Source: Daphnia pulex (lineage: Eukaryota; Arthropoda; Branchiopoda; Diplostraca; Daphniidae). Taken from it: a DNA stretch of 64,000 nt. Both the position numbers and the translations under genes were made by a program. The stretch covers positions 7,998,001 through 8,062,000 of the forward strand of contig NC_060023.1 in the NCBI RefSeq assembly GCF_021134715.1, read 5' to 3'. This document shows, in pieces, positions 1-64,000 of the stretch (position 1 is the stretch's first letter; each line of letters begins with the position of its first letter). The notes under the pieces are model-generated. The model worked only from the letters and a program-made list of their open reading frames with translations, was not told the origin of the DNA and made no database searches.

Positions 1-254
1 GCAAACGTTTTTGCAAGCGTTTTTGTTTTTTACTTTTTCAGATAAAAGTCAGAAAACATGTTTAATTCGCCTTTTCATTTTCCCGTGTATGATTACTAAG
101 AATAATAATCTAACTATTGATAATGCTAAATTATAAAAACACATAAGATTTTTGTGTCGTTTTGGTTGAAGATATTTTATTGAGACATTCATTAAAATCA
201 ACAGGCACACACACAATTTTGCACACATTCTTCAAATCCACGCTCCATTCATTC

Positions 255-1290
255 ACACGAAGGAAGCGAAGGAAGAGAAGAAAAGAGAAAGAAGGGGAAA
301 AAATAGAAAAGAAATCGGGTCGTGATATTGACGTTCACCTAACAAAACTTTAATTCGACGCCAATTCGACGCAACTTCAACAGCTATAGCAACTATATTT
401 CCACAATGGTACGAAAATATTTCGACAACAGGTAGCTAATGTACTTCGACCTAACCTAACCTTAACTAACTTAACCTAATCTTAAAAACGAATTGCCGAA
501 GTACTTTGGCATACACTGTGTCTACGTATTCTCGCACCAGTCGAAATACAGCTGCCTTATGTTGAAGTTACATCAAATCGATGTCGAATTTAAAGTTTTG
601 TCAGATAAAACGACCAATATCCGACCCAATTCTGAAAGAAGAATATGGCGATAAAGATGAAGAAGAAAAACAATAGATGAAGGTAAATAATTAAGAGGAA
701 GTTAAAGAATAAGACAGAAACATATTATATAATAGCAAGAGTAGTTTTTTTTTGAAGGTTTTTTTTTTTGTTATTATTTTTTTGGGGGTGAGGGAGGGGA
801 GAATACACGAAGGAAGTGAAGAACAAAAAGTTAACGAGAAGGAAGTGGAAAAATAGAAAAGAAATCGGGTCGGAATATTGACGCATACACCCAACAAAAG
901 TTTGATTCGACACCGATTTGATGCACCTTCAACAGCTAGCAACTATATTTCCACGATGGTGCGACAATATTTCGACAACAGGTAGCTAATGTACTTCGAC
1001 CTAACCTAACTTAAAACTATCTTAAACTAAATTAACCTAACCTTAAAAACTAATTGTCGAAGTACCATTAGCATACCCTGTGTCTACGTATTCTCGCACC
1101 AGTCGAAATATAGTTGCCTTATGTCGAAGGTACATCAATTCGGTGCCGAATTAAAGTTTTGCCGGATGAAACGACCAATATCCGACCCAATTCTGAAAGA
1201 AGAAGATGAGAAAAAAGATGAAGAAGAAAAACAATAGATGAAGGTAAATAATTAAGGGGAAAAGAAAAAGAATCGAGAAAGAAAGATATG
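255..1290. repeat. Diverged tandem duplication, unit about 550 bp
   Basis: Two direct copies lie at about 255-715 and 806-1290. Both hold in the same order a purine-rich GAAGGAAG stretch, the string aaaagaaatcgggtcg, a block reading caactatatttccac, a CCTAACCTAAC block, and the string caatagatgaaggtaaata. The CCTAA blocks (about 450-480 and 1000-1040) resemble the arthropod telomere repeat TTAGG but are only two or three units long. No coding region is supported here. Confidence 0.8.
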
Positions 1291-1292
1291 AA

Positions 1293-1412
1293 ATCAAGAG
1301 TAGTTTTTTTTTTTGTTTTTTTTTTTTTTTTTGTTTTTTTGTTTTTTTTTGTTTGTTTTTTTTTTGTTTTTTTTTGTTTTTGTTTTTTTTTGTTTGTTTT
1401 TTTAGATTTTGT
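1293..1412. repeat. T-rich low-complexity tract
   Basis: About 120 bases consist almost only of T with single G interruptions. The tract lies just beyond the stop codon of the minus-strand gene at 1491-3335, so it may lie in or near that gene's 3' end. It is prone to assembly and length error. Confidence 0.85.
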
Positions 1413-1490
1413 GAGTTTTATGTTGTTTTTTTTCTGATTTTCTGACGATTTTTTCCCATTGAAGTCCTTCGTTACACGTAATCCTCTTTT

Positions 1491-3335
1491 TTACTCGGCT
1501 GACGACGACGCTGCTGCCTCTCTATTTTTCTTGGCCTTTTTCCGTCTAGCTGTTTTTTTGTTTATCTTTTGCTTACGAGTCATCAGGATAGGGTTGATCT
1601 CGCACGAAAGAGATTCTTCCACCAGGTTCTTGTCGACGACAGGATCATCCAAGTGAGTTGACTGATGCATGTCTTCAGTAGTTGCTCCTGGCAAAGTCTC
1701 TTGCTGGTGGACGGCCAAAGCTTCAGGTACAATTATTTCAGGTGTTACAACATTTATTTCAGGTGCGTGGTCGATGGTTGGAGACGCATTAATCAAATCG
1801 GCGACAAAAACGCCATCCGTTGCTGTAGGAACTAGCTCCTCTTCCTTCTGGTACGATCGTTGGCCATTGATGTAATATGCAACCTCTACCTTATGCCAAA
1901 GGTTTATGTTCACCAGAAAATACAGTGAACCATCGCAGGTTTTATAGGCTCGCCTCGCGTCTGATGGATGGACAAAGACAACCGCCATGCTTTCGGCATA
2001 TTGTCCTGTTTCGTCGGCAAACATGGTGTAATGGGCCACTTCGCCAATGATGAGCTGAAGGCGCTCAACAATATCGGCCACGTTAACGGAAGGCGGCAAA
2101 TTACTTAACAGAATGTACTCATCGGCTGCTTTCTCGTTTTCGACGAAAGATGGCCATGCCACCGGTGGTGATATGACATCGTCCACGGAGTCGGTTGATG
2201 CTGTCTGCTGATCATGTTCATCGGCTGAAGTTACATCGGTAGGTTGGGAAACTTCAACCGGTGTAGGAGAAATAGTTGGAACCGGCTCCTCTTCCTTCTG
2301 GTACGATCTTTGTTCATTGATAAAGTAAGCGACTTCGATCCTGTTGCCTTCCGAGAGCATACCATCGTATTTCTTATACGCCCGCCTTGTGTCCGATGGG
2401 TCAAAGAAGAAAAACGCCATGTTGCCTATGTATTGTCCTTGTTCGTCGGCAAACATGATGTATCTCGCCACTTTGCCAACATGTAGCTCAAAGTGATGGA
2501 GGTAATCGTTACCGTGAAGCCAAAGTGGTAGGTTGAATAAAATTATATATTCGGAAGCGACCAATGGTTCCAAGTTGGTATCCGAGCTGGATGTCCACTG
2601 GAAAAATACTTCGTTGGGATACTCGTCGGTAGATTGAGCTGTTGCAGAACAAATTGCCAAGTCGTTCGATGGTTGCATATTGGGTTCCTCACATCCAACA
2701 TCTGGTGTTACTTGAGTGATGGTTTTCTCTGATGTGTTTTCACCCAGCAGTCGAAGGACTTCCGTTTTCTTTTCGTCGGTTCCAATCAGGTTGTTATCGC
2801 ACAAATTGTCCATTTCATCTCCGATATTGTCAGCGGATGAAAGCAAAGAAATGGCTTCTAGAACACGGTCTTTATGTTCGATAATAAGTTTTGACTTTGT
2901 TTGGTTGTCAATTAAACGCATATTTTCCTCTTCAAGGAATAGTATTCTTGCTTCCATGGCACTTTTATTAGAGGCTGCCAACTCATCCAGTGCCTTTTCG
3001 AGCTTCCGATTGTTGTTCTCGGAGAGCGCGAGTTCAAACTTCAATTTAGCCAGTTCGACTTTCAGGATCTTATTTTCGGCAGCAACATTGCTTTTTTCTG
3101 CAAGCTTTTTTATCAAGTTGTTGTTATTTTCTTGATAGCTGTCGTTGTTGTTGGTAATTGATGGTCTGGTAGTAATGGCGGTTCCCTTTCGGGTTCCCAA
3201 CACGTCAGGTTCAACACGAATACTCTTTTTAGTATCCACAACTGTTTGCGATCTGGTAAGTTCAGTACAATGACTGACAAAACAAAATCCAATCCACATA
3301 GCTAAAGTAGCAATCAAATCAATTTGGGAAATCAT
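1491..3335 (-). CDS. Coiled-coil protein with two RRM-like domains
   Basis: A single open exon of 614 aa. Residues about 70-165 are rich in Leu, Glu and Lys in a coiled-coil pattern. Two repeats follow at about 262-338 and 406-488. Each begins with an RNP2-like strand (YIILFNLP, YILLSNLP), has an RNP1-like strand (GNMAFFFF, ESMAVVFV), and ends with nearly the same linker (QRSYQKEEE), so they arose by internal duplication. The fold resembles RRMs of the ALYREF/THOC4 kind, which bind RNA export factors; this is by motif only. The C-terminus (587-605) is strongly basic and could be a nuclear localisation signal. Oddly, residues 6-22 are hydrophobic like a signal peptide, which conflicts with a nuclear role; the next Met is residue 127. 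Exact function is unknown. Confidence 0.75.
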   Translation of the reverse strand: MISQIDLIATLAMWIGFCFVSHCTELTRSQTVVDTKKSIRVEPDVLGTRKGTAITTRPSITNNNDSYQENNNNLIKKLAEKSNVAAENKILKVELAKLKFELALSENNNRKLEKALDELAASNKSAMEARILFLEEENMRLIDNQTKSKLIIEHKDRVLEAISLLSSADNIGDEMDNLCDNNLIGTDEKKTEVLRLLGENTSEKTITQVTPDVGCEEPNMQPSNDLAICSATAQSTDEYPNEVFFQWTSSSDTNLEPLVASEYIILFNLPLWLHGNDYLHHFELHVGKVARYIMFADEQGQYIGNMAFFFFDPSDTRRAYKKYDGMLSEGNRIEVAYFINEQRSYQKEEEPVPTISPTPVEVSQPTDVTSADEHDQQTASTDSVDDVISPPVAWPSFVENEKAADEYILLSNLPPSVNVADIVERLQLIIGEVAHYTMFADETGQYAESMAVVFVHPSDARRAYKTCDGSLYFLVNINLWHKVEVAYYINGQRSYQKEEELVPTATDGVFVADLINASPTIDHAPEINVVTPEIIVPEALAVHQQETLPGATTEDMHQSTHLDDPVVDKNLVEESLSCEINPILMTRKQKINKKTARRKKAKKNREAAASSSAE

Positions 3336-3429
3336 GATAAAGACCGATTGAAAGCTTTTTTGCAGTGAGAAATTATGAGGGAATAAACTACTATAGCGAG
3401 TTTAAGTATATTGTCGTTGATGGCGTCGC

Positions 3430-3445
3430 CTCCTTATATGCCGGC
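3430..3445 (-). promoter_or_regulatory. Probable TATA box for the RRM-like gene
   Basis: On the minus strand the sequence reads GGCATATAAGGAGG, about 100 bases upstream of the ATG at 3335. This allows a start site near 3405 and a short 5' leader. It is a single-motif inference. Confidence 0.4.
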
Positions 3446-5621
3446 AGGGGAATCCCAGCACCTTTGCACGAGTTATTTTCCTATGTTTTTCCTAGCTTTT
3501 TAATTTAACTTCTTCTTTTTAACGTTTCATATTGAATTAAAGTCATAGTTTCAGAATTAACAAATATTGTTCAATTATTTTCAAACTGAATACAATTAAA
3601 TATAACCTTTTTATTTGCATTTATAATGTAGGTTTTGGTGTTTCTGGGTTATGAATCATAACCCTTATTGCGTCATTGCTCATTGCATCATTATGATGCA
3701 ATGTTTCCGCTTTGAAAAAAAAAGCGACAGTGCGCCAACGGTGGTCAATTTGCAAACTTCAACATTTTCTAACAAAGTTCTTCTACTTTCCCGCACGCAT
3801 CCAAATTTGGAGAAGAAAATCGAGTCGTTTTTTTCAATAATTTTATGTCTTATTCATTTATGAAATAAATCCTATTACGAATCCCATAAAAATTAAAAAA
3901 TCTAATGCTTGAAATACAAAATTCTCGTTTAGTTAAGACTAGGACAGCACATATACAGTTGAAACTAAACAATTGAAATAATTGCATTTTCTTACAGTAT
4001 ATTCTGCGTGGCACATACGGTCCACGTTTTACATTGTCACATGCAGATCACTCCAAGTCAATCGTCATAAATAATCGAACAATAGAAAAATTTAGAAAGG
4101 AAGAACTTCCGCACTTCCGTTATGATTTTTCAGCTGAATGAAATTGTACGCGAATAAGGATCGAAATACGGCAGCGTTGTTCCTATTAGCTATACCGCAT
4201 TTATGTAAATAAGAAACGACAAGATTTAATTTAAATTATATTTTAAAAAGTATACTAAATATAATACCGTTGGAAATAGGTGTTTGCCCATCACTGTGAA
4301 AAATCCCATGGCATATATCGATGTAAGGTTTCATGTGCAAAAGTTACTCCGTGAACAACGACACCTATTATGGGAGAGTCTAGATGTAACAGTTAATCAC
4401 TTGCTTTTGAAATTTTCTACGGTCAAACTTTTATTTACCTCATTTTGTAACGACGGTTGTTGGTGAAGCAGCTGTAATAAAATCTCGTAAACCTTATCAG
4501 TTTGTTAAAAATCAGTGAACAAAATTGTTGTAATCAATCTTTGCTAAACGCTATAATTGAATATTTGGTCAGGGATGTCATCGGAGAATGAAGAAAGAAT
4601 CAAGAGATGGACGAGACTTTCAAGACAAATGGCGGCATTCAACCCTCCCAAGAGCCCATCTCCGCTGGTTGCACCGATTGGGACAAAGAGAGAGCAATTA
4701 ATAACACTAACAAAGATCAAAATGACTTCAAGGTATTCTTACCCAGGGAAAGAAAGACGCCAAAATGGCAGTTCAGTTTTCGAATCGTTTTGCATATTAA
4801 GCGGTTATGGCCTTAAAGCAATCTGATGAGAATGCTGACTTTCAACCAACGTTAAACTTATTGATGGATAACATCGATTATAAACGGATCCAGGAAACGT
4901 TTCCGGATGGCTTGAAGCTGGAGCGAAATCATTTCCATCAAAATAGAAAACAATGTCAGTTGGATAGTTGGGCCATAGATTTTGACGTATAAACCCAACA
5001 CATCTAGGAATTTGCGTGCCCAGGGAGCGTGATTTGGTTTGAACCTGATTTCTGTTTTTAAGGTGGGCTACACACACAGAGTATTATATTTCAATCGATA
5101 TATAAAGGCTTCATATAGTTAAGATAGAGACTATGGAATGTCCGAGCTTATCGTTTAAATTATATACTGATCTCATGATCTGAGTATAGCGACCATAACA
5201 TATTCGTAATTGAATTTGGAAATTTGACTCTCTCAGATCGATAGGTCGCCAAAATAAATGAACGTTAAAATGGTTGGCAAGTAGATGTATTGAATTTCAT
5301 TGAATTATGCATTAGCATATAAAAAGGATATTTCGGCAGAGGCCGTTTTGAATGTCAAATTCAGCAGCAAGGAAAAAATTGCGACATTTATTATCATACA
5401 CTGCGCACTTGACTAATGAAAAATCGTAAATTTTTGTCAATAAAAGGCGATAAAAGGCGAATAATAAATGCGCCAGGGCTATACATATACAGCGACATCA
5501 TACTTAAAAGTGTAATTGATAAAGAAAATACCGTTTGTCAAGCGCGCTGAAGTCAACTGGAGAAATATAACTTCAACTTAAGCAAAGAAAATCCTCGCTC
5601 ACGATCGCTCAAGATTCATTA
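3446..5621. other. Intergenic region, no supported gene
   Basis: AT-rich. Short open frames occur at about 4572-4826 and 4807-4992 on the plus strand. The first starts MSSENEERIKRWTRLSRQMA and has protein-like composition, but I recognise no family and see no splice structure joining them. They could be a decayed gene. On the minus strand an AATAAA signal at 5387-5392 may serve the gene that begins at 6647. Confidence 0.5.
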
Positions 5622-6647
5622 TTATTTCCGAGGACTGATGATGTCTATCATTCGTCGAGTTGTCACCAGACAAAGTTCAGGATAGTTCCTTATTAACATC
5701 TCAAAGTCTTCCTGGAAAACGATTTTCCTTCCGTGACGTGCCGCGTAGGATAGGGCCGCCTCCTCGACATCTTCCACCGCGTTCAGATGGGCCCAGATCA
5801 TGAGGTTGATGGCGTTTTTCAAGTTGATCGACCTCAGCAGAAAATCGGCGCACTCCTTCACCAGATCTGAGATGACGTAAGTGGTGGCCGCCAGGAACAA
5901 GGACTTGGCCATATCTTCCGTCAACGGAGTACTCGTCTTGCCCGAGTAGATGTAGTGCAGCATTTCTTTGAAAACGTTCGGCTGGATATTATCTTCGACC
6001 AACACTTGGCTCCCCGCCATATCAGCTGGAGTCTCGTTCTGAAATGCGGCGGCGAAAACGTGACTCCTGGATGCCAGGACGTAAACGTGACCGCCAATTT
6101 CCAGTTGGCTTTCTCGGAAGCAGAATCGGACGTCACAATCTGTTTGCTTGGCAAATAATTCCGCCAAATGCTTGACGGCATTAGCTTCGCGCAAGCCGAA
6201 AGTCCTGAACTCGATGTAAAACAAGCAGGTTAATTGCAACGAGCGATTTAATCCCGGACCGGAATGATTCACGTCGACAATGAATTTCTCCGCGTTATTC
6301 CATTCACCGGAGCGATCGGCTGATTCGATCAACGGGACGGATTTGTCGTTGAAACCGACCCAAATGGAGCGAGGGCGTGGGCGATAATTGGAAATAGAGC
6401 CATTGCATCCGCCGGAATGGAGCTGGCCATTAGCTAGCGGTTGTTCGGCCAGCGTGAAATGCAATTCGGCGAGGTCTTTAATCGCATCGCCGATAAAACT
6501 ATAAGTACACGAAACTTTAAAGTACGGATTACACGTGTGCTGGAAGCGGTCCAGCTGGAAAGTCTCGCTCGTTTGCCCGTTCGTGTTTTCAAGTTGGGTT
6601 GTCCACTCGAGCCGGGCCACGTCCACGTCTTTGAATGCGATCGGCAT
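5622..6647 (-). CDS. MATH-BTB (SPOP-like) protein
   Basis: Intronless, 341 aa from the ATG at 6647 (starts MPIAFKDVDV). An upstream in-frame extension to 6716 exists, but its residues do not fit the family. The N-terminal ~165 residues are a diverged MATH domain. BTB follows, with the typical DCDVRF, GGHVYVLASRSHVFAAAFQ and MLHYIYSG segments, then a BACK-like end with NLMIWAHL and IRNYPELC. The family acts as substrate adaptors of Cullin-3 ubiquitin ligases. The usual SGSPVFAAMF box here reads SRSHVFAAAF. A minus-strand TATAAG lies at about 6735-6742, roughly 90 bases before the ATG. The closest relatives by motif in the window are the genes at 49880 and 47700, not the larger array. Confidence 0.9.
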   Translation of the reverse strand: MPIAFKDVDVARLEWTTQLENTNGQTSETFQLDRFQHTCNPYFKVSCTYSFIGDAIKDLAELHFTLAEQPLANGQLHSGGCNGSISNYRPRPRSIWVGFNDKSVPLIESADRSGEWNNAEKFIVDVNHSGPGLNRSLQLTCLFYIEFRTFGLREANAVKHLAELFAKQTDCDVRFCFRESQLEIGGHVYVLASRSHVFAAAFQNETPADMAGSQVLVEDNIQPNVFKEMLHYIYSGKTSTPLTEDMAKSLFLAATTYVISDLVKECADFLLRSINLKNAINLMIWAHLNAVEDVEEAALSYAARHGRKIVFQEDFEMLIRNYPELCLVTTRRMIDIISPRK

Positions 6648-6734
6648 GGTCGACTGATAAATGGCAATTACACTCCGCGTATGGAACAAACTAGCGTCGA
6701 CTAGCGTATGACACAACTATATCTCTACACTGAA

Positions 6735-6742
6735 CTTATAAG
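6735..6742 (-). promoter_or_regulatory. Probable TATA box
   Basis: The minus strand reads CCTTATAAGTTCAGTG about 90 bases upstream of the ATG at 6647, with TCAGT, an arthropod initiator core, just downstream. A second TATATAA at 6781-6788 is an alternative. Confidence 0.4.
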
Positions 6743-7149
6743 GTCGAGACACTACGAGAGAAAATGGGAAATCCGGGGAATTATATAAGGCGAATTGGCC
6801 AATTGGTGGTTACCATTTCTCACTATTATAAGGTCTGATCTCTGGGGAATTAATTTTTGGTACTTATGTACATTTGAACTCTTTCTGTATACATTTGGCA
6901 AGGTTGAAGATATTAGGTCGTCAGGGTGATGATTTATTGCGAAACCTTGAAAAGATTAGCTATAGTTTATTCAAGGTTTTCATTGGATTATTTAATATAG
7001 GATTCTGTCTAGAAAGTACATATTTAAGATGTCCTGAGTGGCACTAAGATGATTTCTAAGCGGCTTACTTATTTTATTTCAATATTATGGCGTCACATTC
7101 CATACGTATACTAAATCGGCAATGAATCGCAATAACTATGACTGAATCT

Positions 7150-7460
7150 TAAAATTTAGGAGTGCAATGAATGATATAGCTTCATAGAACAAGCTTCTTT
7201 TATCTTTTTTATTGAGTGGGAGTATACCCAGATCATCAGGTTGTTGGCTATACCAGACGTCGGTAGGAAATCACGAAAAAATCCCGTTTCAAGTCGTTGA
7301 CGCCTACTCGTCCGCAACATAGTACGGCACAACGGGCTGGGCGGAATACGTTCGGTCAGCAAGATAAAAAAAACATCCAACTCGAAATAGAAACAGTGTA
7401 GTTGCTGAAATTGAACGGTCTCTGACGTACGTGAATAACCCAGGTGTGGCTTCCCATCAA
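7150..7460 (-). pseudogene. Decayed MATH-BTB fragment
   Basis: A minus-strand frame contains LHCFYFELDVF, matching the last MATH strand of the neighbours (LTCLFYIEFRTF at 5622; LTCKFWVEFETF at 49880), and then NNLMIWVYSHSIKKIKEA, matching the BACK segment NLMIWSHNFSITKAKEA. Nearly the whole BTB domain between them is missing or unreadable. The order and strand match the flanking intact genes, so this is a collapsed tandem copy. Confidence 0.65.
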
Positions 7461-7479
7461 TTCTTTTATGTCTAGTCAC

Positions 7480-8464
7480 ATAGGAGCAGCGGACAGCCGG
7501 ACTTGTGGCTGAGTTAATAAAACATTGCTCCGCTATCCAATTCTTCAGCTGCTGGGCGAGGGCTTTTGTCTAGGAATAACTGACATTTGAAAATCGAATA
7601 AGGTACGGATTTTGCAGGCAAACCTAGACACTATTTTGCTCTTGCATGACGTCTCAGACGTCTCATTCAACAAATGACGCATTTCATTATCGACAATACT
7701 GGCCTTGCATTCTAACCCCAGAAAGACGCGGAGCAGGCTCAGTCTATTAGCGGGCTTATTCAATCCAATCCGCCCACTGGCAGTTTTCCCGGTTTCAAAC
7801 AAAGTTTTGCTACTGTAAAGAGAAGAGTATTGATGCCATCGTCCCAGCTTTCATTCAATATTCCAGTCGCCAAAGCAAAGTGAAGGGGGTTACAGTGTAA
7901 ACAAACGATCCGGCCGGAAGGATGAGATATCCGTCTGGGAGGACGATGTCAAACATTGTCGAGGTTCGTCCCGCCCACACTGCAACACAACAGCATCCCA
8001 GTCTTTTGAACGAGATAGGCATCGACGAATTTCCCTCAAAGTATGACGTAATCTAACGTATAAAATGGACCACTATCGTCTCACGTCTTAGAACTGCAGA
8101 AAAGCATTTTCTTAGGTCAAACTCAAGATGAATTTCTCCGTCTAGAATCTGAACCCTCTGGCCTAATCATTAAACGACTGAAATTGGGTTAGACCATCTA
8201 TTTTTATTTGTTAGAAAAAGTTCTTTTGTACGATTATGCGTCATTTGAAAAAAAAATAGCTCCTTTCAAATTTATTCACATGTGTAATCTGAAAACTTGA
8301 ACTTGAAGGCAAAAAAAACGAAGAGACCAATTTCGCGTCAAACTAGGATTGTTACTTTATTCTCCACTTTTGCCAGCAGCACAAGTTTTGTAAGCGGGAA
8401 AACCAAACCAAACTTTTTCAAAAACTTGATTTGAGCACAACAGAGGAAAAAAAAAGAAAGAAAA
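7480..8464. other. Intergenic region, no supported gene
   Basis: A minus-strand open frame of 85 codons at 7545-7802 has no recognisable motif. An AATAAA on the minus strand at 8356-8361 lies about 105 bases beyond the stop of the gene at 8465 and is its likely polyadenylation signal. Confidence 0.5.
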
Positions 8465-9583
8465 CTATTCGAAATACATGTCATCAGATTCTTCAGAGTC
8501 GGTCGTCGGCAGCCGGTTGACGATGCGCTGCGTCGCCAGGAGACACAATTGCGGATAGTCGGTCATCAATTGGGCCCAATCGGGCCGGAAGCAAAGGTGG
8601 CGCCCGTTGACGGCGATGAACTTCATGGCGGCCTCGTAGAGCTGAGGAATCGAGTGGAGATGCGACCAGACCAACAAGCTGACGGCATTGTCCACAGTCA
8701 GCCGGGTGAGCATCACGTCGACGCACTCACGCTTCAGCGTCACCACGCCGTACTTGTCGGCCGCCTCGAAGAGACGCTGAGTCACCTCTTCCACCTCCAA
8801 TTCCGGCGCTTTCCCGGTGTACAAATAAGTCAGCAACTGCAAGAAAACCTTCATCCTGATGTCCTCGATTACCACTTTCCTCGTCTGCGATTCCAGGAAT
8901 CCCGGCTGGAACATGGCGGCGAAGACGGGACTGCCGGCCGACAGGACGGCCACGTGAGCGCCGACGGTGTTCCTGGCCCCATGGTCTTTCAGCTGGAACT
9001 GGACGTCGCAATGAATTTGTTTGGCAAACAAGTCGGCCAGTCCGTGCATAATCGTCTTCTCGCCCTGCGTCTTGGTGCCGAAATCCATCCAGAAGGTGAT
9101 GGTCAGCGGCTGCTTCCACACGCTGAATGTCGACAATCTCCACGTTCCGACTTCCGCTTCGCTCAGAGCGATTTCGTCGCCAATGTCCCGGCTGACCCAC
9201 ATGTACTCGGGTCGCAACGGCTGTGGATCGTCCGGTTCGGCGGGACATTTGGACGACGCTACCGCCAATAATTTGCTGCCGGACGGTTGGCACACCGGCT
9301 CCTCCTTCGGTTCGCAAATGGCACTCGGTTCGGTCTCACTGGCGTTGCTGGACAGGTCGTCGAGCGTCGTCTCTTTGACGCTGAGACGGATGTAAAAGGG
9401 CGGTGTCTTGGTCGTGTTGCGTGCTGATCGCAATTGCCTCGGGTAGCACGAGATGACGTAGGAGCGGTTTGACTGCGTCCCGCAGAGCGTGATCGTTTCT
9501 TTGTAAGCTCCAGACGTGACGTCGTCGATCTCCCATCGCATTCGAAACAGTCCGCGACGCACTTCTTGAATGTCCACCGACAT
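8465..9583 (-). CDS. MATH-BTB (SPOP-like) protein with long MATH insertion
   Basis: 372 aa from the ATG at 9583 (starts MSVDIQEVRRGLFRMRW, like the family's usual MASA-KIREGLFSISW start). The open frame runs upstream to 9718, but those 45 residues are a translated pyrimidine tract ending in a 3' splice site at 9610, so they are probably intron. MATH has an acidic, Ser- and Pro-rich insertion (about residues 80-130). BTB carries CDVQFQL, HVAVLSAGSPVFAAMFQ and LLTYLYTGKAP, then ADKYGVVTLKRECVD and a BACK-like end. The tail TTDSEESDDMYFE is acidic. It is the most GC-rich member in the window and has no CXXC pair in MATH. Expected role: Cullin-3 adaptor, substrate unknown. Confidence 0.9.
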   Translation of the reverse strand: MSVDIQEVRRGLFRMRWEIDDVTSGAYKETITLCGTQSNRSYVISCYPRQLRSARNTTKTPPFYIRLSVKETTLDDLSSNASETEPSAICEPKEEPVCQPSGSKLLAVASSKCPAEPDDPQPLRPEYMWVSRDIGDEIALSEAEVGTWRLSTFSVWKQPLTITFWMDFGTKTQGEKTIMHGLADLFAKQIHCDVQFQLKDHGARNTVGAHVAVLSAGSPVFAAMFQPGFLESQTRKVVIEDIRMKVFLQLLTYLYTGKAPELEVEEVTQRLFEAADKYGVVTLKRECVDVMLTRLTVDNAVSLLVWSHLHSIPQLYEAAMKFIAVNGRHLCFRPDWAQLMTDYPQLCLLATQRIVNRLPTTDSEESDDMYFE

Positions 9584-9608
9584 TTCCAGACGTTGGCTCG
9601 AGTGATTT

Positions 9609-9650
9609 GCTGGCAAATGGCCAAAAATAAAACAAGAAGAGAAAAAAGAA
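9609..9650 (-). promoter_or_regulatory. Predicted 3' splice site of a 5'-UTR intron
   Basis: The minus strand has a long pyrimidine run (TTTCTTTTTTCTCTTCTTG) followed by TTTGCCAG, with the exon starting at 9609, 26 bases before the ATG at 9583. The donor and upstream exon were not found. Confidence 0.5.
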
Positions 9651-9719
9651 AGTAAGAAGAAATAACTGTAGAAAACGAGACACTTGAGACGTTGTGATCG
9701 CAAGCTCAGACTCATCACT

Positions 9720-12700
9720 AATGAATAGATTTCCTACAGTTTGGAGGGTGTAGTATACATTACGTTTTCTTTCTCAGAAAAAAAGATGGTGTTTTTTTAT
9801 TTTTCGTGCCACACCCGCTGACTTAGTTTGTTCAGGGTCGAATTTTGATGACCGACCCTTTTTATTTGTTATTTGAGATTTTTCTGTTTATTTCGAACCG
9901 TTCCTTCCCTGTTCAGCAAACAGAGTGGCGCAATGCGAAACAAAGTGATTCGCATCATCCCAAGCTTTTTCTTAAAATAAATTGAATTCTCAGAAAATCT
10001 AAAAAAAAAGGATTCGCACACTATATCGTGCAGTTCATTTTGTATAGCGACTCTGTTGAATTCTCTTGGGACATGTTCAGTATAGATGAATGTAGCCGAG
10101 AATGTATTCGATTCCTACGTCATCGCCGGGATGATGATGTGCACTTTTATTTGTAAAGCCGCCCTCGCAGATTGGAATCGTAATTGCAACACGCTGGTGG
10201 CACAGTCCATAAGGTAACAAATCCTTAGGTCGGCGTAATCGGCTTGCATCAATGAAAGAGAGAGACGGGAGCTCAATGTCAAAAGGCCACCAGGGGGCGG
10301 CGGCCGCCGCCGGCCGGGATTTTCTCAGGTTTCGCCACTGTCGACTAGATTTTAATTGAATAAAAAAAGAAAAATCGCAGCCTTGCGGGCAACTCATTTT
10401 CGCTAATGCCAATGCCAATCCTTTCCTAATGAGCCAACAGACTCCGCATGGAAATGGTACCGTGCAGTTTGCTAAATGGCCAACAAATGACTCGAAAAAT
10501 CGCAAGAAATTTTCGATTGATATTGCAAACCGCAAATGCGGCAGTTGCAGAATTTATTCAAGTTAAATTTGCATATTTCACGAAATAAAAAAGTGAATGC
10601 TGGGGAATTGGAAGTTTCACAAGGGCCCAAACGAACCCCCGCTCGAGTGTTCGCTTCACTGAGTCGTTTGTCGTGCGGCAATTAAAAACCCAAACGGGAA
10701 TTCATTGCCCGAAATTATGTTTTCCGACTTCTCTCCAAAGTTTTGAACAAAGAAAAAAGTTGTCGATTCAAAGATCCAAACTTGGTTAATTAAAGATTTC
10801 ACAACTTTTTATTCATAAACGTGCAGGTAATAAACTTGGGTAAAATACTAATTTTGACTGATGATAGGAATCTGTCAAAATATCCTGTCGCTTTTTAGTT
10901 CCGTTTTTCTTTAACAAGTTAAGCATTCGGTGTGGCCTACAGCACCTGCAAGGGGATGACGTATAAAATCATTCCCTTCAAATGCTTCAAATTACCCGCC
11001 TACTTGATAGGCATCAGTCCGCTCTTGGATTTAATCGCAACAAGTGCTGCCTTGTCGTTTCCGTTTCCAAATTGCATTCCAGAGTACACGGGCAACTTAA
11101 ATAAATTCAGCGCATTGATTTACGTTGAAAAGTTTTAAATATTTTCCTGACACGGCGTATATTATAAAGGTGACCTTTAACCAAATAAAGTGATAAGCAG
11201 TTCTGCTGTTGTCGGGTTTATACGTAAGTCGGGGAAGATTGAATGTTGGTAGATAGGTTATTAAATTTACGCTATAAAAATGTATTGCTTGTCGTAATTT
11301 AATCAAGAAAGGTGCTGTATCGTTGAATGATACATTAGCATTTACGGCGACCCTAAAAACCATGTGCACGAATTCTTCTTTTCTAAATTTAATAGACGGC
11401 AAATGGATATCGATGTCTACATAGGCACTATAGCATTTCAATTATTCAAACTTTGGAACATCTGGGGAAAAATGAATTCCGCCTATATGAAAGCGATATG
11501 TGTTGCACCACATTAGCCTTGACATTTTTTTTTCAAATGCCACTGAAAAAATATAAAGTCAATACGATAAAAAAATTTATAATGCCAATAGAACAAGAAA
11601 AATAGATTTGGTCAATAAATAGGTGAAGTTGTGTTTTTTTTTTCATTTCTGTTTTTTTATTAATGCCAATGTTTATTAAGGTAAATCAACTTTCAATGCG
11701 TTACCGGAAAATAATAACTTCACCTGAAAATAATAACTTCTAATGCGTTACCTGAAACAATAAAAATGTTCGTAAATTAATTAAAATTATTATTTAATTG
11801 ATTTGAACTACGCACACTAAGAAAGTTGGATCTTTAGGTTTTCGAGTGAAGCACACGATTCGGATCGAATCAGTGCCATTAAACGGGGATCCCCTCTGTA
11901 TTATATATCCGTTAGCTGGCCAAACCGTCTATAAGGATAGCCTGAACGGCGACACTACTGGAGAATCTGTAGGAACTGAAAGTTCAACTTTCAGCATTTA
12001 TTGGACGATTCGCTCAACAGAGAGACTAAGAGACAACGAAAATTTGTTGTGCCGACGTGCAGGATTCGTGACGCCTCCGCATATTTTCCGTAGCGCAATT
12101 ATTATTTCCACGTTTAACTAGGTAATCGATGTCATGAAAAATTCATTCATCCGTTTTCCTACTCGCTCCTCAACGAGTGAAATAGAGAGGCTCGGCAACT
12201 TTGCTCAGACGCCGGTGCAATCGGGTCCAATGCTCTTCTAATTGATTCTGAGTGCCATATACAAAACAAGAGAAGCAACAAAAGAGTTTAGGGTTTACTC
12301 CGGCATAACAAAGAAACGCTTTACGCCTCTTCATATCGATAGAAGTATAAAAGTATACCGCGTACTGAAGATTTCCGCCAGAATCTTAAAGTCTGCGCGC
12401 ATATGTACAGACAGCAAAGCTGTTTGTTTTCCAAAATCTTTTAAAAGCGTCCGATCTATTTCATTACCCTATATGTAAAATTGAAGAAGCAGAAAATTGT
12501 TTGATCCGATGATTCTATGTCATGGGTTTTTATTTTTTTACTTTGTGCTCCGGAATAACTTTCAAATTAAAAGGTGGGAGGGCTTTAATATATTCCCGCA
12601 TCACTATTATTATTTTTTCTTTCTTTCTTTCGTGAATGTTGTACACGACCTTGAGTGAAGAAGCTTCTAATTTACCGCACGAACATTACCCTGCTTTCCT

Positions 12701-15700
12701 CCTCTTTGAAACTTGAAGCTCATTAGGCCGGCCTAACAAGTTGTCGTCTGTGCTGATGTGGTCCCGGCAAATTATACGCTCAACAACCTGCACTACTTAA
12801 TACCACAGCGCGGCATACCCATTTGAATTCGAGAACACGCATTTTTTTGGAGAAGCCTTAGACAGCAGGCCAATATCCCTCACTCGAATAAAGTATATAC
12901 TGTTCGGATGCTGTGGAGAGCTGAGTTTTCCGCTGTTGCCGGAATATATTAGCGGTTCAGGCCGCGCGTATACATTTCACTCTGGGAACACTCACCCACT
13001 CACCGATCTCACTTCTAGCAGCTTCTCAAAGTTCGATGTTGTATACATGCAGGATTTTATTTGATCTCAAATGAGCTATCGGGGGGTTTTAATTTATCCC
13101 AATCCGCCAAAGATCTGAAACTTTTGCACAAGTCCGAAATGCCCGTGGGGCTTTTGTCGACGTTTTGTGTGAATATTCTGGCAGTCTCTAAAGATCGAAA
13201 AGGACAAAGCACTGGTGATGAGCTCCTCACTGATGATAATGACAGTCTCCGCTGCGCTATTCACAATATTGCAAAAATGGAAAAGAGCCATAGGGTAAAA
13301 TCGATGGCAAAAAAAAAAGAGAAACAAGTCAATGGGAGAAATCAAGAGCCATTGAAAAAGAGCTCTGCGTCAGATGTCTGTCAAGAATCGCCCGAGATGT
13401 GTATACACACACAAGCCAGCGTCGAGCTATTTTCGTCTTGGCTGAGATATAAAGACGCGCAGCACCCGTTTGAAATTCATTTATGTTCACCGGTAACGCA
13501 TTTCCTGTCGCCCGACATCAATCAAATCAGCGACGTCGAAGAGAAAACAATGACCGGAACACTCGTCATTGAATTTCACCATCCAAATGAAATACAATAG
13601 CGCGACATCTGCGATAGAGAGAGATACTCCAACGCACGCAATAATATCGATCGAATTTCTCGACTTTGCTGATTACATTTCACGACTGCGATGCAATCAA
13701 ATAACATCACGGAATAACGCAAAAAGTCCACGTCCGACTTGCATTTCTTTCACTCGGACACCTTCGCGCCATCGCGGCGATGTATGTTTGAAGGTGCCAT
13801 CGCATCCGCAACAGCTTATCCGGATGTCGACCTTAAGCCATTTCAGCGCAGCCACGAGTATAGCCTATTCCCCTGTAAAAATTCGATCGTTTTTTTTTTA
13901 TTAATCGCTATGTACGCGCTTGAGTTACTCGGTAAACCGTAGGCGGTGGGGTGTTTTATCTTTGCATAGAGAGAGAAAACAATAATCTAAGAGCAATGAA
14001 ACTTCTGGTCCTTTCCCGGCAGAGTGCTTTTCGTAGCCGATTGAATTACGCGCGTAAAATGATGGGCATCAAGAAAATGGAGCGGAGGATGACGATGAAG
14101 GCAAACGAAAAACAAAAATCGCAATTCATAATGGCAAACATCGAGATTGCTTTTACATAAGGCGGCGAAGCCTTGAAAGTAATTGATCGAATCAAGCCGG
14201 GGGGCCCTGATGTTTATTATCGATCAACAGAGAGTCAAATAAGATGCAAAAATCGTCTGTACACCAGTTCATCATTCTGTCCGTTTCTGCCCTTTTTTAG
14301 TTTTTTTTTAGACCTCGACAGACTTGCTGTCTTTACACACTATATACAGAAAACGGAGCGCGAGTGTAATAGACGGACGGGCGGGATGAAGGAGATCGAT
14401 CGGCCCGGGCGCGCTCTTTCACTATACACGACGGCGATGAGCCGGGCCGGAATGAGGAGGCGCTGCGTTGCGCGGTCAGTGAAATAATATATAAACTATC
14501 GATCTCTTCTCCTTCTCGTGTGTGCAAGAGAGTTCCGGAGTGAGAACAGCAGCAGAAGCAGAACATCACAACGAAGAAAGTGGGAGTCGAAACTTTTTAG
14601 TTTCTGTTTCATTGTATCTTTGGGCTCGGTTAAAGGGAGAGAGCGCATCCTCATCGGCAGCACGGGGGGCTGGGCCCACACACAGACACATAGACGCGCA
14701 CATCGGAATGAGCTGGATGTCGAAAGATATAGGGCGCTCCGGAATATAACCGAACTGTTTGTCTTGGAACGTGATTCCTGGGGCGTAAACAAGCCAACTT
14801 GTGTTAGCGTAAGGAGACACTAGCTAGCTACTTTCTCTGTACATATAGGCGCCGGCTGATGATTTATGGGGGTGCGAATCCAATCCGCGCGCTTCTGCCT
14901 GTCTGCCCGAGCTAGCGGCCAAACGTTCGAAACGGAACAACCGACACGGAAAAAATAAAAGAAATTTTTTTTACTTTTTTTCTCCTGATTTTATACGCTT
15001 GTCCTGACTATGTCTATACACTTGCTAATAAGCCCCCGTTTCGCAGATTTTCTTGGGAAAATGTATAGATGGAAAGAAGAATAACGCGCGCGTCAATTTC
15101 CTTTTTCTATTTTATTCCTATAATACCCACCCACAGCAGTGGATTAGAGTGACGCGTCTAACATGGCGCTAGAGAGTTGCGACATCAAACCTAAATGATA
15201 TATTCGCCTTTTTGGCCATATAATACATATTCCACGGAATATAATATTGTGACAGCATTCCGCCCCGTCATATCCACCCAGTCGAAATCCATTAGGGTGA
15301 GAGGATTTCTGCTGGCGCGTCCCAATTCAATTTGCGTACCAACACTTTCTATATCTAGGACTGTGTGTAGACACCATCCCATCTTGTATAAGAAAAGCTC
15401 AAACCAGTGAAATGTGCAATTGCGGGATGCGAATGGGTTGAAGCCAAAGCCTTTTGGGCCTCATCATTTCCATATGCCAGACGATGTGTCTATACGCGTT
15501 GCTGTTGTTGTTGTTGAATTCAATGCCAAACCCAAGAAACAAACAAACAAACAAACAGACAGACAGACAGCATTGTTGTGTGTTTCTGGGCCTGCGAGCA
15601 CAAGGCACAAGTCGCTGCTGCCGCATATTATTTGCGGAAAGGTCAGCGCAATTTCCCCTGCACTGGAAATATATATAACACACGACAAGCGATGCTGGAA

Positions 15701-17305
15701 ATCTCGATGCCAAGAGAGAGATATGTACTATACACCATAATAGGTCACGGTTCGGCATGTTTATTGTTTGAATTTTGGAAATAATTGAAAGGCCCGTCGT
15801 CTATTGTTGCGTTTATATTATGATATGCATCATATGGATTATAATACGTATGTACGTAGAACGGTTTATAACAAATAGAGATAGGCCTATATGTCCTCAT
15901 TTGTATATTTTATCTTGATTACATCTTTTTCCTATAGTTTCTGTCACACACAAAATATCATCCTCGATGACTCTCGCGAAATGTTTCCATCTTGGCTTCT
16001 TCTTTTTCTTTCTTCTCATATAGCCGGCTGTTATTTATCGATAAGAAGGAGAGAACAAAACAAAGCAAACTGTAACAGTCACAAGCAACTTTATCTGTGT
16101 GCTCCTTCAAAAAAAACAAAACAAGCCAAGACAAAGAGGGACGAGAATTAAATACATAACAACGGGTTCAAAATTGGAGGAGGAAAAAAAAAAGGAATTT
16201 ATAACACAGCAGAGACGGCCGAATGGAAATAATGAATTGAAATAGCCTTCAATAATATGCCCCTCACGGCGGTGTACTGTCAATAATATATTTATAATGA
16301 TTGTATACATTCACGTCTTTTTTTTTTTTGGGTGGGAGGGGGTTGTTTGTTAGAGGGAGGATCGTCACGCTGGCATATAACAACACAATAACTATATATC
16401 AGTCAACTCCATCGATCGAAACAGTTGATGTTGTGCGCGGAGATCGGAGCCATCATGTTTTGTTTGCTTCATTTTTCTGATATAGTTTTTCTCGTTTCTG
16501 AAATATATAGTATATTATATATGAATGCATAAAACACACCAAAAACAATTCTACAGGAGAGAGAGAGAGAGACCAAATATCAACAGCAATCCATATGGGC
16601 CGACTGCTGGTTGATATATTGGTATACTGTATGCATATCAATCTTCTCCTATCTTTTTTTTTTTTAAATATATGGATTATAATATATTCAGATTGTTGTT
16701 TGGCTTATGCTTCTGGGCGGGGTATAGTATAGTATAATAGAAGAAGAAATCTTATCTTTTTGAATAATAATCGATCTTGTCCACGTTCGAGGAGATACGT
16801 TTGTTTTGACGACTTGTATATATAACATAATATCGTGAAACAAAAGATTCAGTTATATAGGAATAATAGAACAAACGAAACAATTGAGGGAGGAAAAGAA
16901 TAATAGGACGAAATCAAATCATAAATACAATAGTAGTATATAGATACAGTTTTTGGCTGTTTGTAGTATGGATGATGCGTTGAAGTTTTTTTCTTTCATT
17001 TTTTCAAAACTTGTAGAAATGGACACGGCCGAGATCAAATCAAAAAAGGAGGAGGGAAATCAACGATTAAAAATAGAAAACGGGAGGAGTCGTGATATTT
17101 GTTCTCTTTGTTTGGAATTTTTTTTTTGTAGTTTTTTTGTTTTATCTGTTCAAATTTTTCAGCCCCAGAGACCTTTCAGGTTGTTCCAGCCGGATTCACG
17201 CTTTCGTGACCATTCCATACCTGAATAACATTAAAGTATATATTATTTGCGTAAATATCACGAGACATCACAAGACTTTGCAGTAAAGTTGACGTATAAC
17301 AAATT
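9720..17305. other. Long region without a supported gene
   Basis: AT-rich with many TATATA strings. Several open frames of 90-180 codons (for example 13061-13600 plus, 11097-11441 minus) show no family motif, no repeated domain and no convincing splice junctions, so I do not call them genes. Simple repeats: an AAAC/AGAC tetranucleotide run at 15537-15570 and GA repeats near 16556-16571. A promoter-like site at 14488 is listed separately. The right end borders the 3' side of the MIP gene and may include its 3' UTR. Confidence 0.5.
14488..14808 (+). promoter_or_regulatory. Possible promoter with a non-coding first exon
   Basis: TATATAAA at 14488-14495 is followed by a purine-rich, CAG-rich leader and a possible donor, AGC followed by GTAAGG, at 14809. 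No plus-strand coding exon follows for 8 kb, so the partner exon, if any, is not seen. Low support. Confidence 0.25.
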
Positions 17306-19595
17306 TCAGAAAATGGTCTGACCTTTAGCGATGGCTGCTGGTATTTCACGCTTGCCCCAAGCACCGCGCAGATTGTTCCAGTTCCGTTTGTATCCGGCTG
17401 CCATGGCTGACAGAGCCCTTTTGCCCCAAACGCCTTGCAACTGATTCCAGCCTCTCTTGTCTTCATTTCCAGCGTCCTACAGATACAACACCAACAAAGA
17501 AATCAGAAAAAGGTCGAGTTATTCATCTTTTTGATGTCGTCTGTTTTGTCGCGTCAAAGTGATGTATGTATAGAACACAGACGGCGCACGTCAATATCAT
17601 CGATCTCTATATCGACTCAAAGGAGGCCCTTGTTATTTCCAATCAGCCAACAACAACAACACCAACAAAAAAGAACTGCGGCGATCAAGATAAAGTCCTC
17701 AATTCTGTCGATGACACAAAGGGACAATCGAATTGGTCTTGTTGTGTGTATGCGTCGTTTATTTGGCTGCTTGTCAGCTCGCGTATTACCATGGGAAAAC
17801 GACGACACTGGAACACGTGGAAGACGTGGGCGGGCCCTTGATGTTCGACGACTTAAATAGAGAGCTAGAGATCTCATTTTAATGTTGGAGGGGAAAAGAA
17901 CGACGATGACATAAGTTTTCGAAGAAAAAAAAACTAAAAAAAGGACCCGAGTGTTTGACTGTTTTCGATAGTCTGTGCGGTTTTGACGTCTACCGTAATA
18001 GCGTCTAAGTCGACGAATACATCGACCGAAAAAATAAAAATGTTGTAGTGGCGGTTGATATAGTTGAGACGGAACTTTAAAGTGACGGCTGACATTTTAC
18101 TTTGGCACTTTGGCAATCAGATGCACGCGCTTCTTTATTATTCCGGTTTTTTTAGTCCTTCAAAAGGTGGATTGCCTTCAACGACAAAGCAGAGTGACTG
18201 TATAATACGCATTACCTCGACGTTGACTTTGGCTTGATCGTCTTCTCGTTGCTGGTAGAGCTGGTCGCCAGTGCCGGAAATGAGGAGGAGCAAGTCGTTG
18301 TTGCCCATTCCTTCGATGGCCGGTCCGCTGTTACCGCTGCTGCTGCTGCTTCGTTTGCCCCAGACTCCTTGCATCTTGTTCCATCCGGAGCGTTTGCTGT
18401 TCTCCACCGTGTCGTCAGAGTCGTTGGCTTCTTCGCGTTCCACCTCGGAAGAAGATTGCTGCTGGTCTTCATCCTCCTGGCTGTTTTCCGGCTGCTCGGC
18501 TTTGCTGTCGTCTTCCAGTTGGTCGGGTGTCCGCTTGCCCCAGGCTCCGTGAAGTTGGTCCCATCGGCGTTTGCCCCAGACGCCGTGCAGTTGGGTCCAG
18601 CTCCTCTTACCCCAGCCTTGCTGCGACAAATCTGACCAAGCTCGTTTCACCATCTGCTGGGAATTATATAAGTTATACATTAGCCATTAGTGAGAATCGA
18701 TTTTAAAAAACAAAATAAAAGGGGGAAGGAATCTGCTGGAGATGGCACAAGTGAAAGTTTGTGCAAATCCTCTTATGTGCTGGGCGAAGAAAAGTTGGAT
18801 GCGGGAAGGATATATAGTGGATAGTAATCAAGAGAGAAAGAGCTGGTTTATTTTTCCCCCTGGTAGAACAAAACAAATTGGTTCGATTGTGTGCGGCGGA
18901 GCTTACCCGAGGTGGAGTCATTTCGGAGAGGGCAGATCCATCTGATTGCTGCTGGCTCCTCTTGCCCCACATTCCTTGCATCCGGTTCCAGTTGTTTCTC
19001 TTATCCTGCGTGTTCTTCCAATCGCTGGGTGTCAGCTGCAATAAAACGGCTGGCGACGGTGCGTAGTCCTGCATCGTGATTGCACAATTTTTATTGTTTT
19101 TTCTGTTTGTTTGTTTGTTCCCTTGTCTGTCGGTAGACACACAGTCATCCCCCCCCCCACCCCCGCACACACTCAATACATCTTTTCCAATCATCCAACT
19201 CTCAGCGCCATTAATTTCCCGGCAATCTTCCGTGTCATTTCTCTATTATTACGAATGGGGGGGTTATCACATTGATTCGGTCGAGCAATAAACGGAAACA
19301 CCCTCCCCCCAAAAAAGGCCAGCTCGCGGTTGACATCTTAATATATACGAAAGAGATATACACAGCAGTTGAGAGATAGTGACGATCTAACCTTATTATC
19401 GGCCTGAGCCGGCTGTTCCGGCTGCTGCTGGTGATGCTGCTGCTGCTGATGTTCTCGCGGCTGTTCCAGCTGCTGATGGAGCTCGACGAGCCCGGCCACC
19501 TGATTAGGTTCGAGCCGCTGCGATGGCGTCTGTTGCGTGTTGATGGCCGCGATCAGCGAAACCATCAACAACAGTGGGCACTGCCAGAACTGCAT
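17306..19595 (-). CDS. Mip: Myoinhibitory peptide / allatostatin-B preprohormone
   Basis: Four coding exons, all joined in phase 0: 19595-19392, 19068-18907, 18656-18216 and 17476-17306; 325 aa in total. Exon 1 gives a signal peptide (MQFWQCPLLLMVSLIAA) and a Gln-rich spacer. The precursor then contains seven WxxxxxxW-type peptides, each ending in Gly-Lys-Arg for amidation and each preceded by a dibasic site: NNWNRMQGMW (exon 2); AWSDLSQQGW, SWTQLHGVW, RWDQLHGAW and SGWNKMQGVW (exon 3); GWNQLQGVW and NWNNLRGAW (exon 4). Six have six residues between the Trp pair; AWSDLSQQGW has seven. An acidic Ser/Gln-rich spacer separates the fourth and fifth. MIPs inhibit visceral muscle and hormone release in arthropods and act on the sex-peptide/MIP GPCR. 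The splice ends are GTTAGA, GTAAGC and GTAATG donors and TGCAG, CCCAG and TGTAG acceptors. Confidence 0.95.
18654..18661 (-). promoter_or_regulatory. Tandem NAGNAG acceptor of the third MIP coding exon
   Basis: The acceptor reads TTCCCAGCAG followed by ATGGTG. Both AGs keep the frame, so two mRNAs differing by one Gln upstream of the VKR cleavage site are possible. Neither changes a peptide. Confidence 0.6.
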
Positions 19596-20353
19596 GATGA
19601 GTTGACCCGGTCTGTTGCCGCATCACCCAACACACAGCCGCATATAAATCGGTGGTCGTTATTTGAGATTGAAACCCCCAAACGTTGGACAAGAGGAGAT
19701 TTGCCATTTGGATAAAATATGAAAACGAAAAAAAAAGAAATCATTTAGATATTGATTGAAAGATGTTGCTGCACTTGTCAGAGGGAAATACAATCATAGC
19801 ACGTGATGACATCATGTTAGCAAATGACGACAAGACACTGGGAATAAGCTCCTACACATTTCCTTATATTGAAGATCCAATCCTGTTTTCCTCGTTCTCT
19901 CCGTAGCGCCAAATTCAATCGGCTAAAGACAATTCATTCATTGCACTTTCTCTATCTGCCCCGGGGTGTCCAAGTTCTTATTCTATTAGATATTGCTGCT
20001 GCCCTTTTTGTTATATTGTCAAATGTTAATGATCATCCAAGCGACGACAGGACACTCCGGGATTAAATGGAAATCTCCTGTTAACGACGCGACGTCATGC
20101 TGGGGCTGCTGCTACTGTCGGGGTGACGACGACGTCGATTCACACGAGTGGTCAACACTTTTCAATCCACTCTCGCCGGAAAGCTTTTTACCCCCCACCA
20201 CTACAAACCATCACACCGTTTATATATATGGTTACATCACAATTGTTTTTGGCTCTGGGATTTCTGCGAATCATCCACCACCAACCCCCGCGGGAGAGGA
20301 ATAAAGTCGCAATATTAAGAGTAGTAATGAAACGGCCGTTGATGCGCGCTTAC

Positions 20354-20580
20354 CTTTTGAATTTGATTTCTTTGTTAATAAGTTTTGATTCTTCCTGCGG
20401 ATGCTGTCGGAAATGATGCCCAAATTTCTTGAATTCGCAATGTAATGCCGGAAAGCAAATCTGAAAACGACGCGGAGATAGATATGAAACGAACCGCAAA
20501 TGAAAGTGCACGACTTCTTGGCTGTGGAATGGAAAAGTCGGTGGGACCGTTGCTGTCGCCCCGACGGAATTTTGTTCTCT
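20354..20580 (-). other. Mip: Predicted 5'-UTR exon of the MIP gene
   Basis: A strong donor (CAAAAG followed by GTAAGC) ends the exon at 20354. A TATA box at 20609-20614 places the start near 20580. The intron would run to a CAACAG acceptor about 16 bases before the ATG at 19595. The exon contains no conserved coding frame. Confidence 0.5.
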
Positions 20581-20608
20581 GGAGCTGGTGGAGGAGCCGG
20601 GATCGCGT

Positions 20609-20667
20609 TATATAGCGCATCGGGTGCCCAGTGGAATAAGGCTTGGCGTGATGTCACCAGTGACGTT
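20609..20667 (-). promoter_or_regulatory. MIP core promoter: TATA box and CRE-like sites
   Basis: The minus strand has CTATATAACG at about 20607-20616. Upstream of it are TGATGTCA-type (20649-20656) and TGACGTT-type (20661-20667) motifs, both near matches to the CREB/AP-1 site TGACGTCA, 35-55 bases from the TATA box. Confidence 0.5.
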
Positions 20668-21290
20668 GTATTGTCCTTTCCGCCCATTGGCTCCCGTATC
20701 TCCTCCCCTCGTAGAGATAGAGTGCTGCCGCGACGATCCTGAATTTCTACGGACGACGCACAGACGCGAACATATCCCCAAGTTTCCCACCTGTTGGTGC
20801 TTCCATGGCTTCTCCCAGCTATACCGGCTGGCCATTCTTCCTCCCACTCTTTGCCCGGCCATTTGTCACTGATTTTCACCGAATGCTTGTCACAGCAGAA
20901 AGGAAAAGCCGGGATCAAATTGCGTCGGAAGTGTTTATCAATCTTTTGGTTCCGACACCTGGCCACTTTCACCCCCAAATAGCAGACTAGACTGCACCTA
21001 TAATAAAACAATAAAAGGATATGGTCGTGGGATGACCACGGTTGTAAAAAAAAAAAACGTCCAAACAAACGTTAATTATAGAACCGATCCATTCTGTTTC
21101 TTCATCGTGCCCGGTGGTAGGTCTCTACTGATTATCAGACGTGCTGCTGGACCCATCCAGCGAGTTGGCCCTTCAATCTCTGACTCACCGCCTAGTTATA
21201 AAAATGCAACCGACTGTACGGGAGGGCCATTTAATTAGTGGAAAACGTTGACGTAGACGTAGGCAACGGCCAGGATTGATGTGCCGTATA
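20668..21290. other. Upstream flank of the MIP gene, no gene seen
   Basis: Open frames here are short and unlike any family known to me. The stretch may carry further MIP control sites. Confidence 0.5.
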
Positions 21291-21292
21291 CC

Positions 21293-21785
21293 GGTATAGA
21301 CAGCAGGTATATCTCAAATGTACATGAGCATATGCTGTGCCTTTGTGTGTCGTGTAATATGCACCGCAATTAGCGGCTCAAACTTCAATCGGTGAAGACA
21401 GATTCGAGGCCAATGGCAATCCCTCCCCACTCTCCGCCCTAAAACTCTTATACGTCTAGAAACAATGTTCTGTTAATTAAGTCGCCACCCTTTTGTACAG
21501 GCTAGGTTATAAGAATGAAAAACGTCCCACACAAAGTGTTTCCTTGAAGACAATCTAGCTATACACAACTAAACTCAAGCATTCTTCAAATTTGCTTTTG
21601 TTTCTTTAGGATGATGCATAAACAAGCTTCTAGTTTATACCCACTAAAATGGTTAACCTGCGACTGGTAATATTTGAAAGAAAATCTGAGAAGAAATCTA
21701 AAGGCCGCTAATTGCGGCCTATATTACACGACACACGAAGGCACAGCATATGCTCACATTTGAGATATACCTTCTGTCTATTACC
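21293..21785. repeat. Foldback element with ~80-bp inverted arms
   Basis: The left arm at about 21297-21380 and the right arm at about 21705-21785 are imperfect reverse complements. Both contain the core gagcatatgctgtgcctt and the string gtgtgtcgtgtaatat, and end inward with GCAATTAGCGGC. The spacer is about 325 bases and non-coding. This looks like a non-autonomous foldback/MITE; I could not fix the target duplication. Confidence 0.75.
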
Positions 21786-23391
21786 TTGACTTATTTCCTA
21801 CGGAAAATATAGCTATTACGCAAGAGATTTAATATTTTTGGCTTCTAAAATTATCTTGTCATATATTATTAGCTATTACATTTGGTTTTTCATTTTTAAC
21901 TTTTGGAAAATGTCAAATATGTCAAAATATGTATATAACATCTGGCGCAGATGTAAAAAAGTTTAGACTTATTAAAGATCCAAAGTCTTAATAATCTTAA
22001 TATAATGCCAAAAACCTCCTAGTTCTTCGACTGTTCTGTTGGCCTATACGTACCGTACTTCACGCGAAGTTTTAGCACAACTTTAAAGGAAATAAGGCGA
22101 TTTTCGTTTCCAAAACTTATTTTTCTCTATATATAGTATAGTAGCAAAACATCTATACTGGAAATGGTGACATGCGGGAAATGAATGAGATTTAGTAGGG
22201 AATCTCCGACGAGTTGCAGCTGCTGGCGCGCCGTCAATTCGCAATCGAAGAAGTGGCTCGGCTTTTGTCACGAAAAGTGAAAATACTCGACCCCAAAAAT
22301 GTTTTCTTCGACCATATGGCGCAACAAAGTCTTCACAAAATTATGGCGAATGAAAGGACATTAGACAGAGGCTAACTTTGTTACATTATTAAGTATGAAG
22401 TGTCCGAAAATAACCGACACATCAACTTGTCCGTGTTTTTTTTTTTTTTTTTTTGAAGGAAAGCTATAAAGATTTCAGGCAATTGGTTTGAAATATTCAA
22501 TGAAAAGTTTGTTATTTTCCCTTGTGGGTGGCGACCTATTTTGAAATTGCCTTGTATTTAACTATGATGCGACTATTCTTTGCCACCAGAAAACTATGTG
22601 ACACTTTTGTTTGATTATTTTGGCTATTCACACCGATAAAAGGTCAGGGATAGTTAATCGTTTCTAGCCAATCTTGTTCCAAGAAATTTTAAAGGCACGA
22701 TATATTTTGCAATGCATTTCTAAATTTACCACTTGCGATACACAGAGTGCGATATGTACATAATAAAAGGAGAAACAAGTAACCAACGTTGTTAACATTC
22801 AGTGAGATCCCCGGAATACTCTAAAAACAAGTTTCATTTGAAATCAAACATAGGATGCACATCAGCTAAGACGACAAATCTAAAAATATTGCTATTATAT
22901 AAATCTTGTATGAGCATCTAATTTTTCCGTGAATTAGTTCAGCGACAGCGACGCTTAAAATAATAACTGCGAGTCAACATGTCAGCCTTATCTAGCCTAT
23001 TCGTCATATTTTAATGTTCTTTTGTTCCTCTTCTATCTCTCCTGACTAGTATGTTTAAATGTCTTATCTTGAACTGTAATTTTTTGAACTTATCTTATCA
23101 TAATTTTGGCTGTCATAAACACAAAGTACCGCGCTGATTAAATAAACCCAAATTATACTTACCCACTGCGCGATAATACAACGCATTTCACTTCGTTTGT
23201 AATTTTTTTTGGTTGCGTTGTCGAAAGAGAGTGCTGCCTTCCAATCAAAAGGGTGATCATTCAGTTAACTTGGCAAATTTTTTTTTTTTTCGAATTTCGG
23301 TGCAATTTAGCCGTCGGCTTCATCTCCTTCCACGAAGAATATCGTTTTCATGTTTATGAAAACGCGCCGGCGCAATCAGACCAGCGTTAAA
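21786..23391. other. Intergenic region upstream of the plus-strand MATH-BTB array
   Basis: AT-rich, with no supported gene. T-runs occur at 22437-22454 and 23279-23290. The last ~50 bases form the leader of the gene at 23392. Confidence 0.5.
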
Positions 23392-24336
23392 ATGGCTTCA
23401 GCAAAAAATATCCGAAATGGTTTATTTTCTATTTCATGGACAGCATATAACAACGGCCAGCAGCAAATTACTGAAGTAAAAAATCTGAATAAAGTTATTC
23501 AATTTTGCAAACTCAGTTATGTAAGGAATGGAGTTAATGCAGTCCTTGAAATGGAAATCCAATTTTCCGATACAACTAAGCCAATCAAAATGGAAAACCT
23601 GCTTGTTGAGGCCTCGAAAAATGGTGTCAAACAGAAAATGGCAATAAATCAATCGAAATGGACAGCTTCATGGAAAGATCAAACCTGCCAATACTGTCAC
23701 TCACACAGTTATTGCTCACAATGTAGAGTCAACCCTCTTGCTACAACTGCTTTAGAGATTCTTATTGATTTGACTCCTGGTTCTCTTAAAAATGGATCAC
23801 AGCATATTCTCGATCACTTGCTGAATCTGTGGAAAACTAAAACACTAGCTGATGTCGAATTCCAATGCGATGGAAAATCAATCAAAGCTCACACATTGAT
23901 CCTGGCTTCTGGTAGCCCTATTCTGGCTGCCATGTTTGAAAACGACTTTAAAGAAAAGCAAGAAAGAGTTGCCAACATCACGGACATCAAAGCCAATATT
24001 TTTGAAAATCTTTTGAAGTACATCTACACTGGAGAAACAGCGTTGGAAACTGAAGTCGAAGATGTATCCGAGTTGCTGGTTGCTGCCGACAAATACGCCG
24101 TAGAAACATTGAAAGAAGAGTGTGCACTGTATTTGTCAAATGATTTAAAAGTGGAAAACGCCGCACGTTATCTAGTAATTGCTCACCTTCATAATTCGAC
24201 CGTGCTTCACGAGTCTACGCTGCAGTTCATGTCGCAGAACGCTAAAGCCGTTTGTGCCCGTAAGGATTGGATGGATATCATCAAGAATTATCCCGAGCTC
24301 TGCTTCCAAGCTACGCAGCTTATGGTGGGCCTGTGA
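23392..24336 (+). CDS. MATH-BTB protein with CX2C-X5-CX2C insert
   Basis: Intronless, 314 aa. The ATG at 23392 (MASAKNIRNGLFSISW) is chosen over the in-frame ATG at 23350 because two paralogs start at the same point. Diverged MATH spans residues 5-127 with Cys pairs 99/102 and 108/111 just before the last strand, LEILIDLTPG. BTB runs from about 140 (LWKTKTLADVEFQC, HTLILASGSPILAAMF, LLKYIYTG). A SPOP-like BACK end follows (VAADKYAVETLKEEC, VENAARYLVIAHLH, DIIKNYPELCFQATQLM). The match to SPOP from YIYTG onward is strong. Expected role: substrate adaptor of a Cullin-3 ligase; substrate unknown. First gene of the plus-strand array and closest to the copy at 28831. Confidence 0.93.
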   Translation: MASAKNIRNGLFSISWTAYNNGQQQITEVKNLNKVIQFCKLSYVRNGVNAVLEMEIQFSDTTKPIKMENLLVEASKNGVKQKMAINQSKWTASWKDQTCQYCHSHSYCSQCRVNPLATTALEILIDLTPGSLKNGSQHILDHLLNLWKTKTLADVEFQCDGKSIKAHTLILASGSPILAAMFENDFKEKQERVANITDIKANIFENLLKYIYTGETALETEVEDVSELLVAADKYAVETLKEECALYLSNDLKVENAARYLVIAHLHNSTVLHESTLQFMSQNAKAVCARKDWMDIIKNYPELCFQATQLMVGL

Positions 24337-25375
24337 AAATGTTTCGCCTTACGAAGATTACCGGTATCGAAAAACCCAAGCAACCGAACCCCACCGACTC
24401 CAAGCGCAACTGCATTCAAAATTCAATCAAAATTGTTTTCATATTCAATTACATTGTGTCATGCTTCGGCTGTTTATGAATTTTCCGATTTCTACGATTA
24501 TTCGTAGATGATGAGCAATACATGAATACAGACAGTTTTAGTTGCAAGTATTTGGTTGATTTAAAGAATTTTTTTGTTGTTTTTTTGTTGTTCTTTGACC
24601 ATATAACCGCAAATATCTGCAGTTTTGCTACAACCCACAGTTATTTTGTTTTTTCTACTATATATCCCACAATAACACGAAATTAAATTTATTCTGGAGA
24701 GAGCAGTGTTATTGAGAGATGAGCAGTGTTATCTATTCCAGAATAGAATTTGGGGTTTTCTTCTTTCATTTTTTTATATAAAAATGCTACAGCAAAAGGC
24801 TAGTTTAGCTTTATCTCCTGAATTAAACCTGTCGCAAACGAAGACTTTCATATTTACATAAAGACTAGATAGACGATCGATTAGGAAATTTTTCGAGTGG
24901 GAAAATGCTGTTGCTTTTATTATATCGCCTCCCACGCAATTTCTTTTCTACTAATGCTGCGCGAATCTCCCTGAAAACGAATCACTCGACTTTCGTTCAC
25001 TCGATTCCATACATTGAAAGATTTTTAAAATCAATATTTTTGGAGTTCCCATAACGAAGCTGTCTTGTTTCGAATCTGAACTGACGATGATTTTCCCAGC
25101 CACCCTATTTTCACACCATATAGTTCGGTTATTGGCAATGGGTGAGCGTGGGTGGTGTGTTTCTCAACTGTTTGGCTACCGCCTTTCCATTCAATCCACT
25201 CGAAACTTGGCATTGTGATTACGAAAATAAGGTCTTTCTCGAACGAATAATCCGAGTCTCGAGAGATACTACAAGGACCGAAGTGGTAGTTCTGTTTTTA
25301 GTCTCCGATTCACGAGAGAGGAGAGCAAACGCGCAATTAGTTGCGCTGTCGTCGCCAAGTTCGCTTGAGCACGGC
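24337..25375. other. 3' flank and duplicated upstream region
   Basis: No gene. From about 24900 the sequence matches the upstream regions at 28360-28620 and 30200-30640 in order (the strings cacaccatat, gttcggtt and gtgggtggt recur), so it is part of the duplicated array unit. Confidence 0.6.
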
Positions 25376-25925
25376 ATGACGACAGGACGGGAAATTCGAG
25401 GGCCTTTTTTTGATTTCATGGAAAAATCTCTGTCGTGATAAAAGTAAATAAGCGATGTCCACGCAGACAGATAAAAGCAGCTGCGATTCACAAATAGTTC
25501 TCGAGGTGGAAATCGCACAACAAAAGATGAATTTAATCGGATTGAAGCGGAGAACTTCATGGAGAGCGCAGTTAGTTGTCGACAGGTGCCAGATCTGCAA
25601 CTAATCAAAACATTATTTGGAGATTTTCGTCGATTTTAACAATTTTCTAGTTGTATTGGATAGTGCGATTACCAAAAGGACTCGGGTGTTGAACCTGTAC
25701 AAAAAATCCTGATCCCTTATTCTAACCGATTCTAACGTCGTTATGCGAATAAACTTCATTTGAAGCCCACACCTTCATCCCCGCCACTGCAAGCTCCGTA
25801 CTGGCTGCCATGTTTCAACACGACTGCAAAGAAAATCAAAAGACAATAATTCGACGATATTCAACTTAAAACTTCTTCATTGTTTCAAGGTTTCAACCTT
25901 CAACACTGGATACGCTGAATTGGAA
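25376..25925 (+). pseudogene. MATH-BTB pseudogene, copy of the 30647 gene
   Basis: Starts ATGACGACAGGACGG, parallel to ATGGCGACAGGAAAG at 30647, but the frame shifts and hits TGA after 20 codons. Further matching blocks follow in order: ttctcgaggtggaaatcg, caacaaaagatgaattt, gaagcccacac, and the block ggctgccatgtttcaacacg. Large internal pieces are lost and the end after about 25925 is gone. Its promoter region was duplicated along with it. Confidence 0.85.
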
Positions 25926-26011
25926 AATTAGACGCGAACTGACAGACAGACCGTTGTCAAGCTTATTTTTGTTTCGTGTAGCCTCAGGGAGTAGGCAGTA
26001 GGCTATATCTC

Positions 26012-26022
26012 TCAGCTGATCA
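26012..26022 (+). promoter_or_regulatory. Conserved TCAGCTGATCA promoter element
   Basis: TCAGCTGATCA lies 56 bases before the ATG at 26078 and recurs at 28710-28720 before the ATG at 28831, in both cases followed by a Cys-rich-family leader ending gagtctgcgttaaaa. TCAGT-like initiator cores lie just downstream. Confidence 0.4.
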
Positions 26023-26077
26023 CACCATTGTTTGGTCAGTCGTGGTCGTGTTCTAGATCTAGGAGTCTGCGTTAAAA

Positions 26078-27010
26078 ATGGCTTCAGCAAAACAAATAAG
26101 AGATGGCTTAATGTCTATTTCATGGAATACTACTACTACAGCACTTAACAGAAGTGTTAAAGTACAAAATCTTTCTGGTGTTTTTAAATATTGCACACTC
26201 ATTTTTACAAAGGATGGAGTCAATTCAGTCCTTACAATGAAAATGTGTTTTACCTGTGGAACTAAGCCAATCGAAAAGGAAAAAATGCTTGTTGAGGTAA
26301 CCCAAAATGGTGTCAAACAGCTAATGAAAATAAGTAAAACTAAATGGAAACCTTCCTCTGAAACCTCCCCCTACTCTCACTACTACAGTTGGCACATTTT
26401 GATGGGTACATACCCTATTTTTGGGAAACCTACTGTTGAAATTGATTTTGAGATTCTCATTGATTTGACTCCTGGTTCTCTTAAAAATGGATCACAGCAT
26501 GTTCTCGATCACTTGCTGAATCTGTGGAAAACTAAAACACTAGCTGATGTTGAATTCCAATGCGATGGAAAATCCATCAAAGCTCACTCTTTGATTCTGG
26601 CCTCTAGTAGCCCTGTTCTGGCTGCCATGTTTGAAAACGACTTTGAAGAAAAACAGAAAAGAATTGCCAACATCACGGACATCAAAGCCAATATTTTTGA
26701 AAATCTTTTGCAACACATCTACACTGGAGAGGTCGCCCTGGAAACTGAAGTCGAAGATGTTGCTGATTTACTGGTTGCTGCCGACAAATACGCCGTTGAA
26801 ACATTGAAAGAAGAGTGTGCACTGTATTTGTCAAATGATTTAAAAGTGGAAAACGCCGCACGTTATCTAGTAATTGCTCACCTTCACAATTCGACCGTGC
26901 TTCACGAGTCTACACTGCAATTTATGTCGAAGAATGCTAAAGTCGTTTGCGCTCGAGAGGATTGGATGGATGTTATCAAGAATTATCCCGAGCTCTATGG
27001 AACGCCATAG
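26078..27010 (+). CDS. MATH-BTB protein, C-terminus altered by a transposon
   Basis: Intronless, 310 aa, starting MASAKQIRDGLMSISW. MATH, BTB (LADVEFQC, HSLILASSSPVLAAMF, LLQHIYTG) and BACK regions match the paralogs at 23392 and 28831. Translation runs normally to KNYPEL and then enters an 853-bp foldback insertion and stops after YGTP. The lost ~11-residue tail (CFQATQLMVGL in paralogs) is still readable in diverged form at 27855-27890 beyond the insertion. The MATH cysteine pairs are absent; that loop instead reads SPYSHYYSWHILMGTYP. The BTB-BACK core is intact, so the product may still fold. Confidence 0.85.
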   Translation: MASAKQIRDGLMSISWNTTTTALNRSVKVQNLSGVFKYCTLIFTKDGVNSVLTMKMCFTCGTKPIEKEKMLVEVTQNGVKQLMKISKTKWKPSSETSPYSHYYSWHILMGTYPIFGKPTVEIDFEILIDLTPGSLKNGSQHVLDHLLNLWKTKTLADVEFQCDGKSIKAHSLILASSSPVLAAMFENDFEEKQKRIANITDIKANIFENLLQHIYTGEVALETEVEDVADLLVAADKYAVETLKEECALYLSNDLKVENAARYLVIAHLHNSTVLHESTLQFMSKNAKVVCAREDWMDVIKNYPELYGTP

Positions 27011-27848
27011 TGATAATGAATTAAGTGCTCGAAAATTAAGTGCTCGGTCCAATTAAGTGCTCGAAAATTTAGTGCTCGGTCCTTTTCGCCTACTAGAGGG
27101 CGGGCCTATTTTTATCGTTTCTCCTCCCCTTGGAGGGGGAGATCGGAGACATCGATAAAAATGCAATAGTTTTGAAACAATTGATTAGGGAACAGACGAA
27201 GTTTCCCGGTGTGTCACGCTGTCAGTCCTGTGGTCCGTGAGTTGTCGTGGACTTTTATTGTGTTGTTTCTCATTTGCAATTCTTGCTCATCATTTCTATT
27301 CCGGTAAGTTGAACAAGTGTTTCTCTTCTTATCGCCAATTGCTTAACTAATTTCGTTCTTTTACCAGATCCTGAGCCTATCTTTGGAAATTTTGGTTAAA
27401 TTCTTTTTGGTATGCTAATCTGCTCAGAGATTTTAACAGAATTTAACCAAAATTTCCAAAATAGGCTCAGGATCTGGTAAAAGAACGAAATTAGTTAAGC
27501 AATTGGTGATTAGAAGAAAAACACTTGTTCAACTTACCGGAATAGAAATGATAAGCAAGAATTGCAGATGAGAAACAACACAACACAATGTAAAAGTTCA
27601 CGACAACTCACGGACCACAGGACAGACAGCGTGACACCCCGGGAAACTTCGTCTGTTAATCAATTGTTTCAAAACTATTGCATTTAAATCAATATCTCCG
27701 ATCTCCTCCTCCAAGGGGAGGAGAAAGGACAAAAATAGGCCCGCCCCCTAGTAGGCGAAAAGCACCGAGCACTAAATTTTCGAGCACTTAATTGGACCGA
27801 GCACTAAATTTTCAAGCACTTAATTCATTATCACTATGGCGTTCCATA
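26996..27848. mobile_element. 853-bp foldback DNA transposon in a MATH-BTB gene
   Basis: Two ~410-bp near-perfect inverted arms (26996-27404 and 27438-27848) flank a 33-bp spacer. Both ends read TATGGAACGCCATAG inward. The insertion is flanked by GAGCTC on both sides (26990-26995 and 27849-27854), and GAGCTC occurs once at the same codons in the uninterrupted paralogs, so it is a 6-bp target duplication. Each arm carries a consensus 64-nt intron pointing inward (GTAAGT at 27304 to CAG at 27367, and its mirror at 27537-27474). No transposase frame exists, so it is non-autonomous. A 6-bp duplication suggests IS3EU-like elements; that superfamily call is from memory and untested. Confidence 0.93.
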
Positions 27849-28830
27849 GAGCTCAGCTTTGAAGCCACTCAACGTATGGTCGGCCAGTGAAGATGTTTCG
27901 TCTTTCGAAGATTACCGGAAAACTGGATTCCGAGTTCGCAACATTTTTGTAACCAGAAATTAATCAAGATGTTTTTGTTGTTAAATTACCCTGTGTGTTG
28001 TGCTGTGGCTGGTTTTGAGTTACCCGTGTTCTAGGAATATTCCTAGATTTTTTAGCAATACAGAAAGTTCGATTTTCAAATGTTTGATTGATTTAAAGTG
28101 TTACTTTTCTAAAATTATATTCTGATTAATGTATATGTATAGTTATTTTCTTCTGCTTCTCCATAATGACTATGGGAAGCATTCAAGAATCAAGAGTGTG
28201 TTAATAATTCCATATTCTGGATTAAAATTTTAAGTTTTCCCTTTTTATTGTAAATATTATTCAACAGTTATAAAAAGGGTAGTACTTCCGTATTCAAAGT
28301 GTCGCAAACGAAATGATTTAAATTTGTATAGTAGGCTTGCGATCGAAAAGTGAAAATGTTGGAAAATGTTTTTGCTTTCATCGTCGCCTCCCACTAAATT
28401 AATTCTTTCATAAATGCTGTGCTAATAACCCTGAGAACAAATCGCTCATCGACTTTCAGTCACTGGACTCCATTTTGAAACATGAAGATACTCATTTTTG
28501 TTTGGGTTCCGTTCCGGTTCCCATACGAAGATTCTGAATCTGAGCTAACGAAGTAACGATTCTCCTCCCCCTGCTGTTTTCAAAAGGGGTGAGTGTGTGA
28601 CGTGTGGGGTGGGCGGTATTTGAGTATTTCTCAACAGTGTTTTGGGCCTTTGCCCTTTGGCTACTTTTCTAATGGAAAGGGGCCATTTAACCATTTTTCC
28701 TCAGGCAGTTCAGCTGATCAGGTCACTGTTTAGTGTTTATTACATCCATTGCCATTTCCTGGGTTTAGTTATTAGTTAGTCGAGGATCGTCTATCGTGCT
28801 CTTCGTCGCTCTTAGAGTCTGCGTTAAAAG
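27849..28830. other. Interrupted gene tail and intergenic unit
   Basis: 27849-27890 holds the displaced end of the 26078 gene. The rest is a copy of the array's intergenic unit (compare 24900-25140 and 30200-30440), followed by a promoter region with TCAGCTGATCA at 28710-28720. Confidence 0.6.
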
Positions 28831-29775
28831 ATGGCTTCAGCACAAAAAATCCGAGATGGGTTATTTTCTATTACATGGAATACTGCAACACCCAGAACCC
28901 AGCAGCAAACTCTGGATATAAAAGATCTTACAGATTTAACATTTTGCCAACTCTTTTATACAAGGAATGGAGTTAATGCAGTCCTTGAAATGGAAATCCA
29001 TTTTTCCGATACAACTAAGCCAATCAAAATGGAAAACGTGCTTGTTGAGGCCTGGAAAAATGGTGTCAAACAGAAAATGACAATCAATCAATCGAAATGG
29101 ACAGCTAACTGGAATGGAGGAAACTGCCAATACTGCCACACGCACAGTCAGTGCTCACAATGTAGAGTAAACCCTGTTACTTCAATTGGTTTTGTGATTC
29201 TCATCGATTTAACTCCTGGTTCTCTTAAAAAAGGATCACTACATGTTCTCGATCACTTGCTGAATCTGTGGAAAACTAAGACACTAGCTGATGTTGAATT
29301 CCAATGCGATGGAAAATCAATCAAAGCTCACACCTTGATCCTGGCTTCTGGTAGCCCTGTTCTCGCTGTCATGTTTCAAAATGACTTTAAAGAAAAGCAA
29401 GAAAGAGTTGTCAACATCACAGATATCAAAGCAAATATTTTTGAAAATCTTTTGCGATACATCTACACCGGAGAAGTAGCTCTGGAAACTGAGGTCGAAG
29501 ATGTTACCGAGTTGCTGATTGCTGCCGAAAAATACGCCGTTGAAACATTGAAAGAAGAGTGTGCACTTTACTTGTCACGGGATTTAAAGGTGGAAAACGC
29601 GGCTCGTTATCTAGTATTGGCTCACCTTCACAATTCGACCATGCTTCACGAGTCTACACTGCAGTTTATGTCGCAGAACGCTAAAGCCGTTTGTGCCCGC
29701 AAGGATTGGATGGATATCATCAAGAATTATCCCGAGCTCTGCTTCCAAGCTACGCAGCTTATGGTCGGCCTGTGA
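28831..29775 (+). CDS. MATH-BTB protein with CX2C-X5-CX2C insert
   Basis: Intronless, 314 aa, starting MASAQKIRDGLFSITW. Its domain order and length match the copy at 23392. Residues 99-111 carry the same four-cysteine insert (CQYC, then five residues, then CSQC). BTB has LADVEFQC, HTLILASGSPVLAVMF (Val for the usual Ala), YIYTGEVALE, and a BACK end closing in DIIKNYPELCFQATQLMVGL. The leader gagtctgcgttaaaa just before the ATG is shared with the 26078 gene. Expected Cullin-3 adaptor; substrate unknown. Confidence 0.93.
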   Translation: MASAQKIRDGLFSITWNTATPRTQQQTLDIKDLTDLTFCQLFYTRNGVNAVLEMEIHFSDTTKPIKMENVLVEAWKNGVKQKMTINQSKWTANWNGGNCQYCHTHSQCSQCRVNPVTSIGFVILIDLTPGSLKKGSLHVLDHLLNLWKTKTLADVEFQCDGKSIKAHTLILASGSPVLAVMFQNDFKEKQERVVNITDIKANIFENLLRYIYTGEVALETEVEDVTELLIAAEKYAVETLKEECALYLSRDLKVENAARYLVLAHLHNSTMLHESTLQFMSQNAKAVCARKDWMDIIKNYPELCFQATQLMVGL

Positions 29776-30646
29776 AAATATTTCGCCTTACGAAATACGA
29801 AGATTACCGAAAAACAGGGATTCCAACCGCAAGAAACCAATCAAGATACTTTTCATGTTCAATTACCCTGTGTGTTATGCTGTGGCTTCTTTTGAGTTAT
29901 TCGAGTTCTAGGAATATTCTAGATGATGAGTAATACAGAAATTTTGATTTGCAAGTGTTTGATTTATTTAGTGTTTATACGATTTTTTTTTAAACAAAAT
30001 TACTGTCTGACTTTAGTAGTCATTCTTTTTCTGCCTCTCATCCACAATGACAATTAAAAGCATTCCAGAGAGTGCCTTAGTATTACATATTCTCATACTG
30101 GATTTAAATTTTTGCTTTTCCTTAACATTTGCTGCTATTAATTTATTTTATACAATAACGGTAGCCTATATATATTTCGCAAAATTTGTTCAAGTCGGAA
30201 AATGTTTTTGCTTTCGTCGTCACCTCACACTACATTCTTTTATAAATGCTGCGCTAATCTCCCTGAGAACAAATGACTTACAGTCGTCACTTGACTCCAT
30301 TTTGAAACATGAAAACAAAAATTACTATTTTGTTTGGGTTACCCACAACGAAGGTTTCAAATCCGAGCTAACGATTCCCCATCCCTCTTTTTTCACACCA
30401 TATTGTTCGGTTGCCGATGGGTGAGTGTGGGTGGTATTTCTCAGCTGTTTTTTGGCAACCCCCTTTCCATTTTAACAGCTATAACGTTGTGATTGCGACA
30501 GAAGGGCTTTCTCGGACGAATAATCTTTTAGTCTCGAGAGAACCAAGAGCCAAAGTGGTAGGTGAGTTTTCAGTCGTCTCCACTTGAAACGCGCAATCAG
30601 AGTGCTCTGCGGCGTCGCAAACTTTCGCTTGTTTAAAGGACTTGAC
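29776..30646. other. Duplicated intergenic unit
   Basis: No separate gene. 30200-30640 parallels 24900-25370 base block by base block and forms the upstream region of the gene at 30647. Confidence 0.55.
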
Positions 30647-31633
30647 ATGGCGACAGGAAAGAAAATTCGCGAAGGACTTTTCTTGATTTCATGGAAAAAT
30701 TACCACCACACGCCTAATAAGGAAACCAACGAAAATGTACAGCAGCTCGATAAAAACATTTTCGAAATTTGCAAATTAAGTTCTAAAGAAGTCAAATCAG
30801 CACTGCAATTGCAAACGGTTCTCGAGGTGGAAATCGTCCTGGCCAAGGCGATCAAGTCAGCACACAAATTGGAATCAATGACCATTCTAGCCACCAAAAC
30901 GTTGGATGAGGATCAACGAAACGAAACGGTCGAAACCCAACAAAAGATGAATTTCATCGGAACCAAGTGGAGATCTTCATGGACAGAGCAGTTGGTGGTC
31001 GGCTCTTGCCATCATTGCCAGAGCAGTTACAGAAGAAATTTTTTCAAGATCCTCATCGATTTCAATCCGTTTACCGCCGATGTTGTGCGAAGTGCGACTA
31101 TCAAAAAGACTCAGCTATTGAATCTGTGGAAAATGAAAATTCCTTCTGACGTCGTTATCAAGTGCGAAGAAAAGTCGTTTGAAGCCCACACTTTCATTCT
31201 CGAAGCTGGCAGCCCCGTCCTGGCCGCCATGTTTCAACACGACTGCGAAGAAAATCAGAAGAAAATCATTGAAATCGCAGACATTCAACCGAATGTCTTC
31301 CGAAAACTTCTTCATTATTTCTACACCGGAGATGCCAACTTGGAGCAGGACGCGGATGTAGCGGAGCTGATGGTAGCGGCAGACAAGTACGCTGTCGATT
31401 CGTTAAAAGAAGAATGCGGTCAGCATTTATCGCACAAGTTGACGGTGGAAAATGCCGGCCATTATCTCGTCTTGGCCCATACGATCAATGCCGCTAAGCT
31501 TCGCGAATCCTCACTGAATTTCATGGCTAGAAACGCCAAAGCCATTTGTTCGCGTCGCAAGGAGTGGATTGAGATTACCAAGAGTTACCCGGAGCTCTGC
31601 TTGGACATTATGCAATTGATGGCGGTTTTCTAA
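30647..31633 (+). CDS. MATH-BTB protein, divergent array member
   Basis: Intronless, 328 aa from the ATG at 30647 (MATGKKIREGLFLISW); the 21-residue upstream extension does not fit paralogs. MATH is longer than in its neighbours and retains one cysteine pair (SCHHC). BTB reads PSDVVIKC, HTFILEAGSPVLAAMFQ, LLHYFYTGDA; BACK reads VAADKYAVDSLKEECG, VENAGHYLVLAHT, ITKSYPELCLDIMQLM. It is more GC-rich than the other three plus-strand genes and has a decayed duplicate at 25376. Expected Cullin-3 adaptor; substrate unknown. Confidence 0.92.
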   Translation: MATGKKIREGLFLISWKNYHHTPNKETNENVQQLDKNIFEICKLSSKEVKSALQLQTVLEVEIVLAKAIKSAHKLESMTILATKTLDEDQRNETVETQQKMNFIGTKWRSSWTEQLVVGSCHHCQSSYRRNFFKILIDFNPFTADVVRSATIKKTQLLNLWKMKIPSDVVIKCEEKSFEAHTFILEAGSPVLAAMFQHDCEENQKKIIEIADIQPNVFRKLLHYFYTGDANLEQDADVAELMVAADKYAVDSLKEECGQHLSHKLTVENAGHYLVLAHTINAAKLRESSLNFMARNAKAICSRRKEWIEITKSYPELCLDIMQLMAVF

Positions 31634-34600
31634 GCTTCCGGCAATCAGGATCTATCTGCAAGCGCCTTCAAGATTGAATATCGTAAAATTCTGCCGTTTA
31701 CTCAGAAATGTGTTTGTGTGTAACCGTGTGTAACCAATTCAGATTTATTTCTCCTCGCTAAAAGTTAAATTTGTAAGTGCCAATTGTTTTATTTGATGTC
31801 ATTGTACGGCAGGATTTCGAAACACGGAGATTTGTGAAGTGTAAACAATACAGAACTTTCGCATTTTTGCAAACTTGTTCTTTCTTGAAGTTTAAATTGA
31901 TCAAGTCACCAATAAGTTTTATGAAAGTATATTTGGTGTTGGTTGAACACAAGAGATAACGAGCTGAAATCATGGCCGTTGTGCCGTATAGAAAGAAGGA
32001 ATGCGTATTTCATCTATTATCAGATATCACAAGATTTAATATTGGAAAATACCGAACCATTATCTTGGACTATAAAGCCATAAAATCGACGCAATAAAAT
32101 CTGTTTGACTGTACGTGGAATGTACCCAGCAAAGGTTTTTATGACATAAGACGCGCAAAAGGCAAAAGCCATATTCGTTCTTATCGTATAACGAGCGAGA
32201 TGGGAGATCATATAATTCTGCTTCTGGGATACCCAGTATTATAGTCGATGGAAAATTTGTAAATCATTTCCGACCGGGTCGTGTGAGATTTATACAGTCG
32301 GATGGGCGGAAATATGCAAAGCGTCTTGTTTTGGCTTTTTTTTCTGTACTCCGCCAGCGGATTATTTTACATATAAATGTAATTTATGGTGCGTTACTGA
32401 TCCTGGTAAAGTGCTTAGGTCTCCTGCAATAACACCAATAAATCCCGAGTGCAAGCAAAGATATGAAACATTATTGATTTTCCCCCTCGGATTAAACATT
32501 ACGCAACAGTTATGAATCAACAATTACAAATGCGTCTCAGCGCGCGTCTTATTTTGATTCGATTCCTTTCTCTTGTTTCGAGCCGTTCTTCAATATTAAC
32601 TCCCTCCGCAGCACTTGTAATGGCAAAGTGGCGGAAGCTGTGGGTCAACAAGCAAAAACGTTTCCATTCAGACGGCAGCAAGTGACGTGCTCGGAGCGGA
32701 TCGATCGCAAATGTCTGCTGAATATAGCGTCAACAATAATGCAGGTAGACTTCTTATTATTTGGTTGGGGGTAGATTGTGTAGCTAGTATTATTTTTATT
32801 CGTATGTGAAAGGGGATGTAAAAATGAAATAAAGGGCGACTGTTCAATTATGAAATGAAAAGTGTCAAAAATAACGTTTTGTTAATCCCTATAGTTGTCT
32901 GGATAGGCCTGTAAAAAGTTAACAAACTTGCATTTGAAAAACTGACACCAAGTATAGCTCTCGAGGAAAATCCTCTTTCACAAAAGACAACCGCAGGCAG
33001 GATCAACATTTAATTGTAATCTAGGCAAGATACGTTTCTCGGGAAAGTAGCTTTTCTTGAGCGCTTATTTAACTTGATTCAATGAATTAATTATTGACTT
33101 TTATTATTACCTTCTAGTATAAAGACAAAGGTCTATTTGCTGTTAATGCTGAATAGTAAAATCGTGCTGACAAATGCAATCAGCAGAGAAATAATATATA
33201 AGAGAAGGGCTCTACTTCCGCCAAAGAGCCAATCAAAAAATGTTCACCATCTTTTAGCTGAAATTGAATACGGCAAATAAAGTTTGCCTTTGCCTGATGG
33301 ATAGAACGGTGACGACCAAATATAGTGTTAGTTCGTGGAGTTCCCTTTCAGGAAGATAGACCCGTACATTTTTGAAAAAAGAAAATGGTGGGTGCTGATG
33401 ATAATTGAATACAACTTTTGAAAGGGGCTCATTTGCATTCAGATCCATATCGTGAAAAGTTTCACCACTAGGCCTATACTCACACAATATTCAATGCTAT
33501 TTCAAAGTTCTTGATTGATTTAACACCCACTCTGGTGATATCTGTGAACAGTACGAGGATAAAAGCTTCTTCTTGAGCGCTAATTTCGTTTGTACCGAAA
33601 TAAATGTGTGTTATCCGCGATGTAACTTTCCATCACAATGGAAGGCTAGAAAGAATAGAAATACATCAGCTCCACACTTTGATCCTTTTGCTTCTGGCAT
33701 TTCTTTACCTATAGGGCCTATCACAGTGCCACAAGAAAATAAGCCGGGGAAAAAAAGTAATTTAAATCAATAACATTGAGACAGATTTATTCACACCTAC
33801 TTCTCTTTTATTACCGCGCCGTGTTCTCTAGAGTAGTGAAACATAAAACGTGCATTGAAATTTGTACCGCAAAAATAACTGTAAAAAAAAATTGCACAGT
33901 TCCACGTGTTGCCTGTTCTAAAATAGAAAGGCCAAAGTATTTGCAGCCTACGCAATATAAGCTGCTGAAATACTACCTGGAGACGAATGCGTCATTCATC
34001 GAATTAGTAATTACTCCCGAAATAAGATTATAACAACTATAGTAATTTTAAAAAGAACAAACTTTTTAGGGGAAACCAAACAGATGGAGTCACACCACAC
34101 GATTTCCATATTCTTTTTCTCCGCTGATCGACACATATGTTATGTATAACAGGTAAATTTTAGAACACGTCAAGTGGGAATTGACCTTGTGCGTGTATTA
34201 ATAAAACACGGGAGGAAGCCAACAACAGGTAATATGGCTTTCCTATTGTATATACGTTATATTTCAGTTGTACATACGTGTATTCGACTATTCGTAGCTA
34301 GTTGTCGCCCATAGCAACCAAGAAAGATTTCAGCCTCCCCCCGTGTTATAATTAAGAGAGCCATCTCGCTCGTGTGTCTCTTCTCACTGCAGCAATTAAA
34401 GCGCGTATCCATTCAAGTTCTCGTTCCGCGTTTCTCTCCCGAGTTCTTATATTGAGGATTCCATCTGACGGCCCATCAGACCAAATAGGAAAGGCGGAGA
34501 AAGATACATACAAAGAAATAAGGGGATAGAAAGAAAAACGTGGTATATTACATCTCGCTGGATGAACCAACACATATGCATCAGAGTCTATATAGCGCCG

Positions 34601-36978
34601 GAATATCAATCAAGATCGAAGTTTTTTTCTTTCTACATGTTCAAAAGATTTCTTTGGCTAACACACACAACGAGACACATCCACCTACGCGACTTTGTGC
34701 TGGTCATCGCTTTATTGGTTTCTAATGAAAAGGGGGAAAAAACGCATCATGTTGGACAGATGTTATGCTGCGGCTTAATCCTCTTCCTCGCCGTATATAG
34801 CGGCCATTGAACACGAGTCTTCGATTTGCCGAGGGATTCAGAGCGCGAGATGAAATGAGAAAATGATGTAAAAGCCGCGGCCGTCCTTCCATTACCGAGT
34901 ATATCTCTCGATAGAATTTGGGTGTCGACAACAGATGAAAGCGGACAAAGTTATCAGTAATTATTAGAAAGAACGCTTAGCCTTTTTTGCGTACTAAGAA
35001 ATCGGATGTAAGGAAAAATTGGGAAGTCTATAAGATTTAACACAGTTCTGTATTGCCAGTCGTCGGAATTGTTTTTCTTCAGAAAAACGCGCATCCCTTG
35101 CAGGAATAAGGTGGAAAACAAAACAAAATACATATTTAATGAAGATGACCGTAATTTAAGGCTGTTACGGAGTAGACAATAGAAGGGAGGGGGTCCGTCT
35201 AAGAGAGAGTGACAAAATCTATGAATAATTGATGGCGTCCAAGTCTGTAGAAGAAGCAAACACCCAAAAGAGAAAACATATCAGCAGCAGCAGCAGCTAT
35301 TCTCGTAAAGAAAAAAATACAGGTGATGGGAAAAGGACGAAAGAAGAAGAAGAGGTGATATAATATGTAGTGGACAAACTGGGCTGTTCTCACGGGCTGA
35401 CGGGCGGATGCTGTGCCGCTGTTGAAGGGAAACTGCAGCACCCGCAAACACCAAAGGCGTTTAACAGCCGCCCTATACGTTACTTATATTCCGCGCTATT
35501 TGCCATGTATAATACAGTCACAATAGTCTATGCGGCCGTAAAAGACTGCTGCTGCTGCTGCGTCATATCGTGAATACAGCGCTGCTGTGTGCGTGTTTTT
35601 TTTTCAAGGCGCGGGAGCAGCTAATTTTGTTGGAAAGCGATCGATAATTCGTCATCACTTATTCATTGGAAACCTTATATATAAAAAGAGGTAGTATATA
35701 TAGTGTGAGTGTGTGTGAACGAGATAGAGAGAAAAAAGAGAGCGTCAATATGTGGCAGCAGCCGCGGGAGGAGGATCCCATTGTCGGTGCTCAAATAACC
35801 TTTTTTCTCCCCATTATATTGATCAATACCGCGTTCGGTCATCATCATCCTTATACCTATATAGGAATAAAGATCTCTCTCTTTTTCGTCTTCTTTTCTT
35901 CTCAAAGCTCTTCTATAAGCTCACGTTGAGGAAGAGCTGCTGCGGATATGTCTGGGAATTTCTTAGCCAAAAGAAACGCGCTTATATATTTTTCCGACGT
36001 TTTATAACCATAATCGAATTGAACATGTTAGCAACGTTATTTGAACATCATCTTATATATATTTTTATGAGTGGTGAGCACGCTGCGGGACAAGAAAGGG
36101 GTTCCCTTTCTTGTGTGTGAAACTCTTGGAATAAAATGGGCTCGGCATTGGAGGTTTGTTGGGTAGTCTGGGCCTATGTAGACGTGTATGTACCATAAGA
36201 CGTACGCCAGTTCCTTCATTTCTCGTCAGTCGCCAGGCGTCTATCTTTTGTACGTTATAGTGTAATGGGCGGCTGGTGCTGACGCTTGCTCCCGTCTCAC
36301 CAAGTATATTCACGTGAGATGGAACTATTCAGCACGATCAGGGAGAAGAAGAAAAAAAAATGGCTATGTACAGGCACTCGATAACCAGTTCCAGACCGAT
36401 CTGGTTTGCTGATGATGTTCATCTCCTTCAGACACTCAATCTGCTTCTCATTTATTTTTTAAGTCTATAAGAAATTATTATTAACTCGACAACGGTGTCA
36501 GAATAAAGTGACCTACTTTTTAAAATAACTTAGACTCTCACAAATTCTTATAGCTATAATATCTACTACAAGTATTTGATCCATAGTTGTTATTGTCATC
36601 TCTCAAGAGGAATAATGCCGTACTGCAAGGTTCATTGGGGTCCAAGTAATAAGCAACTCCGGGGTCTTTGGAGACGAGCATCTGCAGCTTTTACGACGTA
36701 GTGACGCCCACACTATTAATAGAATATTGCATTATATAGGAAAGTACTAGTCTTTTCAGAATTTCTTGTTCATTCATCAACACCAATCAGATCGAGTTGC
36801 CAGATTTCTATTTTTCTTACAGACCCGGAGACATCAAGTGTAATAAGATTTTTAAGACCCGACAATTCGTTTTTAGTGTCCCTCGACGACGACTCGACCG
36901 TGTACGAACTCAAAGTCAACTAACTCACTTTGCAATCAAAACTGTTTGACTTAACGGCCGTATGACTGTTTATTTGAT
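31634..36978. other. Long region without a supported gene
   Basis: AT-rich. A tiny possible coding exon, ATGTCTGCTGAATATAGCG onward at 32711-32744 ending at a GTAGAC donor, follows a GC-richer leader but has no visible partner exon. TATATAAAAAG near 35675 could be a core promoter. Open frames of 60-125 codons here show no family motif. Confidence 0.45.
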
Positions 36979-37227
36979 TTACGGCGCCCAGGGAAATCGA
37001 GCAATAGGTGTGCGGACGAGTGAAGAAAATAGACGATTGTAATGGTATAAGCTCCCCCCACCATCCGCTGGAGCACAAACTTTTGTGGTCGTCGAAAAAG
37101 TTGGTCTGCAACCACCACTCGGTACACGAGTGGTGGCTGTGTGTGTAGTAGTTTCAATCAGCAGTAGACCGCACATTGCAGCCGAGGCCACCGCAATAAT
37201 AACCATTCTGGAATTCAACAAACTCAT
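36979..37227 (-). CDS. Candidate small secreted protein, unrecognised
   Basis: An 82-aa frame from the ATG at 37227 (MSLLNSRMVIIAVASAAMCG) with a good signal peptide of about 25-30 residues. The second Met, at 37206, has the better start context. The remaining ~55 residues contain two cysteines, a Gly-rich turn and the end RTPIARFPWAP; I recognise no hormone or toxin family. A minus-strand TATAAG at about 37312-37320 gives a plausible promoter. Downstream, at about 36930, a perfect GTGAGT donor lies past the stop, so the gene may be spliced differently. It could also be chance. Confidence 0.35.
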   Translation of the reverse strand: MSLLNSRMVIIAVASAAMCGLLLIETTTHTATTRVPSGGCRPTFSTTTKVCAPADGGGSLYHYNRLFSSLVRTPIARFPWAP

Positions 37228-37320
37228 TCGATGCACTCCGGGAGCGGCTATTACTAGAATCTAGAAGCGCGCGGCAGCTGTCGTGTATAGAGGAAAGAGC
37301 AAACGACATTTCTTATAGTA

Positions 37321-38541
37321 TTTATTGGCAATTGAACTCAACAACACGTGTGGGTCGTGTAATTTTCTCGACGACAGATAAGATCACGATTCACACCTAT
37401 AGCAGGAAACAGTATTCATAGTAATGTTGAGGAGGTGGACTCATAACGATAACGACATAACGATCGTTACGTAACGAAAAGCGAAAATGAAAGAATGAAT
37501 TAATTATTGTCATCGCGTGTCAGAATATATCAACACTGTTTACCTAAGCAAAACTCGTTACTATATTTTAATGCAGTATTGGAATAACTTATTTTTACTA
37601 AATAAGAAATAAAAAAGGAAATGATGGACATAAAAAACGACGCCTTGGATATTTAATCAACTGCAATGGTCTATTTCTATCTCTATTTTCGCATCGTAAC
37701 TTTTTTTTACTGTCTTCACAACGTAACACTCACACTAAAATTTATTGTGCATAATTTTAATGTAGTTTAAAGGTCGAACGACCGACGACGTACGAATAAT
37801 ATAGTACCTAATTTCACTCACGCTTTCGCAATATTAGCCTCACACTAGAATTTTTTTTTGGCTTGCAAATTTCTTACATCCGTTGGTTTATTTAATTCAA
37901 TGATTGCGTGATAAAATATTTATAACTCTTTCATGAACCCCGGCCATAAACAAAAGTAGGATGAACGAACTCGGGGCATTTTTATCAAGTACCGGTGAAG
38001 ACGCTTATATATCGATATAAATTCCAAATCGAATCCAATTATAATCGAGTAAAAAAATTTATGAAACAAGTCCAAAGTTTAACAACAATTTTTTGAAAAT
38101 AATCCTTGCAATGACGTAAAGATAATTTTCAAAAATCGTAATTCGTAAAGATAACGATAAGAAAAAGAAGTTGCAGAAACTTCAGTTGACATTTTTTCCG
38201 GATAGCGTCTGCTCTATTGTTGTGCGTTCCACACTCGGCTGGGCATAAAATCCCTTCCCTTTCCATGTCCCAACTTTGATTTCAACTTCCGGACGCATCT
38301 TTTTTTTTTTTAGCTCCACGCGCGCGCGACCGCAGACCATTAATTAGACAAGGTATCCGAAAACCTGGAGAGTAGTGGAAAGTTTTTCCTTTGCGCCCTG
38401 AGGGACTCACGACGTGCACTTGTGCTTTTGTTGAGACTCTTCGTGTTTGACAGGAGGTATACGGCCTCGCATCGGTGCAGCTTGGGTGTGTTCTTACAGC
38501 TGCTTTTGTTTCAGTCGAGTTAAGCCTCAAGTCTGAGTAAG
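37321..38541. other. Intergenic region and M6 promoter
   Basis: AT-rich, no gene. It includes the short palindrome cgttacgtaacg near 37460. A cataaaat box at about 38245 lies some 300 bases before the M6 ATG and could be its TATA element. Confidence 0.4.
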
Positions 38542-39570
38542 ATGGGTAAGTCTGAAGATTGGGTTTTTAACTGCTTTTTCAAATGCCCAGGATTTTAAAG
38601 TTTTATTGGTATTTGATAGGTTCCTGTAGAGATTGCCTCACTCGCATCCCGTATGCAACCTTTATAGCCACTGTCCTATGCTTTATTGGTATTGGTGTGT
38701 TTTGTGGCACTGTTTATCGAGGAGCAACTTTAGCTAATTTGATTCTGTTGGATGTGTTTCACGTGCAAGTGGAATGGTGAGTGACTCTGACTCTACCCGA
38801 ACTCCACTATTTCTTATAGAATCAACAAGTAAGCATTCTTAATTGTTAATGTTATTGTTATTGCAGGATTGGAATCATGAGACTACTACTCATTATTTTG
38901 GGTGGTATCATGGCTTGCTTAGCCCTCATCATGCTTGTTGTGGGTTGTTTGGCTACCGGCAGCACTCGTCATACTGTTTATAGGGCCTGGAAAGCAAGAG
39001 TTGGTGGAAGGCTGTCCTGTGCCATTGTAAGATTTAAATAACAATAATTCTTTGGGCAATTTAGTACATTAAAATGTTTATCTTTACAGTTCCTTGGAAT
39101 GTCCTACATTTTATTTTATGTTTGGGTTGGTATCTTAGTGTGTTTGACTATGGTCACTTTGATTTTCACCTTGTTCTGGGGACTTTGCGTTGACAACCAA
39201 CGCCGCCATGATCGTCCCTGCATCTCCTTCGTCCAATTCGGTACGTAGAATAAGATGAAATTAAATATCTTGTAAGCTAAACTAATTTGTGTGACCTTGT
39301 TTTAATTGCATAGATTGGCTATTCCCGAACGGGACAACCATCGACGATTTACAAGTTTGCGGTCCGGAAGAGTTAAAACTCTTTTGCAAGGATTACGTCG
39401 AAGTTGCCGAAGTATCGTTTATCTTGTCAACTGTCGCGTCGTTCGTAGTTTCTCTTGCCTTGGTCCATTACTTGATGTGTCTGGCGTCCAACTACGCTTA
39501 CATCCGCGATCAGGAGAAGATCTCCGATCTACAGGAAATGCAGTATCTCCACGAATCGATTATGAAGTAG
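38542..39570 (+). CDS. M6: Proteolipid protein M6 (myelin PLP/DM20/M6 family)
   Basis: Five coding exons: 38542-38545 (only ATGG), 38620-38776, 38867-39026, 39090-39240 and 39314-39570; 729 nt, 242 aa. The start MGSCRDCLTRIPYATFIAT is the family signature, with cysteines likely to be palmitoylated. Four membrane segments lie at about 13-35, 57-80, 109-138 and 185-213. The last extracellular loop contains the family's paired cysteines (CVDN, CISF, QVCGPEE, LFCKDY) and an NGT glycosylation site. M6 proteins organise plasma-membrane domains; the Drosophila orthologue acts at epithelial tricellular junctions. The donors are GTAAGT, GTGAGT, GTAAGA and GTACGT. The exon 1 split immediately after the initiator codon is conserved in style with the PLP family. 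Convergent with the PIG-M gene. Confidence 0.95.
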
Positions 39571-39945
39571 AAATGCGAAAGTAGATTTTTAGTCTTTTAT
39601 GTTATAGACTAGCCAGGACTTTTTCCTCTTCAACGTTCATTCCAACAACGGACAATTTTAATTAGATTTCAGGTTTTCTTTCAGACAATTTTTTTCGCCG
39701 TCCACGTTTGACTCGATTCCATTTGCAAGTTTCTAATGACACAAACGAATTGCCTTTTTGCTTGCTCTTAAGAAACAATATACTTCTTTTTATTACGTTT
39801 TGAATTAACTCAACTCTTATTGCCTATCGATAATATAGATTAACTTATCTTTTACATCAGAATATAAAAAGTCGGCGTGTTAGATATTTGAAAGTAAGAA
39901 AACAAAAGTGTATTCTTTTACACACGACTAATAACGAATGCATTG

Positions 39946-41115
39946 TTACAACACTTTTGGCTTGTCCCGCCGATTATTCTTAACTTGGAGGACTTGGGTC
40001 AAAATATAGACGTTGACAGCAAAGAAGAGGAGGCTCGCCACCCAAACGTGTAGCATGACGTTGTGACCGAGAAACTCGAGTCTGTACGCGCACAGAAGCC
40101 ACAGTCCCTGAGATATCAGCCATGCCAATCCCATGGCCACCCGTTTAGTATTGCTAAAGTGGAGCTCAGGGATGCATAGAGGGAGAAGACTCAAATACCA
40201 AAGAAAGTACTGTGACGTGACCACTTTGTTAAAGGTGACGAAGCCAAAGGTGAGAACGAAGAGGGCTAAACTTAGGTCGGCTCTGGAACGGTAGCGCCAC
40301 GACAGGATGAGCACGATGAGCAATTGTGGTAGGAAAGAAGCCAGCGAGACCAAGGGAGCCGTGTCCAGCTCACTGTGCAGGTAGAGCAGGTAAAAATAAG
40401 GCGAGAAATTGTGTCGGACGTCTTGTCTTGTCAAGTGGTACAGATATGTTTCGTGAAGAAAGGGCCAGCCGTAAAAATAATAGCTGACGGAACTGGCCGT
40501 GACGAGAGAGAGACAAAAGCCACACACCAATTTGACTCGGCCAAGATTGGGTTTCAGACTTTGGAATAACGTAGCCGAAGGGGAAATGCTGGTATAGAAA
40601 ACCACCGAGTAGATGATGGGATAGAGTTTCAAATGTACTGCTAGGCCAAGTGAAATACCACAGGCAAAGTAAGATAGTCGGTGGTGAAAGTAAAGAGTAA
40701 GAAGTACAGAGAGAATGATGAGCGACTCGGCATTTCCCCTTGTAGAAACTACGAGGGTGATGGGATTAAATAACCATAGACAGAGACTTTTAAACGCTAC
40801 TGATGGATTGAAACGCGACTGCACATTTCCGTAGATGATGAGACCGTTTACCAAATCGACAACTGAAAACAAAATTTTACCAAAATTCGCGTTCAGGAAA
40901 ATATTGGGAGTGAGGATCCAAGCCAGTAGTGGTGTATAACGGTAGGTGGGTCGAAGGTAAGGAGATTGTCCTTGGGTGACATATCTGGATGCATCGGTGA
41001 AAACTATATAGTCCACGTCTGTATACTGAACCGTCAGGTAATTGTCTTGAAAGTGTCCCCACAAGATGAGGAAGAGACGGATGGCTAAACCGGCGGCACA
41101 AGCTTTATATTTCAT
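39946..41115 (-). CDS. PIGM: GPI alpha-1,4-mannosyltransferase I (PIG-M)
   Basis: Intronless, 389 aa from the ATG at 41115 (MKYKACAAGLAIRLFLILWG). PIG-M adds the first mannose to the GPI anchor precursor in the ER lumen, from dolichol-phosphate-mannose. The DXD motif of this family is D33-V34-D35 in the first lumenal loop (YTDVDYIVFTDA). PYLRPTYRYTPLLAW, LFNPITLVVSTRGNAES and TFGFVTFNKVVTSQYFLWY are typical family blocks. About ten hydrophobic segments follow. An in-frame ATG at 41202 would add 29 residues but lies inside the upstream NDUFAF8-like ORF. It starts only 44 bases after that ORF's stop, so both probably share one mRNA. AATAAA on the minus strand at 39789-39794 is a plausible poly(A) signal. 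Confidence 0.95.
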   Translation of the reverse strand: MKYKACAAGLAIRLFLILWGHFQDNYLTVQYTDVDYIVFTDASRYVTQGQSPYLRPTYRYTPLLAWILTPNIFLNANFGKILFSVVDLVNGLIIYGNVQSRFNPSVAFKSLCLWLFNPITLVVSTRGNAESLIILSVLLTLYFHHRLSYFACGISLGLAVHLKLYPIIYSVVFYTSISPSATLFQSLKPNLGRVKLVCGFCLSLVTASSVSYYFYGWPFLHETYLYHLTRQDVRHNFSPYFYLLYLHSELDTAPLVSLASFLPQLLIVLILSWRYRSRADLSLALFVLTFGFVTFNKVVTSQYFLWYLSLLPLCIPELHFSNTKRVAMGLAWLISQGLWLLCAYRLEFLGHNVMLHVWVASLLFFAVNVYILTQVLQVKNNRRDKPKVL

Positions 41116-41159
41116 TTTCTCACTATCACACTTGTCTACAGCAGCTTGACTACGGATTT

Positions 41160-41357
41160 CTAGACGCGGGTTCCAATTTTTCTGGCTGCTTTGTGAATGC
41201 ATTTTCTCAGTTCATTGAACTCTTGAAGGCATGCATTTTGTTTCAAATTTTCTTGGACTACTACACATTTGGCGTAATAGATAGCTGGGCCACCACAATC
41301 CGCCAAAAGCTGAGGGAAGACTTTCAGCCTGGTTTGAGCCTTTCTTACAGAATCCAT
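41160..41357 (-). CDS. NDUFAF8: NDUFAF8-like twin CX9C protein (complex I assembly)
   Basis: 65 aa with two perfect CX9C motifs: C21-C31 and C43-C53, as in mitochondrial intermembrane-space/CHCH-type proteins. The pattern LKVFPQLLADCGGPA, YAKCV, CLQEFNELRKC matches the NDUFAF8 (C17orf89) family, which is needed with NDUFAF5 for complex I assembly. The ATG context (ATTATGG, A at -3 and G at +4) is strong. A 57-nt intron (41421-41365) with GTAAGT and TCAG borders lies just upstream, between this ORF and the one before it. PIG-M starts 44 bases after the TAG. Confidence 0.88.
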   Translation of the reverse strand: MDSVRKAQTRLKVFPQLLADCGGPAIYYAKCVVVQENLKQNACLQEFNELRKCIHKAARKIGTRV

Positions 41358-41423
41358 AATGAGCCTGAGTTAATTAGTGACATAATATTTGAATTGAAGC
41401 ATTTTATGAAATGTAACTTACTT

Positions 41424-41749
41424 TCACTTTTTAGGTTCTTCTAAAGCACCATATGAAGTATAAACTATGTAGGTATAAGGTATAAGATATAAGTATAAGG
41501 TATAAGGATACACTATATATACCACATACCTATGTTATCGTAAATAGGTTTACTAAAGAAAATTGATAAACCAATGGTAATTCCCAGAAATTGAAACAAG
41601 TAAGGATGTCGGTAAATCCAAGTGCGTTTTGGTTGTTGATACCTAGACCACACTGCTTTACGCGATTCCTTTTCCTAAATGGGGATAAATTTTTACATTT
41701 TCAGCCCAGCAGAACATATGAAATGTAAGATACCATCATTTCTTACCAT
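41424..41749 (-). CDS. 62-aa single-pass membrane protein, first ORF of a three-ORF unit
   Basis: Three coding exons: 41749-41747 (the ATG alone, then GTAAGA), 41674-41530 and 41464-41424; 189 nt, frame kept at both joins. The N-terminus is basic (MEKESRKAVWSRYQQPKRTW), followed by YRHPYLFQFLGITIGL and one hydrophobic helix (about 26-41), then SKPIYDNI and a short polar tail ending EEPKK. A small basic N-terminus with one helix suggests a mitochondrial inner- or outer-membrane microprotein, but I cannot name the family; there is only faint similarity of layout to PIGBOS1. The stop TGA lies 2 bases before the donor of the 57-nt intron leading to the NDUFAF8-like ORF. The second intron's pyrimidine tract is a TATACCT-like microsatellite (41470-41512). 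Confidence 0.7.
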
Positions 41750-41805
41750 GAAAAAAAGGACGTTGATCTTTTCGAAAATGTAAACTTTTCGAATATGTTG
41801 ATTTT

Positions 41806-42009
41806 ATGTTTTACTATTTTAATCAAAACAACGATTTGGGAGAGGATGAATGTGATCGGATAGCGAAGATAACGAACGACGTTCCACGTAATGAACGTCA
41901 AGACGTACTTATACTTTTGTCGTCTGCTAAGTTTGTTGATCGATTCCAGCAGGCAGCAGCACAGATGGTGACACCTGGTGGTCTTTATTTGTGCGCTGGT
42001 GAGTGGTGA
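41806..42009 (+). other. Open frame of unknown status in a divergent promoter region
   Basis: 67 codons from an ATG at 41806, with protein-like composition (DLGEDECDRIAKITNDVPRN, then SAKFVDRFQQAAAQMVTPGG). A strong donor, GCTG followed by GTGAGT, lies near its end, at about 41999. No acceptor or following exon was found. It could be a first coding exon or simply sequence in the shared upstream region of the minus-strand operon-like unit and the plus-strand gene at 42300. Confidence 0.3.
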
Positions 42010-42299
42010 CTGGCGAGCCGGCGAAAAAGAAGCCAATTTTTGTTTTCTTTTACAATCTAAAAATTAATATGTTTCATACTTTTCTTAATTAACCTGAACA
42101 ATGTTTGTAATTTATATTTAAATCATTTCCCCAAAGAATCATTAAAAATAATGATTAAATCAAGCATGAATGAAAGGTTTTAAGTTGGAATTTATCGCTT
42201 GCGGGTAGTGTTTGTGAAGTAGACAGGTTATAAGTAAGAGCTATATTAAGAAGGTTCATCAGTTGTAATTTAACCACAAAAGAATTACAGAGTTTCACC

Positions 42300-43988
42300 A
42301 TGTTTTGCTTTACTAAAGTCAATATGCTTTATGCAATACTAGTTTGCACATTCTTCGGCGTTACCGTGGGCGCATTTGTTTTCGTCAGCCGAGCAGACCA
42401 GATTTGTCCAACTTACATGAACAATGGAACGATCGGCCTGTGCTATGTGGCAGTTGGCGCCGGTGCAGCAGGAGTAGCCGGAATGATTTGGCCCTTTCTT
42501 CCAGTGCCAATGCGTGTTTACGTCTCGTTGATTGCCACCATGACGGGAGGACACGTATTTAACCTACAAATGACTGTACTGCTGTACATCGAGACAATGC
42601 GCGCGTTAAGTCACATTCAGAAGGTAACGATCGTCCCACTGGAAGTAGCAGAATGCTTGAAAGAAGAAACCGTTTACAGCATGCAGCTGATTCGACGATC
42701 CATGTTCGGCGAATCCAACGTTGACGACATGAACCGCGGAATAAAAGAAGTGGCCGATAGCTTCGACCGAGCCAGAAAAGCCCAGGACGTTTTCCGTGAC
42801 AGTATCGAAAATGGATTTCGCTGGCTCGAGAAAAAGGGCTCAACCTGCACAGACATCTTAAAGGGAGCCTATCCCGATTGCATAGCCCAGGGCAACTCCA
42901 ATTGCGAGTCATTGAAAACGATGAGCAATGCCCCATGCGGGATATTTTCTGAGGACAGGATCACCGAATCGTTGCTTGGAATTAGAGGTCGTATCGCCAA
43001 CTGGATTTCTAACGCAATTCGAATGCGCGTTGGTATCCTTTTTGAGATGAAATCGACAAACTACGTCGAGGATGAACTTGTCAATGCCTGGGCACCGTTT
43101 AAGGCAGCCATGAACACCGGCTCCAATTTGATTGATCTAGTTTACGACTTTGTTACGACATACGTTCTCAAGTACATGGGCCTAATCATTTTGATAATCT
43201 GGCCATTTGGTTACATCCTTTGTTACAATCGCGGTCCGCTCGAATTCGATAACGTGTACATCCCCGAAGAAGAGCAAGAAAAGGAGCACAATCAAGTCAA
43301 CGAAGAAACTCCAAACCAAGTTCGATTCCTACCGTTACAACTTGGCATCGAGACAGATAAAATTCAAATGGTGCCGGCCTGGATTCCATCGCCAGGAGAA
43401 ATTGTTAAAGGGATCAAAGCGCTCATCTTTGTCGTAGACTTGATAATAATTCTGTCAATCTTATATCTGGATTTCTTCTACACTGAGCTGGTGGACAGCT
43501 TGTACTTCGGTTCAATCAACCTATTCAACCGCTATCAAGGAAACATCTTCGACATAGTTCGGCAGCCTTTATCAGAAGCTAAAGGCATGCACTACATTGG
43601 ACAAATCCTCCTAGAACAATTGGATAGTCTTCAGCAAGCAGCCGGACTGGGACGAATGATGGCTTGCGCCCGTCGAGCACCGCCTATCGATTATACTTAC
43701 GAAATTTTCATTTTCGCTCTGCTGATGCGTTTGTTTTACATCTTCTCGCAAATTAAATTGGCATGGATCCCGTCTATGATATGCGCACGATACAACGAGA
43801 TGCGTCACAAGCAGAGAATGCGTTGTCTCAAAGCCCGGACCCTCTTACGACGAGAGAATTACATCCCACCGACTTCATTTCCTTGGATGAGATCCTTTTT
43901 TCGATCTTTTTATAACTTCTGCTCGATAGATTTAGTCCCCTCATGGGTACGCTCTTTGATGAACGCTAGGGAGACATACAATCTGTAA
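42300..43988 (+). CDS. DC-STAMP-like multi-pass membrane protein
   Basis: Intronless, 562 aa, with a near-ideal start context (CACCATG). Hydrophobic segments lie at about 9-29, 46-66, 72-95, 290-308, 372-391 and 466-484, with a long Cys-containing loop (about 115-285: C183, C194, C202, C213) in between. The region LYLDFFYTELVDSLYF and the basic C-terminal block RHKQRMRCLKARTLLRRENY fit the DC-STAMP domain family (DCST1/2, Drosophila sneaky, worm SPE-42). In sperm these proteins serve membrane breakdown or fusion at fertilisation. The C-terminal RING finger found in SPE-42/DCST1 is absent. The assignment is by layout and short motifs, so moderate. Upstream TATATTA (42242) and TCAGTT (42259) give a plausible promoter. 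Confidence 0.65.
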   Translation: MFCFTKVNMLYAILVCTFFGVTVGAFVFVSRADQICPTYMNNGTIGLCYVAVGAGAAGVAGMIWPFLPVPMRVYVSLIATMTGGHVFNLQMTVLLYIETMRALSHIQKVTIVPLEVAECLKEETVYSMQLIRRSMFGESNVDDMNRGIKEVADSFDRARKAQDVFRDSIENGFRWLEKKGSTCTDILKGAYPDCIAQGNSNCESLKTMSNAPCGIFSEDRITESLLGIRGRIANWISNAIRMRVGILFEMKSTNYVEDELVNAWAPFKAAMNTGSNLIDLVYDFVTTYVLKYMGLIILIIWPFGYILCYNRGPLEFDNVYIPEEEQEKEHNQVNEETPNQVRFLPLQLGIETDKIQMVPAWIPSPGEIVKGIKALIFVVDLIIILSILYLDFFYTELVDSLYFGSINLFNRYQGNIFDIVRQPLSEAKGMHYIGQILLEQLDSLQQAAGLGRMMACARRAPPIDYTYEIFIFALLMRLFYIFSQIKLAWIPSMICARYNEMRHKQRMRCLKARTLLRRENYIPPTSFPWMRSFFRSFYNFCSIDLVPSWVRSLMNARETYNL

Positions 43989-44817
43989 CTACCGCATAAT
44001 CTGCTAAAAACCTGATTTCTGATTGGATTAATACAAATATTTCTTGGTTAAACTTGTCGTTTTTGTTTTATTCGGTTTTGTTTTTACGCTGGAAACATTG
44101 TAGATTTTTTTGTATGTACGTAAACTCGACTCTATCAGTTTTGAGTTTTCTCTTTTTTATTTCTTAGTTTCCTACCTAATAGGAATAGGATTGCAGATAT
44201 TAGTTCAAAAACTGCTGATGTCGTTAGGTATTCTCCTTTTATTGGATAACAGAAAAAAACCGTTCACGATCATTGGCAATGGCTACTCTTCTCGCGCAGC
44301 TTTCGTGGCGAATCGTGGTCAACTACTATACCAGTAATAAAATACATATCTATACATCTGTTTGCGTATCAATAGCTAGAGTAAATTCCATTCTTTCAAA
44401 ACTGGGCGGGGCTGACCGCATGATCTTAACGAAGCGACCGGGAACGGACGATGACGTTAGTGACGCCGACGCAGAAGATACTATATTGCTCAAGAACAGC
44501 CAGTCTGATATGGAACGCCAAAAAGTGACAAAAAATTTAACTGCTCCAAATTATCAGTCAGTACACAAGATTTTTGAAACACCTATGTCCGTATTACAAC
44601 CACATATAACAAATTACAACACAACAATAAGTATCAAATAAATAGATTCTTAATTTGGACGACTTTACGCATGAAAATATGTCCTATGGCCATTTGACGA
44701 ATTACACCAATACATTTATTTGATCGAATTGTCTAAATAAGCTCCTCCCGATTAAATCTTTCGAAATAATTGTCAATTCAAAAGATAGACTCCAGAATTT
44801 GAGATATGGATATTTGT
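43989..44817. other. Intergenic region with an unassigned 120-codon frame
   Basis: A plus-strand frame from an ATG at 44279 to 44641 (starts MATLLAQLSWRIVVNYYTSN, with an acidic middle) has no recognised domain. It may be a small gene or chance. On the minus strand AATAAA at 44715-44720 is about 100 bases past the cryptochrome stop and is its likely poly(A) signal. Confidence 0.4.
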
Positions 44818-46889
44818 TCAGAAAGGGAGACTGTCATCTGGCAGACAGAAAAATTTATATACTTCGCTATTGGACGAAGGCTGGCAGTGAGCAGGAGTTT
44901 CTTTAAATTTTTGACGAAATTCCTTCATCCATTCCAGATTTCGAGGTAACACCTCTTCGTGAACCACCATTCGAGCAGGGTAATCTTGGCCTGTAAGGGG
45001 AAAGAGAGTATCGGATAAAAAACCTAATCTACAATACAACTTTTTATAACAGTATACGCTACACAAACCTATTATACAATTGGCAGTACGCTGAATATTA
45101 ATGGGAGCCTTCCATGGCTCGTGAATATACTCGAATTCAAAGTTGGCTAACTCCGGAACGTATCTACGAATGTAGTCTCCTGATGGCTCCAGTCGCTTGC
45201 CATATAATACCGAATTGATACAGACAGAGCAATCGAGTAAGCGCTCAAAAGCTGAGCTTGACACCCACATCCAGTTGCCAGAGTTAACTGACCAGTCGGA
45301 ATCTACCAGTTGATTTGCCATGTACTCGGCGCCAATGTCCCAATTGAGCCACAAATCTCCACGAGTTAGAAACATAGCTACAGCATTGCGAACGGAATGG
45401 TGCATCCATCCTGAAAAAAAAAAAAAAAAAACGGAATTTCGAAAAAAAATTCTACTTGTGCACATAAATGAAAGCATTTACCTTCTTGATTAAGTTGCCT
45501 CATCCCAGCATCAATGAAAGGATATCCGGTTTGACCATTTTTCCATTTTTCAAAAAACTCTTCGTTTTCAACCCAAGGAATTTGTAAACAGATGGGGTTA
45601 TCCACTTCCTTATCGAACTTGGGATTCATCCGGCTCATGGCATAGAAGTAATCGCGCCAAATAATCTGGCCTGTAATGCCCAGCCAAGCAGGAGGGTTTC
45701 CTCGATTTACTTTATCAAAAATTTCGTGAATTTTCCAATAGAATCTGAAAATTTTTTAAAGGGATAATTATTGAAAATAAATGAAGAACTATTGAAAATA
45801 AATGAAACAAAATTAAATTTACAGCCGGACTGAGATAGCTCCCACTGAGATAGCTGCGCTCAACGATAATGGTGGACCAAGCAAATCAGGTCGAGCTTGG
45901 TTTGGCTGATAGAAGCCACTCCGGAAAGCGGTTTCTTCGGCCTGCAATCTGATGGCGAAGTGTTTTAGTGCGTTAGTTTCTCCACCAAAAATTCTTCGTC
46001 CACGACAACCAACCGGATTTTCTGGTACCCCAATTTGACTTAGAGTGGGTACTCCGCCAAATAGCTGTGTATGTCATAATTTATAGATTTAGATAAATAC
46101 ATAGACATCCAGTTTTTACATTTTTCTGAAAACTCACAGTAAACCTGTTGGATTCAAATGGTTCTAGGGTGAGAAATTTGACACCTTTCCATTCAGGATC
46201 AGCTACTGGTTTAGGTGGATCTCCAACTGACATTGCAACATGCTGAAAAATAAAAACATGGTAAGACGACTAAGAAATTGTACTAGTTGCTTGATTTATG
46301 TGAAACATTACCACAAACATTTCATAAGTAAGAGGTGGAGTCCCACCATTAGATGCTATAATATCCATAGGATCCCACAGAGTATGAGCAACATGTTCAT
46401 AAACTTCAATATCTAATTCCGAGCAAAAATCTGAAAAGAACACATACAATTTAGATATTTGTGAAAATGTAAACATTTCTAAATCAGATCTCACTTTTTG
46501 CAGCAATGTCTCTTTCATGAAAGATAGGCTCACAATCCTGGATGAAGCAAAGTTTGTTAATGGGCTTAATATTGTGCAGGTGACGAAAAACTTCCAGCGG
46601 GCATCCTTGAAAAACATGTAGCTTGGTCCCAACACTTTTAAGACTTTCATTTAAATCTTGCAAGCATTCCAGCAAGAATCCATTCATATGGTACGGCTTG
46701 TATCCAGGATCTATATGTAAATTTATATTTAGCTAATGTTTGAATAAAACAAATTTGTATCAAAAGAATACCTTGAAATGTTGTGTCAAATACAAACAGT
46801 GCTATGAAATCCTTGGAATTTTCCAATGCAGACAGAAGTGCAGGATTGTCGTGAATCCTCAATCCTCGTCGAAACCATAATACATTCAT
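44818..46889 (-). CDS. cry1: Cryptochrome 1, Drosophila-type blue-light photoreceptor
   Basis: Eight coding exons: 46889-46772, 46710-46495, 46430-46312, 46242-46138, 46064-45823, 45744-45482, 45410-45069 and 44990-44818; 1578 nt, 525 aa. N-terminal photolyase domain ([18 protein letters not shown]) and FAD-binding domain ([50 protein letters not shown]). The SAFERLLD segment and a C-terminal tail with [16 protein letters not shown] place it with insect type-1 CRY, the light-driven partner of TIMELESS, not with repressor-type CRY2. The electron-transfer Trp chain is kept (W401, W378, W324, W375 for fly W420, W397, W342, W394). Two key sites differ from the fly: Asn397 replaces the flavin-facing Cys416, and the tail reads FFC (515-517), not FFW. 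All junctions keep frame. Confidence 0.95.
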
Positions 46890-47699
46890 ATTGAACTATG
46901 TGTAAGCACTGCCTAAAGAAGAGTGATGAAGAGAATCCGACTACGCAGTTTGACTATCTACAAAACCGGAAAAGACGCACGGAAACCTGTTTACCTGTTT
47001 ATCGAACATTGATTGAAACATCAATAATCAAGAAACCTGTGACATTTGCCGCAAAAATGGACCGGCCTCGTAAAATGTAAGGCCTGACGTGCAGAGAAAA
47101 CACATGGCCTTAACTAAACTTACAAGGCCGTCAATAGAGTTTATAACCTTAGAACCCTACAGGCTAGCTACCCCATAGGAGAAACTCTAGCCAAATGCTA
47201 CAGAAGTGGCCAACTTTTGTTTCTAACTCGCACCACTGCCGCTAGGTTCTCTAGGTAGTTAGTGGCCCAAATGTTCGGCGCTTAATTTGAAAACATGCCT
47301 AAACATGCCTAAACATGCCTAAGTAAAAAAAGGCTAAAGCTACAAGTCTCGCAAATCGCGAATTCTCATTCATACCATTTTTTCCATCTTTACTCGATTA
47401 AAATAATGAAAAAGGCAAGATTAACAACTCAATGGTATAATCCAGAAGAACAAAACTGAATTCATTGTAAAAGAAATTAACAATATGAAATCCTTATGAA
47501 TCCTTTGAGGGAACAATTAATCAATTTAAACAAAAATCAAAAAACTTCTTAAGTTATTAGCTTTACTAGTTTGCAGGAAGGGACATCTCTGCTTTTACTT
47601 CTTCTTTGAAGGGTGGATTAGACAGCTCAGCTTGTACTTCTTCATTGACGGGTGGATTTGACATGATTGGATACAATGGATATTCAGTAGGATCAAATT
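46890..47699. other. Intergenic region
   Basis: No supported gene. A 10-bp unit AAACATGCCT is repeated three times at 47291-47320. The left end is the cryptochrome upstream region. Confidence 0.5.
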
Positions 47700-49240
47700 T
47701 CACGGAAACCATTCGGCTGGGACGAGGACTTTGCAGGCCCTTTGCTTCTTAGGTGCAGGATTTTTCACGCTCACGACAGGCGACTTCTTAGCAGAAGAAG
47801 TTGAGGCGGCCAATTTGGCTTTCTTGTCAGTTGGAAGGTCGAATTGTTCGGGCGGTACATTATTCTTAGTAACAATATCTATTTCATCTTTTTGTGGATT
47901 GAACAAACGAAAAGATCCTGCAGCTCCATGGGCTCCCTACAAATTAAAGACAAAAATTTAAGCCAAGTGTTAACAAACCAAAGGAGAGAATTTCTCATTC
48001 AAATAACGCAACAGAAAAATAGCAAAACAGATATACTTACTTTAGTGTTAAACAGTACGCGTTGGGCGACGCCTTTCTTGAGTGCTTGTTTCAAGTGAAC
48101 ATTGGCCATTTTCGAATCATCACCGAGTTTGAAGGATGAAACAATGTAATTGAGAATGGCCTGGCGAGACGAACCTTTGCTATTTTGCTTCAGAATCTTG
48201 ATGGCTTCTACGGCCATGACCAAGTAGGGCGGATGAGATTTCGGCGCTACGCTAGATTTCTTAATTGGGGCATTTTTGATTACTTTTTGGGTTGCAGCAG
48301 CGGTATCAACCTTTTTCGACGCCACCAGTTCTTTCTCGTTAAAGGCGTGAGCCGCGTTCTCCAACTTCTCGACCGAGTGCTGCCTTGACCAGGTGATGAG
48401 GTTGTTGACGTTGTCGTGTGTCAAGCAAGACAACAAATAATCGATGCAATCCTCCTTCAAGTCTTCAATCTCAAATTTGCTAGCAGCAACGTACAATTTC
48501 TGAGCCGTTTCATCTGTCAGAGGCATTGAAATCCGGCCACAGTAAATGTAGTTGAGAAGACTTAGGAAAATTTCTGGAGCTATGTCTTCAATTACAATTG
48601 GATCAGCATTATCTGTGTTCTTCTGGAATAGAGCAGCAAAGATTTGACTCCTAACCGACAAGATTTTCGAGTGTCCGCCAATGCGACGATCACCTTCGAA
48701 TTGAAACTGAACATCGCAATCAACTTGATGAACAAACAAATCTGTCAGCAGCTTCAAGGCCTTCTTCTCTCCTCGACAAAAACTAGGCTCGTACTTAACT
48801 TGGAAGATCAAATTCACTGGCAATTTTCGCGAGCTGTTAAGTTCGCCATTTTCGTTGCTGCTGATGACCAGTGCGTCCGATTTCCAGGAACTTTTCTCCA
48901 AGACCCAAACGGGCTTCAAGGGATTGCGTTGGCTTCCGTCAACGCTGACGGAAATGTTGCAAGGCAGGTGGCGATATCCACCAGAAGAACCTTCCAATCC
49001 ATTCGAAGTCGGATTCCCATGCCATTCCATTCGCAAAGAAGCTGTGCATTCGCCTAGTTTCGATTGTTCGATGGACAAGTAGCACGTAACTTTGCATAAC
49101 TCGAAAGAATTGTAAAGGAATAACTGGAGTGTTTCTTCTATCGACGTCTCGTCATCCACTTTCTTGGCGGGGGGTTTGATCGTGACCGTCCACTCGACTT
49201 GTGACGTGTTGTTGTCCAATTGTTCGACCTTAAACGGCAT
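47700..49240 (-). CDS. MATH-BTB protein fused to a linker histone H1/H5 domain
   Basis: Two coding exons, 49240-48041 and 47936-47700, joined in phase 0; 478 aa. MATH is about 1-152 and BTB about 165-270 (CDVQFQFEGDRRIGGHSKIL, FAALFQ, LLNYIYCGRI), followed by the start of BACK (DNVNNLITWSRQHSVEKLEN). At about residue 300 the family's usual end is replaced by a Lys/Ala linker and an H15 domain at 336-411. That domain begins HPPYLVMAVEAIKILK, continues GSSRQAILNYI and LKQALKKGVAQ, and ends in TKGAHGAAGSFRL, the classic linker-histone globular core. A Lys/Ser/Pro-rich tail with SPVV follows, as in H1. About 65 residues of H15 sit in the same uninterrupted exon as MATH-BTB, so this is not a joining error. 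H15 binds the nucleosome dyad; BTB recruits Cullin-3. The likely role is chromatin-tethered ubiquitination (inference). The ATG at 49240 has A at -3. Confidence 0.93.
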
Positions 49241-49879
49241 TCTAAACTCGGCTAACACGCGGAAAACTGCACGGTTGTTGAATGCGACCACTTGTTTCGA
49301 TTGTATCGTCTTGACTAGTATTAGATTCGTAATTGCTGGGCTTCCTTTGTCTGGCGTTCCTTTGTCCGTTTTCTACCCCAACCTCCTTCACTCTTCAGTC
49401 TGAATTTTTCTTGGTTTTTCGACCACTGGTTTTATCTGCTATTGTTTCGCAGAGGAGGATAGGTTAGCTTTGTTTCTTGTTTTGTTTGATTTGAACAAAC
49501 TTGGTGTCTTTGATGCTCTGACTTATTTAAGTAAAATAATAAAAAAATTCATCTGATAGAAAGAAAACCTTTTTAGTAAGGACCCTTTTTAGCCGAGAGG
49601 CTGGGACTACAAAGAAAAATAGAAAAAATGGCCTTGCCAGTTTCGCACTCCCTTTCTAAATTTTGAGATTATTTCCTTTCTCTTATTTTTTAAAATTCTA
49701 CTTTAATTAGTTTTCCAGTTTTAACTGACGGAATTCATTCAGGGAAAAGCAAATTTTCTAAATCGTTCAAATTATCATCTCAAAAACTGTGCAAGTGTAT
49801 AAAACTAATCATAGCATTTTTTCAAAAACATGATACACAAGCAATTCAAACAAAAAAACAAATCATGTTACAACAAACA
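49241..49879. other. Intergenic spacer
   Basis: Upstream region of the histone-fusion gene and 3' region of the gene starting at 50902. No other gene seen. Confidence 0.5.
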
Positions 49880-50902
49880 TTAATTTTTAACAATTAAGGT
49901 GAACATGTTTTCCATCATGCGGCGAGTCGCCAACACACTCAGCTCCGGGTAGTTTTTCGTCAGACTCTCCCAACTTTCCAGTTTGCAAATTTCCTTGCCG
50001 TGTCTGGCTGCGAAGGCGACAGTCGCTTCCTTGGCTTTTGTGATTGAAAAATTGTGCGACCAGATCATCAAATTGAGGACGTTGTCCACTCGAACACAAG
50101 TCAACAGGAATTTGACGCAATCTTTCTTCAAATCAGCAATGTCATATTTGTCAGCTGCCGCGTAGAGAAGATGGGCAGAAGCTTCCGTCATGGGTTTCGA
50201 CATCCGTCCGGAGTAGATGTAGTGGAGCAGTTGGTCAAAAATGTCGGGCTGGATGTCTTCAATGTCAACTTCGCCCGTGATTGCCTCTTTCATGTTGTGC
50301 TGAAACATGGCCGCGAAAACCGGACTCCTGGCCGCCAGGATGACAGAATGGGCGCCCAGCTGCTCCCGTCCTTTGAAACGAAACTGGACATCGCAATTAC
50401 TCTGCTGGACGTACAAATCCTTGACGTGTTTCAGGGCATTCTTCTGGCTCCGGCTGAATGTCTCGAACTCGACCCAGAACTTGCACGTCAACGGCAACGA
50501 CTTCTCTTTGCTAGAACGAGAGAATTTGAAAGGGATTAATCCAGACATCCATTCTTTCTTCCCTGCTCCTCTCAACTCCTTCAGTTTAAACTTGTCGCTT
50601 CCGTCGACGCTGCCCCAAATGGCGAATGGACGGTGATGATTTTCCGACTTGACGCTTACTTCTCCTCCGCTCAACGTCGTCGATTGTCTGTGCCATACTA
50701 AATACAGCTCAATTTCGTACGTGTTTTTCTTGGGATTGACAGTCTGGCTGTACAAATGGCACGTCACAGTGTAAGCGGCGCATGGATGGAAACGATTCAG
50801 TTGGACTTTCTCGTTTGTGTGATACTGCGAAACGTGTTTGACTTTTGTTTTCCAAACGATACTCGTCAGACCGCTGGCCGCTTCTCCAACCGTTACTGGC
50901 AT
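49880..50902 (-). CDS. MATH-BTB (SPOP-like) protein
   Basis: Intronless, 340 aa, starting MPVTVGEAASGLTSIVWKTK. MATH spans about 1-165 and closes in LTCKFWVEFETF. BTB carries NCDVQFRFKGREQLGAHSVI, ARSPVFAAMFQ and LLHYIYSGRM; BACK has NVLNLMIWSHNFSITKAKE and LTKNYPELSVLATRRMM. It lacks the cysteine insert of the array genes and is closest in layout to the genes at 5622 and 47700, together forming an older subgroup. It is the best nearby guide to what the histone-fusion gene lost. Expected Cullin-3 adaptor. Confidence 0.92.
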   Translation of the reverse strand: MPVTVGEAASGLTSIVWKTKVKHVSQYHTNEKVQLNRFHPCAAYTVTCHLYSQTVNPKKNTYEIELYLVWHRQSTTLSGGEVSVKSENHHRPFAIWGSVDGSDKFKLKELRGAGKKEWMSGLIPFKFSRSSKEKSLPLTCKFWVEFETFSRSQKNALKHVKDLYVQQSNCDVQFRFKGREQLGAHSVILAARSPVFAAMFQHNMKEAITGEVDIEDIQPDIFDQLLHYIYSGRMSKPMTEASAHLLYAAADKYDIADLKKDCVKFLLTCVRVDNVLNLMIWSHNFSITKAKEATVAFAARHGKEICKLESWESLTKNYPELSVLATRRMMENMFTLIVKN

Positions 50903-50949
50903 CTTTTTACAACTATAATAAGAGTGTCAAAATTAGGAATAACTGAAAA

Positions 50950-51420
50950 ACGAAGGCCTTCGCAGGATACGTCTGTCTCGTGTAAATCTCCTCTTGTCAC
51001 TGGTGGATCGGACCACTCCTTGGATCGCACAGTCGCCATTATTTTTCCTTCTTTATGAAAGACGTCTCTACCCTTGTTTTGTTTTACGCACCTTTCCCCT
51101 TTCATTTTACTGGAACTGAAATCTCCGGATAATTGTAATCTGTAATGTATTTAAGCTTCTTGACAAATCGGATAATTTTTTCTCCGATACAATAAAAACA
51201 TACAACCAGTATTCATTTCCTTAATTAATCATAATCGATTCTAGAATTATCAATTTCGCTTTTCCGTTAAAAAGTCTTCCTGAAACACTAGGAATGTACA
51301 AAACATCAAGTCCTTTACATTATAATTTATTAAACCAATATCGAAGGCTGTATACTACTAGAGAGCCGATTGTTTATGCTTATTGACTATACGTCGATCT
51401 TATCTATTCCTAATCAGACT
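50950..51420. repeat. Left copy of a segmental duplication
   Basis: 50957-51400 matches 56437-56930 in order (shared strings include gtcgcaggatacg-like, ctctacccttgttttgtttt and gagcttcttgacaaatcgg). Each copy lies 3' of a cysteine-type MATH-BTB gene (52004, 57367), so the duplicated unit extends through that gene and its 5' flank. Confidence 0.85.
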
Positions 51421-52003
51421 GTCAATTTCAGCAGTCAGATAACCGCGCTATTAATGTGGTACTTTATCAACATTGTAGCTATACTATCTTCCGCTATCAT
51501 CTACAGCAAGACATCAACACGCAAGCGTTTTGCGTTTTGTCATCTTTTTAATAACATGGTTTTATTATGTTATTAGGTTATTAGGTATTTTATTAGGTTT
51601 TATTATGGCATGAAAATCATAGCATCATAATGAATTTAAAAAAAAATTAATGAAATAATATTTGAATAGCATTGTAATCAGTCTAATCACCACTGAAATA
51701 GTAAAAACGCAATTGGTGTTACAGTATTAGTAGTTGCATGTTCTTCTTTGCTGCAGCATCCAGCTATGGCAAGCCAAATGTCCTGGCAGAAACACTTGAT
51801 TCACAGGCCCCGCGATCGCAGTTACTCGATGATACGTTGTATACTTGATGATTCCGGGAACTTGATCAACGGTCGCAAACTTGATCGACGATTTCTGCCG
51901 GGCATTGACACTCGCAGATGGGATCCTCTATCAATTTACCAACATAATTAAAAAGTATTCGGGTGTGTTCCGTTGATCCCGTACGTTATTAATGTGAAAG
52001 ATG
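51421..52003. other. 3' flank of the 52004 gene
   Basis: AT-rich, no supported gene. Short TTATTAGG repeats occur at about 51565-51605. Confidence 0.5.
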
Positions 52004-53041
52004 CTATAGACCAAGAATAAGCTGCGTAGCTTGGAAGCAAAGTTCTGGATAGTTCTTGATAATTTCCATCCAATCCTTGCGTGAACAAATAGCTTTTGCG
52101 TTCTTTGAGATGAAATTCAATGAGGCTTCGCGAAGTTTTTGTGAACTATGGAGATGAGCCAGCACCAGGTACTGTGCCGCGTTTTCTATCGTCAATTTGC
52201 GGGATAAAACAAGAGCGCACTCTTCCTTTAATGTCTCAACCGCATATTTGTCTGCTGCAACCAACAATTCAGCAGCATCCACGTTTCTTCCGCTGTTGAA
52301 ATTTCAAGTGTAAATGTAACAAAGAAGCTCTTCAAAAACCTCGGGGTTAATATCTTTGATTTCAACCACTTTTTCTTGGTTTTCTCTAAAATTGTGCTGA
52401 AACATTGCTGCCAATACGGGACTTCCGGAAGCGAGGATTAGGGTGTGAGCTTTGATGTTATTATTCTTGCATTTAAAAGTGACATCAGACAAAGTTTTGG
52501 TATTCCATAGATTTAATAAGTGATCAAGAACGTGCCTTGATCCTTTTTTCACAGAAATCACAGAATCTGCTGGGGTAAAATCAATATGAATATCAAAACA
52601 AAGTGGGCTTTCTCTCCCACAGGAAATGCAACGATTTTGCGTGGTTAACTGTTGAAATCCGGAATTTTTGATTACGTTCCACGTCGCTGACCATTTCGAT
52701 TGGTTTAAAGTCATCTTCTGTTGCAAGCGATCTTTGCGATCTTTGCTCGCATGGATTAGTATGGTTTCAAAGTCAAATGGTTTTGTCTGGTTTCCAGCAA
52801 AAACGGTTTCTATTTCAAGCACTATTTGTATTCCATCCATTTTGCATGTAATTAGGAAAGAACTAACGACATCCGTTAGTTTTGAAACGTCTACCCGTGT
52901 TTGAGTAGAATTTTTGGTAGCTTGATGCGTTGGTGCGGAAAAGCTAAATGCACCCAATGTGTTTGCCTGCTGTATGTTAAGTGGAGCATCCCATGAAATA
53001 TGAAGTAATCCTTCCTTGATTTTTCGGGCTGAAGATGCCAT
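52004..53041 (-). pseudogene. MATH-BTB gene with a single nonsense codon
   Basis: The frame is open over 346 codons (starts MASSARKIKEGLLHISW, ends ATQLILGL) except codon 246, at 52304-52306, which is TGA where all minus-strand paralogs have GGA (CYIYTGNFNSGRN). No other disruption is visible. The stop falls in the BTB domain and would remove the BACK region. MATH keeps one cysteine pair (RCISCGRES). Its 5' flank (53100-53350) is nearly the same as that of the 59834 gene. It may be a very recent pseudogene, a segregating allele, or a sequence error. Confidence 0.8.
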
Positions 53042-53978
53042 CTCTTTATGAAATCTTGCTTATAACACAGACTTATAAAGGTGATTTTTTGAGAATTTCC
53101 CTCTAATGCAAGTTAAGGAATAACCGTAGCGAACAAGTGAAACACTTCGACTAATTCGTGACTATTAAAGAAACTCTGTCATTGGGATAAGCAGAGTATG
53201 GCACACCTTTTAAAACATAAGGAAGAATCCCACACAGATAACATATCTATAGTATGTTTTCTTTCGCACGTGTAATCTAGATTTTTTTGGGGCACATAAG
53301 ACCGCATAACATTAGTTTCTAGATTGAATGCATTCCGAGTTGTATTAAAAAGTTTTTTAAGCATGTCTAATACATGGCATTTTTAATGAATTGATGGAAA
53401 TAGGAATGAGGTTTTGCAACCGAAGTTCTTGATCCATATGCTAAAGTGTTTTACGTGTACAAGCAAAATATTAACTAATAGAACATATAGTTATAAGGTT
53501 ATAAGAGGTAAGTATGTTGATGACAAGAACGTTTGTTAATTTCTATTCATTTCTTATTGGCCCTTTTGAATAGCATCTTAATGGAATTTCTTTGATTCTG
53601 GCCTTAGCATATTTCTAAGCAAAGTGAAACAGTACTACTTAATACTTATTATATTTACGTAGTCATTTAGAAAAAACCGCGCATATCTATTGATTTTTAA
53701 AAATAAATAAAAATGTGGTTTTAAACCGTGTATTATTTATCATGTAAAGGTTGACCACCAGAGAGGCAGGACACTAAGTGGTACAACAAAATTTGGCGAT
53801 GGGTGGTGCTGGGTGGTCGATTCAATGTTAAGGGCTGTTATTTGATGAAAGCCGACGAAATCGTTAGTAGCTCACTCCGGGACTTGACTTGGGATGAGTC
53901 ATGTTATATCGCATAACAAATTCTTCGAATGCGTCTAGCAGTCTAGCTTAATCCGCAAATTTTCAAATGTGAAAAATG
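53042..53978. other. Duplicated flanks
   Basis: 53100-53350 is the 5' flank shared with 60900-61180. 53560-53920 is a 3' flank shared with 59400-59750 and 61640-61985 (shared strings include agcaaagtgaaac and gggacttgact). No separate gene. Confidence 0.65.
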
Positions 53979-54142
53979 CTATAGAAGGCCAATGATAAGC
54001 TGTACGGCTTGGAAGCTAAGTTCTGGATAGTTCTTGGTAATTTCCATCCAATCGTTGCTTGAACAAATAGCTTTAGCGTTCTTTGAGATGAAAAATAATG
54101 ATGCTTCCCGAAGTTTTTGTGATCTATGAATATGAGCCAGTA
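53979..54142 (-). pseudogene. MATH-BTB C-terminal fragment (~54 codons)
   Basis: Reads VLAHIHRSQKLREAS, ISKNAKAICSSNDWMEITKN and YPELSFQAVQLIIGLL, then TAG, the exact family C-terminus. Homology stops abruptly at about 54142, beyond which unrelated sequence leads to a CYP4 pseudogene. This marks a recombination or deletion junction. Confidence 0.9.
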
Positions 54143-54698
54143 CTTTAACTTTACTTTAATCAGGTGTCCTTATTCGCTGAGTAGCTGACGCACATGAGAC
54201 CCCACATCAACGCATTCGGTTTCTTTGCTGTGGGAAAACATATTTTTTCCATCGGTAAAGAGCTTTAGTGATTAAAAATCGCAAATAAAATTTTAAATTT
54301 GAGTTTCTTCTTCACTGCAGCTTATAGGATCAACGCTGACTTACTTCCTTATCCTACTGCAGTTTCATTCAGCTGAATAAAAACCACGCATAAATCAAAC
54401 ATAAACTTGGTCTCATTTTGAATTTCCCGGAATTTCCACACTATAGTTTGTGTTTGATCGAGCCTGTAACTCGACCGATAGATGGTATACAAATAATTTT
54501 TCGTTTCCTTTCAAAAATATGACAACACCTTTGTTGTGTTTTTACTTTTTAGTTCGTTCGTGTACAAAACGAAGGTCGAAGCAGGTGTACTCAGGTATCA
54601 AGTGGCCGGATGTATTTACTTTCTAATAGCTAAAAAGCTTATATCTAGTCGCCTAGTGGTTCGCAGTTTTTCTCGTGTGTTGTACTTTGCCAGTGGTA
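54143..54698. other. Sequence upstream of the CYP4 pseudogene
   Basis: No gene seen; probably the old CYP4 promoter region. Confidence 0.45.
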
Positions 54699-56425
54699 AT
54701 GCTAGAATTTGTGACACTGACGTCGCTAATCTTCGTTGTTTTGATCATCTGGTATTGGCTATGAGAGTGCTCCTCTTTTGTTCGTCAAATCGACCGCATT
54801 CCTTGGCCGCCTAAAGTTCCATTCTTTGGAAATGTGTTCGAATTCCTCGAGATGGTTCAGGTAACACACCTTTAATATCAAGGGTCTGCCATCGTTGCGA
54901 TTTCATCCCCCCAATACATAAAAGTATAAAAATATTTTCTTTTCATTTATTATTCGATAAGGATTACATATTTTTTTAAATTATTCAAATTTAGCGTGCT
55001 TACAAGCCAGAAGAATATCGACAAGAGCAGCTACTACATGCTATTTATATGGAACCTTGGCTTGGCAATGGCTTGTTATTATCAATATCTGGTAAATTCA
55101 ATTACATTAAGGGAGATAAATAATAAAAATAACGCAAATCCATTTTAAAGGTGACAAATGGAAAAAGGACCGCCGGCTGCTGACACCAGCGTTTCACTTT
55201 CAGATTTTGGGAGATTTTTTTGAAGTTTTCCATAGAAATGCTGATGTCAACGCATAGCAGAGCAGATTATCAACCGGCTAACGGACAGCGAGGAAATCGA
55301 CATTTTTCCTATGATATCACGCTGCACCTTAGATATCATATCCGGTAATGATTTTTTTTTCTTTTTTCAAACAGGTGTTTTCTATTTGTTGTTCTATTGT
55401 GAATCATACCTTTACTTTGTGTGATGTTCTCGGCTTCTATAATTTCGTAGCTAACCCAACTTAACTGAATATTTTTCAAATATTCTCCAATATGTCTAAT
55501 TATAGAGGCTGCCATGGGTATTAAAGTGAATAAAGTCAATACGCAAACCGAGTCGGTTTCGGAGTACATCAAATCGATTGATTGGTAACTGTGGCTAAAC
55601 TTGTAACGAATATTAAATCAATTCTTTAAATTGTTCAAACACATGCATAGAGGAGAAGAAATGACGCGAGGCAGATTTTATATTCCGTCCTTAATGGCTT
55701 ATAAAATTAAATTCGACGTTTCATTTTACAGGTGCTACGAGATAGAAAACAACAAATCGAAAATACCAAATCTGATGACGAAATCGATCCGGTTGACGAA
55801 ATCTGATGAGTCGAAAATGAGCGCTCGTAAGTAAAATGCCATCCAAGAAATTGCTCATCAATTTTAAGATTTGTTTGTTCGATAAATCGCAGGGAAGAGA
55901 AAACCTTTTTTCGATTTGTTGTTGGAAACCGCTAAACGAGAAACGGAGTTGAGCGAATCAGTACATACAGAGCCAAGTCAACACTTTTATGAATGCGGCA
56001 ATTTTTGACTTCTCTTAAAATTAAAGATTTTTCTTCGAAAGTTAATTGCGTTACTTCCATCTAAAAGGGTCATGATACCACGTCGGTTGCTCTGACTTGG
56101 TTTCTTTATTGTATGGCAACTCATTCGGAAGAGCATCAGGTGCTACTAAAGATTTCAGATTCTTCTATAATCAGTTGCCGTAACTTGTTTATAAATCTCA
56201 TTTCAGGAACGCGTCTATGAAGAACTCCTGGAATATTTCGGCGAATCAAACCGACATTTTGCCTAATTTGAAATATATGGAGTGTTACATGAAAGATTCC
56301 ATCCGTCGTTACCCTAGCGTCGCCAATTTTCATCGACAAATCAGCGAACAAGTTCAACTGGGCGACTACACTCTTCCGGTCGGAGCTTCGGTTAGCGTTC
56401 AGGTTTATACGCTTCACCGTAATGT
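54699..56425 (+). pseudogene. Cytochrome P450 family 4 pseudogene
   Basis: Exon remnants occur in the correct CYP4 order. ATG at 54699 with a membrane anchor and IDRIPWPPKVPFFGNVFEFL (in-frame TGA before it). About 54995: EEYRQEQLLHAI and PWLGNGLLLS. About 55150: GDKWKKDRRLLTPAFHFQIL, then a frameshift, then TDSEEIDIFPMISRCTLDII. About 55505: EAAMGIKVNKVNTQTESVSE. About 55732: VLRDRKQQIEN. About 55892: GKRKPFFDLLLETAKRE. About 56068: GHDTTSVALTWF, the I-helix oxygen-binding motif. About 56206: ERVYEELLEYF, a frameshift, then CYMKDSIRRYPSV and YTLPVGASVSVQVYTLHRN. It ends before the heme-binding cysteine region, where the duplicated MATH-BTB flank begins. Several stops and frameshifts; non-functional as a P450. 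Confidence 0.9.
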
Positions 56426-56436
56426 CAGGATACGCT

Positions 56437-56930
56437 TCAGGCCGTCGCAGGATACGCCTGTCTTGTGTAAATCTCCTTTTGTTACTGATCGGACCACTCC
56501 TCTGGTCGCACAGTCGTCATTATTTTTACTTCTTTATGAAAGAGGTCTCTACCCTTGTTTTGTTTTACGCACCTTTCCCCATTTTTTTTTTACTGGAACT
56601 GAAATCTGATCGGATAATTGCAATGTATTTGAGCTTCTTGACAAATCGGATAATTTTTTCCCCGATACTATAAAAAAATAACATTTAGAGTTTCAAGTAA
56701 GCACATGATATTTTTTTCTTTATAAATCATAAACAATTCTAGATTCATCAATTTCGCTTGTCCGTTAAAAAGTATTTGAACCACTAAAATTTACAAAAGC
56801 GTAGCCTACGTCTGTTAATTAATTATCGATTAAACCAATTTCGGGAAGTTTATAGAAGAATTGTTTTTTTTGTGCTTCTGATCTTAATAGGCATCGATCT
56901 TATCTAATGTAAACAGACAGTAAGATACGA
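56437..56930. repeat. Right copy of the segmental duplication
   Basis: Matches 50957-51400. Its left edge falls within or next to the CYP4 exon, so the duplication (or a later deletion) cut off the 3' part of the CYP4 gene. Confidence 0.85.
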
Positions 56931-57366
56931 TCTCAGATAACAGATAATGATATCGTGCTGCTATCCAGGTTATTGCTACATTGCTACATTATTTGCTATA
57001 CAGATAAAAGCCAGCAAGACTGAAGCAAGCATTTTGCCGCATTTTGCCATTCTTTTAACACCACGTATCATTCGTAGTAGACTTTGTTTCAAGCCTAGAA
57101 ATGTGTACTAATAACGAAAAGGTAATCACGGCTTCATATTTAATTTAAAATATTTAGAATGAAATAGTATTTGAATAGTAATATTTATTGTATTTGAAAC
57201 ACCATTAAAATAGCAATTGGTGTTACAGTAGTATAGTAGTATAGCCTACCATACCCGACTTTGCTGCTATACATGCTAAATCAATTTACCAAATGTTAAA
57301 ATAATCTTTGGGTGCTGTGTGGTGCCGTGTTCGATTGATTCGTCAACATTGTCAATGTGGAAAGTG
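56931..57366. other. 3' flank of the 57367 gene
   Basis: AT-rich; parallels the flank at 51420-52003 in part. No gene seen. Confidence 0.5.
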
Positions 57367-58389
57367 CTATACACTAAGCATAAGTTGCGTTACTTGGAAG
57401 CAAATTTCTGGATAGTTCTTAATAATTGTCATCCAATCCTTACGTGAACAAACGGCTTTTGCGTTTTTTGTGATGAAATCTATTGAAGCTTCGTAAAGTT
57501 TTGGTGAATAGTGGTCATAGGACAACACCAGGTACTGTGCCGCGTTTCCTACCTTCAGCTTCCGGGATAAAACAAGAGCGCATTCTTCTTTTAATGTCTC
57601 AACCGAATATTTGTCTGCCGCGACAAACAATTCAGCAGCATCCACGTTTCTTCCGCTGTTGAAATTTCCAGTGTAAATGTAACAAAGAAGCTCTTCGAAA
57701 ACCTCGGGGTTGATGTCATTGATTTCGACCACTTTTTCTTGGTTTTCTCTTAAGTTGAGTTGAAACATTGCCGCCAATACGGGACTCCCGGAAGCGAGGA
57801 TTAGGGTGTGAGCTTTGATGGATTTTCCTTGGCAATTAAAAGTGACATCAGACAAAGTTTTGGTATTCCACAGAGTTAACAAGTGATCAAGGACATGCTG
57901 TGTTCCATTTTTTGAAGAAATCACAGAATTTGGGGTTAAATCAATGAGAATATGAAAAATAAGTGGGTTCTCTTTTCCGCAGTAATTGCAACGAATTGGC
58001 GTGATGCAACGTCTACATCCGAAAATTATGGACGCGTCCCACATCGCTGTCAGTTTTGATTGATTCAAAGTCATCTTTTGTTGTTCGCGATCTTTAGTCG
58101 CATGAATCAGTATAGTTTCCAAATCAATTTGTTTCGTGTGATTTTTTCCAATACGGGACAGAATTTCAATTTCAAGAACTATTTGCTGTCCTTCCGTTTT
58201 GCAAGTGAGTATAAAAGAATCAACGACATCCGTCAGAGTTGAAACGTTTACCTGGGTTTGAGTAGGATTTCCAGTCTTTCCAGTATTTTGACCCACTTTG
58301 TGGAATCCGTGAAAGTCATCTGATGGCGTGTATGTGGCATCCCAAATGATATGAAGTAATCCTTCTTTGATTTTGCTGGCTGATGCCAT
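57367..58389 (-). CDS. MATH-BTB protein with CX2C-X5-CX2C insert
   Basis: Intronless, 340 aa, starting MASASKIKEGLLHIIWDATY. The MATH loop carries C125, C128, C134 and C137 (GCRRCITPIRCNYCGKE), the same spacing as in the plus-strand genes at 23392 and 28831. BTB reads LSDVTFNC, HTLILASGSPVLAAMFQ, LLCYIYTGNFNSGRN; BACK reads VAADKYSVETLKEECA, NAAQYLVLSYDH, IIKNYPEICFQVTQLM. Frame intact. Expected Cullin-3 adaptor; substrate unknown. Confidence 0.93.
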   Translation of the reverse strand: MASASKIKEGLLHIIWDATYTPSDDFHGFHKVGQNTGKTGNPTQTQVNVSTLTDVVDSFILTCKTEGQQIVLEIEILSRIGKNHTKQIDLETILIHATKDREQQKMTLNQSKLTAMWDASIIFGCRRCITPIRCNYCGKENPLIFHILIDLTPNSVISSKNGTQHVLDHLLTLWNTKTLSDVTFNCQGKSIKAHTLILASGSPVLAAMFQLNLRENQEKVVEINDINPEVFEELLCYIYTGNFNSGRNVDAAELFVAADKYSVETLKEECALVLSRKLKVGNAAQYLVLSYDHYSPKLYEASIDFITKNAKAVCSRKDWMTIIKNYPEICFQVTQLMLSV

Positions 58390-58589
58390 ATTTTTAATGA
58401 AGTCCTTTTACAATGTTAATCTCATATAGGGTTAGGCGATTCTTTGGTGCGAATTGCAAAACACACTAACGCCACCAGCTACTGGAACAACTCTGCCAGT
58501 AAATTGATGTAATACAATGGCGGTCCAGTTATCAGGCCACCCGCTTATCGGGCCAGTTAAAGGGCTGCACCTGATCAGCGCCATCATGT

Positions 58590-59048
58590 GGGATCGAAGA
58601 GGAAGAAGAAGAGAAAAATTTAGTTTTTCTAGAATTGTTTGAAATATTGCTGCTAATACTTCTACTGCTAATAATTCCGGAAGCCAGGATCAGGGTGTGA
58701 GCTTTAATGTTTTTGTTCTTGCAATTCAAAGTTACATCAAACAAAGTTTTAGTATTCCACAGATTTAACAAGTGATCAAGGACATGGTTGGATCCTTTTT
58801 TTTTATAGAAATCACGGATTCAGGATTTGAATCAATGAGAATATCTAAACCAAGTGAGCATGATTTCCCACAGTAATTGCAACGTATCTGCCTGGGGAAA
58901 CGTATACATCCGAAATTCCCAGAATTTGTGGATACGACCCAATTCGCGCTCCATTTTGATTGATTGTAAGTCATCATTTGTTGTACGTGATCTTTGGTCG
59001 CAAAAATCAGTATAGTTTCCCATTCAAATTGGTTCGTGGGCTTTCTAC
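58590..59048 (-). pseudogene. MATH-BTB pseudogene, truncated at both ends
   Basis: Starts inside MATH (QFEWETILIFATKDHVQQ), keeps YNQSKWSANW and the cysteine region IRCNYCGK, then shifts frame in an A-run near 58800 (GGATCC after AAAAAAAAA). BTB resumes in another frame (LLNLWNTKTLFDVTLNCKNK, then HTLILASGI) and breaks up after about 58640. Both the N-terminus and everything after the BTB start are lost. Confidence 0.9.
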
Positions 59049-59833
59049 TTTCTAGTCATTAAGGCTGTGTCCAGAGGGTCGGTTACACCGCACCGAGCTC
59101 TGTCGTTGTCTCGTTCCCAAGGCTAACGCCAGATTAATTGGATTGGATGTAGAAACGTTATGACATAGAAAAACCACCAAAATCAGGCTCAACATATTAA
59201 CTGATATGGCAGTAGCGCCCGTTGATACTCGCGTTGATATCAAGGAAATTTGATTACAGTTCCGTTTCTCGATAGTTAATATACGTTAGTACTAAAATTA
59301 AGATATAATAAGAACTTATAAGATTGATGAAATTAGCGTGAGCTCCTCCTATAGGATGCTGCAATACACCAATGCACATCAGTATCAATTAGATATGTAT
59401 TCATTTGGTTTTTTCTGACATCAGTTGGATTTTAATAAACATTCTTCGCTTCTGGCCTATCAAAGCAAAGTGAAACGTACTTACTTAATTATACATTATA
59501 ATCTCATGCAACGCAATCTATTGTTAACAAAACAAAAATAAACAAATAAAAATGCGGTTTGCGCCGTGTAGGCTATTATCTTTTAAAAATTGGTCATCAG
59601 AGGCATGGCATGAAGGTACAGTAAGAAACTTGTGACCATGGGTGTTGTGTCGGTCGATAATAAGGCTATGATTTGATAAAAGCCGACGAAATCATAGTAG
59701 CGTACCATGGGACTTGACTTTGGCTATATCACTTGAGTCATGCTATATTACTTTATAATTCAAATTATAACAAATACTTCGGATATGCGTTCACGTTCAG
59801 TTGGTTCCGCAAGTTATATCAACGTGGAAAATG
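59049..59833. other. Duplicated 3' flank of the 59834 gene
   Basis: 59400-59750 is a copy of the flank also seen at 53560-53920 and 61640-61985. No gene seen. Confidence 0.6.
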
Positions 59834-60853
59834 CTATAGAAGGCCAAGGATAAGCTGCGTGGCCTGGAAGCAAAGTTCTGGATAGTTCTTGGTTATTTCC
59901 ATCCAATCCTTGCTTGAACAGATAGCTTTTGCGTTCTTAGAGATGAAATCTAATGATGCTTCGTGAAGTTTTGGTGAATCATGAAGATGTGCCAGCACCA
60001 GATACTGTGCCGCGTTTTCTACCTTCAACTCCCGGGATAAAACAAGAGCGCACTCTTCCTTTAATGCCTCAACCGCATATTTGTCTGCTGCAACCAACAA
60101 TTCAGCAGCATCCACGTTTCTTCCGCTGTTGAAATTTCCATTGTAAATGTAACAAAGAAGCTCTTCGAAAACCTCGGGGTTGATATCTTTGATTTCGACT
60201 ACTTTTTCTTGGTTTTCTCTAAAATTGTGCTGAAACATTGCTGCTAATACGGGACTCCCGGAAGCGAGGATTAGAGTGTGAGCTTTAATGTTTTTGTTCT
60301 TGCAATTGAAAGTGACATCAGACAAAGTTTTGGTATTCCACAAATTTAACAAGTGATCAAGAACGTGCCTTGATCCTTTTTTCACAGAAATCACAGAATC
60401 TGGGGTAAAATCAATGAAAATATCAAAACAAAGTAGACGTGGGCTTTCTCTTCCGCAGGAATTGCAACGAGTTTGCGTTACTAACTGCTGAAAAACGAAA
60501 TTTTTTGTTACGTTCCACGTCGCTGACCATTTCGATTGGTTTAAAGTCATCTTCTGTTGCAAGCGATCTTTGCGATCTTTGCTCGCATGGATTAGTATGG
60601 TTTCAAAGTCAAATGGTTTTTTCTGGTTTCCAGCAATGACGGTTTCTATTTCAAGAATTATTTGTTGCTCATCCATTGTGCAAGTAAGTAGGAAAGAATT
60701 AACGACATCCGTTAGTTTTGAAACGTCTACCTGTGTAGATTGATGCGTTGGTGCTTTAAAAAGTGCGAGAAGTCCTGTCTGCTGTATGGTAAGTGGAGCA
60801 TCCCATGAAATATGGATTAATCCTTCTTTGATTTTTTGGGCTGATGATACCAT
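59834..60853 (-). CDS. MATH-BTB protein, cysteine-array subfamily
   Basis: Intronless, 339 aa from the ATG at 60853 (MVSSAQKIKEGLIHISW); an in-frame ATG-less extension to 60910 is ignored because paralogs start here. MATH keeps a single cysteine pair (RCNSCGRES). BTB reads LSDVTFNC, HTLILASGSPVLAAMFQ, CYIYNGNFNSGRN (Asn for the usual Thr); BACK reads VAADKYAVEALKEECA, NAAQYLVLAHLHD, ITKNYPELCFQATQLILGLL. It is the intact sister of the 52004 gene, with a shared promoter region at 60900-61180. Confidence 0.93.
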   Translation of the reverse strand: MVSSAQKIKEGLIHISWDAPLTIQQTGLLALFKAPTHQSTQVDVSKLTDVVNSFLLTCTMDEQQIILEIETVIAGNQKKPFDFETILIHASKDRKDRLQQKMTLNQSKWSATWNVTKNFVFQQLVTQTRCNSCGRESPRLLCFDIFIDFTPDSVISVKKGSRHVLDHLLNLWNTKTLSDVTFNCKNKNIKAHTLILASGSPVLAAMFQHNFRENQEKVVEIKDINPEVFEELLCYIYNGNFNSGRNVDAAELLVAADKYAVEALKEECALVLSRELKVENAAQYLVLAHLHDSPKLHEASLDFISKNAKAICSSKDWMEITKNYPELCFQATQLILGLL

Positions 60854-62063
60854 CTCTTTATTAAATCTTATTAAACAGTTTAATAAAAGTAATTTTGTTA
60901 AGCAAAACACTCTAATGCAAGTTGAGGAATAACTGTAGCGAACAAGTGAAACACTTTGACTTATTCGTGACCATTAAACAAATGCTGTCATCGGGACAAG
61001 CAGTGTATGCCAGTATGGCACTCCTTTTAAGACATAAAGCATTATCCGACACACAGATAACATATCTATAAAGAATTTTTTTTTCTTTCGCTCGTTGTTT
61101 AATCTAGATTTTGTCGGAGCACATAGGACCGCATAAGACTATATAGATAGTTAAGCAATCTGATATATTGAGATAAGAATCTCTTTTTTCTTCAACTGAT
61201 GGATCGTCTTTCCAACGATTTTCGTTTTTAGCAGTTTCTACACTGATGCGATGTCAATTAAATTTACGAAATACAGATCAACGTTGAGAAGGAGGAAGCA
61301 CACAGTATTTATAATGGCTCGATCTTAAGGTGCTTTTTTAGAAAGCAGTAAAGACTGGAGGGAATGGGACAGATTATTGGACGAGTGGAAAAGAAATTGC
61401 GAAATAGCTCACTGGAAAGGAAGCGGAAAAATTCATTGATACAATACTGCGGGTTATATATAGTAGCTATAATTAAGCATCTGAAATAATTCCAGGAACG
61501 TCCAGGACGATGTAAAAAGAAATGAATTTCCGATGTAAGGCAAGCCATCAAAACTCGTACACAAAATATAAACTTAAACTTATTCGGCGGTAGGTAACTT
61601 GATTTGTCAAGACGATCAGCAATTGTTAATTTTTATTAATTTTTTCATTATTGGCCATCTTGGCGGTTGGATCTAAATATAATTTCTTTGCGTCTGTCTT
61701 TAATATAAGCAAAGTGAAACAGTAGGCTTATTATTCATTTTAAAACCCACGCTCAATTTATTGATGAAAGAAAAATAATAAAAAAATTGCGGTTTGTGCC
61801 GTGTATTATCTTTTGAAAATTGGCCACCACAGGCATGGCTACTAAGTGGTACACAAGAAACGCAAGAAACGTATACGATGGATGGTGGGTCGGTCAATGG
61901 TAGGCTACACATGATTTGATAAAAAATCATTAGCTAGTTACTCTGGGACTTCACTAGTGATGACTGATGAGTCATACTGATGATGAGTCACTATATTTCA
62001 AAATGTAAAATTTTTTCTGATGCCTTCAGTTTGTTTCCCAAGTTTCATCAATGTGGAAAAAAA
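60854..62063. other. Promoter of the 59834 gene and duplicated flanks
   Basis: 60900-61180 matches 53100-53350. 61400-61450 (gaaaggaagcgga) recurs near 63725. 61640-61985 is the third copy of the shared 3' flank. No gene seen. Confidence 0.6.
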
Positions 62064-63080
62064 CTATAGAAGACCAATGATAAGCTGCGTGGCCTGGAAG
62101 CTAAGTTCTGGATAGTTCTTGGTAATTTCCATCCAATCCTTGCGTGAACAGATAGCTTTTGCGTTCTTAGAGATGAAATCTAATGAGGCTTCGCGAAGTT
62201 TTGGTGAATTATAGAGATGTGCCAGCACCAGGTAATGTGCCGCGTTTTCTACCTTCAACTTCCGGGATAAAATAAGAGCGCACTCTTCTTTTAATGTCTC
62301 AACCGCATATTTGTCTGCTGCAACTAGCAATTCAGCAACATTCACGTTTCTTCCGCTGTTGAAATTTCCAGTGTAAATGTAACAAAGAAGTTCTTCGAAA
62401 ATCTCGGGATCGATGTCTTTGATTTCGACCACTTTTTCTTGGTTTTCTCGAAAGTTGTGTTGAAACATTGCTGCCAATACGGGACTTCCGGAAGCGAGGA
62501 TTAGGGTGTGAGCTTTGATGTTATAGTTCTTGCAACTAAAAGTGACATCAGACAAAGTCTTGGTATTCCACAGATTTAACAAGTGATCAAGGACATGCTT
62601 TGATCCTTTTTTTGGAGAAATCACAAAATCTGGGGTTAAATCAATGAGAATATCAAAACCCATTGAACTTTCTCTCCCGCAGGAATTGCAACGATTTTGC
62701 GTGGTGCTCTGTTGAAATCCGTAATTTAGGAATACGTTCCACTTCGCTCTCCATTTGGATTGAGCATAAGTCATCTTTTGCTGCACGCGATCTTTGGTCG
62801 CATGAATTTGTATGGTTTTCAATTCAAATTGCTTCGTCTGCTTTCCACCAATAGGGGATTCAGATTCTATTTCAAGAACTATTTGATGTCCTTCCATTTT
62901 GCAAATGAGTTCGAAAGAATCAACAACATCCACCAATGTTGAAACGTTTACCGAAGTACGTTTGATTTCAAAACTTTGACCCCGGTTATGATTTCTGTAA
63001 TAATTTAGTTCGTTCGGCAATGCTTCGATATACCATGAAATAGAAAGTAATCCTTCTTTGATTTCTTTTACTGATGCCAT
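62064..63080 (-). CDS. MATH-BTB protein, cysteine-array subfamily
   Basis: Intronless, 338 aa, starting MASVKEIKEGLLSISW. MATH keeps one cysteine pair (RCNSCGRES). BTB reads LSDVTFSC, HTLILASGSPVLAAMFQ, LLCYIYTGNFNSGRN; BACK reads VAADKYAVETLKEECA, NAAHYLVLAHLYN, ITKNYPELSFQATQLIIGLL. Frame intact. It is the outermost gene of the minus-strand array seen here; its C-terminus is the closest match to the fragment at 53979. Confidence 0.93.
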   Translation of the reverse strand: MASVKEIKEGLLSISWYIEALPNELNYYRNHNRGQSFEIKRTSVNVSTLVDVVDSFELICKMEGHQIVLEIESESPIGGKQTKQFELKTIQIHATKDRVQQKMTYAQSKWRAKWNVFLNYGFQQSTTQNRCNSCGRESSMGFDILIDLTPDFVISPKKGSKHVLDHLLNLWNTKTLSDVTFSCKNYNIKAHTLILASGSPVLAAMFQHNFRENQEKVVEIKDIDPEIFEELLCYIYTGNFNSGRNVNVAELLVAADKYAVETLKEECALILSRKLKVENAAHYLVLAHLYNSPKLREASLDFISKNAKAICSRKDWMEITKNYPELSFQATQLIIGLL

Positions 63081-64000
63081 CGTTCAATAAAGTCTTTTCA
63101 CAATTTCAATCTAACACGATAAGATAATTTTTTTGTGCGAAACACACTACCACTAAGAACACTAATTGGGTACAACACTACCAGTAGACTGATACAATAA
63201 GAGAAATAAGAAGAGCAAAAAAGATACAACTTACTAAAAAGGACTCTAAATCATTTCTATTAGTTCTAAGTGAAGAAATCAAACAGCTAGGAAAAGACAA
63301 CCAACGTTGATGCAGCTTGGCCCAGAGGCAACCCCAAATTGATTCAGGGAAAGACTAAAGAGATTCAGAGGACAATCTTGAATACATGGAATTCCTCACT
63401 TATTGGATCGTCACCATTACGATTGTGACAAAGGATATAATTCGTGGTACGTTGTTGTATCATGGTGGTTGCAATCAAAGCTCTCAATTATAATCCACAA
63501 ATTTCAAGTTATTTCACGTGATGATATAAGAATAAAACATGCAAACTGCGTTATTCGTTTTGTAATGTTCGCGATCAATGTACTAAAATTTGTCAAAGAA
63601 CCGTAATAGAGTTACGGCGAGAAAGCACACGGTATAACAGCTGCTGAAGTGTGCATAAAGCAAAAAGGAGGAGCGGGATTCGGTCGGTTGTATAAGGGCG
63701 AAGGGTGCAGAATAGCTCAATAGAAAGGAAGCGGAAGATTTACTGCTGGTTAAATGCTACGGAAAATGGAATTGAGTATTCAAATGAGACGTATATTGAT
63801 TTTGGCTAGAAGAGAAAAGCCATGATTGAATGTCAATTTCTTATTGGCCCTCTTGACGGCGGAAGGGTTGGTGAAGTTCGATTAGAATTATTTTTCTCTT
63901 TAAACGTTAAAATTATAGCCTAATCAGTACAAACAGCAGCTTTTCCTTTGCAATTTCAAAATGATTCAGTAAGTTGATCCCTACTATCGAATTAATTACC
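63081..64000. other. Upstream flank of the 62064 gene
   Basis: No supported gene. 63720-63900 repeats parts of the flank at 61400-61690 (gaaaggaagcgga; ttcttattggccctcttga), so another array unit may continue beyond the window. Confidence 0.55.

Follow-up and report, generated by a model that had tools for sequence, protein, structure and literature searches.

A gene on the minus strand of a 64,000-nucleotide stretch of Daphnia pulex DNA (contig NC_060023.1, positions 7,998,001 to 8,062,000; hereafter "the window," meaning the whole stretch that was analyzed) joins a MATH-like domain and a BTB domain to the globular domain of linker histones H1/H5 (H15). Established are the anatomy of the gene, the identities of its domains, an intron at the H1-type position, its occurrence both in close relatives and in a distant one, and the degeneration of its phi-x-E motif, a Cul3 contact. 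We lean toward the view that this is a real gene, single in its genome, that its product acts as a nucleosome-tethered scaffold or bridge, and that it arose by capture of H1 exons after loss of the BACK end.

Anatomy and domains of the fusion gene

How is the fusion gene built? Its first exon lies in an open frame at 49372-47999 of the minus strand, and the start ATG at 49240 agrees with the starts of two database relatives, P0001 and P0004. The uninterrupted 1200-nt exon of the original prediction is there in the sequence, with 400 codons free of stops from 49240 to 48041. It is followed by a donor, AAA/GTAAGT, at 48040 and an acceptor, TTTGTAG/GGA, at 47937 (slashes mark exon–intron boundaries); exon 2, 47936-47700, has TGA as its terminal codon. 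Read from the sequence, the two exons would be spliced into one product of a predicted 478 amino acids; splice sites and frame agree with the further claim that the second exon adds the H15 wing GAHGAAGSFRL and a Lys/Ser/Pro tail. The features are as follows:

48041..49240, minus strand: exon 1, 400 codons without a stop, encoding the MATH-like domain, BTB, 3-box, linker, and first 65 H15 residues
48779..49240, minus strand: N-terminal MATH/TRAF-like beta-sandwich, residues 1-154, by fold comparison
48431..48739, minus strand: BTB/POZ domain, residues 168-270 (PF00651, E 5.8e-20; SPOP BTB by sequence, E 8.1e-13, and by fold)
48599..48625, minus strand: degenerate Cul3-binding loop QKNTDNADP, residues 206-214, at the position of phi-x-E in SPOP and most paralogues
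48326..48427, minus strand: 3-box/BACK start, residues 272-305, aligned to SPOP up to residue 301 and to the neighbor
48236..48325, minus strand: basic linker, residues 306-335, net charge +6
48041..48235, minus strand: exon-1 part of H15 (PF00538), residues 336-400, three helices (339-352, 359-369, and 376-392 in the model)
47937..48040, minus strand: intron, 104 bp, phase 0, at the same position as in the H1 genes L002 and L004
47904..47936, minus strand: H15 wing GAHGAAGSFRL, residues 401-411, encoded by exon 2
47700..47903, minus strand: short Lys/Ser/Pro tail, residues 412-478, net charge +5, and stop TGA
49883..50902, minus strand: neighboring BTB paralogue, one open frame with a normal BACK end and intact phi-x-E (MKE), outside the fusion and used for comparison

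Another frame of the terminal exon (47748-47566, minus strand) is an open stretch with a protein-like repeat, SNPPVNEEVQAEL/SNPPFKEEVKAEM, that overlaps the end of the fusion tail and may be an alternative 3' end of the gene.

Which of the domains are secure? The original prediction placed MATH, BTB, and H15 in one protein. hmmscan bears out the last two: BTB matches at residues 168-270 (72 bits, far over the cut-off), and a HMMER check against Pfam PF00538 returned a linker-histone match at residues 336-411 (75.7 bits against a cut-off of 22.4, E 3.4e-21, profile positions 1-73 of 74)—far beyond chance. The MATH part stands by fold and not by sequence: Pfam gave no MATH match in the fusion protein, its neighbor, or nine other relatives tested, and Foldseek alone did not recognize the isolated MATH model of the fusion. 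VIA-align supports a MATH-like fold, at a Z that its own notes call middling, and this modest score suggests a MATH-like domain N-terminal to BTB. The BTB is of SPOP type by sequence and fold and sits among MATH-BTB paralogues in the trees. When the whole exon-1 model was compared by VIA-align, no H15 chain was found among the best 50 matches listed; the model covers exon 1 only and does not contain the wing. H15 is identified through the Pfam match together with sequence matches to H1.0 and H5.

On its C-terminal side, the fusion has a 3-box but not a complete BACK domain. The NYPEL-type BACK end of the neighboring paralogue is absent from the fusion protein and from two relatives, P0004 and P0008, upholding the earlier proposal that the family's normal ending is missing and a histone module stands in its place.

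Besides the fusion, the window carries eleven BTB open frames, which belong to several subfamilies (5625-6647, 8468-9583, 23311-31633, 49883-50902, and 52304-63083), and a BTB match at 52055-52627 has an internal TGA. Adjoining the fusion gene on the minus strand are frames at 44818-46895 that we take to be cryptochrome/photolyase-like. Repeated W...W units before GKR at 18138-19242, also minus strand, presumably belong to a myoinhibitory-peptide (allatostatin B) precursor-like gene.

Relatives and origin of the histone head

Is the join found elsewhere? Precomputed domains in a search covering 5.8 billion proteins place BTB and PF00538 together in four database proteins, P0001–P0004. P0001 (98% identical to the fusion protein, 25 member sequences), P0002 (90%), and P0003 (98%, beginning inside the MATH-like domain) are close relatives; P0004 is 38% identical in the local match and 40-45% in alignments, and some 150 stop-free codons link its BTB part to H15. 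The same BTB-H15 join in all four rules out an assembly artefact. All four show V-S straight after NTK, as expected of reading into a donor GTxAGx at the fusion intron; they were apparently predicted from DNA that had not been spliced and hence would be uninformative on splicing. A profile search missed P0001–P0003 though these exist, so species missing from it are no evidence of absence. A protein search with the H15 part of P0004 alone returned only P0004, from 7 candidates, which says nothing on rarity. Among bacterial and archaeal genome contigs and viral contigs no relative of the fusion was found, as expected for an animal gene.

P0008 (15 members), the sister of P0004 and 52-57% identical to it, ends in NQVTMLFDL, possibly running into an intron; its reading holds no H15, and we counted it as H15-less. 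P0004 and P0008 share a cysteine motif after the BTB region (CSCVMC/CGCVMC) that is not in the fusion protein.

BTB sequences were aligned once pieces shorter than 100 aa had been removed, along with near-duplicates that shared a 70-residue block; what remained was 83 rows from the D. pulex genome—drawn from the matches listed, the true number being at least 83—10 database rows, and SPOP. A larger tree took 80 of 93 rows, dropping open frames under 280 aa, and a MATH-BTB tree took 37 of those 80, hand-chosen as a clade of 35 minus P0003 plus three outside rows. In the latter, the fusion, P0001, P0002, P0004, and P0008 group together against 32 other rows (98/94), and the same grouping is recovered (99/94) when the phi-x-E loop columns are omitted.

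Between the fusion and P0004, identity is 66% in H15 (65 positions), 49% in BTB (148), and 27% in MATH (145). The histone head is thus the slowest module in this comparison; against P0002 it is not (MATH 94%, H15 91%, BTB 89%). The fused H15 resembles the plain H1 gene L002 (68%) as much as it does the H15 of P0004, a likeness that may partly mirror the general slowness of H15 domains. Given the comparison with P0002 and the equal likeness to L002, these identities fall short of proving that the fused head is under strong constraint.

Where did the histone head come from? A family search over the genome (133.19 Mb, 13 contigs; 7 candidates, 7 scored) gave five H15 places, of which the fusion is the only one within a BTB frame. 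L002 (contig C7) and L004 (C1) are ordinary H1 genes when read, and L001 and L005 have practically equal scores and equal frame lengths to these on the opposite strand. The four form two opposite-strand pairs, L001/L002 (G000:C7:3601755 and 3606693) and L004/L005 (G000:C1:5963247 and 5947123). An intron in the wing, at NTK/GA.GAAGSFR and in phase 0, is shared by L002, L004, and the fusion (123, 73, and 104 bp), whereas the neighboring paralogue at 49883..50902 is a single open frame. The fused H15 is closer to L002 than to L004 (55%). Together, the H1-type intron position and the likeness to L002 point to capture of genomic exons of an L002-like H1 gene; the retained intron rules out a retrocopy. 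The basic linker (306-335) was also considered as a link to the donor, but its sequence is too low in complexity for a claim.

A tree of 12 H15 rows does not settle how P0004, L002, L004, and the group of the fusion branch from one another (68/63 for a fusion group); the case for a single origin therefore comes from the MATH-BTB tree and from the shared anatomy. At G000:C9:1310212, a match that is weak and interrupted by three stops (query 176-389; BTB row L075) extends into the H15 part of the query; the H15 family list does not contain it. A further non-histone architecture with H15 occurs in the database protein P0007, of 682 residues, which has an H15 domain (E 1.9e-24) together with a C2H2 zinc finger that scores weakly, under the cut-off (E 0.0012).

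Possible contacts with Cul3 and with nucleosomal DNA

Could the fusion protein serve as a Cul3 adaptor? SPOP is described as binding Cul3 through its BTB and 3-box, and the phi-x-E motif (M83-S84-E85 in KLHL3) as inserting into Cul3, with E85A reducing binding to a level too weak to measure (PMC3616122). In the fusion, the alpha3/beta4 loop has NTDNAD in place of this motif, a feature of Cul3 adaptors that it thus lacks. Across the 83 BTB rows among the matches listed, fusion included, 60 have both motif residues, 12 only the glutamate, 3 only the hydrophobic residue, and 8 neither. The fusion is one of these eight. Among the 26 nearest paralogues in the larger tree, 21 keep phi-x-E; the five without it (L018, L026, L030, L036, and L038), none at an H15 place, show that the fusion is not alone in losing it. 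The eight are completed by L033 and L077. Of the relatives, both residues are missing from P0001, P0003, P0004, and P0008, whereas P0002 retains the glutamate; the loop of P0004 and P0008 is five residues long versus the usual eleven. The case for Cul3 recruitment is thus weakened, but binding may still occur, as the protein retains its 3-box and the remainder of its BTB.

How well could the head bind nucleosomes? H1 globular domains are described as contacting DNA through about ten basic residues (PMC9635857). The fusion keeps 7 of 10 such sites, P0004 all 8 that are readable, L002 9 of 10, and L004 8 of 10; in the fusion, asparagine replaces the basic residue at R42 and K52, both core contacts, and at K97. 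The 67-residue tail is 16% lysine with a net charge of +5 (two of this genome's H1 genes have +46 and +44), and so is not the long, Lys-rich, strongly positive C-terminal tail of H1. The weakly basic tail argues that the fused H15 is a putative nucleosome-binding module rather than a linker histone proper; because the tail is short and weakly charged, the predicted affinity of the head for nucleosomes is lower than that of H1.

Competing explanations and known systems

The original prediction saw in this protein a nucleosome-targeted ligase adaptor. The BTB, the 3-box, and an H15 with most of its basic contacts agree with that proposal; the degenerate phi-x-E motif does not. On that proposal the protein is a Cullin-3 adaptor, its H15 head directs the ligase to nucleosomes, and the substrates are chromatin proteins; we regard this as rather unlikely. 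The SPOP-like fold with BTB and 3-box kept—the parts SPOP itself uses (PMC3616122)—and the MATH-like fold speak for it. NTDNAD in place of the motif and the five-residue loop of P0004 and P0008 speak against it, as do the weak binding of KLHL3 E85A (same source) and the retention of both motif residues in 60 of the 83 BTB rows listed. Given the degenerate motif, a BTB dimer tethered to nucleosomes and offering a MATH client site seems to us a better reading than a canonical Cul3 adaptor. That two genes were mistaken for one, namely a MATH-BTB gene and, downstream in the same open frame, an H1-like gene or pseudogene with its own transcript, is very improbable: the exon runs for 400 codons without a stop, the in-frame join is identical in P0001–P0003, the long linker of P0004 is also free of stops, and the H15 is well conserved, with its intron and wing exon.

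Could the H15 instead be a passenger, captured with little function and tolerated in a fast-turning-over gene family? The size of the family (at least 83 distinct BTB rows), the loss of three of ten basic sites, and an H15 no better kept than MATH relative to P0002 fit such an origin. Against this, the H15 is 66% identical to that of P0004 where MATH is only 27% identical, all readable basic sites of P0004 are kept, and the frame is intact through H15 in all four relatives, making it improbable in our judgment. Slightly less credible still are independent captures, in which the fusion lineage and P0004 each joined an H15 to a MATH-BTB gene. The H15 of P0004 is closer to L002 (77%) than to that of the fusion, the H15 tree order is unsettled, and P0008, the sister of P0004, has no H15 in its reading; yet the MATH-BTB parts of the fusion and P0004 fall in one clade (98/94), both are without BACK end and phi-x-E, and in both the H15 is C-terminal and the frame leaves it at the same codon.

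Under the scaffold reading, a MATH-BTB gene would have lost its BACK end and acquired, intron included, genomic exons from an H1 gene already resident in the genome. The fusion transcript would be spliced and expressed and the protein nuclear; a BTB dimer, assumed from the fold, would display two globular heads that bind nucleosomal DNA, and the MATH domain would bring a client protein to nucleosomes. Cul3 ubiquitination, if it occurs, would require a noncanonical or weakened contact. More tentatively, the fusion and its kin may be lineage-specific "dimeric linker histones," in which MATH-BTB proteins shed the Cul3 contact and the BTB dimer holds two H1 heads, cross-bridges nucleosomes, and brings in MATH clients. 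The fusion gene offers an intron-marked case in which a ubiquitin-adaptor family captured a linker-histone head that a distant relative also keeps, and in which the Cul3 contact is eroded. It makes testable the idea that dimerization through BTB could convert an H1 head into a bridge between nucleosomes or a chromatin-localized client platform, and it bears on how new chromatin proteins arise through exon capture.

Has such a protein been described? The original prediction knew of no MATH-BTB-H15 architecture, and our reading of open-access titles and abstract openings agrees: among those listed for a BTB–linker-histone fusion itself, and for Daphnia MATH-BTB/SPOP, Daphnia H1, H1-domain architectures, contact residues, or the Cul3 motif, none names such a fusion. 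The term "linker histone" does not occur in PMC1257465, which surveyed the architectures of BTB proteins across 17 genomes. The fusion thus appears to be a MATH-BTB-type protein with a novel C-terminal module, "undescribed" applying to the open-access titles, abstract openings, and passages covered.

How does it compare with known systems? From SPOP and other MATH-BTB Cul3 adaptors it differs in the H15 and tail that replace the BACK end, in the missing phi-x-E, and in a MATH domain unrecognizable by sequence. With linker histones H1/H5 it shares the PF00538 match (75.7 bits), 68% identity to L002, the intron, and 7 of 10 basic sites; it differs in the preceding MATH-BTB and in a tail of 67 residues and net +5 rather than +46 or +44. 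Plant H1-domain proteins likewise join the H1 globular domain to another DNA-related module, their partners being Myb or AT-hooks and not MATH-BTB (PMC9635857); no common origin with the fusion is suggested. BTB-zinc finger and BTB-BEN transcription factors carry, in a single chain, BTB and a domain that binds chromatin or DNA (see also PMC7764960). The fusion, by comparison, has a BTB of MATH-BTB type that follows a MATH-like domain, and its DNA module, H15, is of the nucleosome type.
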